DNA of 64,000 nucleotides from Flammula alnicola. Taxonomy: Eukaryota > Basidiomycota > Agaricomycetes > Agaricales > Strophariaceae. The DNA is taken from the NCBI GenBank assembly GCA_015499995.1, contig JADNRV010000239.1, forward strand, positions 1 through 64,000. Reading direction: 5' to 3'. Within the stretch, counting starts at the first letter, position 1. Each line of letters opens with the position of its first letter. The position numbers and the translations under genes are program-made. A model generated the notes under the pieces. It saw nothing but the letters and a program-made list of their open reading frames with translations, did no database searches and had not been told where the DNA came from. Of the stretch, positions 1 through 64,000 are shown in pieces.

Positions 1-110
1 GTGAAGCAAGTCGGATTTGATAGTATCTCTCTAATAGACATTACAAAGTCTATTGAAAGCGACTACTTGATTATCTAGTAGTTCACACACACCCCGCACT
101 AAGCATCTTT

Positions 111-819
111 ACCGGTATTCGAGATTCCGCCCCTCCACACTGTCCGAGTGTCCACACTGTCCGAACCGCTTGCTTATCACATCAGTCACACCGGCCACTC
201 TGCCCCAGCTCCCCAAGCCTAGATGATTTATTAATTATGTACTCTTCAGCGGACTTATTTCATTGTACATAAATGTATAAGAAAATAGGGTCACAGTGCA
301 CTGATAATATGTAAACTTTCGAGAAAATCAAAACTAGGTAAATTTAAATATAAATACTGATTTATTGATGGAGTACCGTGTAATAGAAGTATGGTGTCGA
401 AGCAGGCATCTCGCTGAGGAAAAGACAAAGAGGCCTTTATTTGGAAGAGATTTGGCACTTTCAGCTTCATTTTCATAAGGCGAGATATGCTGTCAGTCCT
501 CGCCATTGCATCCAATGCAGCAAGCAACAATTTATGTTCATTTTGCAGGTAATTACAGTAAATTTTTGAATTAGTAGACTAGTAGTGTTCATAGGGGAAA
601 TATCTTATATTATGATAAAGGCGGGGGTGAATAGAGGGATAGTTTTTGAACTATTGCAATGTACAGGGTGAGGATCGGCTCGACGCGTCGAGCGTGGACG
701 CGTGCGCGTTGATCACGAGAGGTGATTTTCGCAGGCTTTACTGAAATTTGTCAGCCATCTGTTCGGGACGTGTGGACAGGCGGACAGTGTGGAGGGGCGG
801 ACTCTCGAAATACGGAACT
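111..819. repeat. MITE-like element with about 60-bp terminal inverted repeats
   Basis: The sequence at 111-175 and the reverse complement of 755-819 match over about 60 bases with few differences (shared core TCCGCCCCTCCACACTGTCC). The interior of about 580 bp has no convincing gene. A third, half-length copy of the terminus lies at about 1472-1523. This is the pattern of a short non-autonomous DNA transposon. No target-site duplication was recognised, so the exact ends and superfamily are unknown. Confidence 0.6.
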
Positions 820-1556
820 TTCTGGAACCGCCGCCAATCCGCCAGTCCTAACCTGTGGGAGGCTGACAAATCCACCCAAAATAACCGTGTTCATTGAATC
901 CCGTGATCAGCACGCCTTCACCTAAGACGCGCCTCGCGCCACCTCCCGAGTCCCCGCCTTGTATAGGTCTCCGTATTCGTCTGTATTTCTTGCAAAATAT
1001 AGATTTTTCATCGTGGAATTAGCGCCCGCCTACAGCGCCCGTATCAGGGGCGGTAAAAAGCCGTGTTTTGTGATTTAATCACCTTCCCGATGTGAAATCT
1101 GAACATTCTGAACCCGTACCCACCCTCGTACCCTATTTCTTTTTCCAGAACACAAAGGTGGGTCTCGCCTTGTGCAGAAATGCAGGTACCGCCCTTTATC
1201 CTCAAGCTTTTGCCTTAAACTTGCTCGTTGCGAGCCATCATCCGTTTTGTGCTGCCAATTTGTCGGGTTTCTGCTCTAATCACTTTTCTACTCTATCAAT
1301 ACAGTTACAGCCATAATATTCATGGCGTGGACCTCCGCGGTGGACCTCCGCGGGATCCACAGGACAGGGGGGGAATAATTCCCACTAACTACTGGGCGGA
1401 CTACTGGGCGGGCGGTGGCTAAGATAGTAGAAGTGAGGAAATTTCACTGATGAGATAAGCGAAGTTAGGCGGACAGGCGGATCGGCGGCAGGTCGGACTC
1501 TCGAAATACGGAACGTCCTCATAACTTTGGGGTACGTACCAAAAATCTTAGTCAAG
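820..1556. other. Intergenic region upstream of C1
   Basis: No credible gene was seen. The region contains a solitary half-copy of the 111-819 element terminus near 1472-1523 and a short GTGGACCTCCGCG direct duplication near 1327-1350. It probably holds the promoter and 5' untranslated region of the downstream membrane-protein gene. Confidence 0.4.
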
Positions 1557-2620
1557 ATGGGAAGCCATACCTGGCAGCATAATGTCACCACTCCTTCAAT
1601 AACTTCATACCCCCTCGAAATAGTGAACGAGAATTCACAAGTCACCAGTGACAATCCTCAGCCTCGGCCATCCTGGATTCAAGAGCAAATTCGCTCTCCC
1701 CGTAGTGTACAAAGGTTCTTTTATTTCCGCTGACTCGTCGAACAATTTGAAACTCATCTCCTACATACTCAGCGAACTGGGACAGAAGATGAATATCAAG
1801 CGCACCATCTTCATCGTTTTATGGACGGCCCTTACGCTAGGTCTTCTTCCCGTGTATTACGCCGAATATCGAGCAGAGACGACTGCCGCAGAAACAGCGT
1901 CACTGACGTCACTAGCCGACACCGAAGTCCAATCCTGGAAGGATGTTGCAAGAGACCTGACCAACGTCTGGGCACCGGTATGCACGGGAGGTATAGCTCT
2001 CTGCCCGTAAGTGGATATTTTTTCTCAGTAAGCGCACCACTGAGACGTACCTGGTTCTCAGATTGTCCCTTACCCTCCTTCAAATTCCTGGAGTTACCGA
2101 AAGCACTCTTGCGCGCACGTCGACAATTGCGGCTTGTGTCTGCGGCGGTAGCGCGTTCCTTCTGAGCGCAGTGTTCATTAGCATGAGGTCCAAGCTAAAT
2201 CGAGGCAGAATTGCCCACCTGTGGGTCGAGGTGCGCCGACTTTCGTGCTGATCCAATCCACTAGCAGAATTAAACGATCTGTATTTTGCAGGTGTCGCCG
2301 AGCTTGTCTACACCCAAAGCTCTCATCTTTTGGACAACTCTAGTGTCTCCGATATCGTACTTGATCTGGTTAGTTATCTCATCGTACTCGCGTTTTATGA
2401 AATATGGTACTCACCGCTCACCAGGTCGCTCATATTTTGTATCTTGACGCTATTGGTCGTCTCCTGGAATAGATACATTGGCGCAGGTCCCACTCCCGAT
2501 GGCGGAAATTCCGCCGACACCAAAGTAGCCTTCATCACGAGCGGCGTGTTCCTCACGAGCTTGATCATAGGAACCATTATCCAAGTTCACCGAGCCATTT
2601 CTCTCGTCAGAGGGCGGTAA
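1557..2620 (+). CDS. Small multi-pass membrane protein C1 (unknown function)
   Basis: I do not recognise the family. The model is supported by a diverged paralogue (C2) in the opposite orientation at 4539-5591 that shares the same exon order. The first ATG fits an N-terminal hydrophilic stretch with VNENS.VTS and SWIQEQI. An intron of about 55 bp (ending tactcag) leads into SELGQK and a first membrane segment (IVLWTALTLGLLPVYYAEY). A cytosolic stretch with a conserved Trp follows (VQSWKD). The next exons hold further hydrophobic segments: TIAACVCGGSAFLLSAVF, LIFWTTLVSPISYLIW with ILTLLVVSWN, and the last, AFITSGVFLTSLIIGTIIQV. The protein ends in a basic VRGR tail. About four or five membrane spans are expected. 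Function is unknown; the location could be plasma or internal membrane. Confidence 0.6.
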
Positions 2621-3490
2621 TGTTGCTCGCAAAGCTGCATCGATACCCGTTGCGATGCTTGGTGGACACCCTTAGATATTACATTCAAGCTCGGTCTGTG
2701 TTTTGCATTCCACATTTGCTATCAGTTTCCGTGTTACTTTGCTTTGCTGTTTTCATACGTACGCTAACGTTCTGCTTTTACTCGAGGCTTTCTTTTTCTT
2801 CTTCTTTTCTCTCGTCTGAAATCTCGCTGTGTATGTAGCTTATGTCAGAGTTTTCATTTGCAGGTAATAACAAGATGAAGCTACTTTACGATGTTCATTG
2901 CCCACTTAGGCTGCTTCGACATGGCCGTGGTTGATGGTAGTCTCTCAGAATATATTGGCGTTGAATTTGGGACTGGGGCTAGGACTGGGATCGGCGTTTC
3001 CATGGCGGACGCTACGCATCTTCCCCTTGCTCGTACCTTGTCCGCCGGCGTTTCCGTAGCGGCCCTTGGACGCGAATGCGTTCCGGCTGGTGTGGCGCGT
3101 CCTCGCCTACTAGTATAGCGTTCTCGCCATGTGCACTCTTGGAGGCGAAAGCCACAAGAGATGCGAGGACATCAACGGCAACGCCGATGCGAATGTCGAT
3201 GTCGATGAGGAGGTAAAAGCGGATGTGGAGATGGATGCGGATGCCAACTCAGCGCAGGTGCCCCGGAGAGTACTTGCGGGGACGACGTGCGTCGTGCATG
3301 GGAGTGGGCTTGGGCCTGCGGCTGGGACAAGGAGAGTCTGGTTAGCCGTGGTATTGCATTAGAGTCACCCATGAGGCGGCGGCGGTGCTGGCGGTGTGTT
3401 GGTGGGCTTTGGCGCTGACCCGACCAATGATCGTCTGTGCATGTGAGCCTATAGGTCAAAAAGTCAATATCTGCGCGCATGTCGAGAGAA
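2621..3490. other. C1 3' flank and GC-rich low-complexity stretch
   Basis: No supported gene. The part up to about 2840 is pyrimidine-rich and likely the C1 3' untranslated region. From about 2890 the sequence is rich in short GC-rich, imperfect direct repeats (gggactgggg, ggcgtttcc). Open frames exist on both strands but none has a recognisable domain. Confidence 0.3.
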
Positions 3491-4118
3491 AATGAATGCA
3501 CCTCCTCCGAGTCCAACATCCTCACCGGCTCCTCTTCCCTCGAATCCGCACCCTCCATACCCGCTCCTGCCCCTGCCCATGCCGCAACACATGCGCCACA
3601 ACGCTAACCAGCGTGAACAGCTTTTCTTTGTCCGCGTCCACATCCTTCGTTCCCGACAGGACCTGCACCTTCGGCTCCAACTCCTTTACGGTCCGCCTCA
3701 GCCGCCCTTTCTTCTTTCATGATGCGTTCTCCCTCTTCACCGGCTCGTTCTCCTTCCGCAACGCCTCATTATCCCTTCTCAGCGTCTGATTCGCCGTCGC
3801 CATCGCCTCACTGTCCTTCCTCGACGTCTCGTTCTCCACCCTCACCCGGCGCCTCGACGCATCCCACTCGTCTACGTCCAAAGGCTGTGTATTTACCCTT
3901 ACTGATGCCGCTCCGCCTCGAGGGTGCACGCCTAGTCGTGGTGCAGCGACGTCTATGTAGGTGGTTTGCTGTCCAACGAATGGAAACCAGAATGAGACAA
4001 GACACGTACTATCAAACCTCGATGCTGATGTTCCGCCGTCACCCTCCCACCGTACGCTGCCAACAGCCTGTGTCTGGATGCTGTGGCAGAGTTTGAGCAG
4101 AGAGGCTGAGAGTATCAA
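3491..4118 (-). pseudogene. Possible degraded coiled-coil gene
   Basis: Read on the minus strand from 4118, the frame passes through a heptad-like charged stretch (RRDNEALRKENEPVKREN) and then meets a stop near 3717. A second frame continues with coiled-coil-like coding (KGRLRRTVKELEPKVQVL, DADKEKLFTLVSVV) down to about 3560. Continuity of the coiled-coil character across a frame change suggests either an unrecognised intron or a frameshifted relic. No family is recognised, and confidence that this is or was a gene is low. Confidence 0.3.
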
Positions 4119-4538
4119 GAGAGAGTATGTATATCTTTCTCGAACTTGGTAAGTTATGGTTCATCACCTGATCAACTCCGGGATACGTTCGGCCCGTGAA
4201 TAGCACTTACTCATAAATATAGATTTTCCATGCGCATACTTCAAGCATACTTATACGACAAAGCAAAACAATAGCGACACTGATATCAAAATGTGAACTA
4301 CAGAATGTCTAAACCGATGTCGAATGAGATGTCTGGGGAAAGAAAAAAGAAAGCCGAGAAACGCAGAAGAACCTTGACGTATGGAAAAAGAGCTTATACT
4401 GCAAAGCAAAACGATAACGACACTATGGAATGTGAACGTGAAATACAAAAGTGAAACTGACATCGAATCGAATATCCAGGGGTTTCCACTGCGCTTGGCG
4501 CTGGGTAGGGAGTGGTACCTTTGGCCGCGCGAGCAGCA

Positions 4539-5591
4539 TTATTCCTCTCTGATGAGAGCAATAGCTCGGCGAACCTGAACAACAATTCCTATCATCAAGG
4601 ACGTTAGGAATGCGCCGCTCACGATGAAAGCCGGTTTCTCATCTGTGGAATTTCCAACATCGGGAATGGTACCTCCCCCGACATAATTATTCCAGGAGAC
4701 GACCAAGAGTGTCAAGACGCAAAAAAGAGCAGACCTGAAGCATCGTGAGTATTAATTATATAAAATACGAGTGCCAGTATATAACTAACCAGGTTATGTA
4801 TGACACTGGGGACACTAGAGTTACCCAAAAGGTAAGAGCCCCGGGCGTAGACAAAGTCGGCGACGCCTTCAAAAAAAAATCCAAGAATCAATTCCGTTGG
4901 TGGATTGGGTCAGTAGCAAAGTTAGCGCACCTCGACCCACAGGTTTCCAATGCTTCCGCGACTCAATTTGGACCTCATGTTGATGAATATCACACTCAAA
5001 ATGCATGCACCCCCAGCACAGACACACGCAGCGATTGCCAACGTGCGCGCCAGTGTACTTTTCATTCCATCAAATTGAAGGAGCATGAGGGACATTCTGA
5101 GGAGTATATGTCAGCGGTGAGTTTATTTAGAAAACTTGTTCACGTACGGCAATAGTACTACCACTGCCTTGCACACCCGTTTCCAGACTTTCGTCAAATT
5201 TTTGACAATGCCTTGCCAAGATCGGACTTGGGTATCAGCTGGTACTGGAAGCGACGGCATTTCTGTTCCAGTCCTCTCTTCTCGATGTTCAGCATAAAAC
5301 ATGGGAAGAAGGCCTAGTGTGAGGATTGTCCATAACGCGACGGAGATGTTGTACTTGGTGTACAGGTTCTTTATTTTCTGTCCGAACAGTTCGCTGAGCA
5401 TAGCGTAGATGAGCTGCACGCTGTCTAACGAATTAATGGAAATAAAAGAACCTCAGTTGGATGGCACTAGCACGGAGAGCCTGGATCTGTTCTTGAATCC
5501 AGTGAGAGGTGACTGGGGAATTCTCGTTAACGGTTTCGTTAACCTGTTCAGTGTAGTCGTTCATGTGACTAGTATGATGGAACAACGACAT
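4539..5591 (-). CDS. Small multi-pass membrane protein C2, inverted paralogue of C1
   Basis: This is the paralogue of the gene at 1557-2620, with the same intron positions. On the minus strand it starts with MSLFHHTSHMNDYTEQ, passes VNENSPVTSHWIQEQIQ, then an intron ending gctatgctcag. It continues with SELFGQK and the first membrane segment (SVALWTILTLGLLPMFYAEH). Later exons encode TLAIAACVCAGGACILSVIF, ALTFWVTLVSPVSYITW joined to SALFCVLTLLVVSWNNY, and the C-terminal span AFIVSGAFLTSLMIGIVVQV, ending ALIREE. Conservation is strongest in and around the membrane segments and at splice junctions, which argues that both copies were under selection. Function is unknown. C1 and C2 have convergent 3' ends, about 1.9 kb apart. 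Confidence 0.6.
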
Positions 5592-6220
5592 GGGGATTGG
5601 AAACGATGGAATAGCACTTTAAGAAGTCTTCGCCATGTCCCTTTTAATATAGCAAAGGATTGAAAGGCGTTCACACAGTTCCTACCACCAACACAGCCAG
5701 AGTATCAGCAAACTGGCTGCAAATTAAGTGCAAGTGACAATTCCGATATGGAGGCAAAATAGGACCCCAGTAACACTTTATCGAATTTTAGCGAAAAGGC
5801 CTGGTGCCAGTCCGGACATAAAACGGTCAAAAGTTAAAACTTCAAGCTGGTTCTGATCCTGTCTCCGGACGCTGTCCAGGATGGCGTAGCGGAATGCGAT
5901 TTGGGTAGGCTTTCAGGTTGCGAAAACCTAGCGATTTGCAAGTTCAAACATCGGTCGAGCCCAGAGGTGCTTCAAACTGCCAGTTTTCGCATTTTTCTGG
6001 TTTCAGGAGCGATTTTGGTGAAAATTAGCCGTTTTCGCTGAAAAATACCTTGATCCGAGCCCGGACAAAATTTCGAAAATTGAGGATAGGCCTGATGCCA
6101 TCCGGAAAAAAATTTGTCAAAAGGCATCCGGACAAAACCCTTCATTTCTGGGATCAGGCCTTTCCTGCTACTGCCAGGGGTCCTGGCAAAAGCTGTTGGG
6201 AAGCCACAAGCTTGACTATG
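5592..6220. other. Gene-free stretch with dispersed short repeats
   Basis: No supported gene. A motif of the form AGGCCTGRTGCCA-TCCGGA occurs near 5797 and 6088 in direct orientation, and a related CCGGACAAAA string near 6130. A reversed GATCAGGCCT lies near 6152. It looks like a decayed mobile-element remnant, but ends could not be defined. Confidence 0.3.
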
Positions 6221-6516
6221 CCACAATTGCTGCTAATTGGGACTCTTGGGAGCCAATTGATCTATTAATATGAATGTCAAATGCGGGAAGCCACCACAAT
6301 TGCTGCTAATTGGGACTCTTGGGAGCCAATTGATCTATTAATATGAATGTCAAATGCGGGAAGCCACCACAATTGCTGCTAACTGGGACTCTTGGGAGCC
6401 AATTGATCTATTAATATGAATGTCAAATGCGGGAAGCCACCACAATTGCTGCTAATTGGGACTCTTGGGAGCCACGATTGATCTGTTAATGAATGTCTAA
6501 CAAATGTCTAAATGCG
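6221..6516. repeat. 73-bp tandem repeat, about four copies
   Basis: The unit beginning CCACAATTGCTGCTAATTGG recurs at 6221, 6294, 6367 and 6440, an exact 73-base period. Units one to three are almost identical (one T/C change in AATTGGG/AACTGGG). The fourth degenerates after GGGAGCCA. No open frame is maintained across the array, so it is a non-coding minisatellite. Confidence 0.9.
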
Positions 6517-7487
6517 GAACTTCCTTTACGGACCATGCCTGCCGTTTAAGGACTCGCCTAACTCACGTCTCAGATCTCATCCATCGTTGTAGACTCTCGT
6601 AGTTCCACGGTATTGGATCCAACTGCACGGAGATTGACCTCTGAGTCAGCTTTTGCACCTATAAAATTTAAATGTGATGGGCCGCAGGAGAATGATGGAA
6701 GGGGGAGCTACTTATGTACGCGTGTAAATGCATTTCCTCGGGGTGATATGTAATCCGGTACACAAGGTTTAAAACCCACCGAAGACACTACTAGTGGGCC
6801 TTGAGCTTGAACTTGAAGCTTGAGCTGGAAGCGTCGATTTGTCGTATGCTGACAAGCTGGGATATCTTTAAGATTTCCAACGCTTCAAGTTCACCAAAAT
6901 TAAAAAATTAAAAAAACAAATGTTTGATAATAAGTCGATAAGGCCGACAAGCAGCACCGCCCACTACCTTGTCAATGATTTAATATTCAGAAAAGATGGC
7001 GCAAGTACAGTGATTTGCAGTGCCGTTTGCACACGAATGTTGGGAAAATGTGTTTGTCCGTGTCTTGCCTTTGACCGTGCCTGATACATTCCGGCGCAGA
7101 AAACTCGCCCGACGCAGGAACTCGCAGGAATAACAGGGAGCCCAGCAGCCGCCTGACATGCCGAACTCTCACGCCAACACATGCAAACAACTTTCATCGA
7201 AACTTGTCGTGCAAACGGCAATGCAAGTCACTGTAGCTTGTCGGATTTAGACAGTAGTCGGAGCCGGCGGCCTTAAATTTGGTAGACCTGTTGAGCATGT
7301 TAGTATTACTAGCATTTGCGCGCTACCTTCTCACTGGGATGCATAGATAGTCTATTCAAAATCAGAATTGGATGAGCTCCGAGAGCAAGTACTATGGAGA
7401 GAGATACGCCCCCTCACTGGCAATTGCTACAGTCGTGCCGTCGAACATGCATCTGTCTGACAAAACAACTGTTGACCACAACTCAGC
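6517..7487. other. Intergenic, nothing recognised
   Basis: No gene, RNA or clear repeat was recognised in this stretch of about 970 bp. Short minus-strand open frames at about 6964-7221 have no recognisable features. Confidence 0.3.
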
Positions 7488-8286
7488 CTAAGGTAGACAT
7501 CTTTCATAACCAACCAGCATCATGTGATGTTACTCTTTCGTGACATTGATGATCAAATCGGGTAAGAAAAGCGCGGAGAAACAATGGAGAAGGAATAGCA
7601 CTGCTCATATTTAATTTACCACACAAAATGGACCTAGTTTCGATTGATATAGTTATGTTCCGTAGGTCTGCGAAATCCATAAGAGGTTTGAGTCAAAATT
7701 GAGGGAGGAGATCGTTTTCCAAAATTGCATGTGATGTCAACCGGGATCAATCAGTTAAAGGACAAGCTCATGGAGCTTTCATTGATAATTTCATAAGAGT
7801 ACATGAAACAACATGCCTCGAGTGGTAATAAGGGGATTTTAAACAATACCTGTCTTGCCCAATTCCTCCATGATCCCCCACAGCCTGAGGCAATACACAC
7901 CTAGTGGCCTATTCAGACCCCTCTCATCACATCCATAAAGCGACCTGAATGAATTGCAAGTTTCCACATTGATTTTAGCAGAACTCCTGCCAATGAATAG
8001 AGTAAAAGACTCGAAGGACGCGACGTGATGTCCCAATTAGTAGTAACCTTCATCAATAGTCGTATTTTTCTTTCTCCTCAGCCAAATTTGAACATTTTTG
8101 CAAAATAGCCAATGATTCACGCGTCTATTGACTTTATCTACAAATGCTAGGTTTTAAAAGTGACCCCGGAAGTGTGGATCATGCATAAAATGTATTTTAT
8201 TAAGATTTTCGCGAGAAGTTGCCAATTTTGGACAACGTCACATCCATCACGTGATGCTCGTTGGTTATGAAAGACGTCTACCTTAG
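7488..8286. repeat. TIR element, about 0.8 kb, arms about 42 bp
   Basis: The left arm starting CTAAGGTAGACATCTTTCAT and the reverse complement of the right arm starting CTAAGGTAGACGTCTTTCAT match over about 42 bases with three differences, including an internal CATCAYGTGATG. The interior encodes no recognisable transposase, so this is best read as a non-autonomous DNA transposon. No clear target-site duplication was seen. Confidence 0.65.
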
Positions 8287-8953
8287 TAGTGGGTATCCGC
8301 AATGCAACGGGAAAGTTGTGCGCTTATGTAATGGCCTGATGGCCACAAATCGTGGTACAGTCCATAACTCGACGCTGGAGGCTCGCACACGCCTCCAATA
8401 AAACACTTTCAATGATGAAAGTGTTTTGTTTGACTATTTTACATGTATTCTATGAAACACATTTTCAAATTTCAAAGTTCTCATTTTTTCAATTTTGGGA
8501 ATTCGGAAATATTGTAAAGACAAATTGAAAAATCCAAAATGTTTTACATACATTACAAACAAAACTCTCAAAGGTCCATGTTCAATCAAGTGTCCAGTGG
8601 AAAATCGGCATTGTGGCAGCCTGTACAGGCCACGACATTATACCGCTGTTTTGACAATTACATAACCATCAAACGCGCATCAAACGCGCATCGCGTCTTA
8701 ATGACACCCAGCATTTCGACGTGTTACCCATGTTTCCTTGCTGCAGCGGCCAATATCATGGAATGGAATGACATAGGTGGTTCAGAATACATTTCTTTAC
8801 ACTTTTAGATGAGAATTACGAGAGGATGCATTGAAGAGGAAAGGAAACAAGAGCTGTACCACGACTGTACCATGCATCTGAGCGATTTGGCAGGGATCCA
8901 AATAGAACCAAACAGCACAGCGATTTGGCAGTGATTGCGGATACCCATTAGTA
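8284..8953. repeat. TIR element, about 0.67 kb, abutting the previous one
   Basis: The left end (TAGTAGTGGGTATCCGCAAT) and the reverse complement of the right end (TACTAATGGGTATCCGCAAT) are 20-base inverted repeats with two differences. The element starts within the last three bases of the 7488-8286 element, which suggests insertion at its terminus. The interior is AT-rich and carries a hairpin-like palindrome (ACACTTTCAATGATGAAAGTG near 8403) and two AGCGATTTGGCAG copies. No transposase was recognised. Confidence 0.6.
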
Positions 8954-9226
8954 GCAAAGGGCTAGACATCTGAAATTTGAAAGCTGGTAATCTACAGGAG
9001 TCCGACTCGAGATATATACATGCCGGAACAAGAAAAAAGATTTACTCTAATACTCAGTCGAATAAATTATTGCTTGAATACTTATAATAAGTCCTAAATT
9101 GCTCTGGTGACGATAAGTCAAAAAAAAAAGAGTCATCAACAACGATAGGCACATACATTATCATACAATCGAAAGGTCCATTAGAGCGTTCGCTCAATTT
9201 CTATTCCATAGCCATCGTTGGTTTAG
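8954..9226. other. 3' flank of the MFS transporter gene
   Basis: About 270 bp of AT-rich sequence without a gene. It is likely the 3' untranslated region and terminator region of the minus-strand transporter. Confidence 0.3.
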
Positions 9227-11374
9227 CTACGGATCATGTTCCTCGTCGCGTTCCCAGCCTCCGCTGCTTCTTCTGACGTTCCTCTTCCGGCGCGACGCTG
9301 CAATCTTCTGTCGATCTCTATATCCGGCCCAAATGCTGAGCAGTATGGACAGGAAAGTGGCCCCTGCCGTTATGTAAATCGTGTCCACGTAGCATTCGAG
9401 GCCTTGCAGACATTGAGGCTTCGAGGCAATGCGGGCGACGAGCGTAGACTTCTCCAAGTTACTATCGTGTGAGTCAAGATTTTTCCCAAAGACAATAGAG
9501 AAGAAGTTCCCTGCGGCCATGGGTGACAAGGACAAGTAACCCCAATTTTCGGAGAAGTGAGCTGGTCAATAACATCAGACACCGAAGTAGGAAAAGGAGG
9601 ACAGGGCAAGAACTCACGCATGCCAAACCACTCGAGACAGACAGTAGGGAAAAGCGAAAACACGCTTCCGTGCGCGAGACCAAGCAATGCGCTCGCAACC
9701 CAAAGATTCTCAATATGATCTTCGGTGGCCGCAACAACTTGAGAAACGAAGAAGAAAGAGGCGACTAGGACAAGACTGTAGGAACGTGGCATATCATATC
9801 TGTTCTTCGCGAAGTCCGACACCAAACCTGCGTAATAATCTGATGAGCAACTTAGGGCGGATGTGAGCGAAGGCTTGACAGCACCTATGAAGATTCGGCC
9901 ACAAAAGTTCATGAGGCTGATGGCTGATACTTGAGTGGCTTGCCAGCCGGATGCTTCAACTTCGTCATACTTGGGTTCTTATATGCATATAAGGCTTGCG
10001 ACATGGACCCGACATTGTTGATATCTATGAAAACTCGTCAAAAGACCATTCTAGACGTGATGATTTTTTCTGGACTTACACATAAGCCCTGTGCCACTGA
10101 CTGAAAGTATACAATTAGTTACGTAGTAGTAGCTGAGGAAGAATAAGCTTACGAATCGAAAGAATGCTGAAAAGCAACCAAAAGTCCCCGCTGAACCATA
10201 ACTTCCTACCATGCAGATTTGGGGTGGTGTCAAGCACTATAGCTGCACCCCTGCTCAAGCTCCGAACGCGTGATAGTTCCGGGCCACCGTTGTTTTCTAC
10301 ATGTTGCGCAGGACTGAGCTCCACTTCCTGAAAAGGTCTGCCGTACGATTCCTCTTCGTCGTTCTCTTGAGGCTCTACGCGATGAATATAGTGCGGATGA
10401 TGAGGTTCAATGAAATCATGGTCAAGGAGATGTGTGTGGCTGGTGTTGGGGGTGCCAAAGCCGATGTGATGGCGTCAGGGTCCTCATCTCCGTCTTCTAC
10501 GATGTCGTAGCCTTCCTGTTCTGGTAAAGGAATGGGCCGGACAAGGAAGTAACCCATGATCATTGGGCAGGAAGTTCCTAGTGCGAGGATTAAGAGAAAG
10601 GCAGAGGTATTTCCGGCAAATAGAATATGCGAGATGCTTGAGAAGAAGAAGGCTGATAGTCCAAAGCCAGATATCACTAAACCCGTGGTAGATGCGCGCT
10701 GGGAAAGGAATGTTAATGAGTAAAAGCATATATGGACTGCGCGCAGAACATACCGCTTTATCTGGAAAGGTCTTCGCTGTTGCGTTGACGGAGCTGACAA
10801 GACCCGCATTCCCCCGGCGCCCGTCATGAAGCTGAACATGACGAGTATGCCAACGCCTATCGTCGACAGACTTACAATACCATCTGAAAGGCCAGCGTCA
10901 TACAGATAGCGGATGCCGGAGTAGCCTCCTAGCAGAAAGACAAAAGCGCAGGCAAGAAGGATTCGAGGGCCTCGAGAATCGACGATTTTACCCCAAATTG
11001 GACCACTGCTGTACACGCCGACTAAGGCCAGGTGTGTAAGCCTGCGACTCTGCGGGCGAGGACTGATTTAACCGCACCATTTCCCGCCAATGCAACGATA
11101 TTAAGTTGTGTATGCGATATTCCTAACCTCGCGCCCAGTTGAGGAGAGTAAGCTGAGACCTATCGTCAGCCCTACTTCCACCGCTCGCTTTTGGGATGTT
11201 TGGGCGCACCTGAGTATACCTAATGCCAGTTTAAGTGAAGTCGAATCCAGTTACAAAATAAAAACCACTCACATAATTCGTTCCAGAGCTCAGCGCGACA
11301 ATTAGAGAGGCAATCAAGGTCGTTATTCGGGGTACGCTGACCAGAGGAGGTGGTATTGGCGAACTGCTCTCCAT
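9227..11374 (-). CDS. MFS transporter, MCH1/Nodulin-like family
   Basis: This is a major facilitator protein resembling fungal MCH1-type (monocarboxylate-transporter homologue) and Nodulin-like transporters. Exon 1 starts MESSSPIPPP and carries the first membrane span (TTLIASLIVALSSGTNYV). It splices to AYSPQLGARLGISHTQLN, then GNVGVYSSGPIWGKIVDSRG, which has the typical loop 2/3 pattern. A second span set (STTGLVISGFGLSAFFFSS) and a long acidic cytosolic loop follow, then the C-terminal half (LVSDFAKNR, HIENLWVASALLGLAHGS, CLEWFGM, ENWGYLSLSP). The protein ends in a basic cytosolic tail. Short GT-AG introns are visible, for example after FGRIFIG-like and EWFGM. About 12 spans and 570 residues are expected. 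The substrate cannot be told; MCH1 in yeast does not transport monocarboxylates detectably. No defect was seen. Confidence 0.85.
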
Positions 11375-11911
11375 TGCAAGGAGTACTGGGATTGCGACGT
11401 GGCACAGATCAGGTAGAGGACGGTCCGCTGTTTAGCTGTCCCGCATCTGAAGCGAATAAGTAGGCGTCGTCGCGGCGGGTCAGAAAGTGTAACGGCAAGA
11501 TATAAAGTCTTCACATTCATTAGTTACCGTTGCTCCCACGGTCAGCAAAGGTCAAATGAAGAGACAAAGTGCCACGTCGGCCGACCTTACTTGCACAGGA
11601 TTGGGATAACATAAAGTAAGCGATAAGTAACTCGTGGCTATCTTGCGTCTATTAAAATTCTACAACCCGCGTAGCTAGAATAAGTATGGGAGGTAGAAGA
11701 AGAATACATGGGATAAAAGGGTGCATAACCAAAACAAAGTCCAATCGTAATGCTGAATGTTGGTGGTACAAATGGTTGGGGATGCTCAATGCTGGGAATG
11801 GGAATGGATATCGATAATAGGAAGAGAGGAATAGGGTGGACCGTTGGTAGCTGGACCAACAACGCCCCGCTTGGAAGGAAAGAAGAACGCGAGAAAGGAA
11901 GGAAATCAATC
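11375..11911. other. Intergenic between MFS transporter and 5-phosphatase genes
   Basis: About 540 bp without a supported gene. It should hold the transporter promoter and the 3' end of the phosphatase transcript, as both genes are on the minus strand. Short open frames here overlap on both strands and show no domain. Confidence 0.35.
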
Positions 11912-14900
11912 CTAAATGAGCGCCTGGGTCACATAGAAAGAATTCAGAGCAGCTAACAATCGCTCCTGCTCCTCGTTCCACTCCGCTTGGAGTACGGCTT
12001 TCGCCTTTTCTCTTGTCTCCTTATCAAAGGCCTTGAAAGTAACAGAGAACGCGGCCGATATGGGCCGATGATCAGATACGTTCGTCTCGTATCGTCGATA
12101 GTGAAGTTGGCGAACACGAGTAGGGACACGCGACCGCCACAGAATACGGTCGCACCAGGCAGGCGCACGGCGCTTTTCCGAGGTATCGTACTCGTTCGAG
12201 TGTGGGTCGTACTTGTACGTCGGGTTGAATGTCAGAAGGCCTTCCGCGAACCCGCGCAGCCGGCATCCGCGATTGAACTTGATCTCACGAAGAAGTTGAT
12301 CATGCAAGAGGATACTTGCAAGATCGCCATTATTAATAGAAGAAATGATAGCATCTCGTCGATGGTCAATCCGGTAGTTCATGTCGCCATTAAGCTGAGT
12401 AAGTCCGCGTCAACGAAAATAACTCCTGAGTACCATAGATAAGGACGCTTACAATGACGAACTCGTGATCGAGCACCATTGACCCGTCTCCTCCACCTAC
12501 ATACGCAAGCGGATGCTCCGTAGGCGCGAATACGGCTTTGTCTTCGAGCATTCCAGCGATATCGGCATTCCGGCGTCGAACAGCATTCTGACCCGCGGCG
12601 AGATGGCAATTGATAAAGCAAATCGACGAGTCGCCGACCACGAATCGAGCAACAATACCGCCCTAAAGCATGATTGAGCGTCAAAATCAACATAACAGAA
12701 AGCCGATGTTACCTTGTTGCCGTATCGCCCACCCATTCCTCGTTTGATGGTCGTAATCGACACGTCATCAAACGACCCTCTCTCTGTGGTCTTCACAAAG
12801 ATGCAAGTAAACAATCCGACCAAGCTCTCCGTATGAACCACACAGTACGCCAGATCCCTTGGCATCGCAGTTTTCACAGCAATAACCAGGCGATCGTACC
12901 ACCTCTTATATGCGCCCGTCACTTTCTCCGAGAGGCCCCCGTCTTCTGGTTTCTTCTTGCCACCGAGCAAGACATTCTTGGCGACCATCTTCCGGCTCTC
13001 GAGGTCAATGACCTCTTGGAGCCCGAAAACGATAACATCTGGTGGGTGACCAACGCTGTGCAGAACGTCGTTAAGAAAGTTGAAGTTTTCAGGTTCGCCT
13101 GTAAGAGCATCTGGGCGGGCCGAGTCACAGTTCCACGAAACGACGAGCACAGTCAAATCATGGAATGAGCTGAACGATGTTTCTGATTTCACAAGTTCCT
13201 TGTCTATTATTATAAAAGAAGGCCAAATAAGCAACGTTTAATGGAGAGAAAAACGAGTAGAAAAAATAAATACACACGCACCGATCCAATCCAATCCCAA
13301 CAACCCATCCCAAAGCCTCATCTGCTCGTCGCGACCAATACTCGCCACACACAGCCTGCCAACCTTCCCAACCGCGAAATGATTCACCGCCATCTTCATC
13401 ACAGGCAGCCCAGGATGCGCGTTCCAGCAATTCGTCACCAACCACGGCTTCTGCGACACATCGTACGCGGAGATCATTCCGTTCCTGCTCCCCGCCCATA
13501 GACGGTTATTGACCCCTTCCAGACTGAGCACGTCGGACACGGAGACTTTGATCACCTCGACACAGCGTGGGTATCCATCCTCCGTGTCCAGCTCCCAAAT
13601 CGAGATAAATCCTTCCTCGTGTCCAACATAGACCATCCGGGGCTGAGAGGGTATGATTGTCGCCGACGTCACAGGGCCGACGTGTTCAAGGGGCAACAAG
13701 GACCTGCCGGTGCTGGCTGGATTAAAAATGTCGTAAATCCGTATAATAGGCAGCTTCTGTGTCGCTGTGGTTCCATGATGTTCCAGCCTCCCCGATGTCC
13801 AGAGCTTGCCGTCGATCATCTTCACGAAATCTTGCTTGTCCGTCGTTCGGAGAACGCGCGGTATGGTGTTGAGCAGCGTGATGTCTTCCTGATTTTCCGG
13901 ATCAGGAAAGAATATGAGCACTTTGCCCGACTCATCGAGAGTGATCATTGATCGCCCATGTCGGAAGATGTACATGACAGGATGCAGATGAGCAGCGTAT
14001 TTGGTGCCGCGGACAGCACCTGTCCTGATATCAAGCTCGAAGATATGACCTTCCTTCGTACCGACCCACAACAAAAACCCACGATCGGCATCGGATGTCG
14101 TAGGTCGAATCTCCATACAGGTAACCTTAGCTTCTTTCACCCCCATGTCCTTCGTGTCCAGGCTGAACACGGGCACCTCCGACAACGCAAGGTCGTATAT
14201 CTTGATATGATGGCCATGACCAACGACGGCGTACGATCCAGACAGTGCTACGCACCCCGCATGCGGGTGCACGTGGATGCGCGGTTCCGAGTATCCATCC
14301 CGGAAACCGAGGGTGGGCGGTCGTCTGGAGGATGTACTACTATCCGGCATGAGGTCGACAGCTTGCACCTTCGGTTCATCCTCTTCTCCCGATTCTTCTT
14401 CGTCCGAGGAAGGTGTGCTCGGACGCCTGGGTGGTGGAAGTTTGTCGCCCAATCCTATGATCCGTGTAGGTGGCGGTGGAAGTTTACTCGATCCAACAGG
14501 CTTCCTCTCGCCTGTGGTAGGTTCGTTGCCGTTAAGTGCTAACGTAACTTGTGAGCGGTTTGGTAGAGGTGGTGGCATAGATGCCGGCGCCGTAGGTTCT
14601 TGGGGGATAGCGGTGCTCCGTCGGACAGGAAGCGGAGGAGGTGGGCTGGAGAATTTCGGATTGGGTACAGAGGACGGCATGAAGGTGTGTCCTCCTTTGT
14701 TTGGAGAGACAGAAGGTCGTCCACGAGGCGGCGGACGCGGAGGAGGAACAATAATCGGACGAGAGGAACGCTGCGACGCGTCGCTGTCGCCGGAAACTCC
14801 GCTGGAGTCACTGAAGTGGGCTCCAAGTTTTCGAATAGAGTTACCGTCTACATTTCCGTGGGGTTGCTGCCTTGCAGGAATAGGCGGGGGAATAAATTTG

Positions 14901-15589
14901 GAGGTGAATGCCTCTGCAATCTCTTGCTCGTCCTCTGAAAAAGGACTGCGTGAAGTCGCGGGAGTATCATCAGGACTTGTTGTCTGATGTGAAGGGGCGA
15001 GGAAAGAGACAGGGCGAGGGGGAATCGCAGGCTTTGATTCTGGCTGAATACTTGAAAACGAGGTTAGACTTTGTCGAGGGCTTTGTATCCGGCTTGGCGA
15101 TGACGGAGGGGTATCACTGAACCGCTATTAGAGAAAAATAAACGGACAGTGAACGAACGTGACGCACAATCTATTCTTCAACGACGACACACTAGGCGGT
15201 AGACTGAGATCCTTAATGGAAGAATTAGACGTCGGTGGAATAGGAACAGGTCGTAGCAGCGGTGAAGGAGATGGCGAAGGTAATGGAGATGGAATCACTG
15301 ATTTGGAGCCACGGGGCGGGGGTGGTGGTGGTGGTGCACGTTTGAGAGGTGCTTTCAAATCCGATGATGAGGAGGATGCCCTCAGATACAAGGCATCTGG
15401 AGGGGGCCCATCGACCTGCGAACTTGAGGTCGCTCGAGGTCGAGGACTTGAAGGCGCCGCCACTGCCAACAAGTCGCCGTTGCCGCTTACCCGTTGGCTG
15501 CTCACAGTCTCGGAAGCCAGCTTTTCAAACTTGGATCTCAGGCTCTTTACAGCATGCAAAGACTCTTGATCAATCTCCGAAGACTCCAT
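11912..15589 (-). CDS. WD40-repeat inositol polyphosphate 5-phosphatase (type II)
   Basis: Three regions are visible in order. The N-terminus is Ser/Pro-rich with poly-Pro runs. A beta-propeller follows (IHVHPHAGCVALSGSYAVVG, LWVGTKEGHIFELDIRTG, MVYVGHEEGFISIWELD, LWAGSRNGMISAYDV, ASIGRDEQMRLWDG). The C-terminus is an endonuclease/phosphatase catalytic domain. Its hallmark motifs are intact: VVSWNCDSARP, FGLQEVIDLE, GGIVARF, FINCHLAAGQ, LNGDMNYRID, PAWCDRILW and SDHRPISAAF. The family removes the 5-phosphate from phosphoinositides or inositol phosphates at membranes. The WD40-plus-5-phosphatase layout is known from plants and some fungi and differs from OCRL (C-terminal RhoGAP). Total length is about 1,100 residues. 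The start is uncertain: the ATG at 15589 is the first in frame (MESSEIDQESLHAV), but sequence upstream to 15649 is open without an ATG, so an extra 5' exon is possible. Confidence 0.88.
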
Positions 15590-16079
15590 CCTTGGCAGGC
15601 CTTGGCTCTCGTACACCCGTGGTATGGCAACCCGTGGTACACCCTCCAAACTGGTATCTTGGTGATAGACGCGCCGTTTTTACAGTGTAGTGTCTGGCCT
15701 TCCGAAGAAGCGAGGCGAGGCCAACAGTAGTATATAGCGATCCGCGGGATTGGCGTTAATATCGTAAGAACGTTGGCGTTGTGGACAAGATTTCAGTACC
15801 GTGCAGCGGACGGGAGGTGTAAACCTCGGTAAATAATATAGCCAAATAAAGTCGTTAATAGGGGCGTTTCTCATGATTCCAGCTTAGTTCCTCCATCTAA
15901 CTCAAAGTTGTTCCAAGTTTTGCAACTGCGCTAGGTCATTCAAGGACCCAAGATACCCCCATAAACCCTAGTCAAATACCTTTGCAGAGGTACATCCATT
16001 ACAAGTTGCGTCGTCGTTCAGTACCTTCATCTGCGATAACTCCCTGAACGATTTGACTGACGTGAATTCTTCGCCTGCA
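15590..16079. promoter_or_regulatory. Divergent promoter region
   Basis: The minus-strand phosphatase gene and the plus-strand costars gene face away from each other here, so this stretch of about 490 bp must hold both promoters. No specific regulatory motif was recognised. Confidence 0.35.
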
Positions 16080-16508
16080 GTGTCCCTCAACACTGCCCAT
16101 GAAATTGAAATCTTGAAAAGTCAGTCAAAACCTGAAATATTTCTTTCATTTAATGACGATATATTATCTTTGGATCTACAGAAGCGATCAAGGACTATGG
16201 GTCGGTGAACGCGGATGGTCACAGCACCGTAGCATATGGAATCTTGTTCGAGAAGACAGCAGACACTCGTAAGTCGTCGAGATCTCATTTTCAGCCTTTT
16301 CTAATTCGTTATATCGCAGTGGAGGCATTAAATGGAACTCTACGTGCTGCGAAGAGGCAGAAGAAGGTATGTAACCCGACAGTTATTCTAGTCCATCAAT
16401 AATCATCATCTGCACGCTTTTTTGAACTCGTTTTTACAGGTAGCTTTTGAGGCTGAACTGCTGATGATGCCGAGGGACAAAGACGTCCATGTAGTGCTGC
16501 TAGAATAA
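16080..16508 (+). CDS. Costars-domain protein (ABRACL-like), 5' end unresolved
   Basis: Spliced translation reads HEIEILKK-AIKDYGSVNADG, STVAYGILFEKTADT, LEALNGTLRAAKRQKK, then VAFEAELLMMPRDKDVHVVL. It matches the costars family (animal ABRACL, Dictyostelium costars) along almost its full length of about 80 residues, including the GTLxAAKRxK and D(V/K)xVxLL ends. Three introns join in frame: after TTGAAAA, after GACACTC and after CAGAAGAAG. The family is small, cytosolic and linked to actin regulation. The upstream exon start (near 16080, after a ctgcag acceptor) has no in-frame ATG, and none is obvious in the preceding 200 bp. A very short first exon or a lost start are both possible. Confidence 0.75.
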
Positions 16509-16817
16509 ATATGAAGGATCACTCTCGTCTGATAGATGTCCTCCATCGTGGATCGACAGATCGTGCGATTCCTGGTACTTATAGCAAGCGCAGCACGCAA
16601 AGATCAGCATCCCATTTACACGCTCGTCAATTGGTTGACTGGCCTTGCCAGTCGGTGCTAATCACGGACCATGGCCTGGGATAGCTCCTCCAAGGGCTCA
16701 TAACTGCGTGCGGAGTGCCACACTTACATGTTTCGAGAATTGGAACATCTCCTGTATTCGATTGCGAGTATACATTCCTTTGTTAAAATGTGTCTTCAAA
16801 CACGAGCTACTGATGAA
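16509..16817. other. Costars gene 3' flank
   Basis: About 310 bp with no recognised gene, ending at the sharp left edge of the duplicated segment that starts at 16818. Confidence 0.3.
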
Positions 16818-17081
16818 TCTCACATAGAATATTCTGAACAGCATCGTGGTAAAGCGATTTGCTGGGTATAAGACTGGATTCCGGATGACAGCTCGATGGG
16901 GCTGTTGGATTAGAAATGTACTGATCCACGCATATTTTTAAACCTGAGGAAGAAAGGGTCGAGAGGAAAAACATTGGAGAAGGGAATGTAATGCGCGACG
17001 TTTCTTCTCCGGACAATGTTTGTCGGTTATAAGCGCCCGATCACGTGACAGGTTGGGAATCACCGAATTCAACACTTTCCA
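16818..17081. repeat. Duplicated segment shared with 57091-57483 (inverted)
   Basis: Sequence starting TCACATAGAATATTCTGAAC on the plus strand is repeated in reverse orientation near 57483 and continues with gaps through GTTATAAGCGCCCGATCACG, reaching the CACGTG box upstream of A1 and A3. The left edge is sharp: upstream of 16818 the two loci differ. It marks the end of a duplicated block that includes the A gene. Confidence 0.7.
17042..17047. promoter_or_regulatory. CACGTG box of A1, displaced by insertion
   Basis: This box and its flanks (gcgcccgatCACGTGacagg) match the box upstream of A3. It is about 1.5 kb from the A1 start, but about 312 bp once the 17082-18269 insertion and one target-site copy are removed. 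That equals the spacing in A2, A3 and A4. Binding by a bHLH or related factor is an inference. Confidence 0.5.
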
Positions 17082-18269
17082 TTAGACTCGCTAGCCAGTC
17101 ACGCTCGCGAGCTCTAGTCACAGAGCGTAACGGGAGCACATGACAAGGAAGGAGCGAGCTCGCGAGCGGACTGTGGGGACGGGCATGTACGGTTCCTCTG
17201 ATGGCACATGACTAAGCTACACAGCCACACAAAAGTGCGCCGACGGGCATTCTGGCTGTGACCGAAGCTAATCCTATTCTATTTTATTATTGGGTTTCGG
17301 AAAGAGGTTGAAGATTTATTTTATGCCATCTTACAATGTATCCTTTCCAAATTTTTCCATAGTAAAGAGCAAACTCACTCAGACACGAGAAATAACACGT
17401 GTGACATACGCGTTTGCGTGACCTCATTATGCCTTTCATGCTGATTTGTATGGTACCGTATTTTAACACAAGATCAAGCTCAATTCCTTATTCTTTTTGG
17501 GAGCTCACCCTTGAACAGTAAAGCTATCGAAGCTTGGTTAAGATTTTAGCAAAAGTGGTATGCAGGTAGAATTAATTTTCTAAACAGGCCTACTTTATGC
17601 TTTCAACAAATTTCCTTGCCAAGCCTCGAAGGCCTACCCTATTTGCTTACATTCTGCGCCAAAGCCACAGGAATTGGGTCAGAATTGCATTTATAATCTG
17701 TACCGGCGTTTTTGATGTAACTTTTAGCAGGGAGGCATTAAATGCAATCATGTACAAACAAAGCTCTGCGTTACAGGTTGTGCCCGTCCCCACGGACTGG
17801 GCTATTCCGGGCATGTTTTGGGTGACCCCGCCAATCTTGATGTGTCGACTCCGTCAAAAAAAGGTGGCCACATCCCGAAAAAAGTCCTAAAATTGAGTAT
17901 ATATAATACCATTTTTTTTACCTTTAGAATTGAATGAGATGAACTTGAAAAACATGATTTTTTTTTGCAAAATGGTCTTCCTGAACGGCGGCGCACGGAC
18001 CTGCCAACGATGAGCAATAAATTTTCGAAAAAACTTGTATACTCTAATCGACTTGAAATTGAAAAATAATCGCTTTTTGTATACTCAATTTTGGCACTTT
18101 TTTCCGACCTTGAGACGCTGTTTTCACTAAGTACCGACAACAAGATTGGCGGGCTCCGCCAAAAGTGTCCCGAAAGAGACCAGCCGGCTTCGCCAGTTGT
18201 CGAGTTTACTCTCACAAACCACGTGCACTTAGTCTCACGTGTGGCGAAGGCGGATGGGGACGAGCCTAA
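17082..18269. mobile_element. 1.19-kb insertion in the A1 promoter
   Basis: The A3 and A2 promoters run from AACACTTTCCA directly into ATATTGAAYG. In A1 this continuity is broken by 1,188 bp flanked by CTTTCCA at 17075-17081 and 18270-18276. The termini are weak inverted repeats, TTAGACTCG and (reverse) TTAGGCTCG. No transposase was recognised. It contains a nested inverted-repeat element at 17808-18173 and an inverted GTGGGGACGGGCA pair near 17174 and 17781. Confidence 0.6.
17808..18173. repeat. Nested MITE-like inverted repeat
   Basis: The left arm (17808 to about 17905) and the reverse complement of the right arm (about 18065-18173) match imperfectly over about 95 bases. Shared strings include CCCGCCAATCTTG and AAAATTGAGTATA, the latter at the inner ends. 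It lies inside the 17082-18269 insertion. No coding capacity was seen. Confidence 0.55.
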
Positions 18270-18276
18270 CTTTCCA

Positions 18277-18553
18277 TTGCCAATATTGAATGTTCCTTGT
18301 TTAACAATGGGCTCTACCTTCACCTGACTTCGACCTTTGCGTTGCCTTCATGTTCGCCGCTCTCCCTTTCATACATCTTGTCAACCGTAACTTAGAGATT
18401 GAGCCTTATACCTCTGGGTTATAACGAAGTGTTGCGGGGTTGCTCGACATCCAGAGCGTGACTGCAAAACCGGTGCGTAACAATGTTGGTTGATTTCGGG
18501 AGCTTATTAGCTCACATAAATGTGCCACCAGATTCCAATTATCTTGGGCTGCT
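18277..18553 (+). promoter_or_regulatory. Proximal promoter and 5' leader of A1
   Basis: The sequence from AATATTGAATGTTCC to the ATG is nearly identical to the region upstream of A3 and clearly related to those of A2 and A4. This includes GGGCTCTAC and a pyrimidine-rich stretch with CGCCGCTCTCCCTTTCAT. Such conservation over about 280 bp in four copies fits a functional promoter or leader. Confidence 0.5.
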
Positions 18554-20901
18554 ATGCTCTCTTCAGATGATCCTTTTGCATCAATCCTCGAGGACGCGTT
18601 AGAGTACAACTACCCGCCATTGAAAACTCGGCCAGATGTCCCTCAGGCCATTCAGAACCCCATTACCTTCTACGACAGACACATCGACTCTAATTTAATC
18701 CTCAAACATGTTAAAGCCGCACCTTCTCTTTCCCAGGACCTATCCGCTACATGGGACGGGATGCTTGGAGCCTTTACCGCAGCTGGTCACCATTTCTATC
18801 GCCACGACTATCTGTTTCCCCAAAATGACCCGGCCACAATGGACGATTCTCAACATGTAGGGGAGCAGTATTACGCGTGTGTGGCGCGTGCGTGCATTAG
18901 ATATGCCTCGAAGCTTTGCATCCATCCACAGGAGGTGTCTTGGGCGTGCTTGTTTGGGTTTTCGACATTCAATGTCGGATATGACGACGAAGAAAATCTA
19001 TTTCTGACAGAAGGCAGATTGTTCCCCTTTTATAAATCCCTCTCTTCCAACCCCTTTATACCCCGATCTTTAGTCGAATCCTTTGACAAAGCAACTTTTG
19101 ACATGATGGAAGACTTTCCTCGAACGTTCCCTTGGCTAGCTGTGTGGTCTTTTTTTGCTCTTACGAAATCTGGAGAGACTCTTGTGACTCGGATGAAGGC
19201 AACACCTCGATTTAAATGGGAAGGAGCGCATACAACAGGATACCCAACAACTACCCCGTTATGTCCTCCGCTGGATGCCCCAAAGGCGGTATTACCCAAC
19301 GAGACTATGCCGAAATATCAACGATCCAAACGTGTCGTGGCGAAAGGACCTAACACCAAACGCGACCTCTCGGCCACTTCGACAACATCTCATGTCGTCA
19401 TCGCTCCAATCCATAATAAAAGTCCAGTACTCAAACCTAAAGTTGTCCAGGTTAAAGTACCAGGTCGGCGCGGGGTGACTCGCCGGAAATATCGTCCTAA
19501 TGGAAACGATTACATCCAGCGCGTAAGTCACTACATTATCTTACAGATCACTATTGCATTAATTCCTTCCCAGACATGGGCATCGGCTGTGAAATATGAT
19601 GCCACGTTCATGATTTTCAACTGTGGGACATACGAACGCATTGGTATACGTCATCGAGCATCTCAAACCCTCTACCTCTCTAATGCAATCGACACCGTCC
19701 ACTGCAAGAACCCAAAATACAGGAAGATTCATATGGGACTACACATAGCGATTTTGCAAGATGCGCTGGAAAGGTACAAAGCGAAAAAGAGTACCGGCGG
19801 ATCGCCTACTACTCCAGGAACTCCCACTCGCAAGCGGTCTACAGAAAACTTAGAAAGTCCTCCATCATCTCCTAGCAAACGAAGGAAAGTCAGTCCGGAG
19901 ACTTTCCCAAGGGTGTACAACGAGGGCGGAGTTTACAAGGCAGATGAAGTAGGTCGTTCACGATCTAGTCTCCAGCTTTGCTCATTCATTTTCTGTAGAC
20001 TGCGAAAGAGATCAGCTCGCGGCAATTGGCAATTATCAGGCTTGACTATGAACATTATCGATCGCCGGTGCCATCGTCGTTCATTCGTCAGGGCTCGAGC
20101 TGTGTTCCTGGTCTGTTCGATGACTCTTTTAAGGAGCCGGACAGGAAAGCCGTGTATTCTTCCAGCCACTTCATGACGATCACATTGCAGGCACCCATCG
20201 GAACAGGCGCCGTAGGTGTCATCCATCGAGCAGTGATCGAGATCGAGACAGATTCCGGCGAAAAACTACACCACAGGTGTTTGGTAAAATTGGGTTTCTC
20301 AGAGGCGCAGCAAACATCGATGCGAAACGAATACAATATGTACGCACACCTGGCTTCGGTTAAGACCGTCGAGGGTGTCGTTCGTGTTCATGGACTTTTT
20401 CAAGATATCGAAACGGGCACTATGGCTTTAGTGATGGATCATGGCGGCAAGAGCCTCAGGGCTAGGGAGCTTGAAAAGGATAGCAAATTCAAGAAAGATG
20501 AAGTATACGTTCCCCAGGTAGAAGTGTGAGTTGTCCAATTACCTGCCTCTGCTCTGATCTGACACTTTGCGATCTCTAGCGATACATTTTTGCGAGCGCT
20601 CGAAGGGATTCATCGAGGAGGGATACTTCACCGTGACATTCGGCTGGATAACCTCTTAGTCACCGAAGATAATGAGGTCTCCGTCATCGACTTTGATCGC
20701 GCTGGGTTGTGCGCCTACGCTGAGGTGTTTGCAGATGAATTAGATGAATTACGGGGTATTGTGAATTGCATTGAAGAGAATGAAGGACGCGGTAAAGAAG
20801 ACAACGATGGTGAAGAGGCGCAGGAGGAAGGAACAGAGTCGACCGAAGACGATGAAACTGACGAAACTGATGACAGTCTTTCACCACGGCTGACACCCTA
20901 G
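18554..20901 (+). CDS. A1: kinase-like protein with inactive nuclease-like N-terminal domain
   Basis: Four exons (18554-19522, 19574-19948, 19999-20525, 20580-20901) give about 730 residues. Residues 1-250 form a region alignable with the nuclease-like domain of the B proteins, but the E-x-K position reads VWSFFALTKSGE. A basic linker follows, then the shared middle module (DATFMIFNCGTYERIGIRHR, SQTLYLS). A Ser/Pro-rich stretch carries a probable nuclear signal (KRRKVSP). The kinase-like domain has GTGAVG as glycine loop, CLVKLGF with the lysine, NEY for the helix-C glutamate, LHRDIRLDN for the catalytic loop and VIDFDRAG in the DFG place. The tail is acidic. All core kinase residues are present, so activity is plausible; the substrate is unknown. 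The layout recalls fungal FunK1-like and crinkler-type effector proteins, but family membership is inference. It is directly followed by the B1 relic. Confidence 0.8.
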
Positions 20902-20984
20902 ACCATACTGTAGAGACTCATATGTCGACCCTAATTTTCTGTCTTATTATTTGCTGATACCAGACGGTTGTGGCGACGTATAGG

Positions 20985-22182
20985 CGAAAAACCTGCCCAT
21001 GGAAAACTTATCATTTCTCTCTTCATTTCAGGCTACCTAGATACCGCACATCGCGCGCTCCAGTTGGACGAAATTCGAAGTTCTCCGGAGGACACCTGGC
21101 CGCCGCTGTATCACCTTGCTTTTGATGCAAAAGGCAATTTCCTGGGAACGAATACGGAGCCCACTAAGAGCGAGATTGATCTGGTGCGCAACTGTTCTTG
21201 TAGTTTCTAGTCCCAATCAGTGACATATCATTGCAGAATTTACTTGGAGAGCTCATGTCCGAGAATGTTATACCGTGCAGTCTTCTGTTGCCTTTTGCAC
21301 GGACTGATGCCCTTCAACCCTGTCGTCGCGCTAATGATTTACCACAGGCAGCAATGTCGGTAGCCCGTGAATCGAGCCTGCGCCTTATGGCTCGCAAAAT
21401 GATCTCAGAGAAAGTCTGGGAGTTCGAGCTGAGCAGAGTCAACGACAAGGGGCGAGAGCATGAATACTATTCGTCGCAGATGATCATGAAATTTGCCAGA
21501 AACGAAACGGAGTTAGCTGCCCTACAGGTCGAATATGACAATTACCGCCACCTTCGTCGTATCGCATCGCCGGTTCTGGTCCGAACTTTTGGGATCTTCA
21601 CGTTCGACGCCAATCAAGATCTGTATGGCCTTCTCATGGACCATGACGGTCTCAGGTCTTGGTCACTCGCTGCACCACGACAAGAGCCCTACAACACATG
21701 CAAGTTTTCTGAAGAAGCATAGGTCAGTCGGCCTAGAAGGTCATATTTCCTTTAGTTTCCAGAATATTGACATTCTTATTTCCAGTGCTAAAATCACCCA
21801 AGCGTTGGATACTTTGCACGGAATTGGCTTCACGCATGGAAAGCTCCTCCAGGAGCATTTCGTGATCACGAAGAAAGGGAAAGTGTCGATAATTAGCTTG
21901 GGATCATGCAAGAAAATTCTTTCGGTCGGCTTCCCAGAGATCACAAACTGGCAACCCAAATATGCGCCTGCTCCACGTCGGCGTCCCGTCAGGACGCAAA
22001 GCCAGACACGAAGCCCTGATATTGGTAGCGATGAACTCATAACGAAAAGACACCAGAACAAGGAACGTAAAATGCTGTTGGGGTGGGTAACCGGAGACCT
22101 TCAAGACTCGGATTCGCCGGCAGATCGGGACCTTGCGCCCGTTTTGGAGGAGGAGGAAATAATGGAGGTCGACAATGAGTGA
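20985..22182 (+). pseudogene. B1: truncated, frameshifted pseudokinase gene
   Basis: The sequence starts abruptly inside the B middle module (EKPAHGKLIISLFISGYLDT) with no nuclease-like part. Just upstream, 20934-20984 matches the 3' flank of A3 and A4 (ttattatttgc..ttgtggcgacgtat), so the junction fuses an A 3' flank to a B internal exon. Coding continues through an intron (about 21184-21237) to the kinase-like domain. An extra G near 21655 relative to B4 (ctcaggtcttgg against ctcagtcttgg) breaks the frame after LLMDHDGL. Downstream, THGKLLQEHFVI and IISLGSCK replace HRDxxxxN and DFG. It ends with a proline/acidic tail, MEVDNE. Confidence 0.8.
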
Positions 22183-22349
22183 ATAGATTTTATTTCATGA
22201 CTTATTGTGTTGTAGTTTCTATCGATATGCAAACGTTGATCCTTGTCTAAGTATATGGATTTATAGGAGAATCTGCCAAATCGATGTTAGACACGGCTCA
22301 CATTCAGAAGGTATTTACGGCCTAGTTGACAACGACCAGGTCGTCCGAG

Positions 22350-22520
22350 CAACTAGCCGACTTTGTTAAAATTGGTGACAACCTCATTCCGCAGTATCCA
22401 GACTGGCATTGATCGTGCCACTCTGCTCGCTGGCGAGCCTCCTCCACAGCAAGATTCTACGGGTCAGCTTCTCCCATGCAGCGCATCTTCGATCATCTAC
22501 AGACATCGAAGCACGCCACA
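22350..22520 (-). pseudogene. Duplicated fragment of the URB1 3' end
   Basis: From GCAACTAGCCGACTTTG onward, about 170 bp match the URB1 3' coding end at 37221-37398 (minus strand), including the stop and TGCCACTCTGCTC and CAGCTTCTCCCA strings. The intervening B-to-URB1 spacer is also recognisably shared (22183-22350 against 37068-37220). It is a passive remnant carried along when a B2-like gene was duplicated. The frame is damaged. Confidence 0.8.
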
Positions 22521-22539
22521 CGTCTTACAACCAACAAAT

Positions 22540-23330
22540 CACTTTATATTTAAGAAGCTGCTCGAACCGCAATGCAGCATTTATCACCGGCTCATGTCCA
22601 GCATATTATAGGCAGTAATGGGGATCAATGCGCAGACCAAGGCCATTGTCGGCTCAAATGCATGTTCTTTGACAACTAACGACCCTCTCAACCCGTAGGT
22701 TTTTGTCTCTTTCCAAGGCGCAGATAGTGGTATTTATCTGCGATTTAGGAGTGGCACTGCCAGTGTGATATCTAGCAACTTCCAACAATTGACTCTGGTC
22801 AATCTCGGACTCTCCAGATTTAACACGCCACTCGCTTGTACTCTCGCGATCACCAACGGTAGCGAGGTCTTCGAGGTTAGCTTCGTATGTATATCCTATG
22901 GACGTATCTTAGTACTGACCGGGATGTCTTCAGCCACATCTCTGTTACCTCGGAAACGGAGCTCTTGGGGGCCATTCGACGGCCAGGTTCAAGAGCTCAG
23001 AGGACTAACCCTGCAACCAATTTTTGGCTAACAGGGAGTCTCGACGTTTTCGCAGATACGGCTGCGATTGGCACGCGCTGGGTGTATGCCTATTCAGACG
23101 ATGGATTACCACGAGGGGGCATCCACTGTCCAGGTCTGTCGACTCCGTCGGCTTGTATCACCCTATAAATATTGACACCAAATTCTCGCAGTGTATACCC
23201 AGGGTGGTCCTGTGTGCGAAATCGTCTATGCTGCTGGGTCAAATAGTTAGGCCGTGCACACCGTTAGCGCACCTGGGTGGTAGATCTCGAAATAAATCTC
23301 GAAATATATGTATTCTTGGCTATTGACCAC
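22540..23330 (+). other. Unrecognised coding-like remnant
   Basis: Disconnected plus-strand stretches have protein-like composition: GINAQTKAIVGSNACSLTTN near 22622, then SGIYLRFRSGTASVISSNFQ and LTLVNLGLSRFNTPLACTLA. A later frame near 23030-23120 reads GSLDVFADTAAIGTRWVYAY. They could be exons of an intact gene or a decayed one. No family was recognised and no complete model could be built. Confidence 0.25.
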
Positions 23331-23585
23331 GTCTTTTTTAGCAATGAGCTGTTTCAGGCCTTTTCATTCCGTATAGCCATGGCACCGTAAGCAAACCGTG
23401 AGGGCCTTCTGGATCCGATCCTTATGGAACTCGGACTTGAGCCTGTGGATCCTAGTAAGGCCAAAGGTGATAGTGACTTGTTTGCCATTCAGTTGATAAT
23501 TCCGAGTCTCTGCGGTAGCATTGATCGGACGGAACAGCAGCTCGGTTGCCATTATTTCTTTCGCGGACCGCAATCATGCCGAAAT

Positions 23586-23898
23586 CACGTGACAAGTAGA
23601 AATTACCGAATTCAACACTTTCCAATATTGAACGTTGAACGTTCTTTGTTACCTCCTTGTCCGACCAATGGGCTCTATCTTTTGACCTTAACCCTTCATG
23701 TTCGCCGCTCTCCCTTTCATCCATATTTCCAACTGTAACCTAGACATCGAGTAGCTCTGGGTTATAGCGAAGTGCGTCCGGGTTGCTCAACGATCAAGAA
23801 CTACATAAAGCTCCAACCTGGTGCGTTAGAAACTTAGCGCATTTCGGGAGCTTGTTAGCTCATAAATATGCCACCAGATTCCCATTGATTTGTCTGAT
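23586..23898 (+). promoter_or_regulatory. Promoter of A2 with CACGTG box
   Basis: CACGTG at 23586-23591 is followed by TTCAACACTTTCCAATATTG and a leader related to those of A1, A3 and A4. The box is about 307 bp from the start codon, matching the spacing in A3 and A4. Confidence 0.5.
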
Positions 23899-26234
23899 AT
23901 GCTCTCCCCAGATGATCCTTTTGCACCGATCCTCGAGGGCACGTTGGATTACAACTTCCCGCCATTGAAAAATCAACCAGATGTCCCTCGGGCCATTCAG
24001 AACCCCATTACATTCTACGACAGACATATCGACTCCAGTTTAATTCTCAAACATGTTACGGCAGCGACTTCTCTTCCTCAAGATCTATCCGATAAATTCG
24101 ACACGATGGTTGAAGCATTCACCACGAGTGGTCATCACTTCTACCGCGAGGGATACCTATTTCCTCAAGATGAGCCAGGTACTATGCACTATTCTGATTC
24201 TGTTGGGGAGGAATATGATGCGTGTGTGGCATGTGCATGCATTAACTATGCTTCGAAGCTATGCATCCATCCAGACGACTTGACTTGGTCATCCTTATTT
24301 TCGTTTTCAACATTCAATCTCGGATACGACGACGAAGAAAACCTATTCCTGGCAGAAGGCAGATTATACCCTTCTTATGACTCTCTGTCTTCCGACCCCT
24401 ATATACCACAGTCTTTAGTACAGTCCCTGGACAAGGCGACTTTTGACATGATGGAAGAGTTTCCTCGAATCTTCCCTTGGCTAGCTGTGTGGTCTTTTTT
24501 GGCTCTTACGAAATCTGGAGAGACGCTCGTGACTCGGTTGAAGGCTGCATCTCAATTCAAATGGGAAGGTGCACATACAATAGGATATCCAGCGACGTAC
24601 CCATTACCGCCGCCTTTGGATGCCCCAAAAGGAGTATTGTCAAGCCGGATTATGCAAAAATCACAACGTTCCAAACATGGTTCGACAAAACTCTTTATTC
24701 CCCATCTTGACCGGTCGACTCCTTCCTCGGCCATTCCAGCCACCGCTACGTGGGCTGTTCGACAAGACAAAAACCCCGCCCCAAAACTTAAAGCCGTCCA
24801 GGTTAAGGTGCCAGGCCGGCGGGGGTTAGTTTGCCGACAATATCGCCCTAACGGAAATGATTATATCCAACGCGTAGGTCTTATGGAATGTTTTCGGTTT
24901 ACCGCGCGATACTAATATTTTTCCAGACATGGGCATCAGCTGTTAAATACGATGCGACGTTTATAATATTCAACTGCGGAACGTACGAACGCATCGGCAT
25001 ACGTCATCGAGCATCTCAAACGCTTTATATCTCTGATCCAATTCACACCACTCAGTGCAAGAACCCAAAGTACAGGAAGATTCATATGGGACTGCACGTT
25101 GCCATTATACAGGACGCCATGGAAAGATACAAAGCGAAGAAGAGTGCTAACGGGTCGCCCGCTGCTCTCGAGACTCATGGGCGTAAGCGATCCGTCGAGC
25201 ATCTAGAAAGTGCGGTATCGACTCCGAACAAGCGCCGGAAAGTGAGTCAGCAGGACTTACCTACGGTTTACAATGAAGGCGGTCATTATAAGGCAGAGCA
25301 GGTAAGTTATTCTGCATCTTGTCATCGGGTATGTCCAATCTGATTTGGCAGATTGAGAAAGAGATTAGCTCTCGAGAAGTGGCCCTCATCAGGTTTGATT
25401 ATGAGATCTATCGCTCACCGGCGCCTTCATCTTTTATACGTCAAGGTTCAAGCTGCGTTCCGAGTCTGTTTAAGGAAGCCTTCAAGCAGCCGGACAGGAG
25501 AACTAAATATTTTTCCACCCATTTTATGACCATCACTTTGGAGGCGCCTATGGGAAAAGGTGCCGTAGGTGTCATCCATCGCGCAGTGATCGAGGTCGAG
25601 ACAGCTTCAGGCGACAAACTCCATCGTAGATGCTTGGTAAAACTAGGTTTCTCGGAGGCGCAGCAGAGATCGATGCGAAACGAATACAAGATGTACTCTT
25701 ACCTGGCTTTGGTTGAAGCTGTTGAAGGGGTCGTCCGTGTTCACGGCCTTTTCCAAGATATAGAAACTGGGACCATGGCTCTAGTGATGGACTACGGAGG
25801 AAAGAGTCTCAGGGTCAGAGAGGTTGAAAAGAACAGCAAATTCGAGGAGGATGAGGTTGTCGTCGCAAAAGAGGAATTGTAAGTTTTCTATTTACTTTCG
25901 CTTCACCTTCTGACGGCCAATCATATGTAGTGATGCTTTTTTGCGAGCCCTCAAGGGGATTCATCGAGCGGGCGTCATTCATCGAGATATCCGGATCGAC
26001 AACCTTCTGGTTAACGAAGATAATGAGGTCTGCATAATCGATTTCGATCGTGCCGGGTTGTGCCCAGACCGAGATGTATTTGCGAAGGAAATAGACGAAC
26101 TGAGAGACATTGTGACTTACATCGAAGAAAATGAGGGCGACGAGGAGGAGGAGGAGGCCTTTGAAAAAAGAGATCGAGGCGAGCATGACGAAGATGAGGG
26201 CGGAACTGACGAAAGTCCCTCACCTCTGCCATAG
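23899..26234 (+). CDS. A2: kinase-like protein with inactive nuclease-like N-terminal domain
   Basis: This is the most diverged A copy but has the same four-exon plan and intact splice sites (CAACGC|gtaggt, GCAGAGCAG|gtaagt, GAGGAATT|gtaagt). The start is ATGCTCTCCCC, equivalent to A1. The nuclease-like region again lacks E-x-K (VWSFLALTKSGE). The middle module reads DATFIIFNCGTYERIGIRHR, with SQTLYIS. Kinase motifs are complete: GKGAVG, CLVKLGF, NEY, IHRDIRIDN and IIDFDRAG. A basic KRRKVS cluster and an acidic C-terminus (EENEGDEEEEE) are kept. No frame damage was found. In the A-B order its partner is B2, from which it is now separated by the hAT insertion. Confidence 0.8.
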
Positions 26235-27117
26235 CTGGACTTTTTATACCGTATCGACCAGGTAAATTATATATTTTATATCTAGCCTTTTTGTCGGCCG
26301 CTTCTCCTTGACGGCGGCAAGCCTTACTCATTGTAACGTTGAAATCAAGTGATGAGAAGTTTTGATAAAGAAGCCAGCACATACAGTATCCTTATTATCG
26401 TAATTTAAATTCGTAGCAAGTTCAACCCCTAGCAATCCCTGTGCCCCAGGCTACACCGAAGATCTTTTTTGTTCCAGCTATATTCCAACTATATTCAAAA
26501 CGATAGACCTTTTTTGGCCGACGTTCAAGTCAAGACGTTGTTCCTTGGTGGTTTGTTTGTTTGTACGCTTGTTTGTAAGTAGGTAGCTAGCCAAATAGTA
26601 GTCATCCCAATTTCAATTTGGGCCGTCATCGATCATCGTCGATCGAGATCCCTGAGGAACTGAATCCCTGAAAGTTCAACATTCGTCTTTAGCTACAGTG
26701 TCAACGGCTCAAAACCGACATCCCGTGACCCGATATTTGATGACCTAACTCGTCCTGGGAAAGTGGCCAGAATTTTCCGAAAAGTGTGCCAATCGACTCA
26801 GATTGAATGTAGCTTTCGAGCCATCTGACTGTTTCCCCGGAATTCCTCGTTTGAAATTTTTTGATAGCCCAAAAGTGGATTTTGGACCCTGAGGACCCTT
26901 AATTTCTATATTAGGATGTGCCAGATATGGAAGGTAATATCCCGTGACCTCGCCGGTGACCGCGTGAGGGCAAGATTTGACAGGGAATCACATCAAATAT
27001 CTCGGAAACACTGTTTTTGGGCTTGAAGTGATGTTAATCCTTCAAGATTTCTCACCTAGACTCGCTCAAAGGGAGGTAAGTTTTTGATTTTTTCTTCCAA
27101 AAAGTGGATTTTGGTCA
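26235..27117. other. A2 3' flank and left half of an inverted-repeat element
   Basis: No gene. GACGTTGTTCCTTGGTGGTTT near 26533 and ACAGTGTCAACGG near 26696 recur inverted at about 33330 and 33157, beyond the hAT element. This suggests the hAT inserted into an older inverted-repeat element of about 0.9 kb. AATATCCCGTGACC and ACATCCCGTGACCCG are imperfect internal repeats. Confidence 0.4.
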
Positions 27118-27300
27118 CGTGATAGTAGTGTTGCCGTGACTCAGCTCAACTCGGCTGAGCTCAGCTAACGTGCGGCTTATTGATTTTACGGCTAGCTAAG
27201 CCGTAATAAGCTGCTAAAATTAGATGGTTCGGCTCAGCTAGTCGACTTGAGTCGACTAGCCGTGCCTTAAGGTGATATATATGGAAATATATGGAAATAT

Positions 27301-30300
27301 CTACAATACGGCGTCGTCGGTGGTACCCTCGCCACTTAGAAGACTGCTAAGATAGGCGGTCATGTCAGTGGGAATGCGAGTTTGTTCAGTCATAAGCTTT
27401 TCCATGTATTCTAACTCTGCCTGCCGTCCTGTACCTTCAGTAAAGTTAAGTTGTCGGCCCTTCTTGAGTGAAAATTTGAGCATTTGGAGCGCTTCCATGA
27501 GTTCGGGGCTGATTCGATTACGTCTGGCGGTTGTTGTTTCCTTTGCCGACGAGAAAATCCTTTCACAAGGTACAGATGAGCCCTGTATTGGCAAGATATC
27601 CATTGCTAATTGGAAGATAGCAGGAAAGCGAAGCCGATTATCCTTTGTAACAAGCTGCTCAGCACATAAGATACCACGTCGATAAATAAATAACTTACCT
27701 GCCAATACTTGATAGTACATGTACCGTGCTGTGCGAGAGGTTCAGATAGATAAGCAGAAACCTCAGCCATGAGACTTCGGCTCTGTGTTGAAACTGGAGT
27801 GGGGCCTAATCCAAGGAGAGCGGTTGCTCTAATGAAGTCATCAGAGTCGTCGTCAGAGTCGCCGTCGGAGTCGTCGTCGGAGTCGTCATCATCATCAGAG
27901 TCAAGCGCTGGGCCTCCACGTGGATGAGCTGGGGTATTAATAGTTCTCGCCGTGTACTTCTGAAGCTGTTGAATTGTATATTAGCATACATAGTAAAAAA
28001 CTTACAACCAGTGTGCATACCTTTTCGACGAAGAGTGTTCTTGATGACTCCAGTTCATTGGGAAGGTTTTTGCGAATCCACTCTAACTTCATTGATGGGT
28101 TGACAGCTAGACCATATGTCCATTTAAGTGTGTCATTAATACAGTTGAATGATTACTTACCCATCGCAAGCTTGTACGCTGGTGATAGAGATGTCCGCTC
28201 TTCGTAGTTTTCGAGTTTGTCAATTCCTGTATCAATAATGTCGGAGTACGTAGGGAACTTCTTCTTCATGTTCTCCCACAGGGTGATCATCGCTTTGAAT
28301 GCCGGTAGCGCACTGCAAAGTGTCGGTGTCTTCTCTGCTGATAAGGTTTGCTGGAAGGCATGAGGCACCTAAACGTGGTCACAAAATCAATAGGATAATG
28401 TTAGCATTGCGGTATTGATGCTTACAGCAAGTATTTTTGCATAGGAGCGAAGTACATTCCACTCAGCTTGAGTGAGCTTATACTTTTTGAGGTCGGGGTT
28501 TATCGAGAGGTACCGGTCAATGGGCTGACATCACCATCAGGAATAAGCTTATCGAAAAGATAGAAGAAAATACCGTGCTCAAAGCCAAACATCGGTGAAT
28601 CATCAGGTAGGTTGACGACTACCGTGTGCAGACATCCCTCAGTAGCTGCAGGTCCTTGAGTTTAAGGCTGCGGCAAACATCGGCGAATGCTTCTCGTCAT
28701 TGGGATGATGAACGAATCTTGAAATAAAGATGAGAAATGTAACATAACAGTAGCTAATGAGTACTTACCACCCGAACAATTGTTCGTATCATAGCAATAG
28801 GGTCGCGCCGAGCTTGTCCTTGCGGGTCATAATCTTCAGCTGTGTCGCTAGCGAAATCCATGTCTGTGATTGCAGTGAGGATGGCCTGACAGGCCAAATT
28901 CACAACATGTGGAAAGCATCTAATGAAAGAGACGGTAAATGTAAATTCAACAAGTAAAGGGCTTCAATCACCGAATCCTAAGCTCGATGTGATTAAAGGG
29001 GATGTTCCGAGGGTCAAGCTCGGACACAAGAGCTGCCATAAAAGTATCGTTATTACTAGCGTTGTCTAATGTTATCCACCCGATCTGGAGAAAAGTTTGT
29101 GAGCTTCGAAAGGTGGAAATTATTTGATATCTACCTTTTTTGCAAGATTTAATCAGTCTAAAACATGCATGAATGCAAACGCGAGGTGGTCACCAGTGTG
29201 TCGGCCGGGAACTCTGTGGAACCCGATAAGGTCGGCACGAAGCTTGAGGGTAACATCGACACCCCCTGCATTCCGAACTTCGGTAGCCTCCATCCAATGC
29301 GCTGTGACACCCATAAATGGTGTCAAATTGGGATCCGACCATAGATCCATGGTAAACGATATCCTGCTGATAGATTTCTAAGCAAAGAAAGTTAGTAAAT
29401 GTCAGAGGAGACAAGCACATGACGTACCGCCATTTGCTTTTCCAAGTCCGCAAGATATTCCTTGAAAATGACAAGGATGCGCTCTCGAATCTGTGTGCGT
29501 CGGGGGATGTCCGTGTCTTGCAAGCCTTTCCGAAGAAGGCGAAAGATATATCGAAGCTGGGGACACTCGATTGCATTGATGGACTGCCAACTTCGAGTCA
29601 GTTATCAGATTTCCTAATGACGACATAGACATACCTGATCATCTGCTACAATCCAATCAACTATCGCATCAGTAAATAACTCGTCCGTGTAATCGGGGAT
29701 GCCATCCTCATTTTTTTCTGAGGGTTTGCTAGGTCGCAGCCTTCCTTTCATTCTCAGATGTTCATCGACAAACGGCCTTGCCTCTTCTGAAGTAATTTCA
29801 ATTCCAAGGTCTTCGCATCCCGTAATCCATGAATCGAGGTGGTGTGTGTAGAGGTGCCTGCGAAGGTTGCTGTTGGCAGTAGTCGGGCCGTAGGATGCAA
29901 CACGATGTGAAGAATCTGTTCGCTCTTTCAAACTGGAAAGGCATCAGCTACATTGATTTGTTCTTGATGACCGAGAGAGGAATACTCACCGACAGAAGCA
30001 ACAATGACATCGGCCATCCACTATTTCATAGAATGTCTTGACATCCTTCGCATCTGAAGCGGCATTAGCAGCATTCGCACGTTCTGTTCGGGTTGGCGCT
30101 GCTGCAGGTGGAGGTGCCGCCTGGGTTGCGGGAGCAGGAGGTCTACCTGCTGCTGCTGCAGGTGCATCCGGTTGCGTTGAAGCTGGTGTTGGCGTTGGCG
30201 TTGGCGACCGCGATCGTGTATGTCGGTATTGCCGACTGTGGGGACCTGCACATGGTGAGACAGTGGAGGGTGTTGCAATCTCGTTGAGGCGAGCGAGGCG

Positions 30301-30659
30301 GAATGGGGACTCAGGCGAAAGGGATCGGTCCTGCCTGCCTTCACGAATGTTGAGGAAAGGATTTTCGTGAACAGGTGAAGGTGGGGGTTGATGCTCGTGA
30401 TGGTGGGTACGAGCTTGAGGTGATCCAGCTTCCGCAGGTAGAGTAGTAACACCGTCATTAACCTGGCCGCGGCCGCGGCCTCGTCCTCGTCCTCGCGCAC
30501 GTGGTCGTCCTCTACCGCCGCGACCACGTCCTTGTGGTTGTTCTGGATTGGGGGCTACAATGCGAAATAATTAGCCATAGTTCGAAAAAAAGGAGATTGA
30601 ACATGCTTACGATTTGAATCAAAGGTCGTAAAGAGACCTCCATTATCAAGAGGTTGCAT
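27301..30659 (-). CDS. hAT-family transposase
   Basis: The model starts MQPLDNGGLFTTFDSN, followed after an intron by an RG-rich region (RGRGGRGRPRARGRGRG) and a Pro/Ala-rich stretch. A BED-like zinc-binding segment has GRCHCCFCR and LRRHLYTHH. The RNase H-like core shows ISFTMDLWSDPNLTPFMGVT, HTGDHLAFAF, IGWITLDNASNN and IRCFPHVVNLAC. The C-terminal dimerisation region reads FPAIFQLAMDILPIQGSSVP, then ERIFSSAKETTTARRNRI. About ten short introns are needed; the exons I checked join in frame. About 900 residues are expected. It catalyses cut-and-paste movement. The gene sits close to the left terminus, with its 3' end about 175 bp inside the element. No disabling change was found by eye, though not every splice site was verified. 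Confidence 0.85.
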
Positions 30660-31469
30660 GGTTTCTCTGTTCGCACCTCGTGGAGGCATTGGAACCAAGT
30701 GTTTGATGTACGCCCACATTTCCGTGGCTTAAATATCTTGAAGTCGGTGACTTGCATGCGGATGCCTGATGTTCCATTGACAGGCACCCTTCACTGACCA
30801 TAAAAGTTAGTTAGCGACTTTCTGAGGAGGTTGCGGTATGGTATCTATCCTTGGATTTTGAGGCTTGTTCATTTTAGACGTCAAGAGAAGGCCTGCCAGT
30901 GCCGCCACATTGCGGTCACAAGGCTTCAGACAATACATATATTGGTAGGAACAATTAGTTGCTTACCTGTAAATGACATTGCCCTGAACAGCAGGCTTAA
31001 TCTCCGATAAACATGCCTCTGCCGACACACTTGGTGTATGTTCCGAGAGGTTCTTGAAGTTCGTTTGTTAGCCGGAATGTCTACAGAAATATGACAGCGA
31101 CAGCGAGAGGCCGGACTATGGGAATTCTCGGGTGGGGTTAGCAGCGAGGGAGATCGGGTTGTGACGCCACATACCTCATGTCGTTTTTCATCACCCTGGT
31201 GTTCGTTACACACTACTGCGCTGGCGTTGTTGTGGTTGACCAGCTTCGTGGCAGCGTGCGATGGTGACAGCGAGCTGTCGTCGCTCGTCGTCCTGCTTCG
31301 GCTGAGCTCCTCGTGATGTGTGGGTGAGTTTTGTGGTTGTACACACTGAACGGGAGTTCTATCGGGGGCCGCTTGGAGTGCGACGTCGACTAGGTGAAGC
31401 TGTACCCATCCCCGCCATACGAGCTGAATGAAATGGCAGACGAAGGCGGCTCAGACGCCGAGTCGGTGC

Positions 31470-31925
31470 TCATCCTCCTCTTGGTCGAGCGCGGGCTGAG
31501 GCCGAGGTCAATGTCTGCCAGTTCCAGAGGAGCACATCAGCGGGCATGCTGTACAAATAGTCAGGGTGGTACGGGCCAGGATAGGCGATCTGGAATGGGT
31601 TGTACATGGGAGCCTGGGTGGTGTCGGCGGTGGCACCCAAAGCACCCATCAGCTCTGAAGACAAGTTGCTATGGAAGCGGTCGTCCTCTCCGAACTCGTA
31701 GGCCATCTGGGTGGTCGAATCAGGAGCAAGGGTAGAAGAGGCCTCTCGGACAGGCGAGGTGCAGCGGCTAACCCCTGGGCTGGCAGAAGGGGTATCCTCG
31801 GGAGGACCAGTATGACAAGCATCATGCCTGGAGCGGTTTCGGATGTACACATTTGCAAACTGTCTTGCCTTCGTCTTCCTTTCTCCAGAGCGGGGTCGCA
31901 GTGCTATGGAAGTTGTAGCACACAC
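31470..31925 (-). pseudogene. Second captured fragment, 3' of the adaptin piece
   Basis: Minus-strand coding (RKTKARQFANVYIRNRSRHD, GEDDRFHSNLSSELMGALGA, YNPFQIAYPGPYHPDYLYSM) continues open for about 150 codons, in a frame different from the adjacent adaptin fragment. It does not resemble adaptin. It may be the tail of another host gene captured by the hAT, perhaps a transcription factor, but the family is not recognised. Confidence 0.35.
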
Positions 31926-32640
31926 GCATTTCATTCGACAGGATTTCAGGCCGCTTTTGGAGGAGGTTGATATTCCTAAGAGCAACCCATTGCACTTCAG
32001 GTGGAGAAGATAATAGTGCGGCCAAAGGAGGAGCCATTTTGCGGATAAGCTGCTTCGTGAGCTCTTCTCGACGCACACCACGCAGGTGGATCATGATAAC
32101 CTGTAACGGAAGTTGGATGCAAGTTTAATAAAGACATTTGTTCCGACAAACCTTGACAGCTGCCAGCACCACAGCGCCATTGACATGCCAGAATTGAGGA
32201 ATGACGCGCTTGCAGATGTGCTCGCTCTCCTTGTCATCTTGGGCAACATAACGTGCCAATGCATTCAGAATAGCCACGCGGCCCCACTCGGAGCATTCGT
32301 TGAGGGCGATCAGGAGTTTGTTCAAGATAGAGGCGGTGGAAGATCCCTGGGCCAGCGGAGGACGTTCGGGGTTGTGTGTGGCAGCAACGTGAATATCCGT
32401 CAATGCCGCGACCGTATTGGCGACGACCTGCGAAGAAGATCAGCCTCTATACCAACTTTCGAGTCGAGTACATACCATGGGATTACTATCAGCGATCATG
32501 CATCGATCATGTCCTGCAACTGCTCCAAGAAGCAGTTGTCAATGACGAGCTCCAGCTTGAGATCGTACAGCTTAGCAACGCACAGCGCCGCCGTCTTGCG
32601 CACATAATGATTCTCGTCTCGGAGACACTTTCTGGGTGCT
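31925..32640 (-). pseudogene. Captured beta-adaptin (AP-1/AP-2 beta) fragment inside the hAT
   Basis: Reading minus strand from about 32640: [40 protein letters not shown], then after an intron NTVAALTDIHVAATHNPE, NKLLIALNECSEWGRVAILN, VNGAVVLAAVKV, and after a second intron KMAPPLAALLSSPPEVQWVA, LRNINLLQKRPEIL. These are consecutive pieces of the adaptin N-terminal trunk of clathrin adaptor beta subunits. Both introns are still present with GT-AG ends, so the capture was of genomic DNA, not cDNA. An 11-bp duplication near ATGATCGATGCATGATCGCT (about 32490-32510) shifts the frame before SNPM. Similarity stops after SNEMRV near 31925. It is a non-functional passenger. Confidence 0.88.
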
Positions 32641-33040
32641 GGAGGTTTTCGTGGGCGAGCCTCGGTGGCGTGGTCAAGTCACCTGCGTGTTCCTTCTCAC
32701 ATTCATCGGTGCATTATTCCTCGCAGTTGTAACAGGAGTAAACGGCTTTGACGACTGTCGTAAAAGCGTTGGCCAGGCGGGGGTTATTTGGGTGGTAAGG
32801 GTGAAGACAAGGGCGCAACGTTGGTTGAGAGACTTGCCGGGCATCACGTGCAGAATTGCCTGCTTTGGATTGGCAACTGCAAGCGGCTTGAGCGGCTTGA
32901 GTCAACTTATAAGTCGGCTTATAAGATAGCCGCTCGGATTTAGCTGCAAGCTGTTATTTATAACTCGGCTCAGCTAGCCGTGCGGCTGAGCCGATCCGGC
33001 TAGCGAAAATGAGCCGAGTCGCGGCAACACTACGTGATAG

Positions 33041-33354
33041 GCGAAATTTCGGAGATTGCATTTTTACGCATATTCTACCCACTTTCCATCCTAGTTTTGA
33101 AAATCTCGGTCAGGAAACAAAAATTGGCTCCGGCCCTGAGAGGCCGGGTCTTGCCCGTTGACACTGTACGTTCCTCGCCAACCAGCTCTGTACTTCAGAA
33201 CAACTATTATACTAGTAGGGTTGTGGTTCAAGTTGTCAAGGGGAATAGTACAAATCGTCCTGATCGGCACCTATTTGGCACCGTCTGATGAACAAAGTCA
33301 ACAAACAAACCGCTGAGGAGCAACGTCAACCTCAGGAAAACCATTGCATACATA
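33041..33354. other. Right half of the inverted-repeat element around the hAT
   Basis: No gene. It contains the inverted counterparts of the sequences at 26533 and 26696 (AACAAACAAACCGC..GAGCAACGTC near 33300 and CCGTTGACACTGT near 33155). Confidence 0.4.
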
Positions 33355-33943
33355 TAAGGTAGGCGCCATCAGGAACTGGCTACCTTATGTAAGCGCTTAT
33401 ATAAGCGGCAAAATCTGGCCTTCAGGAAAAAATAAATATTTTAGACGGTATTTTCAGTAATAATTGAGCCAAGCATGGGTGAAATTATTTTTGACTTACA
33501 TTGGATAGAAATGGATGCATTTAGGCCCACTTTAATGCCATAAATTCTTGCCCAGACTTGCCCCCACACGGTGTGTTTGAAGCATAGTTGTCGGCAGACG
33601 ATGCCGCTCGGGCCGATGGTCGCCGACCTACCTATTATAGTAGCTTACATAAGAACCCTAACCCTAAGTCGCGGCAAAATCTTGAGGTCAAAAATCTGAA
33701 AAGTTGCAGAATGAACGGAAAGGCACGAAAAAACACTCAGAAAAAAAATCAGGTTTTTCCAAGAATGGTTAATAACTCTCTCAAAAGTTACTCAATTTTA
33801 AATCGGTCTCCTGGGAGTTGCAAGGATGCTCAAAGGCTTCAATTCTGCGATCTTAGAAATGTGGGAAAATTGTTTGTGGCCGAGGAATAAGAGCTCGTCG
33901 TTCGCTTATGTAAAGGTGCCGGTTCCTGATGGCGCCTACCTTA
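33355..33943. repeat. MITE, 589 bp, TA target site
   Basis: The inverted termini TAAGGTAGGCGCCATCAGGA and the reverse complement of TCCTGATGGCGCCTACCTTA match perfectly over 20 bases and extend imperfectly to about 45. Each end is flanked by TA (33353-33354 and 33944-33945), as for Tc1/mariner-type non-autonomous elements. No transposase was seen. Confidence 0.8.
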
Positions 33944-34344
33944 TATTATGTTCTTGGTGCACAGATGGCGGTTGCCAAGAGGCCGCCACTGGTCGTTTTG
34001 TATTGTGCTTCACACAAAAGCTTCAGCGCTCAACATTCAAGCTTGGGAACAACCATTCCGAATCCAAGGTCGTCTTGTATTGCCGACAATTAAGTGCTGC
34101 CTTGTAAGTCTCCGTGATTTGTATCTACCTTGTCCCTAGTTGACCTGGTAACCAAACGTTAAGCTATTGCCAGTCATCAACTTTCCGGAAAGATGAACAA
34201 TTGTAACACCCAATTTTTTTTTTGTTTCTGCTATGCATGTCGATTAAGCTTTTCTAAGTGGGCCCACATTACCAGCACCACAAAGAGTATAAATTGCACC
34301 ACCAATTCCATAGACAAGAACGATTGTTAGTCCAAATCATCCAC

Positions 34345-37067
34345 ATGTCTCATCGCACTATTCCCATCCTTGTTGGCACCCCACAATGCAACTCAACGAC
34401 GCTGTTAACACCTGGCCCTAGCACCATCCCCGTCACCCAGGCGCCGGTCAGAAACCCTGTCGCAGCGATGTCGTCCTGGCAGGTTTCGTCATGCCTTTTG
34501 TCCGGAAATCACGATGGTTCGTCTGTGAATCCTAGCATCACGGGGGCCACGTGCAGTTCTTCTCAACCTGTGGAGGAAGCTACTTCGGGCTGGACGACTC
34601 GCGATCATATGCTGGATTTTTTCAAGTGGAAGCCGGCTACTTATGCCAAAGCAAAAGCTCACGGAGCTTCCTGTGGCACCAGGGCCCCGAGGCGCTTCGA
34701 TTTACACATGCACCAAGACCTACAAATGAAGAAGGTAGTAGTACTCGACGGTCTGGCTGGAGTGCTTTCAAGGCTTGGCAACGAGTATCTTCTAGATGAG
34801 CGTGCACCCTGGAACTCTTTTGAAGTTGATGTTGACAAAAATCTCTTCCCCCACGCCAAGCGTCGTGCAGATGTTCTTAAAAAAATCCCTAAAATAACGC
34901 GAGAAAGGTCTCTAGCGCAGGTCTATGGAACACAAACAGGGAAATTCTGCTCAGCCGTTGCTTCGAGCCTCATCTTCAAGTCGTCAGAATGGAACCGTGT
35001 TTTCAAATGGCGGATAGAACCGAGTAATCCCCAGCGCTTCGCCATAGCCGATGGCTTTCTGTCGATTGATGAGAAAATGATCGGCTGCTTGTCGAACGAA
35101 GACAAACTCAATGTGGAGGCAATAACACGACACGGTCTGGACAATTTTGCGCTTTGGGAATTTAAAAGTTCTGACCGCCGGTACCGAAAACGTCATGAAT
35201 GCGCTTGCAGCCCTTGAGGGCGACTTCGAGTGGATAACATGCCATTCCGTCAAAGACTTGGAACTCAGTGACGTCGAGAGGTGTGACCACACGCAACACG
35301 TTGTGAATGGGCGTTGGGCTTTAACCGGGAGTAGGGTTGGTCCCGATGCCAATGATCAGTGGATTACTGACGCCTGCAAGGAAATGGAATACCATGAAGA
35401 CCTCGAAGCTCGAGCTGGATCGGCCGCTCCATCTGGTCAAACTACAACTTCGCAAGGCGGCCACAACATTGGCAAAGCACGAGGACCAGCGAAGACAAAG
35501 GCAAAGACCCTGAATAACCCGAAATCCTTGAAGAAGACTTTGATACAAAAACCCACGGTCTCGCCAAGGCGCGAATTCAAACTTAACGAGATACAGAAAG
35601 CGCGCCATATCCTTCAACAGGTAATGCTCTGTTAACATCCCTTTTCTCGTTAATAACATCTTTCGATTCCTAGGGATGGGCGGAAGCGGTCTTAAATGAT
35701 GCTACATTCATTGTCTTTACATCCGGCAATTTAGAGATAATCGGTATTCGACACCGAGAACGGCAAACCCTCTACATATCTCCTCTGATTTACTCCACCA
35801 AAGAAGAAAATCCTTCACACGGACAACTCATGACCTCCCTCTTCATTGCGGCCTACCGAGACGCCGTAGACCGCGCCATCCAGTTGGATGCAATCGGACG
35901 TTGTCCACAGCACACTTGGCCGGCTCTATATCGCCTAATTTTCGATGCGAACGGCAATTTCATGAATACGACTTCAGAGCCCGGCGAAAGCGCCATCAAT
36001 ATTGTGCGTAGCTGTTCTTGTGGTAACCATTTCTATTCAACGAGATAATATTATTAGAGCTTATTGCAAGAGCTAATGGCTGTCGACGTCATATCATGCA
36101 GCCTTCAGCTACCTCCCCGGATTCCTGAACTACAACCCTGTCGTCGCCGCAGTATCTTGATAGGTACAACCCCGATTGAACATGACTCGAAGCTGCGCCT
36201 TCTCGCTCGCAAAATGATCACAGAAAAAGTTTGGGAGTTTTCTCTGTGCAGAGTCGACGACGACGACAAAGAGTGCGAATACTACTCCTCTCATTTGGTC
36301 GTGAAATTTGCGAGAGATGAAATGGAGTTAGCCGCCCTATTGGTCGAATACGACAACTACCGCCAACTTTCTGGTATCGCATCGTCGGTTCTGGTTCGGA
36401 CTTTCGGAATCTTCAGTTTTGACGCCACGGAGCATCTATATGGACTTCTCATGGACCATGGCGGTCTGAATCTTAGTCAGCGGCTGCAACGCTACAAGAA
36501 GCCTAAGACCCATGCAAAATTTCTGAAGGATAATAGGTCAGTCGGCGATCGCTGGATTCATTTAATACCCAGAATACTGACATTCCTATTTTCAGTGCTC
36601 AAATATTGGAGGCGTTAGATACTTTGCACGGAATTGGCTTTATTCATGGAAGGATCCTCAAGGAGCATTTCGTGATCACAAAGGGAAGAAAAGTCTCGAT
36701 AATCAGCTTGGGATCATGCAAGGAAATTATTTCTGTCCTCTTCCCAGAGGTCACAGATTGGCAACCCAAGCATGCTTCCTCTAAACGCCGTCGCCCTGTC
36801 AAGACACAAAGCCAGACACGAAACCCTGTCCTTGGTAACGACGAACTTGTAACGAAGAGACATCAAACCAAGGAACGCAAAATATTGTCGGGGTGGCTAA
36901 CTTTAGAGACGTTCAAGGACAAAGGTTTGCGGGCAGACTCGAATCTTGCGCCAATTGAGGAGGAAGGGGAGGAGGAGGAGGAGGAGGAGGAGGAGGAGGA
37001 GGAGGAGGAGGAGGAGGAGGAGGAGGAGGAGGAGGAGGAGGAAACAATGGAGGTCGACCACGACTGA
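34345..37067 (+). pseudogene. B2: nuclease-like / pseudokinase gene with one-base insertion
   Basis: The start MSHRTIPILVG is followed by a low-complexity leader and the B signature WTTRDHMLDFFKWKPATY, GASCGTRAPRRFDLHMHQ. The nuclease-like core reads RFAIADGFLS and, about 35 residues later, ALWEFKS, giving D and E-x-K. Directly after EFKS an extra T (near 35170, compared with B4 AAAAGTCTCAC) shifts the frame; the coding then resumes as LTAGTENVMNALAALEGDFE. The middle module (DATFIVFTSGNLEIIGIRHR) follows an intron with an intact tag acceptor. The kinase-like part lacks HRD and DFG (IHGRILKEHFVI, IISLGSCKE). The C-terminus has a GAG-repeat poly-Glu tract. Apart from this single base the gene looks intact, so an assembly error or recent loss are both possible. 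It ends about 160 bp from the convergent URB1 stop. Confidence 0.82.
36968..37042 (+). repeat. (GAG)n microsatellite coding poly-Glu in B2
   Basis: About 25 uninterrupted GAG/GGA triplets encode a poly-glutamate run near the C-terminus. The other B copies have only four or five Glu at this position, so the tract expanded in B2. Confidence 0.9.
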
Positions 37068-37227
37068 ATAGATATCTCATAATTTATTGGGTTTTCCGAT
37101 ACGCAAATGTTATCTCGCTGTTTATGTATTTCCAGCAGAATCTAGAAACTTGACACTAAATACTGCTCACGTTCAGAAGAAAGTACTGACAGGTACGGCA
37201 TTGGCCAAATCTTCGAAGCTTAAGCAA

Positions 37228-40200
37228 CTAGCCGACTTTGCTCAAATTGACGACAACCTCCTTCCTCGCCCATTCCGCACTACCTAGACTAGCATCGATC
37301 ATGCCACTCTGCTCACCAGCGAGACTCCTCCATAGCAAGACTCTAGGGGTCAGCTTCTCCCAGGCCGCGCATCCCCGATCCACGGACATCGAAGCACGCC
37401 ATAGCATCCCGATGACCCTAACCAAGACTTGCCGCGAGAGCGAGGGTGTAGGCGATTGACTAGGCAAAAGCCGCTGATGCAATGTGAGAGCATGATGCGG
37501 CGGCGAGGACATAAAGTTCAGGACCTCCTGTGGGCTAGAATACGAGTCGAGGTGAACAGTGCTTTCCACTTGCTCCAAGCACTTCACAGCAAGGTCCAGC
37601 AATGATGGCAGGCTCGCCAACGCAGGTCCGCTCAAGGAGGCAAGGCGCAAGATAACGGGTACGGCATGGAGGAAATTTTCGGCTGTACTGGCTTTTGATC
37701 AACATAGCGTCAGCCGAAGGTCACTTAGGAAAAAATTAGAGAGAAACTCACGGCAAGTCTCGTCATCCAGAAGTAACGCTATACATCTAGAAATGATGGT
37801 GCGCCACTCTCCATTCGTTGATGCCTCGACCTTATTAGAATCCACGATGACGACGATATTTTCGAGGATTTTGATCCATTCTACGCCTTCCGCTTTCGAG
37901 TTTGAATGCAAGAGCTGCATCTCTATCCATGGTAGAAGAGCAGATTTTAGAATCAAAGACATAGTAGCTTGAGCGTTGCACGTCAGGTTTGCTAGGACCT
38001 AAACACATTTAATTCAGCACTATTGCGTGAGACCGTAACCATAAAAGCGCACGAACCTCTAAAACACCCATCCTTAAAGCTTTATCCTCGACCCCATCCG
38101 CGCTTTGGAACAAACTGGCCAATAAATCCCAAGTATGTCTTCTCTTCAAAACGCACCAATCTTCAGAGCCCATCATCCCATCCGCAAGGAATTTGACCAT
38201 CCATCCTCGCTCTTTCTTCCAGTTTTCATCAGAACTACTGTAGAGCATCCCGTATAGCATCGGCACATCCGCGATGTCAAGAGAAGGCCTTTGGAGGAGG
38301 AAACGGGCCGTAAGAGGATATATGAAGTTGGATGGGCTGAATATAGCACGGAGAGCGTGCATTAAGAGGAGAGTCGTGTATGTGGGCAGCCGCCGAGCGT
38401 TCTCGGAGGCTTCGCCAATGGTGGGTGTGGGCATGAGGTCCTTTAAAAGATTGAGGATATACAACACGTGGGGCTTTTCTTGAAGGTCTGCAGTCTGATT
38501 ATGCCCGAGTTCAGTATCGGGACTAGGTTCAGGGATAATCGACTAACCTCCATCTGTTTCCATAACCCGATAATCTGACACAGGGCAAGATCACGCATCT
38601 GACCATCCTTCGAGGACAATGTCCTGATAAATAAAGAAGCCACATTGGTCCTGAATAGCTCAATCCAACCAAAGGCCGACGTTGGAGGCTCGTCGGAAAG
38701 CATTTGGCTGAAAAGGAGCATAAGGAAGACAGGATCATACAGCGCAGCCTCTTGAGCATCCGCATTTAGTGCTGACTGATCTTCCACGCGTCGCCATCGA
38801 GGGAAATTCAAACATGTGCGAAGGACGACAATAGGATCCAATGACTGAAGGGCTTCCAAAGTAGTCTGGGATAACGTGTTCGGGGTGGATGACCATCGAG
38901 AGAGAAGCGTTGTAACGGATAATTTCCGCTGGCTTTCAAACAGCTGGAATATCGAGAGAATGCGGAGGTCGGAGGTCGACAACGTTCCTCGATAAATTCG
39001 GATGAGAGGTTCGATGTGTGTGATTTGGCAAGTGTTGTTCGGATGGAGATTAAATAGGCAATGCAGGAGTTCAACCACCGCATCTCGGATCTTGAAGCTT
39101 TCTGGTGACGAGCTTGCGCAAATTTTGAAGAAATAGCTGTGTTGGATGATGCTTTGCAGGTGACGATTGACGATCAGAGGCTAGAGAACGACTTAGAATA
39201 AAGCTTGGTAATTTGACGAAATACACACCTTTGGCTGAGTGGTAGAAAGGCAGGCCACAGCAAGATGCAAAGATTCCACGCTAGAGAAGCGATTTTGGAT
39301 GACGACCGATAGCAAGGTCTCCACCAGGTATGCTTTAGATATGGAGGCTTCCTTTATCAACGATGCTGTTCGGAGTTAATAAGAATTAGCAGAGCATATG
39401 AAGAAGTGAAAAAGTCACCAACTTAAGTCTTCAGTCAATTTTTTCGATTCGAGAGTCTCGCGTTCCTCTGCGAATCGATCAATGCACCACTGCATCCCAC
39501 GGTCTACTAAGATTGAGACTACGACATGCGCTTTTGAGCCGAACTTGCGAACAAGCTTGCGACCGGCCGCGATCAACTCACGCGAGAGAGGTTGGGACAG
39601 TGCATTTAGTTCCTTCGCGATCGCGTCCAGAAGCTCGGAAGGGTCGGCGGTGGAAGCCGCGAGGGCATTTAACAGGCAACGTTGGGCTCGGATTCGTAGA
39701 ATGGATGGAACATCTGTATCCGCGATCGTCTGGATGATTTTGGGCATCAAGAGTAGACAAGTCTCGTTTCTGATGGTGGACGTAGTCGATCCATCAGGTG
39801 ATGAGTCCAGGAAGGCATCAATAATCGGGAGGAGATGTTGGGCGCTGCGTTGCAAGCAATGTTCCGAGTTGAGCCATTCGGCCACTATCTGGCGACAAGA
39901 AGTCTGCCGGTAGAGAAGACCGGATATGATCTTGGCCGTCGATTCAGAAAATGTGTCCCGAGTCAGGAAGGAGCGTATGTCGATGTCGATCTTGAGTGGA
40001 TGACCCCTTTGAGACCAACGACCTTCAGCACGTCTAACGACAACGAGCAGATCCGATGAGCTGGAAAGTGAAATGGCTGGTGGACATCCATCTAAACCAA
40101 CAGGCAAAGAGGCTTCGATGGCAACCGCAATGACTTTTTCGAGTAGGGGTGAATCCGACATGATAGAGTTCAAGGATATCAACTGGGGCAATCTTTGAAC

Positions 40201-43200
40201 CAAAGCCCACTCGCCCTGCGATTCGAAAGAAGCCGTCGAACACAGAGCCTCCAAAACGGTGTTGATTGGCTGCAGTACCGAAACGGCGCCCATGTTCCGG
40301 GCATCCTTTTCGAGGAAATCGAGGAGCTCAAAGAGTTGATTGGGCTCGAGGTATTTGATCCAAATGCAGCTAGTAGAGACCTAGAAATGTTTGTTAGAGA
40401 CGAGTTTCAAACAAATATTCACATCGACTCACGGAAGCTGGAGCGTGATTGTAGAGACCAGTTTTGAGGACGTTGAACCAGTGACCGCTGATTCCAGAAA
40501 CCAATTTGCAGTCGCTTTCGGAGGAAGGCTTGACGGTGGATTCCAAAACGAGTTCTATACCTGTCAAGGCCTTAGAAATCATTCAAGGAGCGACGTCAAC
40601 GGAGACATACTTTCGAGAACGTCTGAAGACGACGGCGACATCATGATGTCCTTCAAAATGCCGGGTTGGACGAAAATGACCTCCTGGATAGTGTTCAAGT
40701 CTGAGGAAGATAGCACAGCACTAGCCGCCTTTAGGATACGAGCCAGCAGAGAGATATGGCCCTTCAAGACTTCATCCTGCTGTCGAGCAGCCGAAACGGC
40801 GTGCATGACGAGGTAGACAGCTCGCGTTAGATCTACAAGGGTTGGCCTCTGCACAAAAACCGAATTGGACAGAACAATTTGGTCTTGTTCATTGACGATC
40901 TCTTGAAGCCCTGTGTGGAGGTAGATCCATTCAAACTTGAGCCTACGACATTGTCAGATTGTTAGAACATATTATTTTTTCGGAGCTAAGGAGAACTAAC
41001 GAGCGACGGTATTCGGAGAAGGCAGAAGCAAGGTCCAATGCTGCCCATACGTCTGTCTGTCCTGGGATCAAATTTTCAACGATTGAAGGAAGCATCGACG
41101 GATCAAGCGTGGTGACTAGAACGACCAGGCGCCTCAGCTCGACAAGCCCTAATGGCTGGCTCAGAGTGCGCATCCAGTCGACCAACTGCGAAGCCGCGAC
41201 AGTGCGCTGGCGTTTGGATTCGGCTGCAATAAGAATAATATTAAAAAATAAGCCACTGGAAAGGGACGCGAACCTGGAAGACTCACGAATAGGTGCTTGT
41301 TCTGCTATGGCAATGTATGCCCCCATTTCAGGAGTGCCGCTCATAGTAATTGGTGGACCGAAGGATGAGAATGACAAACTGGCGTAAAGGATGTCTACTT
41401 CGCGGCGAACGGCGGTAAAGAAGGTAGGCGAGGCCTGGGATAGTCTTTCTTCAAGGAGAATCTCGTCGATTTTATGTGCATAAGTCCGCAAGAAATGTAA
41501 ATCTGTGGTCTTGCTTGCGAGGTTGACCAACAGTTTGCGGATGAAAGAGATGACGCCGACGAGGTGGCCTGAAGCAAGCAATTTATTGTTGATCTTTGCA
41601 TCGAGTTGCTCGATGACTGTCATGAGGAGCGGACTCGGATACATGTCGAGGCGTTCGATGACGTCGGGGTTCGTGTTCGAATGGTGGCCGAGTGCGTGTA
41701 GGGCTTCGACATAGCGGTAGGGAGTCTTCAAGCAGCGCTGGACGCAATCATCGACGAATGAGATAATGCCTTCTGCCTCGCCTGGGAAGGTCGCCGTGTA
41801 AGCTCCGGCACATGCTGCGCGTCTCTCTGGAAGAGCCTTCAGCCAAAGATCAGGCTCATGCGGGTCCTCTTGGAACAGAATGCTTTGTGAAAGGATGTGT
41901 TGTAGAAGAGTCGAAAGCGCAGCGCGAATGGCAGGGATAGTAGCAGACGTTAACGCGGTAAGAAGGATGTGGAAAGGTGTATGAGGTAACGACGCTAAAC
42001 GTAAAGATGAGCTTCAGGTTCTACATGGAGCCAGCCACGAGTTCACATACCTATTTTTCCAGTCCAAACGAACTGACCACTGTCTTTGAGAAGGCTCAAC
42101 ACATGGAGTTGTTGAACACGATACAGTCTAGGAGCTGCATCGGGCGATTCTTCTTCTCCGTCGTAAATGTCTTGTCCGGAATTTTGGCCCTGTGCGAAAG
42201 TTTGAAGTAATTTCCCAACATCGAACCGCGCCTCGGCGACAACGGCGGGCAAACATCGATGATATAGCCAGAGCAGCCTCTGCGCACTCTCCGCCAGCAA
42301 TGCCACCTTTGTCTGATTGACCTGACCCTGAACGCTGGTGTGCTTTTGTTGCGAAAATCCGACCACGACCTGGAATTCGGGAACGCGACGGCGGACTTCG
42401 CGCTCGAGCTCTCGGCAACGTTTGTACCACTGGCCTTCCTCTTCATCCTCTTCTAAAGCCGCTGCGATCGTCCGGAATTGTTCGTCGACTGCCCGGTACT
42501 TGTCGAGACACCTTGATAGGGCCAAAGCAGTGCAGTGCTGAACTAGTCCTGACGGCGATTGGAGACCCTTCGAAAAGTTGTTCTTCGTGCCGACGGAGGG
42601 TAGGATGTTCTCGATGACAGTTGACAGAGGCGGTGGAGTAGGTTGGTAAAGTTGGGAGTTGGGCATGTAGAAAGACGACGATGGGACGGGTAGGGAGATA
42701 ATGTTTCCAAACACTGCGACGTTTGCGATCCATTTTGACGAGAGGCGAGGTTCGAGCGTCAGAGCTGCCGCCGACCAGTATCTGCAAAATGGTCAGAAGG
42801 AATAGCATCTGAATAAATATATACTGACCCAGCGACTAGTTCCGGACATGCCGATAAGATTTTGATCGCCAATTCCTGCTGCCGCGAGTCCTCGTTGACC
42901 TTGAGTGTCTTGAGAACATTTGCTAGAATTTTGTTGTAAATCTTTCCATTGCTCCGTTTATTGTCGTAGTCGTCCTTCGGCACGAGGTCATCAGCATCCG
43001 TCTCTCTCGGGTACCACGCTCTATCCTTGAAACATATCCCTGCACCCGCACGAGTGCAGATGGCTAAAAGGAAGTGATGTACAAGATTGGCAGGGATGTG
43101 GTCGTCGTCATCGTCGTCCGACTGTATGCGGTCATAAAGTTTGAAGAGCTGGATAGCCGTAAGATCGAGAATAAAAATAGAACGCAAGACGTACGTGTCC

Positions 43201-44259
43201 GAGAGTTGTTTCGTTGAACAGCCCGACTTTGAGTGTTCGTTTCAGCTTTGCATCCGACCAGATCCCCGCCCAACACACCTCCAAAACCTTTCTCGCGAGC
43301 GAATAATGATCGTTCAAAAGACCCTTGAAAATGGCGAGGAATGGCTCCCGGTGCTGCTCCAGAAAAGTGGTCTTTGTTTGTGTTGGGTTATCGACGTCCA
43401 CGAACGAAAGAAGGAGAAGAATATAAAGGGTTCGAATATCTGATGGGTTTGTTAATGATTATAATATACTTAGAGGACTTAAGCGACTTACCTGGCCGCA
43501 AGAGAGGATCGGTGGTATCGGTTTCTCCATGGGTCTTGCGTCGCATGTTCAACAATTTAGGAAGCGACTAAATCGAAATGAGAAGAGAGAAACGAAAGTC
43601 CACATAATACACATACCTTGATTTCCCAACCGAACCCTTCAAGGACTATCTTCCTATCCCGTCCACCAGCAAAGTTGGACATTACGTTGAACAGCTTTAA
43701 TGTCACAATTATGAGCTCGTTGTGCGAACCGCCAATATACGAATTGAGCTGACGCAAACGGGACGGCGTCACGAGAACTTTCATGATAGGTTGTCCCAAA
43801 GCATGGTCTGTGTAGTGGGAGGATAATAATGATAGGATTGAAGATAAAACGGATAAGACGAGCGAAATAAGGGAAGACGAGCGCTATTGAAAGGTCAGAA
43901 GACTTTTGGCATAAAAAAATATGTTTTACGCACAGGGTTTGCGTTGTCCCATACTGAAAACAAATCGTGTGCGCCAGGCGAACTCTGCATCCATTGTTTA
44001 GCGAGATTCAGCCTCTCATCTTGAGGCAATACGGAAGGCTCTTGAGCTTTTATAGTCAACTGGTTTCGCAAAGCAGTGAGGGCTGTGGATCACATTGGAA
44101 AAGCAGTAAGAAAAAAAACGTCAAGGACTGACCTTCTGCCAACCCGTCCGGGCTATCTGTGCGCAATGCGAGTCGTATTTCGGATGGATCAGCGTAAATT
44201 TTCGATTTGGTGGTTGCCTCTATCCGAGGCCGTTTATGAGGATATTCTTTTGCAGGCAT
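37228..44259 (-). CDS. URB1: URB1/NPA1, nucleolar pre-ribosomal-associated protein 1
   Basis: This is a very long multi-exon gene, about 2,100 residues after removing short introns (yeast Urb1 has about 1,760). It starts MPAKEYPHKRPRIEATTKSK, then the NPA1 N-terminal domain: SYIGGSHNELIIVTLKLFNV, MSNFAGGRDRKIVLEGFGWE, LPKLLNMRRKTHGETD, FLEQHREPFLAIFKGLLNDH, LARKVLEVCWAGIWSDAKLK, NLVHHFLLAICTRAGAGICF. The C-terminal part is helical and ends VVVNLSKVG. The family acts in early 60S pre-ribosome assembly in the nucleolus. The basic KRPR near the N-terminus fits nuclear import. It is divergent from the SAMHD1-like gene and convergent with B2, only 160 bp apart. Its 3' end has been copied next to B1. 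No disruption was noticed, though every exon junction was not checked. Confidence 0.88.
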
Positions 44260-44696
44260 CTTGTGTGAACGGCTAATTTTTTCACAAAAAAACGAACTCT
44301 GGTTAATCAGGCTTCAATACGCAGCTGAAGTTCGACATACCTTGACAATCAAGTTGTGTGTTCTTTTGTCATATCTTGGCTCGCAAAAAGGCGCCCTGGC
44401 GGAAGAATCGCGTGTCGGACGGTGCAGCCAAATGGCGACAAACAATTGCTCCTTCAGGCATCGAGTCCTTTTGCAGCGCGGCATCAACGCGACATTCGCA
44501 GCTCGTTTTAGATTTGGTCGCCTCAGCTGCATCTTTCAATTTTTCTGCTTCAAAAGACTTTTCATCATTTGTGACTCGAAAGGTGCGCCTTTCATTATTC
44601 GTTGAGCCGCATGTCGAAACTGTATGACTCATTCTTCATTTATAAGACTCGGACGCGTAGACCGCACTCGAATACCCTTTCAACCCCTCGTTGAAA
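44260..44696. promoter_or_regulatory. Divergent promoter between URB1 and the SAMHD1-like gene
   Basis: A space of 437 bp separates the two start codons. A minus-strand open frame of 87 codons (44369-44632; EAEKLKDAAEATKSKTSCEC) lies within it and could be a small gene or upstream frame, but no homologue is recognised. No specific promoter motif was identified. Confidence 0.4.
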
Positions 44697-46962
44697 ATGA
44701 ATACCTCTACTCTCTTTGAAGACAACGATGAACAAATCGACCACCCAAATGACATATCGAACCTCTTTCCTCGCCTTATCAAAGACCCTATACATAACTA
44801 CAGTAAGGACATTTTCTTCCCTTCTGTAAATTCAGACCCTGACTGCTTCCCCATGAAGTCCCAGTGTGCTCGACGTTGTCGCGATTTATTGACACGTATG
44901 TATATTTTCCGATGTTAATTTTATTGCTCTGATGAATGACGCGTATAGCAAGCAATTTCAGCGACTTCGCAATATTAAACAACTTGGGACGACACACTAC
45001 GTTTGGCCTGGCGGTTCTCATACCCGTTTTGAGCACTGTTTAGGTGAGTCCTATTGACATCGAATTGAGATATGTGTGTTGACTTTGCTTTCAGGTGTTG
45101 CGTTTCTTGCTCGAACGATGGCCACCCATCTGAAGAGAAGTCAACCAGAGCTGGGGATTACGGATCGCGATATAAATTGCGTTGAGATTGCAGGTCTATG
45201 CCATGATCTTGGTCACGGTCCCTGGAGTCATGTTTGGGATGGCCTTTTCATGCCTGAAGTCCTGTGAGTGAACTGCGTATATCATTTCCCTCCGATGTTC
45301 ATTTTGTAACAGGAAGAACTCGGACAAGACGTGGAAACACGAAGACGGATCGGAGATGATGTTTGATTATCTCGTCCGCGATAATGAGGTTCCTATATCT
45401 GCCGAAGACCAGTCGTTCGTCAAAGCGCTTATTGCTGGGGAGCCTTCACGCACGTGAGTTGACCCTAATTGTAAAATCTGGAAAATGCATTGACCCCAAA
45501 CCGTAGTCCCGATGAGAAAGCTTTCTTGTTTGACATAGTGGCGAACAAAAGAAATGGTCTCGATGTCGACAAGTAAGTGTATCCCGAATATTCTCGACGT
45601 CGCTATATGGGCTAATGCATCAACAGGTTTGATTACATCCATCGCGATTCTCATATGATCGGTGACCCCATTCACCTTTCTCTTGTTCGGTGAGTTTAAT
45701 TAGCTTTTTCGTCTGATCTATTATCCAGACTTATATGTTCCCAGTCTCGTCAACTCTGCTCGAGTACTCGACAATCAGATATGCTATGATGTCAAAGATG
45801 CCAATCACATTTATGAGATCTGTGTCTCGCGCTTCAAGTTGCACAAAATATTCTACAACCACAAAACTGGTTCGTCCTCATTGATATTATTTGGAATTCA
45901 ATTTAACTGGTTAAATAGCAAAGGCTATAGAGTACATGATCATCGATGCGCTGATTGCCGCAGAGCCAGCCCTCCATATCGCCGAGAGCGTTTTCAGCCC
46001 GGAAAAGTTCCTGCATCTGACCGATAATATCATGGCTCGAATTGAAGCCTCCGAAGATCCTGTAAGTTACTTCTCTGTTTCCCTTTTAACAAGTCAATTT
46101 GACCATATTTTGAATGTATATAGGAACTTGCGGAATCCCGTGCCATTTTTGATCGTATGCATAAGCGTGATCTTTACAAGTGTGTCGACTACAAGGTCAT
46201 CGATTGGCCACTGCGTCAGCTTTTCCGACAACACATTACCCCCAAGCACATTGTAGAAGCCGTGCAGCGTTTAGCCGAGGATCCCTCTTCAACGACTGAA
46301 GGGCTGGGTGTCTCTTCGCCAACCAACAGTGCTCGACTCGAGGTTTCTGATGTTATCGTTGATTTTTCGACGATGCATTATGGTATGAAGGAGAAGAACC
46401 CACTGGATTTTGTGAGGTTCTATTCAAAAGGAAACCAAATCGTGAGTGTCTCGCATGATATTTACTTCGCTCTATTAATCTCATCACGGATTCAAACTAC
46501 CTCACAGATAGTTCGAGGGCAGAACGTGGCGATTATTCCAACTTGATGCCCCAATACTTTGCTGAAGACCTCATTCGTGTCTACACCAAGAAGCCGGAGT
46601 TCTTCGGGCTGGTACAAGCAGGTTATCGGTCCATCCTCGCCAGCATGCAAGACCGCACCCAACATGACGACCTTGACAACCTTGTCGTACCCTCTATCAA
46701 CCTCGACCCTATGGCGCCCACCCCGCCTGCCACCGAGGCCCCTTCCACCCCGAGGCTGCATTCTCGCAATGCCAGCTTCTCCTTCACTGCTGGTGGAGGT
46801 GGAAATGGCTCTGCGGCAACCCCGTTCTCGAACAACTCATTCACTACGGTCTCTCCTTCGTTTGCGCCGGCTAGTCCGACCCGGGCAGGTCGGGGCAGGT
46901 CCAATAAGAGGCGCAGAGATGATTCCCCGGCGCTTGATGCAACCCTCAAGAGACGAAAGTAG
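44697..46962 (+). CDS. SAMHD1-like HD-domain dNTP triphosphohydrolase
   Basis: The spliced protein of about 590 residues begins [17 protein letters not shown] and enters the HD domain at LIKDPIHNY. Continuing exons give [38 protein letters not shown] and [20 protein letters not shown], so the H...HD metal ligands are present. Further on are [25 protein letters not shown] and [18 protein letters not shown]. The animal SAM domain is absent, as in other fungal members. The C-terminus is Ser-rich with two basic clusters ([13 protein letters not shown]), probably nuclear signals. The family hydrolyses dNTPs to deoxynucleosides plus triphosphate. The intron after KGNQ keeps the frame only with the donor gtgtct at 46446 rather than the gtgagt at 46442. 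Confidence 0.9.
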
Positions 46963-47360
46963 CTGTTATCATTTTTACCTATTCACACAGCCGCAGTGGC
47001 GTAGATCGTGCTCGGTTGCGTATACGTGGACGTTTTACTTCATCGATATCCCTCGGAACCACACCTGTATCATTTCTATTTTCTAGCCTTGGAAGCACAT
47101 TCAATATTCTCATACAATAACCTAATTTAATTTTCGCGTGTAGCATATTTAGACTCCCAGCCTATTGGATACAGCCGTACATTATGTTCAGATTCCATAC
47201 AATCCATTACGATACTCGAAGTTATTCCGTCGTACTTACTGTAATTATAATCCGTACATAACATTTAGGTCAAACATTCTAGCCAAATTTTATAAATTAT
47301 ATAAAAGCCCTCCTTTGAAGAATGACATGCTTTTTCAGAAAGTGAAAGGAAATTCTTAGT
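46963..47360. other. SAMHD1-like 3' flank
   Basis: AT-rich, no gene seen. It ends where similarity to the A-gene 3' flank begins. Confidence 0.3.
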
Positions 47361-47720
47361 TGTGGTGAATCACACAGGAGTCACAATCTGCTACTGTCTC
47401 GACTGCTTTTTTTTTAAAAAAAAATCATGGCCGCTGTCTCGACTGCTGTCCACTCTCGATTTCTTTGCCTATGCAAGTTCTTAGCCATGTGCTCGGTCAG
47501 GATTGCTACCAAAAAGTACCTCTTATTGTCAAATTTATTGTTACTCATGTCTCAACGTGGATCATGGATGTCGCCACAACCGACTGGCATCGGCAAATAA
47601 TAAGCCAAAATATTAGGGTCAATATATAAATCTTTACAGTATGGTCTAAGGTGTCAGTTGTGGTGAAAGACTGTCATCAGTTTCGTCAGTTTCGTCGTCT
47701 TCGGTCGACTCTGTTCCCAT
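47361..47720 (-). pseudogene. Relic of an A-gene 3' end
   Basis: GTTGTGGTGAATCACACAGG at 47361 and the stretch from about 47550 match the 3' flank of A4 (60780-60910), with an interruption containing a poly-T/poly-A run. From 47640 the match enters the A coding end in reverse (tcagtttcgtcgtcttcgg), encoding the TEDDETDETDD acidic tail. It stops sharply at CTCTGTTCC near 47720. It is the last 25 or so codons and 3' flank of a fifth A copy. Confidence 0.8.
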
Positions 47721-48260
47721 CAGCAAAAGAGGGAAAAGCGGGTGGGCCTGGGTGAAACTCCGCCCGAAATGTAGCAAATGGCAAGCTCCACAAAGCCAAA
47801 CCCGCCCTCATATAGTCTTGCCAGATCGTCACCCACCATATCACAGGCTTGCCAATTCATGCCAGCAATTATCGTCTTTGCCAATCTTTAAGTAAACATT
47901 GTGAGAAGGTTGTCAAGTCGTCACCATCTTTTTGAATATCTACCAGCCTTGTCTTCAGGGTGACATGACCTTGCCAGCCATTCACCTGCCATGTTAAACA
48001 TTGGCATATTTTAACAATGCTTATATTACCTTTGTCAATCTTCTGACAAGCTTGATGAAGCCATTTCCAATTGTCATCGCGCGGGCCAGGTAATTGTCAT
48101 GTTCTCACTGGGAGGATTACCGATTGGGAATCATGGGCCGGCCAGCCGGACCCCGACCATGCGTTTTGCCACAAAGTCACGTGTCGCAAAACGCAAGGTC
48201 GGGCCTCGGGCACCGGACCGCTTTTCTTTTTTCCTGTCAGCAACTGTCAAACGTTCAAGT
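47721..48260. other. Non-coding stretch with repeated TTGCCA(A/G) motifs
   Basis: No gene. From about 47810 to 48060 the motif TTGCCAR or TGCCAR recurs roughly ten times in both orientations, a pattern common in subterminal regions of CACTA-like and Plavaka-like transposons. The first of two imperfect direct repeats (GGAGGATTACC..TTGGGAATCATGG) is at 48085-48150. Confidence 0.4.
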
Positions 48261-48967
48261 ATGTCACGGTCTGACTCGAGTTATCAACCAACTCCGAGTC
48301 CTCGACTATCTCGCCATCACCGCACCGACACAATCCTCTCTCTGCCTGGCCAGTCCTGTGCACCACAATCACCCACACGCTCACCGCGTCACCTAAAGTC
48401 TGAACCTCGCTCCCAGCCTCTTCTGAAGAGGCAATCCACCTTCAAGCGTCGCTCACTCGGCAAACTCAAAAATCGCAGCCCCAAGCCCATATCACCTATT
48501 GTTCAGGGACCAGCAACCCCCCGAAAGCCTTCCCAGCGTACCAATGCAGAAAAGGCGACACGTAAAACCCGTCAGTGAGTAAATTCAATCCAATCGAAGT
48601 CCGATTTAGTTGTGAATACTTCGACAGGGATTTCGCACCGCTCGGAATTCTCGATTCCCAGGTAGACTCTCAGGGATGGTTGAACCATCTTGTAGGAGAC
48701 TCGGATCATCATCCTAGCCCACCCGGGGAGGTTATCTCAAGCCCCGCAAGCTGGAACGAAGAGGGACGGGTCCACCAGCGCTGTCCAGGTTGCAGAGAAG
48801 CGTTTGCTGAGCTTGCGCGTGTGCAAGATCGCCATGGTGCCTCTCTCTCGAAGCTCCGTCGTATGACCGAGGAGCGCGACAAGATAGCCGGGCAGTTACG
48901 TATGGTGAGGGAATTCATGGGGTCTGTGGGGAAGAAATTAGTCGAGGGTGCGGAAATCCCACTTTGA
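48261..48967 (+). CDS. Unrecognised two-exon gene, basic and Ser/Pro-rich with coiled-coil end
   Basis: Exon 1 (48261-48574) encodes a basic Ser/Pro-rich region (MSRSDSSYQPTPSPRLSRHH, RSLGKLKNRSPKPISPIV). A 53-bp intron (gtgagt...cgacag) joins in frame to exon 2 (48628-48967), giving about 218 residues. The C-terminus has a CPGC pair followed by a heptad-like helix (AELARVQDRHGASLSKLRRM, EERDKIAGQLRMVREFMGSV). No family is recognised. It lies between two imperfect direct repeats and next to the Plavaka transposase, so it may be an accessory gene of that element. The clean splice and open frame favour a real gene. Confidence 0.5.
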
Positions 48968-49039
48968 TATGAGTAGTCTGAGGCCCAAATTTCATTTGTT
49001 TTGGATGTCTTAATGGATATTCGTGCCAACGATTTGGAT

Positions 49040-49110
49040 TATTGCCATGTTCTTGCAGGAGGATTACCAATTTCAAGTTGGGAATCATGGACGGCCGGCT
49101 CCGGGATCCC
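49040..49110 (+). repeat. Second of two imperfect direct repeats (first at 48085-48150)
   Basis: Both copies share TGYCATGTTCT, GGAGGATTACC, TTGGGAATCATGG and GGCCGGC in the same order and orientation, with small gaps. They bracket the gene at 48261-48967. Their nature (internal repeats of a transposon or recombination scars) is unknown. Confidence 0.5.
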
Positions 49111-49428
49111 TGTCAAGACGTCAACTTTGTTGATTGATCTCATTCACGTTTGTATAAGTACTTGCCAGCTCACTGCCCTGCCTTTCTTTGCGCCCCGTCT
49201 TGGATGAGCTGGGAGTGCACCACCTGCGGGGGGCCAGCCAGTCGCATCTGATCAAAATTCGTTGCTGACTATTGTTTAATACAGGTTTTCTGCCATTCAA
49301 GTTCATGTAGAACTGCTTCGCAGTCTTCTGACCGCGTCAAGGGCAATGTCGCTCTGGAAGGGTCACAGAATGTGTTGCGAACATAAACAAGTGAGTAATG
49401 TCGATATGTTGCCTACCAAGAGCTATTC

Positions 49429-52400
49429 TTACAATGGAGCATAGCCTTCTTCATCTTCAAGGTCCATAAACCCGCCTTCGCCATCTTCAGCTCCCAAATT
49501 GTCATCGTCGTCCTCATCATCATCGCCCTCGCCCTCGCCTTCACCCTCTTCCTCTTCCTCATCCTCATCCTCGCCCTCGCCCTCTTGTCCTTCGCCTTCC
49601 TCTGCATCATCGTCTTCGGCTTCTTCGCCATCACCGCGGGTGTTCTCCAATGGGGTACCCTTGTCCGCAGTCTCACCCGGTGTGAACTCTTCGTCTGCGG
49701 CTCCTTCGACAGCAACTCCGTCTTCAGCATCATCAGGGTTTGCTGACGAGACCGCCGCTTTTGCGTCATCTGCAAGATCAACCTTGTAGTGGCCAATACC
49801 GTTGCCTGCATAGCGCATGTACATGTCACGGTCTACGAATCTGAGGAGAACATAGTAAGTCATTCTAAGCTATGTGATACAATAAGCAGGAACTCACAGA
49901 TTGACGTAGAAGTACCGCCAGTCATCAATCTCACCCTCGCCTCGCGCCACAGATAAGCCTTTCAAGAGGGTCTCTGTACCCCCATGATAGAATGCCGGAA
50001 TGAGGTGAGCAGCCCGAATTACTTCATCAGGGTTCAAGAATCCAAATGCGCCCGGGTCGTCTGACGGAAGAAATTCAATTCTATGCAGGCGTTTCTTTTC
50101 AAAACCTGCTCGGTAGCTTGTATCCCGCCGGTACCAGCGTACCCAGAGCACGTCATATGTTTCTGGAACGTCACTCGCACCAGCCTTGTTATACACAGCG
50201 TCGAGGTGAAAGATCCCGATGACTCTTGCGTACTCGAATGGGTGGCCTGATTCCTCGTTGCGAGCCAGGATCATGACATCAGCATGGTTTCTTGAGTTGA
50301 TAGAGTCTTGGCCACGTCGTACGTCGTATGTCGTGTAGTTTATTCGCATCACCTTGTGTCGGAAAAGGCGGTTGTTGAGAATGACCAACTTGGACCGCTC
50401 TTCATCTGAGAACTCATTTCCATCTCCAGTCCAAGTTGGATGATGATAACGAGCAAGCAGATGTTCTTGAAGCTTCGGATAAAAGTCCTGTCACCCCGAA
50501 TTAATATTAACAAAATTGAAATATAGTACGATTCTTTGCCTCACCTCAATGGCTGGATCACCTTGGCTTGAAGCAAGAAAACTTGAGATATTGAAGGGAA
50601 AGTTACGAGAATGTGAGATGTGATGGTGAAGTTCTGGCGCGGTAAAAGGAAGAGCTTCAGACTCCGTAAAATCAAGACGTGGTGTCATCGTCTTTTTTGT
50701 TGTGGTGGATGAACCTTTTCCGTGGTTAGGATTGAACTTTGAAGGATTTCTCCTGGCCTCCTCTTGGCCTTGTTTACGAACAAGACGTCGAAGAGCCTGT
50801 TCGCGGCGCTCAAGGCGGGTCATCTGGCGAACAGCTTTGTTTTTATTCGTCCTAGCATAGAAGCGTTTTACCCTGCGGTGTTCTAGCTCACCCTGTATGG
50901 TTCCGCATCGATTAAATTTCATAAGAAGAATGAGGAAGCTTATTGGACATACCGGCTGAGTCGAGTATGAGTCTGAAGTTCCAAACCAACGAATCATCTT
51001 CACATAATCACCGAGAGAGTGTAGTTTGTAGGTAATCATATTGAATATCTTGAGTTTGGGGCCCGTGGTCTGTGAGCGAGTACTGGTCGGCGTGGGTGTT
51101 GTTTGAGCACCTGCTTTCTTCTTGGCCCGGCGTCGTCCACGAGCCGCTTCTTCCTTGGGAAGCTCCTTGGTCTGAAAGGCACTGCAGGTTCGAGTTTTGA
51201 ACCTCCTCAGCTGACGCCCTAGATTCGTTGTACACTGTTCAAGCCAGTTGAGTGACGTCTCTGTGTGCATGCGTAGCTTCGCCAAAGTATGCCATTCAGC
51301 CATTGTAAAGAGAAGTGATAGGATGGCATCGTTATGTGGCTCCGGGAGAAGGCCTTCAAACACAGGGATAGCACACTATATTGATAAATTAACCATAAGT
51401 ATATGAAACACATATGAGACCAGCGAAAATCATCACCTGGAGGAGATCCTCGTAGTTCCGTGCTGCCAACTTCTTCATACTCAACGCATTTTCCCCGAAC
51501 CTCCTAATTGTTGAGCGACCAAAGGTTGGAACAGCGCGGTACCTGCGATTCAGTTCTTGTACAGCCGTCTCGCCATGGGCAACTAGAATTCGGATAAGAT
51601 GTATGAAGGTGGCTTTCCATACGCCCAATTCCCATTCATGCATGAAATCGACGACCAGCATTTTATATAAATTTAATCCAAATTTTGAGAGAGAGGCGAA
51701 GGCGTTCTGAAAGAGACCTGGTAAGCAGACGATTAAATTTGAGCACATGATAATTTAAACGCACCTGTGTGGGCACTAACGACTTGGGTGCAAGAATTCT
51801 CTCAACAGCGGCAGACTTGACCCCTTTTCCCTTCTTGTAGATCTGCTCTCGCGCCAGAAAAATGTCAAACTCCAACTCGCCATTGACAATTCACTGGGTA
51901 GCCTCTCTCCGCTTTTGGTCATTTATCGTACCCAATTCTGGGATGCGTTCCTTTGGGATAAGACATCGTGGACAGGGACATGCACCAAGATTCCGGATAG
52001 TAGCCAGAAGGACTCTGAAAGAAATTGTCAAGAAATGTGAAACACCGTGAAAACAGGAGTACACACTTCTCAGGATAGTCAGCTGAATAAGTGAATATTC
52101 GAGGGTAAAAGCGGCGCAAGACACCATCTGGGCACATAATGACGATTCCATGTTCATACGCATGCATGAATTCGCCATCAAGAAGGAGTTTCCAAATGGC
52201 GTGAACTAGTTCTCGCCGTAAATGGGTGAGAGTTTCTTCTGAGGGTCCTTCCCCAGTCAAATTGGTATAGTAATCGTGAAAGTCGTCAGGTAACTAGAAC
52301 AAAAAACATGTTGAGCTCATTGTGCGAAAAGGATATCACATAGACCCACCTTCGGTATGTATGCGAGATGGTGGCAAGAGCCTGTCCGAGGTTTACCGCG

Positions 52401-53711
52401 CAGCCATTTCGATTGATTTCCGAGGAATAAGTAGATGGGCCACAGAGATGCATTCCCAAAGCTTGCAAGATGCGTCGAGTCTGACCAAAACATGAGGGCA
52501 GCAACTACACGTTCAAGCTCGCATCCGGGCTCTGCTGGAAGGTTTTGGACTGCTTCGTGGGCCTCTACCATGGCGTCTGAAGAGTATATTTCATCGTAAA
52601 CGCGCTGGGCCTCGCTGTCAGCGGTAGGCTTCCAAAATTGCTTGAACGGTGTATAGTGGAAACAACGGGATGCGGAATCTTCGAAAGCTGCCTTGATAAC
52701 TGCTATGAGTGACCGAAAATGTAGACCAGGCACCGAAAACGTAGGAATGTCATTGTCTGAGACACATCCTCGACCAGTAGGGACTTGAATGTCAACCTCG
52801 ACTTCATGCCAGCCGTCCTTGATAATGGCAGGTCCTTCCTTCGATAAATTCCTTGGTCCTGATAAACTGGAAGAATCTTCGAGGCTAGCGTCAAACTTGG
52901 CAGTTTCTTTTCGAATGTCGAAGTCGATTAAATCTTCCTTTTTGAAGTCGTCAGATTTAAGGAAATTCAGGAGCTTGACCATCTCGCCGATTGACTTCAT
53001 TGCCGAGCCAGACCACATCCAATTCATCAGTCCAAATATGGTTGAGTTGGCAAATGGAAAGTAGCTAGGAGTTGTTTCCGCAGATCCAGATGTGATGCTG
53101 TTGTCCTCCAGGATCACAGACAGGCGTGAGTTGGTAGCGACAGGTGCATCGGTTGCGACCTGAGGAGGCGTAATGTCGGACATGTTTTCGAGGGTAAGAA
53201 GGTCGTCTGGGTTGTGGGTAGGGACCGAGGGATATTCGCGATACATTCCAAAGGAATTCTTGAGGGTATGGGCGGCTTTCCATACATACTGAGGAGTTGC
53301 ATCTGAGTCAGGTTCAGGCGCTGGCTGTGAGTTGGGAACGATTTCTGGGAGCGTTGCTGCGGCCTCCGGTAGAGGTCCTCTAGTGCCACAGGATCTTCCG
53401 TGATCTTGTGCCCTGTCATACTCAGCCGGCTTCCATTTGAAGAAATCTCGCATATGCTGGCGTGTTGTCCAAGTTGCAGCCGGTATCGCAGGTTTAGCAG
53501 AAGAATTGCCAGATTGTGCGCTAGACCTCGTAGACAAAGAATCGCGATTTGCGGACGCAAGGCTTGAAGGGCCTGGCTGAGGGAAGGTACTGGTCGCAGG
53601 TTGTTCCCCTCGTTCATGGATGGTTAGCAAGGTGCCAGTAGCAGTGTCAGGTGACAGGGAGCCGCTTTGCTGTGTGGCCGTGGCAGGAAGGGGGGGATTT
53701 GGAGAAGACAT
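49429..53711 (-). CDS. B3::Plavaka chimera, in-frame fusion of B N-terminus to a Plavaka transposase
   Basis: The start MSSPNPPLPATATQQSG and the next 110 or so residues (WTTRQHMRDFFKWKPAEYDR, HGRSCGTRGP) are nearly identical to B4. At about 53376, right after CGTRGP, the same open frame passes into Plavaka-type transposase: FGMYREYPSVPTHNPDD, KDGWHEVEVDIQVPTGRG, FSVPGLHFRSLIAVIKAAFE, TPFKQFWKPTADSEAQRVYD, AALMFWSDSTHLASFGNASL. Later exons give LGACPCPRCLIPKERIPELG, MLVVDFMHEWELGVWKATFI, AFYHGGTETLLKGLSVARGE, YFYVNL-FVDRDMYMRYAGN and an acidic tail (EDEEEEEGEGEGEGDDDE) ending GYAPL. The first ORF is uninterrupted across the junction, and the later exons I checked join in frame, giving about 1,290 residues. 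The N-terminal zinc finger usual in Plavaka proteins is missing, and the rest of B3 was not found downstream. Whether the fusion is expressed is unknown. Confidence 0.82.
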
Positions 53712-54421
53712 GTGTGGATGGTTTGGAAAAACTACGGCCCGCAATTTATATTCCTCGTCGGAGTACGCCACCCACGCTTGAAAGCGCTTTCGGAAGCGCT
53801 TGAAGAAGCCTTTAGGCCCGAGTACATCGAACGAAGATTCCTCATCTGCGCTGCTTTCAAATCGCCCAGTATTGTTCAAATTCGATCCCTGATTACTGCC
53901 AATTGTTTGACAGTTGGTTCCCAGGTCTACTTGCGACTGGCAGACACAGCAGGCAGCAATTGTGCTTTGAAACGAGTTTAGTGAGTGGAACGTGGGAATT
54001 CCTTGACAATTGAAAATATCCAACGAAGTCCGCTTGACGCCCGAATTTGGCCCAATTGGCCCTTGATTGGCCCCGAACAACAGAAGACTTTTCGCTACGC
54101 AAACTTATTCCTAAACAAAAGACCCAGGAGTATTTGGCCGGATACGAATATTTCGGTATGGCTTAGGAAAAAAGGACGTGGATAGTTTTGGCGAATCACA
54201 CAGAAATCACAACATTTTGTCCTCTTCTGGCATTATCACGTTCAAGTTCGTTGAGGTCTAGCCTTATGTCGGACAACTTGTACTCTACTTGTATCTAGGT
54301 ACGTGTGGAATCACAACATGTAATAACTCAACGTGGATCATGGATACGTCGCCTCAACCGACTGGCATCAGGAAATAATAAGCCAGAAAATTAGGGTCAA
54401 TATGAGTCTTTACAGTATGGT
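53712..54421. other. Spacer between A3 and B3
   Basis: This stretch is closely related to the A4-B4 spacer (60295-60916): shared TTGACAATTGAAAATATCCAA, GACCCAGGAGTRYTTGGCCGG and GGACGTGGATAGTT. An open frame runs upstream of the B start to 54080, but its sequence is not conserved as protein between the two spacers, so it is treated as 5' untranslated sequence and promoter. Confidence 0.5.
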
Positions 54422-56771
54422 CTAGGGTGTCAGCTGTGGTGAAAGACTGTCATCAGTTTCGTCAGTTTCGTCGTCTTCGGTCGATTCCGTTCCTTCCTCC
54501 TGCGCCTCTTCACCTTCGTTCTCTTCTTTACCGCGTCCTTCATTCCCCTCAATGCAATTCACAATACCCCGTAATTCATCTAATTCATCTGCAAACACCT
54601 CAGCGTAGGCGCACAACCCAGCGCGATCAAAGTCAATGACGGAGACCTCATTGTCGTCGTTAACTAAGAGGTTATCCAGCCGAATGTCACGGTGAAGTAT
54701 CCCTCCTCGATGAATCCCTTCGAGCGCTCGTAAAAATGCGTCGCTAGAGATCGCAAAGTATCAGATCAGAGCAGAGGTAGGTAATTGGAGAACTCACACT
54801 TCTATCTGGGGAACATATACTTCATCTTTCTTGAATTTGCTATCCTTTTCAAGCTCCCTAGTCCTGAGGCTCTTGCCGCCATGATCCATCACCAAAGCCA
54901 TAGTGCTGGTTTCGATATCTTGAAAAAGTCCATGAACACGAATGACACCCTCGACAGTCTGAACCGAAGCCAGGTGTGCGTACATATTGTATTCGTTTCG
55001 CATCGATGTCTGCTGTGCCTCTGAGAAACCCAATTTGACCAAACACCTGTGGGACAGTTTTTCGCCGGAATCTGTCTCGACCTCGATCACTGCTCGATGG
55101 ATGACACCTACGGCGCCTGTTCCGATGGGTGCCTGCAATGTGATCATCATGAAGTGGCTGGAAGAATACACGGCTTTCCTGGCCGGCTCCTTAAAAGAGT
55201 CATCGAACAGACCAGGAACACAGCTCGAGCCCTGACGAATGAAAGACGATGGCACCGGCGATCGATAATGTTCATAGTCAAGCCTGATAATTGCCAATTC
55301 TCGCGAGCTGATCTCTTTCGCAGTCTACAGAAAATGAATGAGCAAAGCTGGAAACTAGATCGTGAACGACCTACTTCGTCTGCCTTGTAAACTCCGCCCT
55401 CGTTGTACACCCTTGGGAAAGTCTGCGGACTGACTTTCCTTCGTTTGCTAGGAGATGATGGAGGACTTTCTAAGTTTTCTGTAGACCGCTTGCGAGTGGG
55501 AGTTCCTGGAGTAGTAGGTGATCCGCCGGTATTCTTTTTTGCTTTGTACCTTTCCAGCGCATCCTGCAAAATGGCTATGTGCAGTCCCATATGAATCTTC
55601 CTGTATTTTGGGTTCTTGCAGTGGACGGTGTCGATTGCATTAGAGAGGTAGAGTGTTTGAGATGCTCGATGACGTATACCAATGCGTTCGTATGTCCCAC
55701 AGTTGAAAATCAGGAATGTGGCATCATATTTCACAGCCGATGCCCATGTCTGGGAAGGGATTAATAAGATCCAGTGATCTGCGAGATAATGTAGTCACTT
55801 ACGCGCTGGATATAATCGTTTCCGTTAAGACGATATTTCCGGCGAGTCACCCCGCGCCGACCCGGTACTTTAACCTGGACAACTTTAGGTTTGAGTGCTG
55901 AACTTTTATCATGGATTGGAGCGATGACGATGTGAGATGTTGTCGAAGTAGCCGAGAAATCACGTCTGATGTTAGGTCCTTTCGCCACGACACGTTTGGA
56001 TCGTTGATATTTCGGCATAGTCTCGTTGGGTAGTACCGTCTTTGGGGCATCCAGTGGAGGGCGTAATGGGGTAGTTGTTGGGTATCCTGTTGTATGCGCT
56101 CCTTCCCATTTAAATTGAGGTGTTGCCTTCATCCGAGTCACAAGAGTCTCTCCAGATTTCGTAAGAGCAAAAAAAGACCACACAGCTAGCCAAGGGAAGG
56201 TTCGAGGAAACTCTTCCATCATGTCAAAAGTTGCTTTGTCAAAGGATTCGACTAGAGATTGGGGTATAAAGGGGTTGGAAGAGAGGGATTTATAAAAGGG
56301 GAATAATCTGCCTTCTCTCAGAAATAGATTTTCTTCGTCGTCATATCCGACATTGAATGTTGAAAACCCAAACAAGCACGACCAAGCTAACTCCTGTGGA
56401 TGGATACAAAGCTTCGAGGCATATCTAATGCACGCGCGCGCCACACACGCGTAATACTGCTCCCCTACATCTTCAGAATCGTCCATAGTGGCCGGGTCAT
56501 TTTGGGGAAATAGATAGTCGTGGCGATAGAAATGGTGACCAGCTGCGGTAAAGGCTCCAAGCATCCTGTCCCATTCAGCGGATAGGTCCTGGGAAAGAGA
56601 AGGTGCGGCTTTAACATGTTTGAGGATTAAATTAGAGTCGATGTGTCTGTCATAGAAGGTAATGGGGTTCTGAATGGCCTGAGGGACATCTGGCCGAGTT
56701 TTCAATGGCGGGTAGTTGTACTCTAACGCGTCCTCGAGGATTGATGCAAAAGGATCATCTGAAGAGAGCAT
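54422..56771 (-). CDS. A3: kinase-like protein with inactive nuclease-like N-terminal domain
   Basis: Nearly identical to A1, with all four exons and their splice sites intact (CAGCGC|gtaagt, GATGAA|gtaggt, GAAGT|gtgagt). The nuclease-like region again reads VWSFFALTKSGE where B has E-x-K. Middle module: DATFLIFNCGTYERIGIRHR. The probable nuclear signal is KRRKVSP. Kinase motifs are GTGAVG, CLVKLGF, NEY, LHRDIRLDN and VIDFDRAG. The acidic tail ends SPQLTP. High identity to A1 in exons, introns and promoter indicates a recent duplication or gene conversion. It is transcribed toward the B3::Plavaka chimera, in the same order as the other pairs. Confidence 0.82.
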
Positions 56772-57097
56772 AGCAGCCCAAGATAATTGGAATCTGGTGG
56801 CACATTTATGTGAGCTAATAAGCTCCCGAAATCAACAAACATTGTTACGCACCGGTTTTGCCGTCTGACGCTCTGGATGTCGAGCAACCCCGAAACACTT
56901 TGTTATAACCCAGAGGTATAAGGCTCAACCTCTAAGTTACGGTTGACAAGATGTATGAAAGGGAGAGCGGCGAACATGAAGGCAACGCAAAGGTCGAAGT
57001 CAGGTGAAGGTAGAGCCCATTGTTAAACAAGGAACATTCATTGATTCAATATTGGAAAGTCACTGTTGACACTGTTGAATTTACAACCTGTCACGTG
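56772..57097 (-). promoter_or_regulatory. Promoter of A3 with CACGTG box
   Basis: CACGTG at 57092-57097 lies about 321 bp upstream of the start. The block between is almost the same as the A1 proximal promoter once the A1 insertion is removed. Confidence 0.5.
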
Positions 57098-57566
57098 ATC
57101 GGGCGCTTATAACTGACAAACATTAGCGAGCCAGAGCCAGAGGTACTTACTCTACTGTTGTGAGTCCTTTTTAACTCTCGTCGACTATTTCACGCACTGA
57201 TCACAACCTTACTTCTGCCATCTATCATCCAGTTATGTTGACCGTCCGTATCTTTGTTCGACATACTTATTATGAGAACGCCGGCATTAGCAGAAGAAAC
57301 GTCGCGCATTGCATTCCCTTCTCCAATGTTTTTCTCTCGACGTATTCTTCCCCAGGTTTAAAAAATATGCGGAGATCAGTACATTTCTAATCCAACAGCT
57401 CCCTCGAGCTGTTATTCGGAGTCCAGTCTTATACCCACCAAATCGCTTTACCATGATGCTGTTCAGAATATTCTATGTGACTCCTGTAAATACATATACT
57501 TAGACAAGGATCAACGTTTGCGTATCGATAGAAACTAAAATACAGTAAATCATGAAATAAATCTAT
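57098..57566. repeat. Duplicated segment between B4 and A3
   Basis: From about 57483 leftwards the sequence is the inverted counterpart of 16818-17081 (shared AGAATATTCTGAACAGCAT, AAATGTACTGATC-type strings and GCGCTTATAA). A 57130-57330 portion has no match in the A1 flank. The remaining 57484-57566 is the B4 3' flank, shared with B1 (TCTATCGATAYGCAAACGTT). Confidence 0.6.
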
Positions 57567-60294
57567 TCACTCATTGTCGACCTCCATTATTTCCTCCTCC
57601 TCCAAAATGGGCGCAAGGTCCCGATCTGCCGGCGAATCCGAGTCTTCTTCCTTGAAGGTCTCCGAAGTGAGCCACCCCAACAGCATTTTACGTTCCTTGT
57701 TCTGGTGTCTTTTCGTTACGAGTTCATCGCTACCAACATCAGGGCTTCGTGTCTGGCTTTGCGTCCTGACGGGACGCCGACGTTGAGCGGGCGCATATTT
57801 GGGTTGCCAGTTTGTGATCTCGGGGAAGCCGACCGAAAGAATTTTCTTGCATGATCCCAAGCTAATTATCGACACTTTCCCTTTCTTCGTAATCACGAAA
57901 TGCTCCTGGAGGAGCTTTCCATGTGTGAAGCCAATTCCGTGCAGAGTATCCAACGCTTGGGTGATTTGAGCACTGGAAATAAGAATGTCAATATTCTGGA
58001 AACTAAAGGAAATATGACCTTCTAGGCCGACTGACCTATGCTTCTTCAGAAAACTTGCATGTGTTGTAGGGCTCTTGTCGTGGTGCAGCGAGTGACCAAG
58101 ACTGAGACCGCCATGGTCCATGAGAAGGCCATACAGATCCTGATTGGCGTCGAATGTGAAGATCCCAAAAGTTCGGACCAGAACCGGCGATGCGATACGA
58201 CGAAGTTGACGGTAATTGTCATGTTCGACCTGTAGGGCAGCTAACTCTGTTTCATTTCTGGCAAATTTCATGATCATCTGCGACGAATAATATTCCTGCT
58301 CTCGCCCCTTGTCGTTGACTCTGCTCAGATCGAACTCCCAGACTTTCTCCGAGATCATTTTGCGAGCGATAAGGCGCAGGCTCGATTCACGGGCTACCGA
58401 CATTGCTGCCTGTGGTAAATCATTATGGCGACGACAGGGTTGAAGGGCATCAGTCCGTGCAAAAGGCAAACGAAGACTGCACGGTATAACATTCTCGGAC
58501 ATGAGCTCTCCGAGTAAGTTCTGCAATGATACGTTATTGATTGGGACTAGAAATCACAAGAACAGTTGCGCACCAGATCAATCTCGCTCTTAGTGGACTC
58601 CGTATTCGTTCCCAGGAAATTTCCGTTTGCATCGAAAGTAAGGTGATACAGCGGCGGCCAGGTGTCCTCTGCAGAATTTCGAATTTCGTCCAACTGGAGG
58701 GCGCGATCTGCGGTATCTTGGTAGCCTGAAATGAAGAGAGAAATCATAAGTTTTCCATGGGCAGGCTTTTCGTCTTTGGTGGAGTAGATAAGAGGCGATA
58801 TATAGAGGGTTTGGCTTTCGCGGTGCCGAATACCGATGATTTCTAAATTTCCGGACGTGAAAACAATGAATGTGGCATCGTTCAAAACAAGTTCCGCCCA
58901 TCCTTACGAGTTGAAATTAGATCTTATCGAAGAGAGGGCCGTGTTTCAATAGGATCAAGACTTACCTGCTGGAGGATGTGGCGGCCTTTCTTTTTCTCGC
59001 CGAGTTTAGCTTTGTCCATCGGGGAGGTAGCCGGTATTTGCTTCAAAGTCTTCTGTTGAGTCGAGGTTTTGGCGGAGCCATTGCGCAACCCCTTCTTCGA
59101 TCCTTTTGCTGGCTGTCGACCTGCTGGAACGCTAATATTCGTCTGCGAAGTGGTGGCTTGGGTTGGTGGAGCCGTCGATTCACTGGCCCCCACCAATGGA
59201 GCATCTTCATATTGCGACGATGGTTCTGATTGTGAAGAGCCGGTCTTCGCCTGAGTTTCCTTTCTCAAACAGGCATCGATAATCCATTGATCCTTTGCGT
59301 CGGGACCGACTCTACTCCCTGTTACCGCCCAACGCCCATTAACAACGTGTTGGGTGTGGTCACACTTCTCCTTGTCGGAAAGCTCTACATCGTTGACAGA
59401 GTGACATGTTATCCATTCAAAGTCGCCTTCAAGCTCTCCAAGTGCCTTCATAATGTTCTCAGTACCAGCAGTGAGACTTTTAAATTCCCAGAGAACAAAG
59501 TTATCGAGGCCATGTCGTTTTATGGCCTCGACCTTGAGTTTGTCTTCGGTCGACAAACAGGCAATCTCTTTGTCAGATATCGAGAGAAAACCGTCAGCTA
59601 TTGCGAAACGCTGAGGAGTGTCCGGTTTCGTCCGCCATTTGAGCACCTTCTTCCATGCTGGTAACTTGAAGATAAAATTTGAAGCAATGATCGAGCAGAA
59701 TGTGCCTGTTTGCAATTTGTAGACGTATGCGAGTGATCCCTCTTGCGTTATCTGAGGCAGCATTTTGGATATATCGTCACGGTACTTGGGATGTGGGAAG
59801 TCCTTCTCGCTAAGATCGACTTCCAGAAAGTTCCAAGGAGCTTGCCTGTCTCGAAGGTAGTCAGAGCCCAGTCGTGAAAGAACTTGAACCATATCCTTGA
59901 GCACGACGACTTTCTTCATTCGCAGACCTTCATGCATGTGTAGATCGAAGCGCCGAGGTCCTCTAGTGCCACAGGATCTTCCGTGATCTTGTGCCCTGTC
60001 ATACTCAGCCGGCTTCCATTTGAAGAAATCTCGCATATGTTGGCGTGTTGTCCAAGTTGCAGCCGGTATCGCAGGTTTAGCAGAAGAATTGCCAGATTGT
60101 GTGTTAGACATCGTAGACAAAGAATCGCGATTTGCGGACGCAAGGCTTGAAGGGCCTGGCTGAGGGAAGGTACTGGTTGTAGATTGTTCCCCTCGTTCAT
60201 GGATGGTTAGCAAGGTGCCAGTAGCAGCGTCAGGCGACAGGGAGCCGCTTTGCTGTGTGGCCGTGGCAGGAATGGGGGGATTTGGAGAAGACAT
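57567..60294 (-). pseudogene. B4: nuclease-like / pseudokinase gene with lost splice acceptor
   Basis: This is the best preserved B copy. It starts MSSPNPPIPATATQQSG, then WTTRQHMRDFFKWKPAEYDR and RRFDLHMHEGLRMKKVVVL. The nuclease-like core has RFAIADGFLS (D near 59593) and VLWEFKSLTAGTEN (E and K at 59479-59487). The first exon ends HILQQ|gtaagt. Exon 2 should begin GGATGGGCGGAA, as in B2, where tag precedes it; here the two preceding bases (58906-58905) read AA. Use of the shifted AAG would put a stop eight codons later. Reading through the intron stops after PSLR, giving a 456-residue protein with only the nuclease-like half. The middle module (DATFIVFTSGNLEIIGIRHR) and pseudokinase part (THGKLLQEHFVI, IISLGSCKK) remain open downstream. 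Confidence 0.8.
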
Positions 60295-60916
60295 ATGTAG
60301 ATGATTTGGAAAAACTACGGCCCATGATTTATATTCCTTGTCGGACTACGCCACCCACGCTTGAAGCGCTTGAAGAAGCTTGGTGACTAGGCCCGAGTAC
60401 ATCAAACGAAGGCTCATCTGCGCTGCTTTCAAATCGCCCAGTATTTTCCAAATCCGATCCTTGATTACTGCCAATTATTGACAGTTGGTTCCCAGGTCTA
60501 ACTGCGACTGGCAGACACAGCAGACATGTCGAGGCAGCAATTGTGTGTAGATGCGTTGAAACGAGTCCTGAGCGGAACGTGGGAATTTCTTGACAATTGA
60601 AAATATCCAACGCTTGTCGCTCCGAATTTGGATTGGCCATGATTGGCCCCGAACAACAAACAGAAGACTCTCGCTACTACCAACTCGCTACGCAAACTTA
60701 TTTCTGAACAAAAGACCCAGGAGTGCTTGGCCGGATACTAATGTTTCGGTGTGGCTTAGGAAAAAAGGACGTGGATAGTTGTGGCGAATCACACAGGAAT
60801 CACAATCTGCTACTACTGTCTTCGAGTCGACTGCTGGATACGCCGCCACAACCGACTGGCATCGGCAAATAATAAGCCAAAAATTAGGGCCAATATACGA
60901 ATCTTTATAGTATGGT
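60295..60916. other. Spacer between A4 and B4
   Basis: Closely related to the A3-B3 spacer and, in part, to the 47361-47640 relic. It should contain the B4 promoter and the A4 3' untranslated region. No extra gene was recognised. Confidence 0.45.
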
Positions 60917-63259
60917 CTAAGGCGTCAGCCGTGGTGAAAGGCTGTCGTCAGTTTCGTCAGTTTCGTCGTCTTCGGTCGATTCCGTTCCTTCCTCCTGCGC
61001 CTCTTCACCTTCGTTCTCTTCCTTACCGCGTCCTTCATTCTCTTCAATGCAATTCACAATACCCCGTAATTCATCTAATTCATCTGCAAACACCTCAGCG
61101 TATGTGCACAACACAGCGCGATCAAAGTCGATGACGGAGACCTCATTGTCTTCGTTAACTAACAGGTTATCCAGCCGAATGTCACGGTGAAGTATCCCTC
61201 CTCGATGAATCCCTTCAAGCGCTCGTGAAAATGCGGCGCTAGAGATCGCAAAGTGTCAGATAAGAGCAGAGGTAGGTAGTTCGACAACTCACACTTCTAC
61301 CTGGGGAACGTATACTTCATCTTTCTTGAATTTGCTATCCTTTTCAAGCTCCCTAGTCCTGAGGCTCTTGCCGCCATGATCCATCACCAAAGCCATAGTG
61401 CCCGTTTCGATATCTTGAAAAAGTCCATGAACACGAACGACACCCGCGACGGTCTTAACCTTAGCCAGGTGTGCGTACATATTGTATTCGTTTCGCATCG
61501 ATGTTTGCTGCGCCTCTGAGAAACCCAATTTTACCAAACACCTGTGTAGTTTTTTGCCGGAATCTGTCTCGACCTCGATCACTGCTCGATGGATTACACC
61601 TACGGCGCCAGTTCCTATGGGTGCATGCAATGTGACCGTCATAAACTGGCTAGAACTGTACACGGATTTCCTATCTGGCTCCTCGAAAGCGTCATTGAAC
61701 AGACCCGGAACACAGCTTGGGCCCTGACGTATGAAAGACGATGGCGCCGGCGATCGGTAATGGTCGTAATCAAGCCTGATGAGTGCCAATTCTCGACAAC
61801 TAATTTCTTTCTCAGTCTACAGGATATGATCGAGTGAAGCTGGTGAGAAGAGTGTGGATAACTTACTTCGTTTGCCTTGTAAATACCACCCTCGTTGTAC
61901 ACCCTGGGTATAATCTCTCCGCTAGCCTTCCTTCGTTTGCTAGGAGTTGATGGCGCACTTTCTAAATTTTCTGCAGACCGCTTGCGACTGAAAGTTCCTG
62001 GTGTAGCAGTGGAGCCGTCGGTACTCTTTGTCACTGTGTACCTTTCCAGCGCATCTTGCAAAATCGCTATGTGCAGTCCCATATGCAGCTGCCGGTATTT
62101 GGGGTTCTTGCAGTGGACCGTGTCAATTGCATCAGATAGATAGAGCGTTTGAGATCCTCGATGACGTATGCCAATACGTTCGTATGTCCCACAGTTAAAA
62201 ACCATGAATGTGGCATCGTATTTCACAGCCGATGCCCATGTCTGCGAAGAGATTAATTCCGTGAACTGTAAGATAATGTATAATTACTCACGCGCTGGAT
62301 ATAATCGTTTCCGTTAGGGCGATATTTACGTCGAACCACCCCGCGCCGACCTGGTACTTTAACCGGGACAATTGTGGGTTTGAATACCGACTTTTTGTCG
62401 CGGTTTGGCGCAATAACCCCGTGAGACGTTGTCGAAGAAGCCGAGAAGGCTCGTTTGATGTTGGGTCCTCTCGCCAAGACACGTTTAGATCGCTGATGTT
62501 TTGGCGTAGTCTCGCGGGACAATACCATCTTTGGGGCATCCAGCGGAGGCCGTAACGGGGAGTTTGTCGGGTATCCTGTTGTATGTGCTCCTTCCCATTT
62601 GAATTGAGGGTTGCCTTCATCCGAGTCACAAGAGTCTCTCCAGATTTCGTAAGAGCAAAAAAAGACCACACAGCTAGCCAAGGGAAGATTCGAGGAAACT
62701 CTTCCATCATGTCAAAAGTTGCTTTGTCAAAGGATTCGACTAAAGATTGGGGTATAAAGGGGTTGGAACAGAGGGATTCATAAAAGGGGAACAATCTGCC
62801 TTCTCTCAGAAATAGGTTTTCTTCGTCGTCATATCCGACATTGAATGTCGAAAACCCAAACAAGCACGACCAAGCTAACTCCTGTGGATGGATACAGAGT
62901 TTCGAGGCATATCTAATGCACGCACGTGCCACACAGGTGTAGTATTGCTCCCCCACCGCTTTAGAATCGTGCATGTTGGCCGGTTTATCCTGGGGAAACA
63001 AGTAGTCGTCGCGATGAAAATGGCGACCAGCTGCAGTAAAGGCTCCAAGCATCCCGTCCCATTTAGCGGATAAATCTTGAGGAAGAGAAGGTGCTGGTGC
63101 AACATGTTTGAGGATTAAATTTGAGTCGATGTGTCTGTCGTAGAAGGTAATGGGGTTCTGAATGACCTGATGGATATCCGGCCGAGTTTTCAAGGGCGGG
63201 TAGTTGTAATCTAACGCGTCCTTGAGGACTGGTGCAAAAGGGTCATCTGGAGAGAGCAT
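60917..63259 (-). pseudogene. A4: kinase-like gene with one-base deletion
   Basis: Same plan as A1 and A3. The start is ATGCTCTCTCC at 63259; an in-frame upstream extension to 63292 exists but is not shared. The deletion lies near 62609-62612, where A3 reads GAGGTGTTGCC and A4 GAGGGTTGCC on the plus strand. It breaks exon 1 after VTRMKAT, shortly past the VWSFFALTKSGE segment. The correct frame resumes as PQFKWEGAHTTGYPT. The rest is open: middle module DATFMVFNCGTYERIGIRHR, kinase motifs GTGAVG, CLVKLGF, LHRDIRLDN and VIDFDRA. One Arg/His codon is missing before CLVK relative to A1. Called a pseudogene because of the single frameshift, but a sequencing error could restore it. Confidence 0.8.
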
Positions 63260-63562
63260 GGCAGACAAGATAAATGGAATCTGGTGGCACAATTACGGGA
63301 GTTAATAAACTCCTGAAATCAACCAATATTCTTGCGCACCGTTTTTGCGGTCTTATCCTCTTGATTGTCGAGCAACACCGAAACATTCGCTATAACCTAG
63401 AGCTATGAGGCTCAACCTCTAAGTTACAGTTGTCAAGGTGGATGAAAGGGAGAGCGGCGAACATGAAAGCAACTCAAAGGTCGAAGTCAGGTGAAGGTAC
63501 TCGAACAAGGAACATTCAATATTGGAAAGTGTTGAATTCGGTAATTTCCAATGTGTCACGTG
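63260..63562 (-). promoter_or_regulatory. Promoter of A4 with CACGTG box
   Basis: CACGTG at 63557-63562, about 298 bp from the start. It is followed toward the gene by ACCGAATTCAACACTTTCC and a leader related to the other A copies. Confidence 0.5.
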
Positions 63563-64000
63563 ATTTCGGATCTATTTCCTATTTAGTATTTACAACCCGG
63601 ATCGCCCAATATTTGGCTCACCTATTATAGTTGTAGTTCATGTGGAAAATTAATTAAATTAAATAAAAATTAAATAAATTAAATCGAGAGAGAGAAAAGA
63701 GAACCCAACACAACCTCTCAGCGGCAGAATAAATTAATAGAAATTATGCAAAATGTACCATCATGGATGCTAGTTTATTGTAGCATAGAAATCCAAAATT
63801 TTCTCAAGTGCTTTGCCCCCCGATGTATCTCAGACCATCAAATTCCATGTCCACACAAAATGCACATATTTTTTCTCTCACGCAAAGCGCGACCTTAAGA
63901 AAAGACTACCAATAAAACATGGTTGTATTAGACAGACATGGCCTAAATTAATTGCATGGAATCTTTGCTACATACTGACTGGATTTAATTTCCAGTGAAA
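63563..64000. other. AT-rich flank, nothing recognised
   Basis: No gene was recognised. A low-complexity stretch of AATTAAATTAAATAAA type and a GAGAGAGAGAAAAG run lie at about 63645-63700. Confidence 0.35.

What the first reader, a model, noticed from the sequence alone, without database searches (positions are those of the whole stretch)
54422..63259. A-B module: paralogous neighbours with reciprocal loss of nuclease and kinase motifs
Seen: A and B align along their whole length by eye, share an intron before (T/G)WAxxV..DATF, and sit co-oriented A then B in four places. B keeps RFAIADGFLS and LWEFKS, fitting the D...E-x-K of PD-(D/E)XK nucleases, but has HGK and SLGS where kinases have HRD and DFG. 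A keeps GTGAVG, VK, HRDIRLDN and DFD but has WSFF in place of WEFK, and LTEG in place of IADG. Inference: after duplication each partner kept the half the other lost, so the two may work as an obligate pair (one nuclease-active, one kinase-active subunit). Fungal FunK1-like and crinkler-type proteins combine similar domains in one chain; a split, complementary, amplified pair would be new to me. It could act in incompatibility, drive or genome defence.
Basis: partly seen in the sequence, partly recalled or inferred. Interest (0 to 1): 0.9.

Follow-up and report, generated by a model that had tools for sequence, protein, structure and literature searches.

The report
Split nuclease–kinase gene pair in mushrooms
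A mushroom genome carries repeated pairs of neighbouring sister genes in which one keeps the likely DNA-cutting part and the other keeps the kinase part, a pattern that looks like a two-gene poison and antidote.

Summary
The window is from the mushroom Flammula alnicola. A and B are whole-length paralogues (hhalign E 6e-49) sharing three introns and alternating head-to-tail. In 26 aligned rows, D and E-x-K are complete in 10 of 10 B and 0 of 16 A; kinase catalytic residues are kept in 16 of 16 A; both catalytic Asp are lost in all B rows reaching them (9 and 8). A tree separates A and B at 100/100. Pairs recur at other Flammula loci, in Agrocybe chaxingu (consecutive locus tags) and Cyclocybe aegerita (one merged model). 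All 8 Flammula B places with the nuclease exon have an A neighbour; a Lyophyllum B came without an A, and A also occurs alone. Closest precedent: SPOK spore killers, whose nuclease kills and kinase protects in one chain; B resembles kinase-dead SPOK, A nuclease-dead SPOK. I propose a two-gene toxin (B) and antidote (A), about 45% likely. The nuclease fold rests on motifs and predicted secondary structure; fold searches reached only the kinase, and no SPOK sequence could be compared. Here B1-B3 are damaged, B4 has an odd splice site, A4 a frameshift.

The parts
54425..56771 (-). A3: intact 4-exon gene, 730 aa (stop codon just below 54425); degenerate nuclease-like N-terminal part, complete kinase motifs
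   Evidence: Spliced alignment; identical to annotated BDZ97DRAFT_2082013, P0001; Pkinase E 7.1e-14 at 512-667
57570..60294 (-). B4: nuclease-side gene; D234, E270-x-K272; pseudokinase
   Evidence: The usual GTAAGT donor at 58965 puts exon 2 out of frame; a weaker GT at 58961 keeps the frame
58962..60294 (-). B4 exon 1: open frame with the D...E-x-K motifs and Cys/His set
60920..63259 (-). A4: like A3 but with a frameshift at about 62610 in exon 1
   Evidence: annotated as a 625-aa model (P0002)
53373..53711 (-). B3: stub, first 113 residues of B only
   Evidence: 94% identity
52317..54104 (-). Open frame joining the B3 stub to a Plavaka transposase
   Evidence: PF18759 E 9.9e-14
18554..20898 (+). 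A1: A copy without frameshift
20986..22179 (+). B1: 5'-truncated B (no nuclease exon, frameshift at about 21654)
23899..26231 (+). A2: A copy without frameshift
34345..36983 (+). B2: B copy with a frameshift at about 35170; the copy on contig C845 (217612-220249) has none
26697..33941 (.). Insertion between A2 and B2, absent from contig C845

Best explanation
A and B descend from one nuclease-plus-kinase protein that was duplicated in an ancestor of several Agaricales. Afterwards B kept the PD-(D/E)XK-like active site and lost the kinase one, while A did the reverse, and the two stayed next to each other and multiplied as a unit. Most likely working: B is a toxin that cuts or damages DNA in nuclei that lack the pair; A, a kinase still carrying the body of the family, neutralises it by phosphorylating B or a shared target. 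This would be a two-gene version of what SPOK spore killers do in one chain. Shown here: homology, reciprocal motif conservation, separate clades, repeated adjacency, low dN/dS in older duplicates, and presence or absence of a whole unit between two contigs that look like haplotypes. Inferred: nuclease fold and activity, kinase activity, toxicity, rescue, and any drive.
For: Motif table: B has D, E and K in 10 of 10 rows; A has K in 0, E in 8 and D in 1 of 16. A keeps beta3-Lys, alphaC-Glu, HxD-Asp, Asn and DFG-Asp in 16 of 16; B has the HxD-Asp in 0 of 9 and the DFG-Asp in 0 of 8 rows that reach them. Mean pairwise identity, A (16 rows) / B (9 rows): N-terminal part 0.29/0.35, kinase 0.44/0.32, shared DATF block 0.46/0.45. 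dN/dS, N-terminal and kinase: A3-A2 0.28 and 0.12; B4 against C845 B2 0.21 and 0.30. Tree 100/100. A and B distances correlate, r 0.967, 7 of 5040 permutations as high; without the C67 pair r 0.974, 7 of 720. In Flammula 8 of 8 B places with the nuclease exon have a co-oriented A neighbour; A alone at C79 and C848. A whole B-A unit is on C129 and not on its partner C778. The B model shows helix, strand, strand (D161), helix, strand (E195, K197), helix ... helix, strand, strand, blocks of pLDDT 82-95 except 47 for residues 151-160 just before D161; the A model has the same order. SPOK precedent: K240A loses killing and keeps resistance, D667A is toxic and suppressed by wild type (PMC6660238 passages); kinase-mutant SPOK1 is toxic with DNA damage in E. 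coli and yeast (PMC9972908 passages).
Against: No sequence profile links B's N-terminal part to a nuclease and the fold searches covered only the kinase. No SPOK sequence was at hand, so kinship with SPOK is untested. Both sets of contigs carry the window arrays, which gives no sign of drive at this locus. For C129 Ba-Bb the N-terminal part is not more constrained than the kinase part (0.33 against 0.28). In this window B is damaged or doubtful in 4 of 4 copies. A Lyophyllum B was found with no A from that species among the hits. In 5 of 7 other species with an A no B was found. No expression or cross data.
Confidence: 0.45

Rival explanations
1. Obligate enzyme complex: A and B form a heterodimer in which A's kinase switches B's nuclease on for genome defence (against transposons or viruses) or for self/non-self recognition; neither works alone.
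For: Whole-length paralogy suits heterodimerisation; pairs stay together; a transposase frame lies in the array; the bacterial defence kinase MAD6 is the best PADLOC match of A3's kinase, E 6.5e-13, though that may be no more than shared kinase sequence.
Against: A occurs without B in Flammula (C79, C848) and was found without B in several other species, which an obligate partner should not do; no model of the complex was possible.
Confidence: 0.27
2. Ordinary lineage-specific expansion of kinase-like genes: B's D, E and K are structural or bind metal without cutting nucleic acid, and the pair regulates some host pathway.
For: Kinase-like families are large here: FunK1 gives 147 matched stretches in this genome. 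No nuclease profile match for B.
Against: The triad is complete in 10 of 10 B rows and in 0 of 16 A rows, and D and E-x-K lie on strands of the model as expected for PD-(D/E)XK.
Confidence: 0.18
3. Decaying selfish or transposon-linked repeats with no present function; the motif patterns are relics.
For: Stubs, frameshifts and insertions in many copies.
Against: dN/dS well below 1 in both genes across older duplicates and copies without frameshift at other places.
Confidence: 0.1

Closest known systems
SPOK spore killers (Podospora, Fusarium; single-gene meiotic drivers)
   Same: Predicted PD-(D/E)XK nuclease and an eukaryotic-like kinase; killing and resistance map to the two active sites; several copies, often near transposable elements; a Cys/His cluster in the protein (PMC6660238, passages)
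   Different: SPOK carries both active sites in one chain; here they sit in two neighbouring genes, each dead at the other site. Sequence kinship not tested; the SPOK homologues in the passages read are from Ascomycota, this is a basidiomycete
Crinkler-type REase-plus-kinase proteins
   Same: Nuclease-superfamily domain coupled to a kinase; toxicity ascribed to the nuclease (review PMC5289972, passages)
   Different: No Crinkler family among the Pfam matches; the passages read do not describe a split into a pair
FunK1 fungal kinases (PF17667)
   Same: Fungal kinase-like genes in large numbers
   Different: A3 scores 13.0 bits against a cut-off of 24.1; none of the A or B places is among the 147 matched stretches listed (107 of 223 candidates scored)
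Linked or dual-transcript toxin-antidote drivers in general (wtf; cidA-cidB of Wolbachia, recalled)
   Same: Poison and antidote inherited together; antidote-only copies are described for wtf (PMC12941216, passages)
   Different: Here the two parts are full-length paralogues with complementary active-site loss

Membership tests
PD-(D/E)XK nuclease superfamily (B) | D ... (D/E)-x-K active-site residues | tested here: met
   10 of 10 B rows; spacing D to E 34-36 residues in 9, 25 in Lyophyllum
PD-(D/E)XK nuclease superfamily (B) | alpha-beta-beta-beta-alpha-beta core carrying those residues | tested here: inconclusive
   Secondary structure of the model fits, but fold searches were filled by kinases and hardly tested residues 1-474
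PD-(D/E)XK nuclease superfamily (B) | Profile match to a known nuclease family | tested here: inconclusive
   None seen in Pfam, PDB sequences, PADLOC or NCBIfam
Protein kinase superfamily (A) | Kinase profile with Lys, Glu, HxD, Asn, DFG-Asp | tested here: met
   PF00069 E 7.1e-14, over its cut-off; residues in 16 of 16 rows; kinases lead the fold search
Active kinase (B) | HxD and DFG aspartates | tested here: not met
SPOK family | Active nuclease and active kinase sites in one protein | tested here: not met
   No A or B row keeps both
SPOK family | Sequence homology to SPOK / meiotic drive suppressor kinase | not testable with these tools
   No SPOK sequence or profile was at hand
SPOK family | Cys/His cluster (C-x3-C-x13-C-x5-H-x7-H) upstream of the kinase | tested here: inconclusive
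   B has C297, C311, H316 (B4 numbering) between E-x-K and the DATF block, the same in all B rows with a residue there; A does not have them. Spacing differs among B
SPOK family | N-terminal coiled coil | not tested
   -
SPOK family | Killing and resistance in crosses | not testable with these tools
   Needs experiment
FunK1 (PF17667) | Score over the curated cut-off | tested here: not met
   13.0 of 24.1 bits for A3; weak matches in 6 of 18 members, best E 0.0018
Crinkler effectors | Crinkler N-terminal header | tested here: not met
   No Crinkler family among Pfam matches of A3 and B4 or the 17 families matched by the 18 members of A5

The most novel reading that the evidence does not exclude
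A two-gene toxin-antidote driver of mushrooms that arose when a SPOK-like dual enzyme was duplicated and each copy lost the other's active site, so that poison (B) and antidote (A) became separate, tandemly amplified, co-evolving genes, natural counterparts of the laboratory kinase-dead and nuclease-dead SPOK mutants.
Probability: 0.38. Interest if true: 0.92.

Novelty: new variant of a known kind. Interest (0 to 1): 0.78.

Why it matters
How SPOK poisons and protects with one protein is open: a 2025 paper argues that two forms of the protein should exist, one toxic and one protective (PMC12693581, passages). A natural family in which the two halves are separate genes would let poison and antidote be expressed apart, would help show what the kinase must act on, and would put a candidate killer system into basidiomycetes. 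My searches of the paper library for SPOK or spore-killer terms with Basidiomycota or Agaricales gave 0 papers and 2 papers (seen as listing and abstract starts only; neither abstract start names such a system); a 2026 review of meiotic drive has no word beginning with 'basidiomycet'. The reciprocal loss is also a clean case of one dual enzyme becoming two complementary half-dead enzymes.

Tried and rejected
FunK1 membership was tested and rejected. Nuclease profiles: none was seen for B; a weak PADLOC match of P0014 to PDC-S18 (E 0.002) was followed up and dropped as chance. A third protein search with a joint A/B alignment gave one new protein, P0018. Fold searches with both full-length models listed kinases and proteins holding kinases, plus a few unnamed viral entries; no nuclease was named for the N-terminal part, which says nothing about residues 1-474 because the list was filled by the kinase. 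Searches for further B places in the genome found none (the tool scores only the best candidates). A SPOK comparison by sequence was not possible. Zhang et al. 2016 is not in the library; I know it through PMC5289972 and PMC12693581 and from recall.

Rows left out before the motif count: A4, C848 A (P0004), C79 A, C797 A3 and A4, C845 A1 and A2 (P0003), P0002, partial P0011 and P0012, fragments on C507 and C685, B1, window B2, B3, C797 B4. Most are alleles, fragments or frameshifted copies. Some kept rows are near-identical (A1 and A3; C129a and C778). The tree flags Lyophyllum B, Volvariella A and Mycena A as long branches.

Full report
What the window is. The window is bases 1-64000 of a 72.5-kb contig (C156) of a 74.4-Mb assembly (contig length). 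Its A3 protein is identical to an annotated Flammula alnicola protein, an agaric of the Strophariaceae. The assembly seems to hold two haplotypes (my inference): C845 206-224 kb matches window 14.5-41 kb at 96.7-99.7%, and C797 matches window 46-64 kb at 96-99% without 47.7-54.3 kb.

Gene anatomy. On the minus strand the finding holds A4, B4, A3. A3 has exons 56771-55803, 55749-55375, 55324-54798 and 54743-54425 and equals the annotated model. B4 has exon 1 from 60294 to 58962 or 58966, then 58902-58574, 58520-58036 and 57972-57570. Its usual intron-1 donor gives a frame change; a weaker donor 4 bases on keeps the frame, and RNA data are needed to tell whether B4 is sound. Outside the finding lie A1-B1 and A2-B2 on the plus strand and the stub B3. 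A1, A2 and A3 have no frameshift; A4 has one; B1 lacks the nuclease exon and has a frameshift; B2 has a frameshift that its copy on C845 lacks; B3 is a 113-residue stub in a Plavaka transposase frame. So in this window A is sound in 3 of 4 copies and B beyond doubt in 0 of 4.

A and B are paralogues. hhalign of 11 A against 4 B proteins gives probability 100, E 6e-49, 574 columns; A-B identity within six pairs is 18-22%. The three introns match in place, with phases 0, 0, 2 in A3 and C845 B2 (from coordinates). An ML tree of 26 rows puts A and B on the two sides of one branch with 100/100 support, with Lyophyllum B, Volvariella A and Mycena A as long branches.

The reciprocal loss. The motif table is the core result. 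B keeps D, E and K in 10 of 10 rows: six from Flammula (five places, one of them as two alleles), two from Agrocybe, one each from Cyclocybe and Lyophyllum. A never has the K (0 of 16), has E in 8 and D in 1. A keeps beta3-Lys, alphaC-Glu, His and Asp of HxD, Asn, and DFG-Asp and Phe in 16 of 16. B lacks the HxD Asp and the Asn in 9 of 9 rows that reach them and the DFG-Asp in 8 of 8, but keeps beta3-Lys (10 of 10) and alphaC-Glu (9 of 9). B alone has an invariant second Gln of a QQ pair before the DATF block (His or Arg in A) and a C, C, H set after E-x-K (one search asked for at least 8 of 10 rows with a residue). Conservation swings the same way: N-terminal part 0.29 in A (16 rows) and 0.35 in B (9 rows), kinase 0.44 and 0.32, with the shared DATF block equal at 0.46 and 0.45 as an internal control. 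dN/dS of older duplicates is below 1: A3-A2 0.28 and 0.12, B4 against C845 B2 0.21 and 0.30, C129 Aa-Ab 0.28 and 0.18 for N-terminal and kinase parts; C129 Ba-Bb, 0.33 and 0.28, does not follow the reciprocal pattern, C129 Aa against C67 A is saturated at silent sites, and very recent pairs are noisy, up to 1.07 for the N-terminal part.

Pairs elsewhere. Genome searches with A3, B4, a Galerina A, and Agrocybe and Lyophyllum B proteins (the tool scores only the best candidates) find diverged pairs on C129 (B-A-B-A), C778 (B-A) and C67 (A-B, B split by an insertion). Eight places keep the B nuclease exon (C156 B2 and B4, C845, C797, C129 twice, C778, C67); 8 of 8 have a co-oriented A neighbour, 8 kb away for C156 B2 and closer for the others. 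A stands without B on C79 and C848; A fragments on C507 and C685 were not followed. The second C129 unit is absent from C778 between short matching flanks (614 and 211 aligned columns), and B is absent from C79, the partner of C67. Outside Flammula, Agrocybe chaxingu has A as NLJ89_g1617 and B as NLJ89_g1618, both with a contig length of 45,698, so neighbours by locus tag. Cyclocybe aegerita has one 1333-residue model that runs B then A, with B's end missing, probably two genes merged by the annotation. A second Agrocybe B (g8927) has unknown neighbours. Against the rule stands Lyophyllum: a B was found, and no A from that species was among the hits. A homologues of Galerina, Hebeloma, Psilocybe, Volvariella and Mycena came without a B hit. 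The B search scored only the 7998 candidates sharing most words, so absence is not shown in either direction. A and B distances between pairs correlate (r 0.967, 7 of 5040; r 0.974, 7 of 720 without C67); joint tandem duplication alone gives part of this.

Mechanism. SPOK proteins of Podospora carry a predicted PD-(D/E)XK nuclease and a kinase in one chain. K240A abolishes killing and keeps resistance; D667A is toxic in vegetative cells and is suppressed by the wild type (PMC6660238, passages). Kinase-mutant SPOK1 is toxic to E. coli and yeast with signs of DNA damage (PMC9972908, passages). B is by its residues a natural kinase-dead form and A a natural nuclease-dead form. Hence the proposal: B poison, A antidote. 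Facts that fit: in Flammula B with its nuclease exon is not seen without A while A is seen without B; in this window B copies are more damaged than A copies; a whole unit differs between two contigs. Facts that do not help: the Lyophyllum B, both contig sets carrying the window arrays, and no expression, cross or activity data. The chief rival is an obligate nuclease-kinase complex for defence or incompatibility; solitary A genes speak against it.

Novelty. Nuclease-kinase proteins are known (SPOK; Crinkler-type, PMC5289972 passages). A two-gene, reciprocally inactivated and co-amplified form was not seen in the paper searches, judged from listings, abstract starts and the passages read. I therefore call it a new variant of a known kind; kinship with SPOK itself is untested.

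Noticed in passing
52317-54104 (-): A Plavaka transposase open frame holds the first 113 residues of a B gene (B3 stub).
   Followed up: partly
26697-33941: About 7.2 kb between A2 and B2 is present here and absent from contig C845.
   Followed up: partly
47718-54326: About 6.6 kb including the B3 stub is absent from contig C797.
   Followed up: partly
L009, L010 (C129:17200-23700) against L011 (C778): A whole B-A unit is present on one contig and missing from its partner between short matching flanks, so probably presence/absence between haplotypes.
   Followed up: partly
L019 (C797:7873-10195): The C797 copy of A4 needs 12 frameshifts in 2.3 kb, perhaps poor sequence near a contig end.
   Followed up: no
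12497-15124 (-): An Exo_endo_phos2 match (E 3.1e-23) and weak WD40-type matches, probably an inositol-phosphatase-type host gene bordering the array.
   Followed up: no
G000 whole genome: FunK1 kinases (PF17667) are expanded: 147 matched stretches (several per gene), separate from A and B.
   Followed up: partly
58962-60294 (-): B carries a Cys-Cys-His set after E-x-K that A lacks, reminiscent of the SPOK Cys/His cluster.
   Followed up: partly
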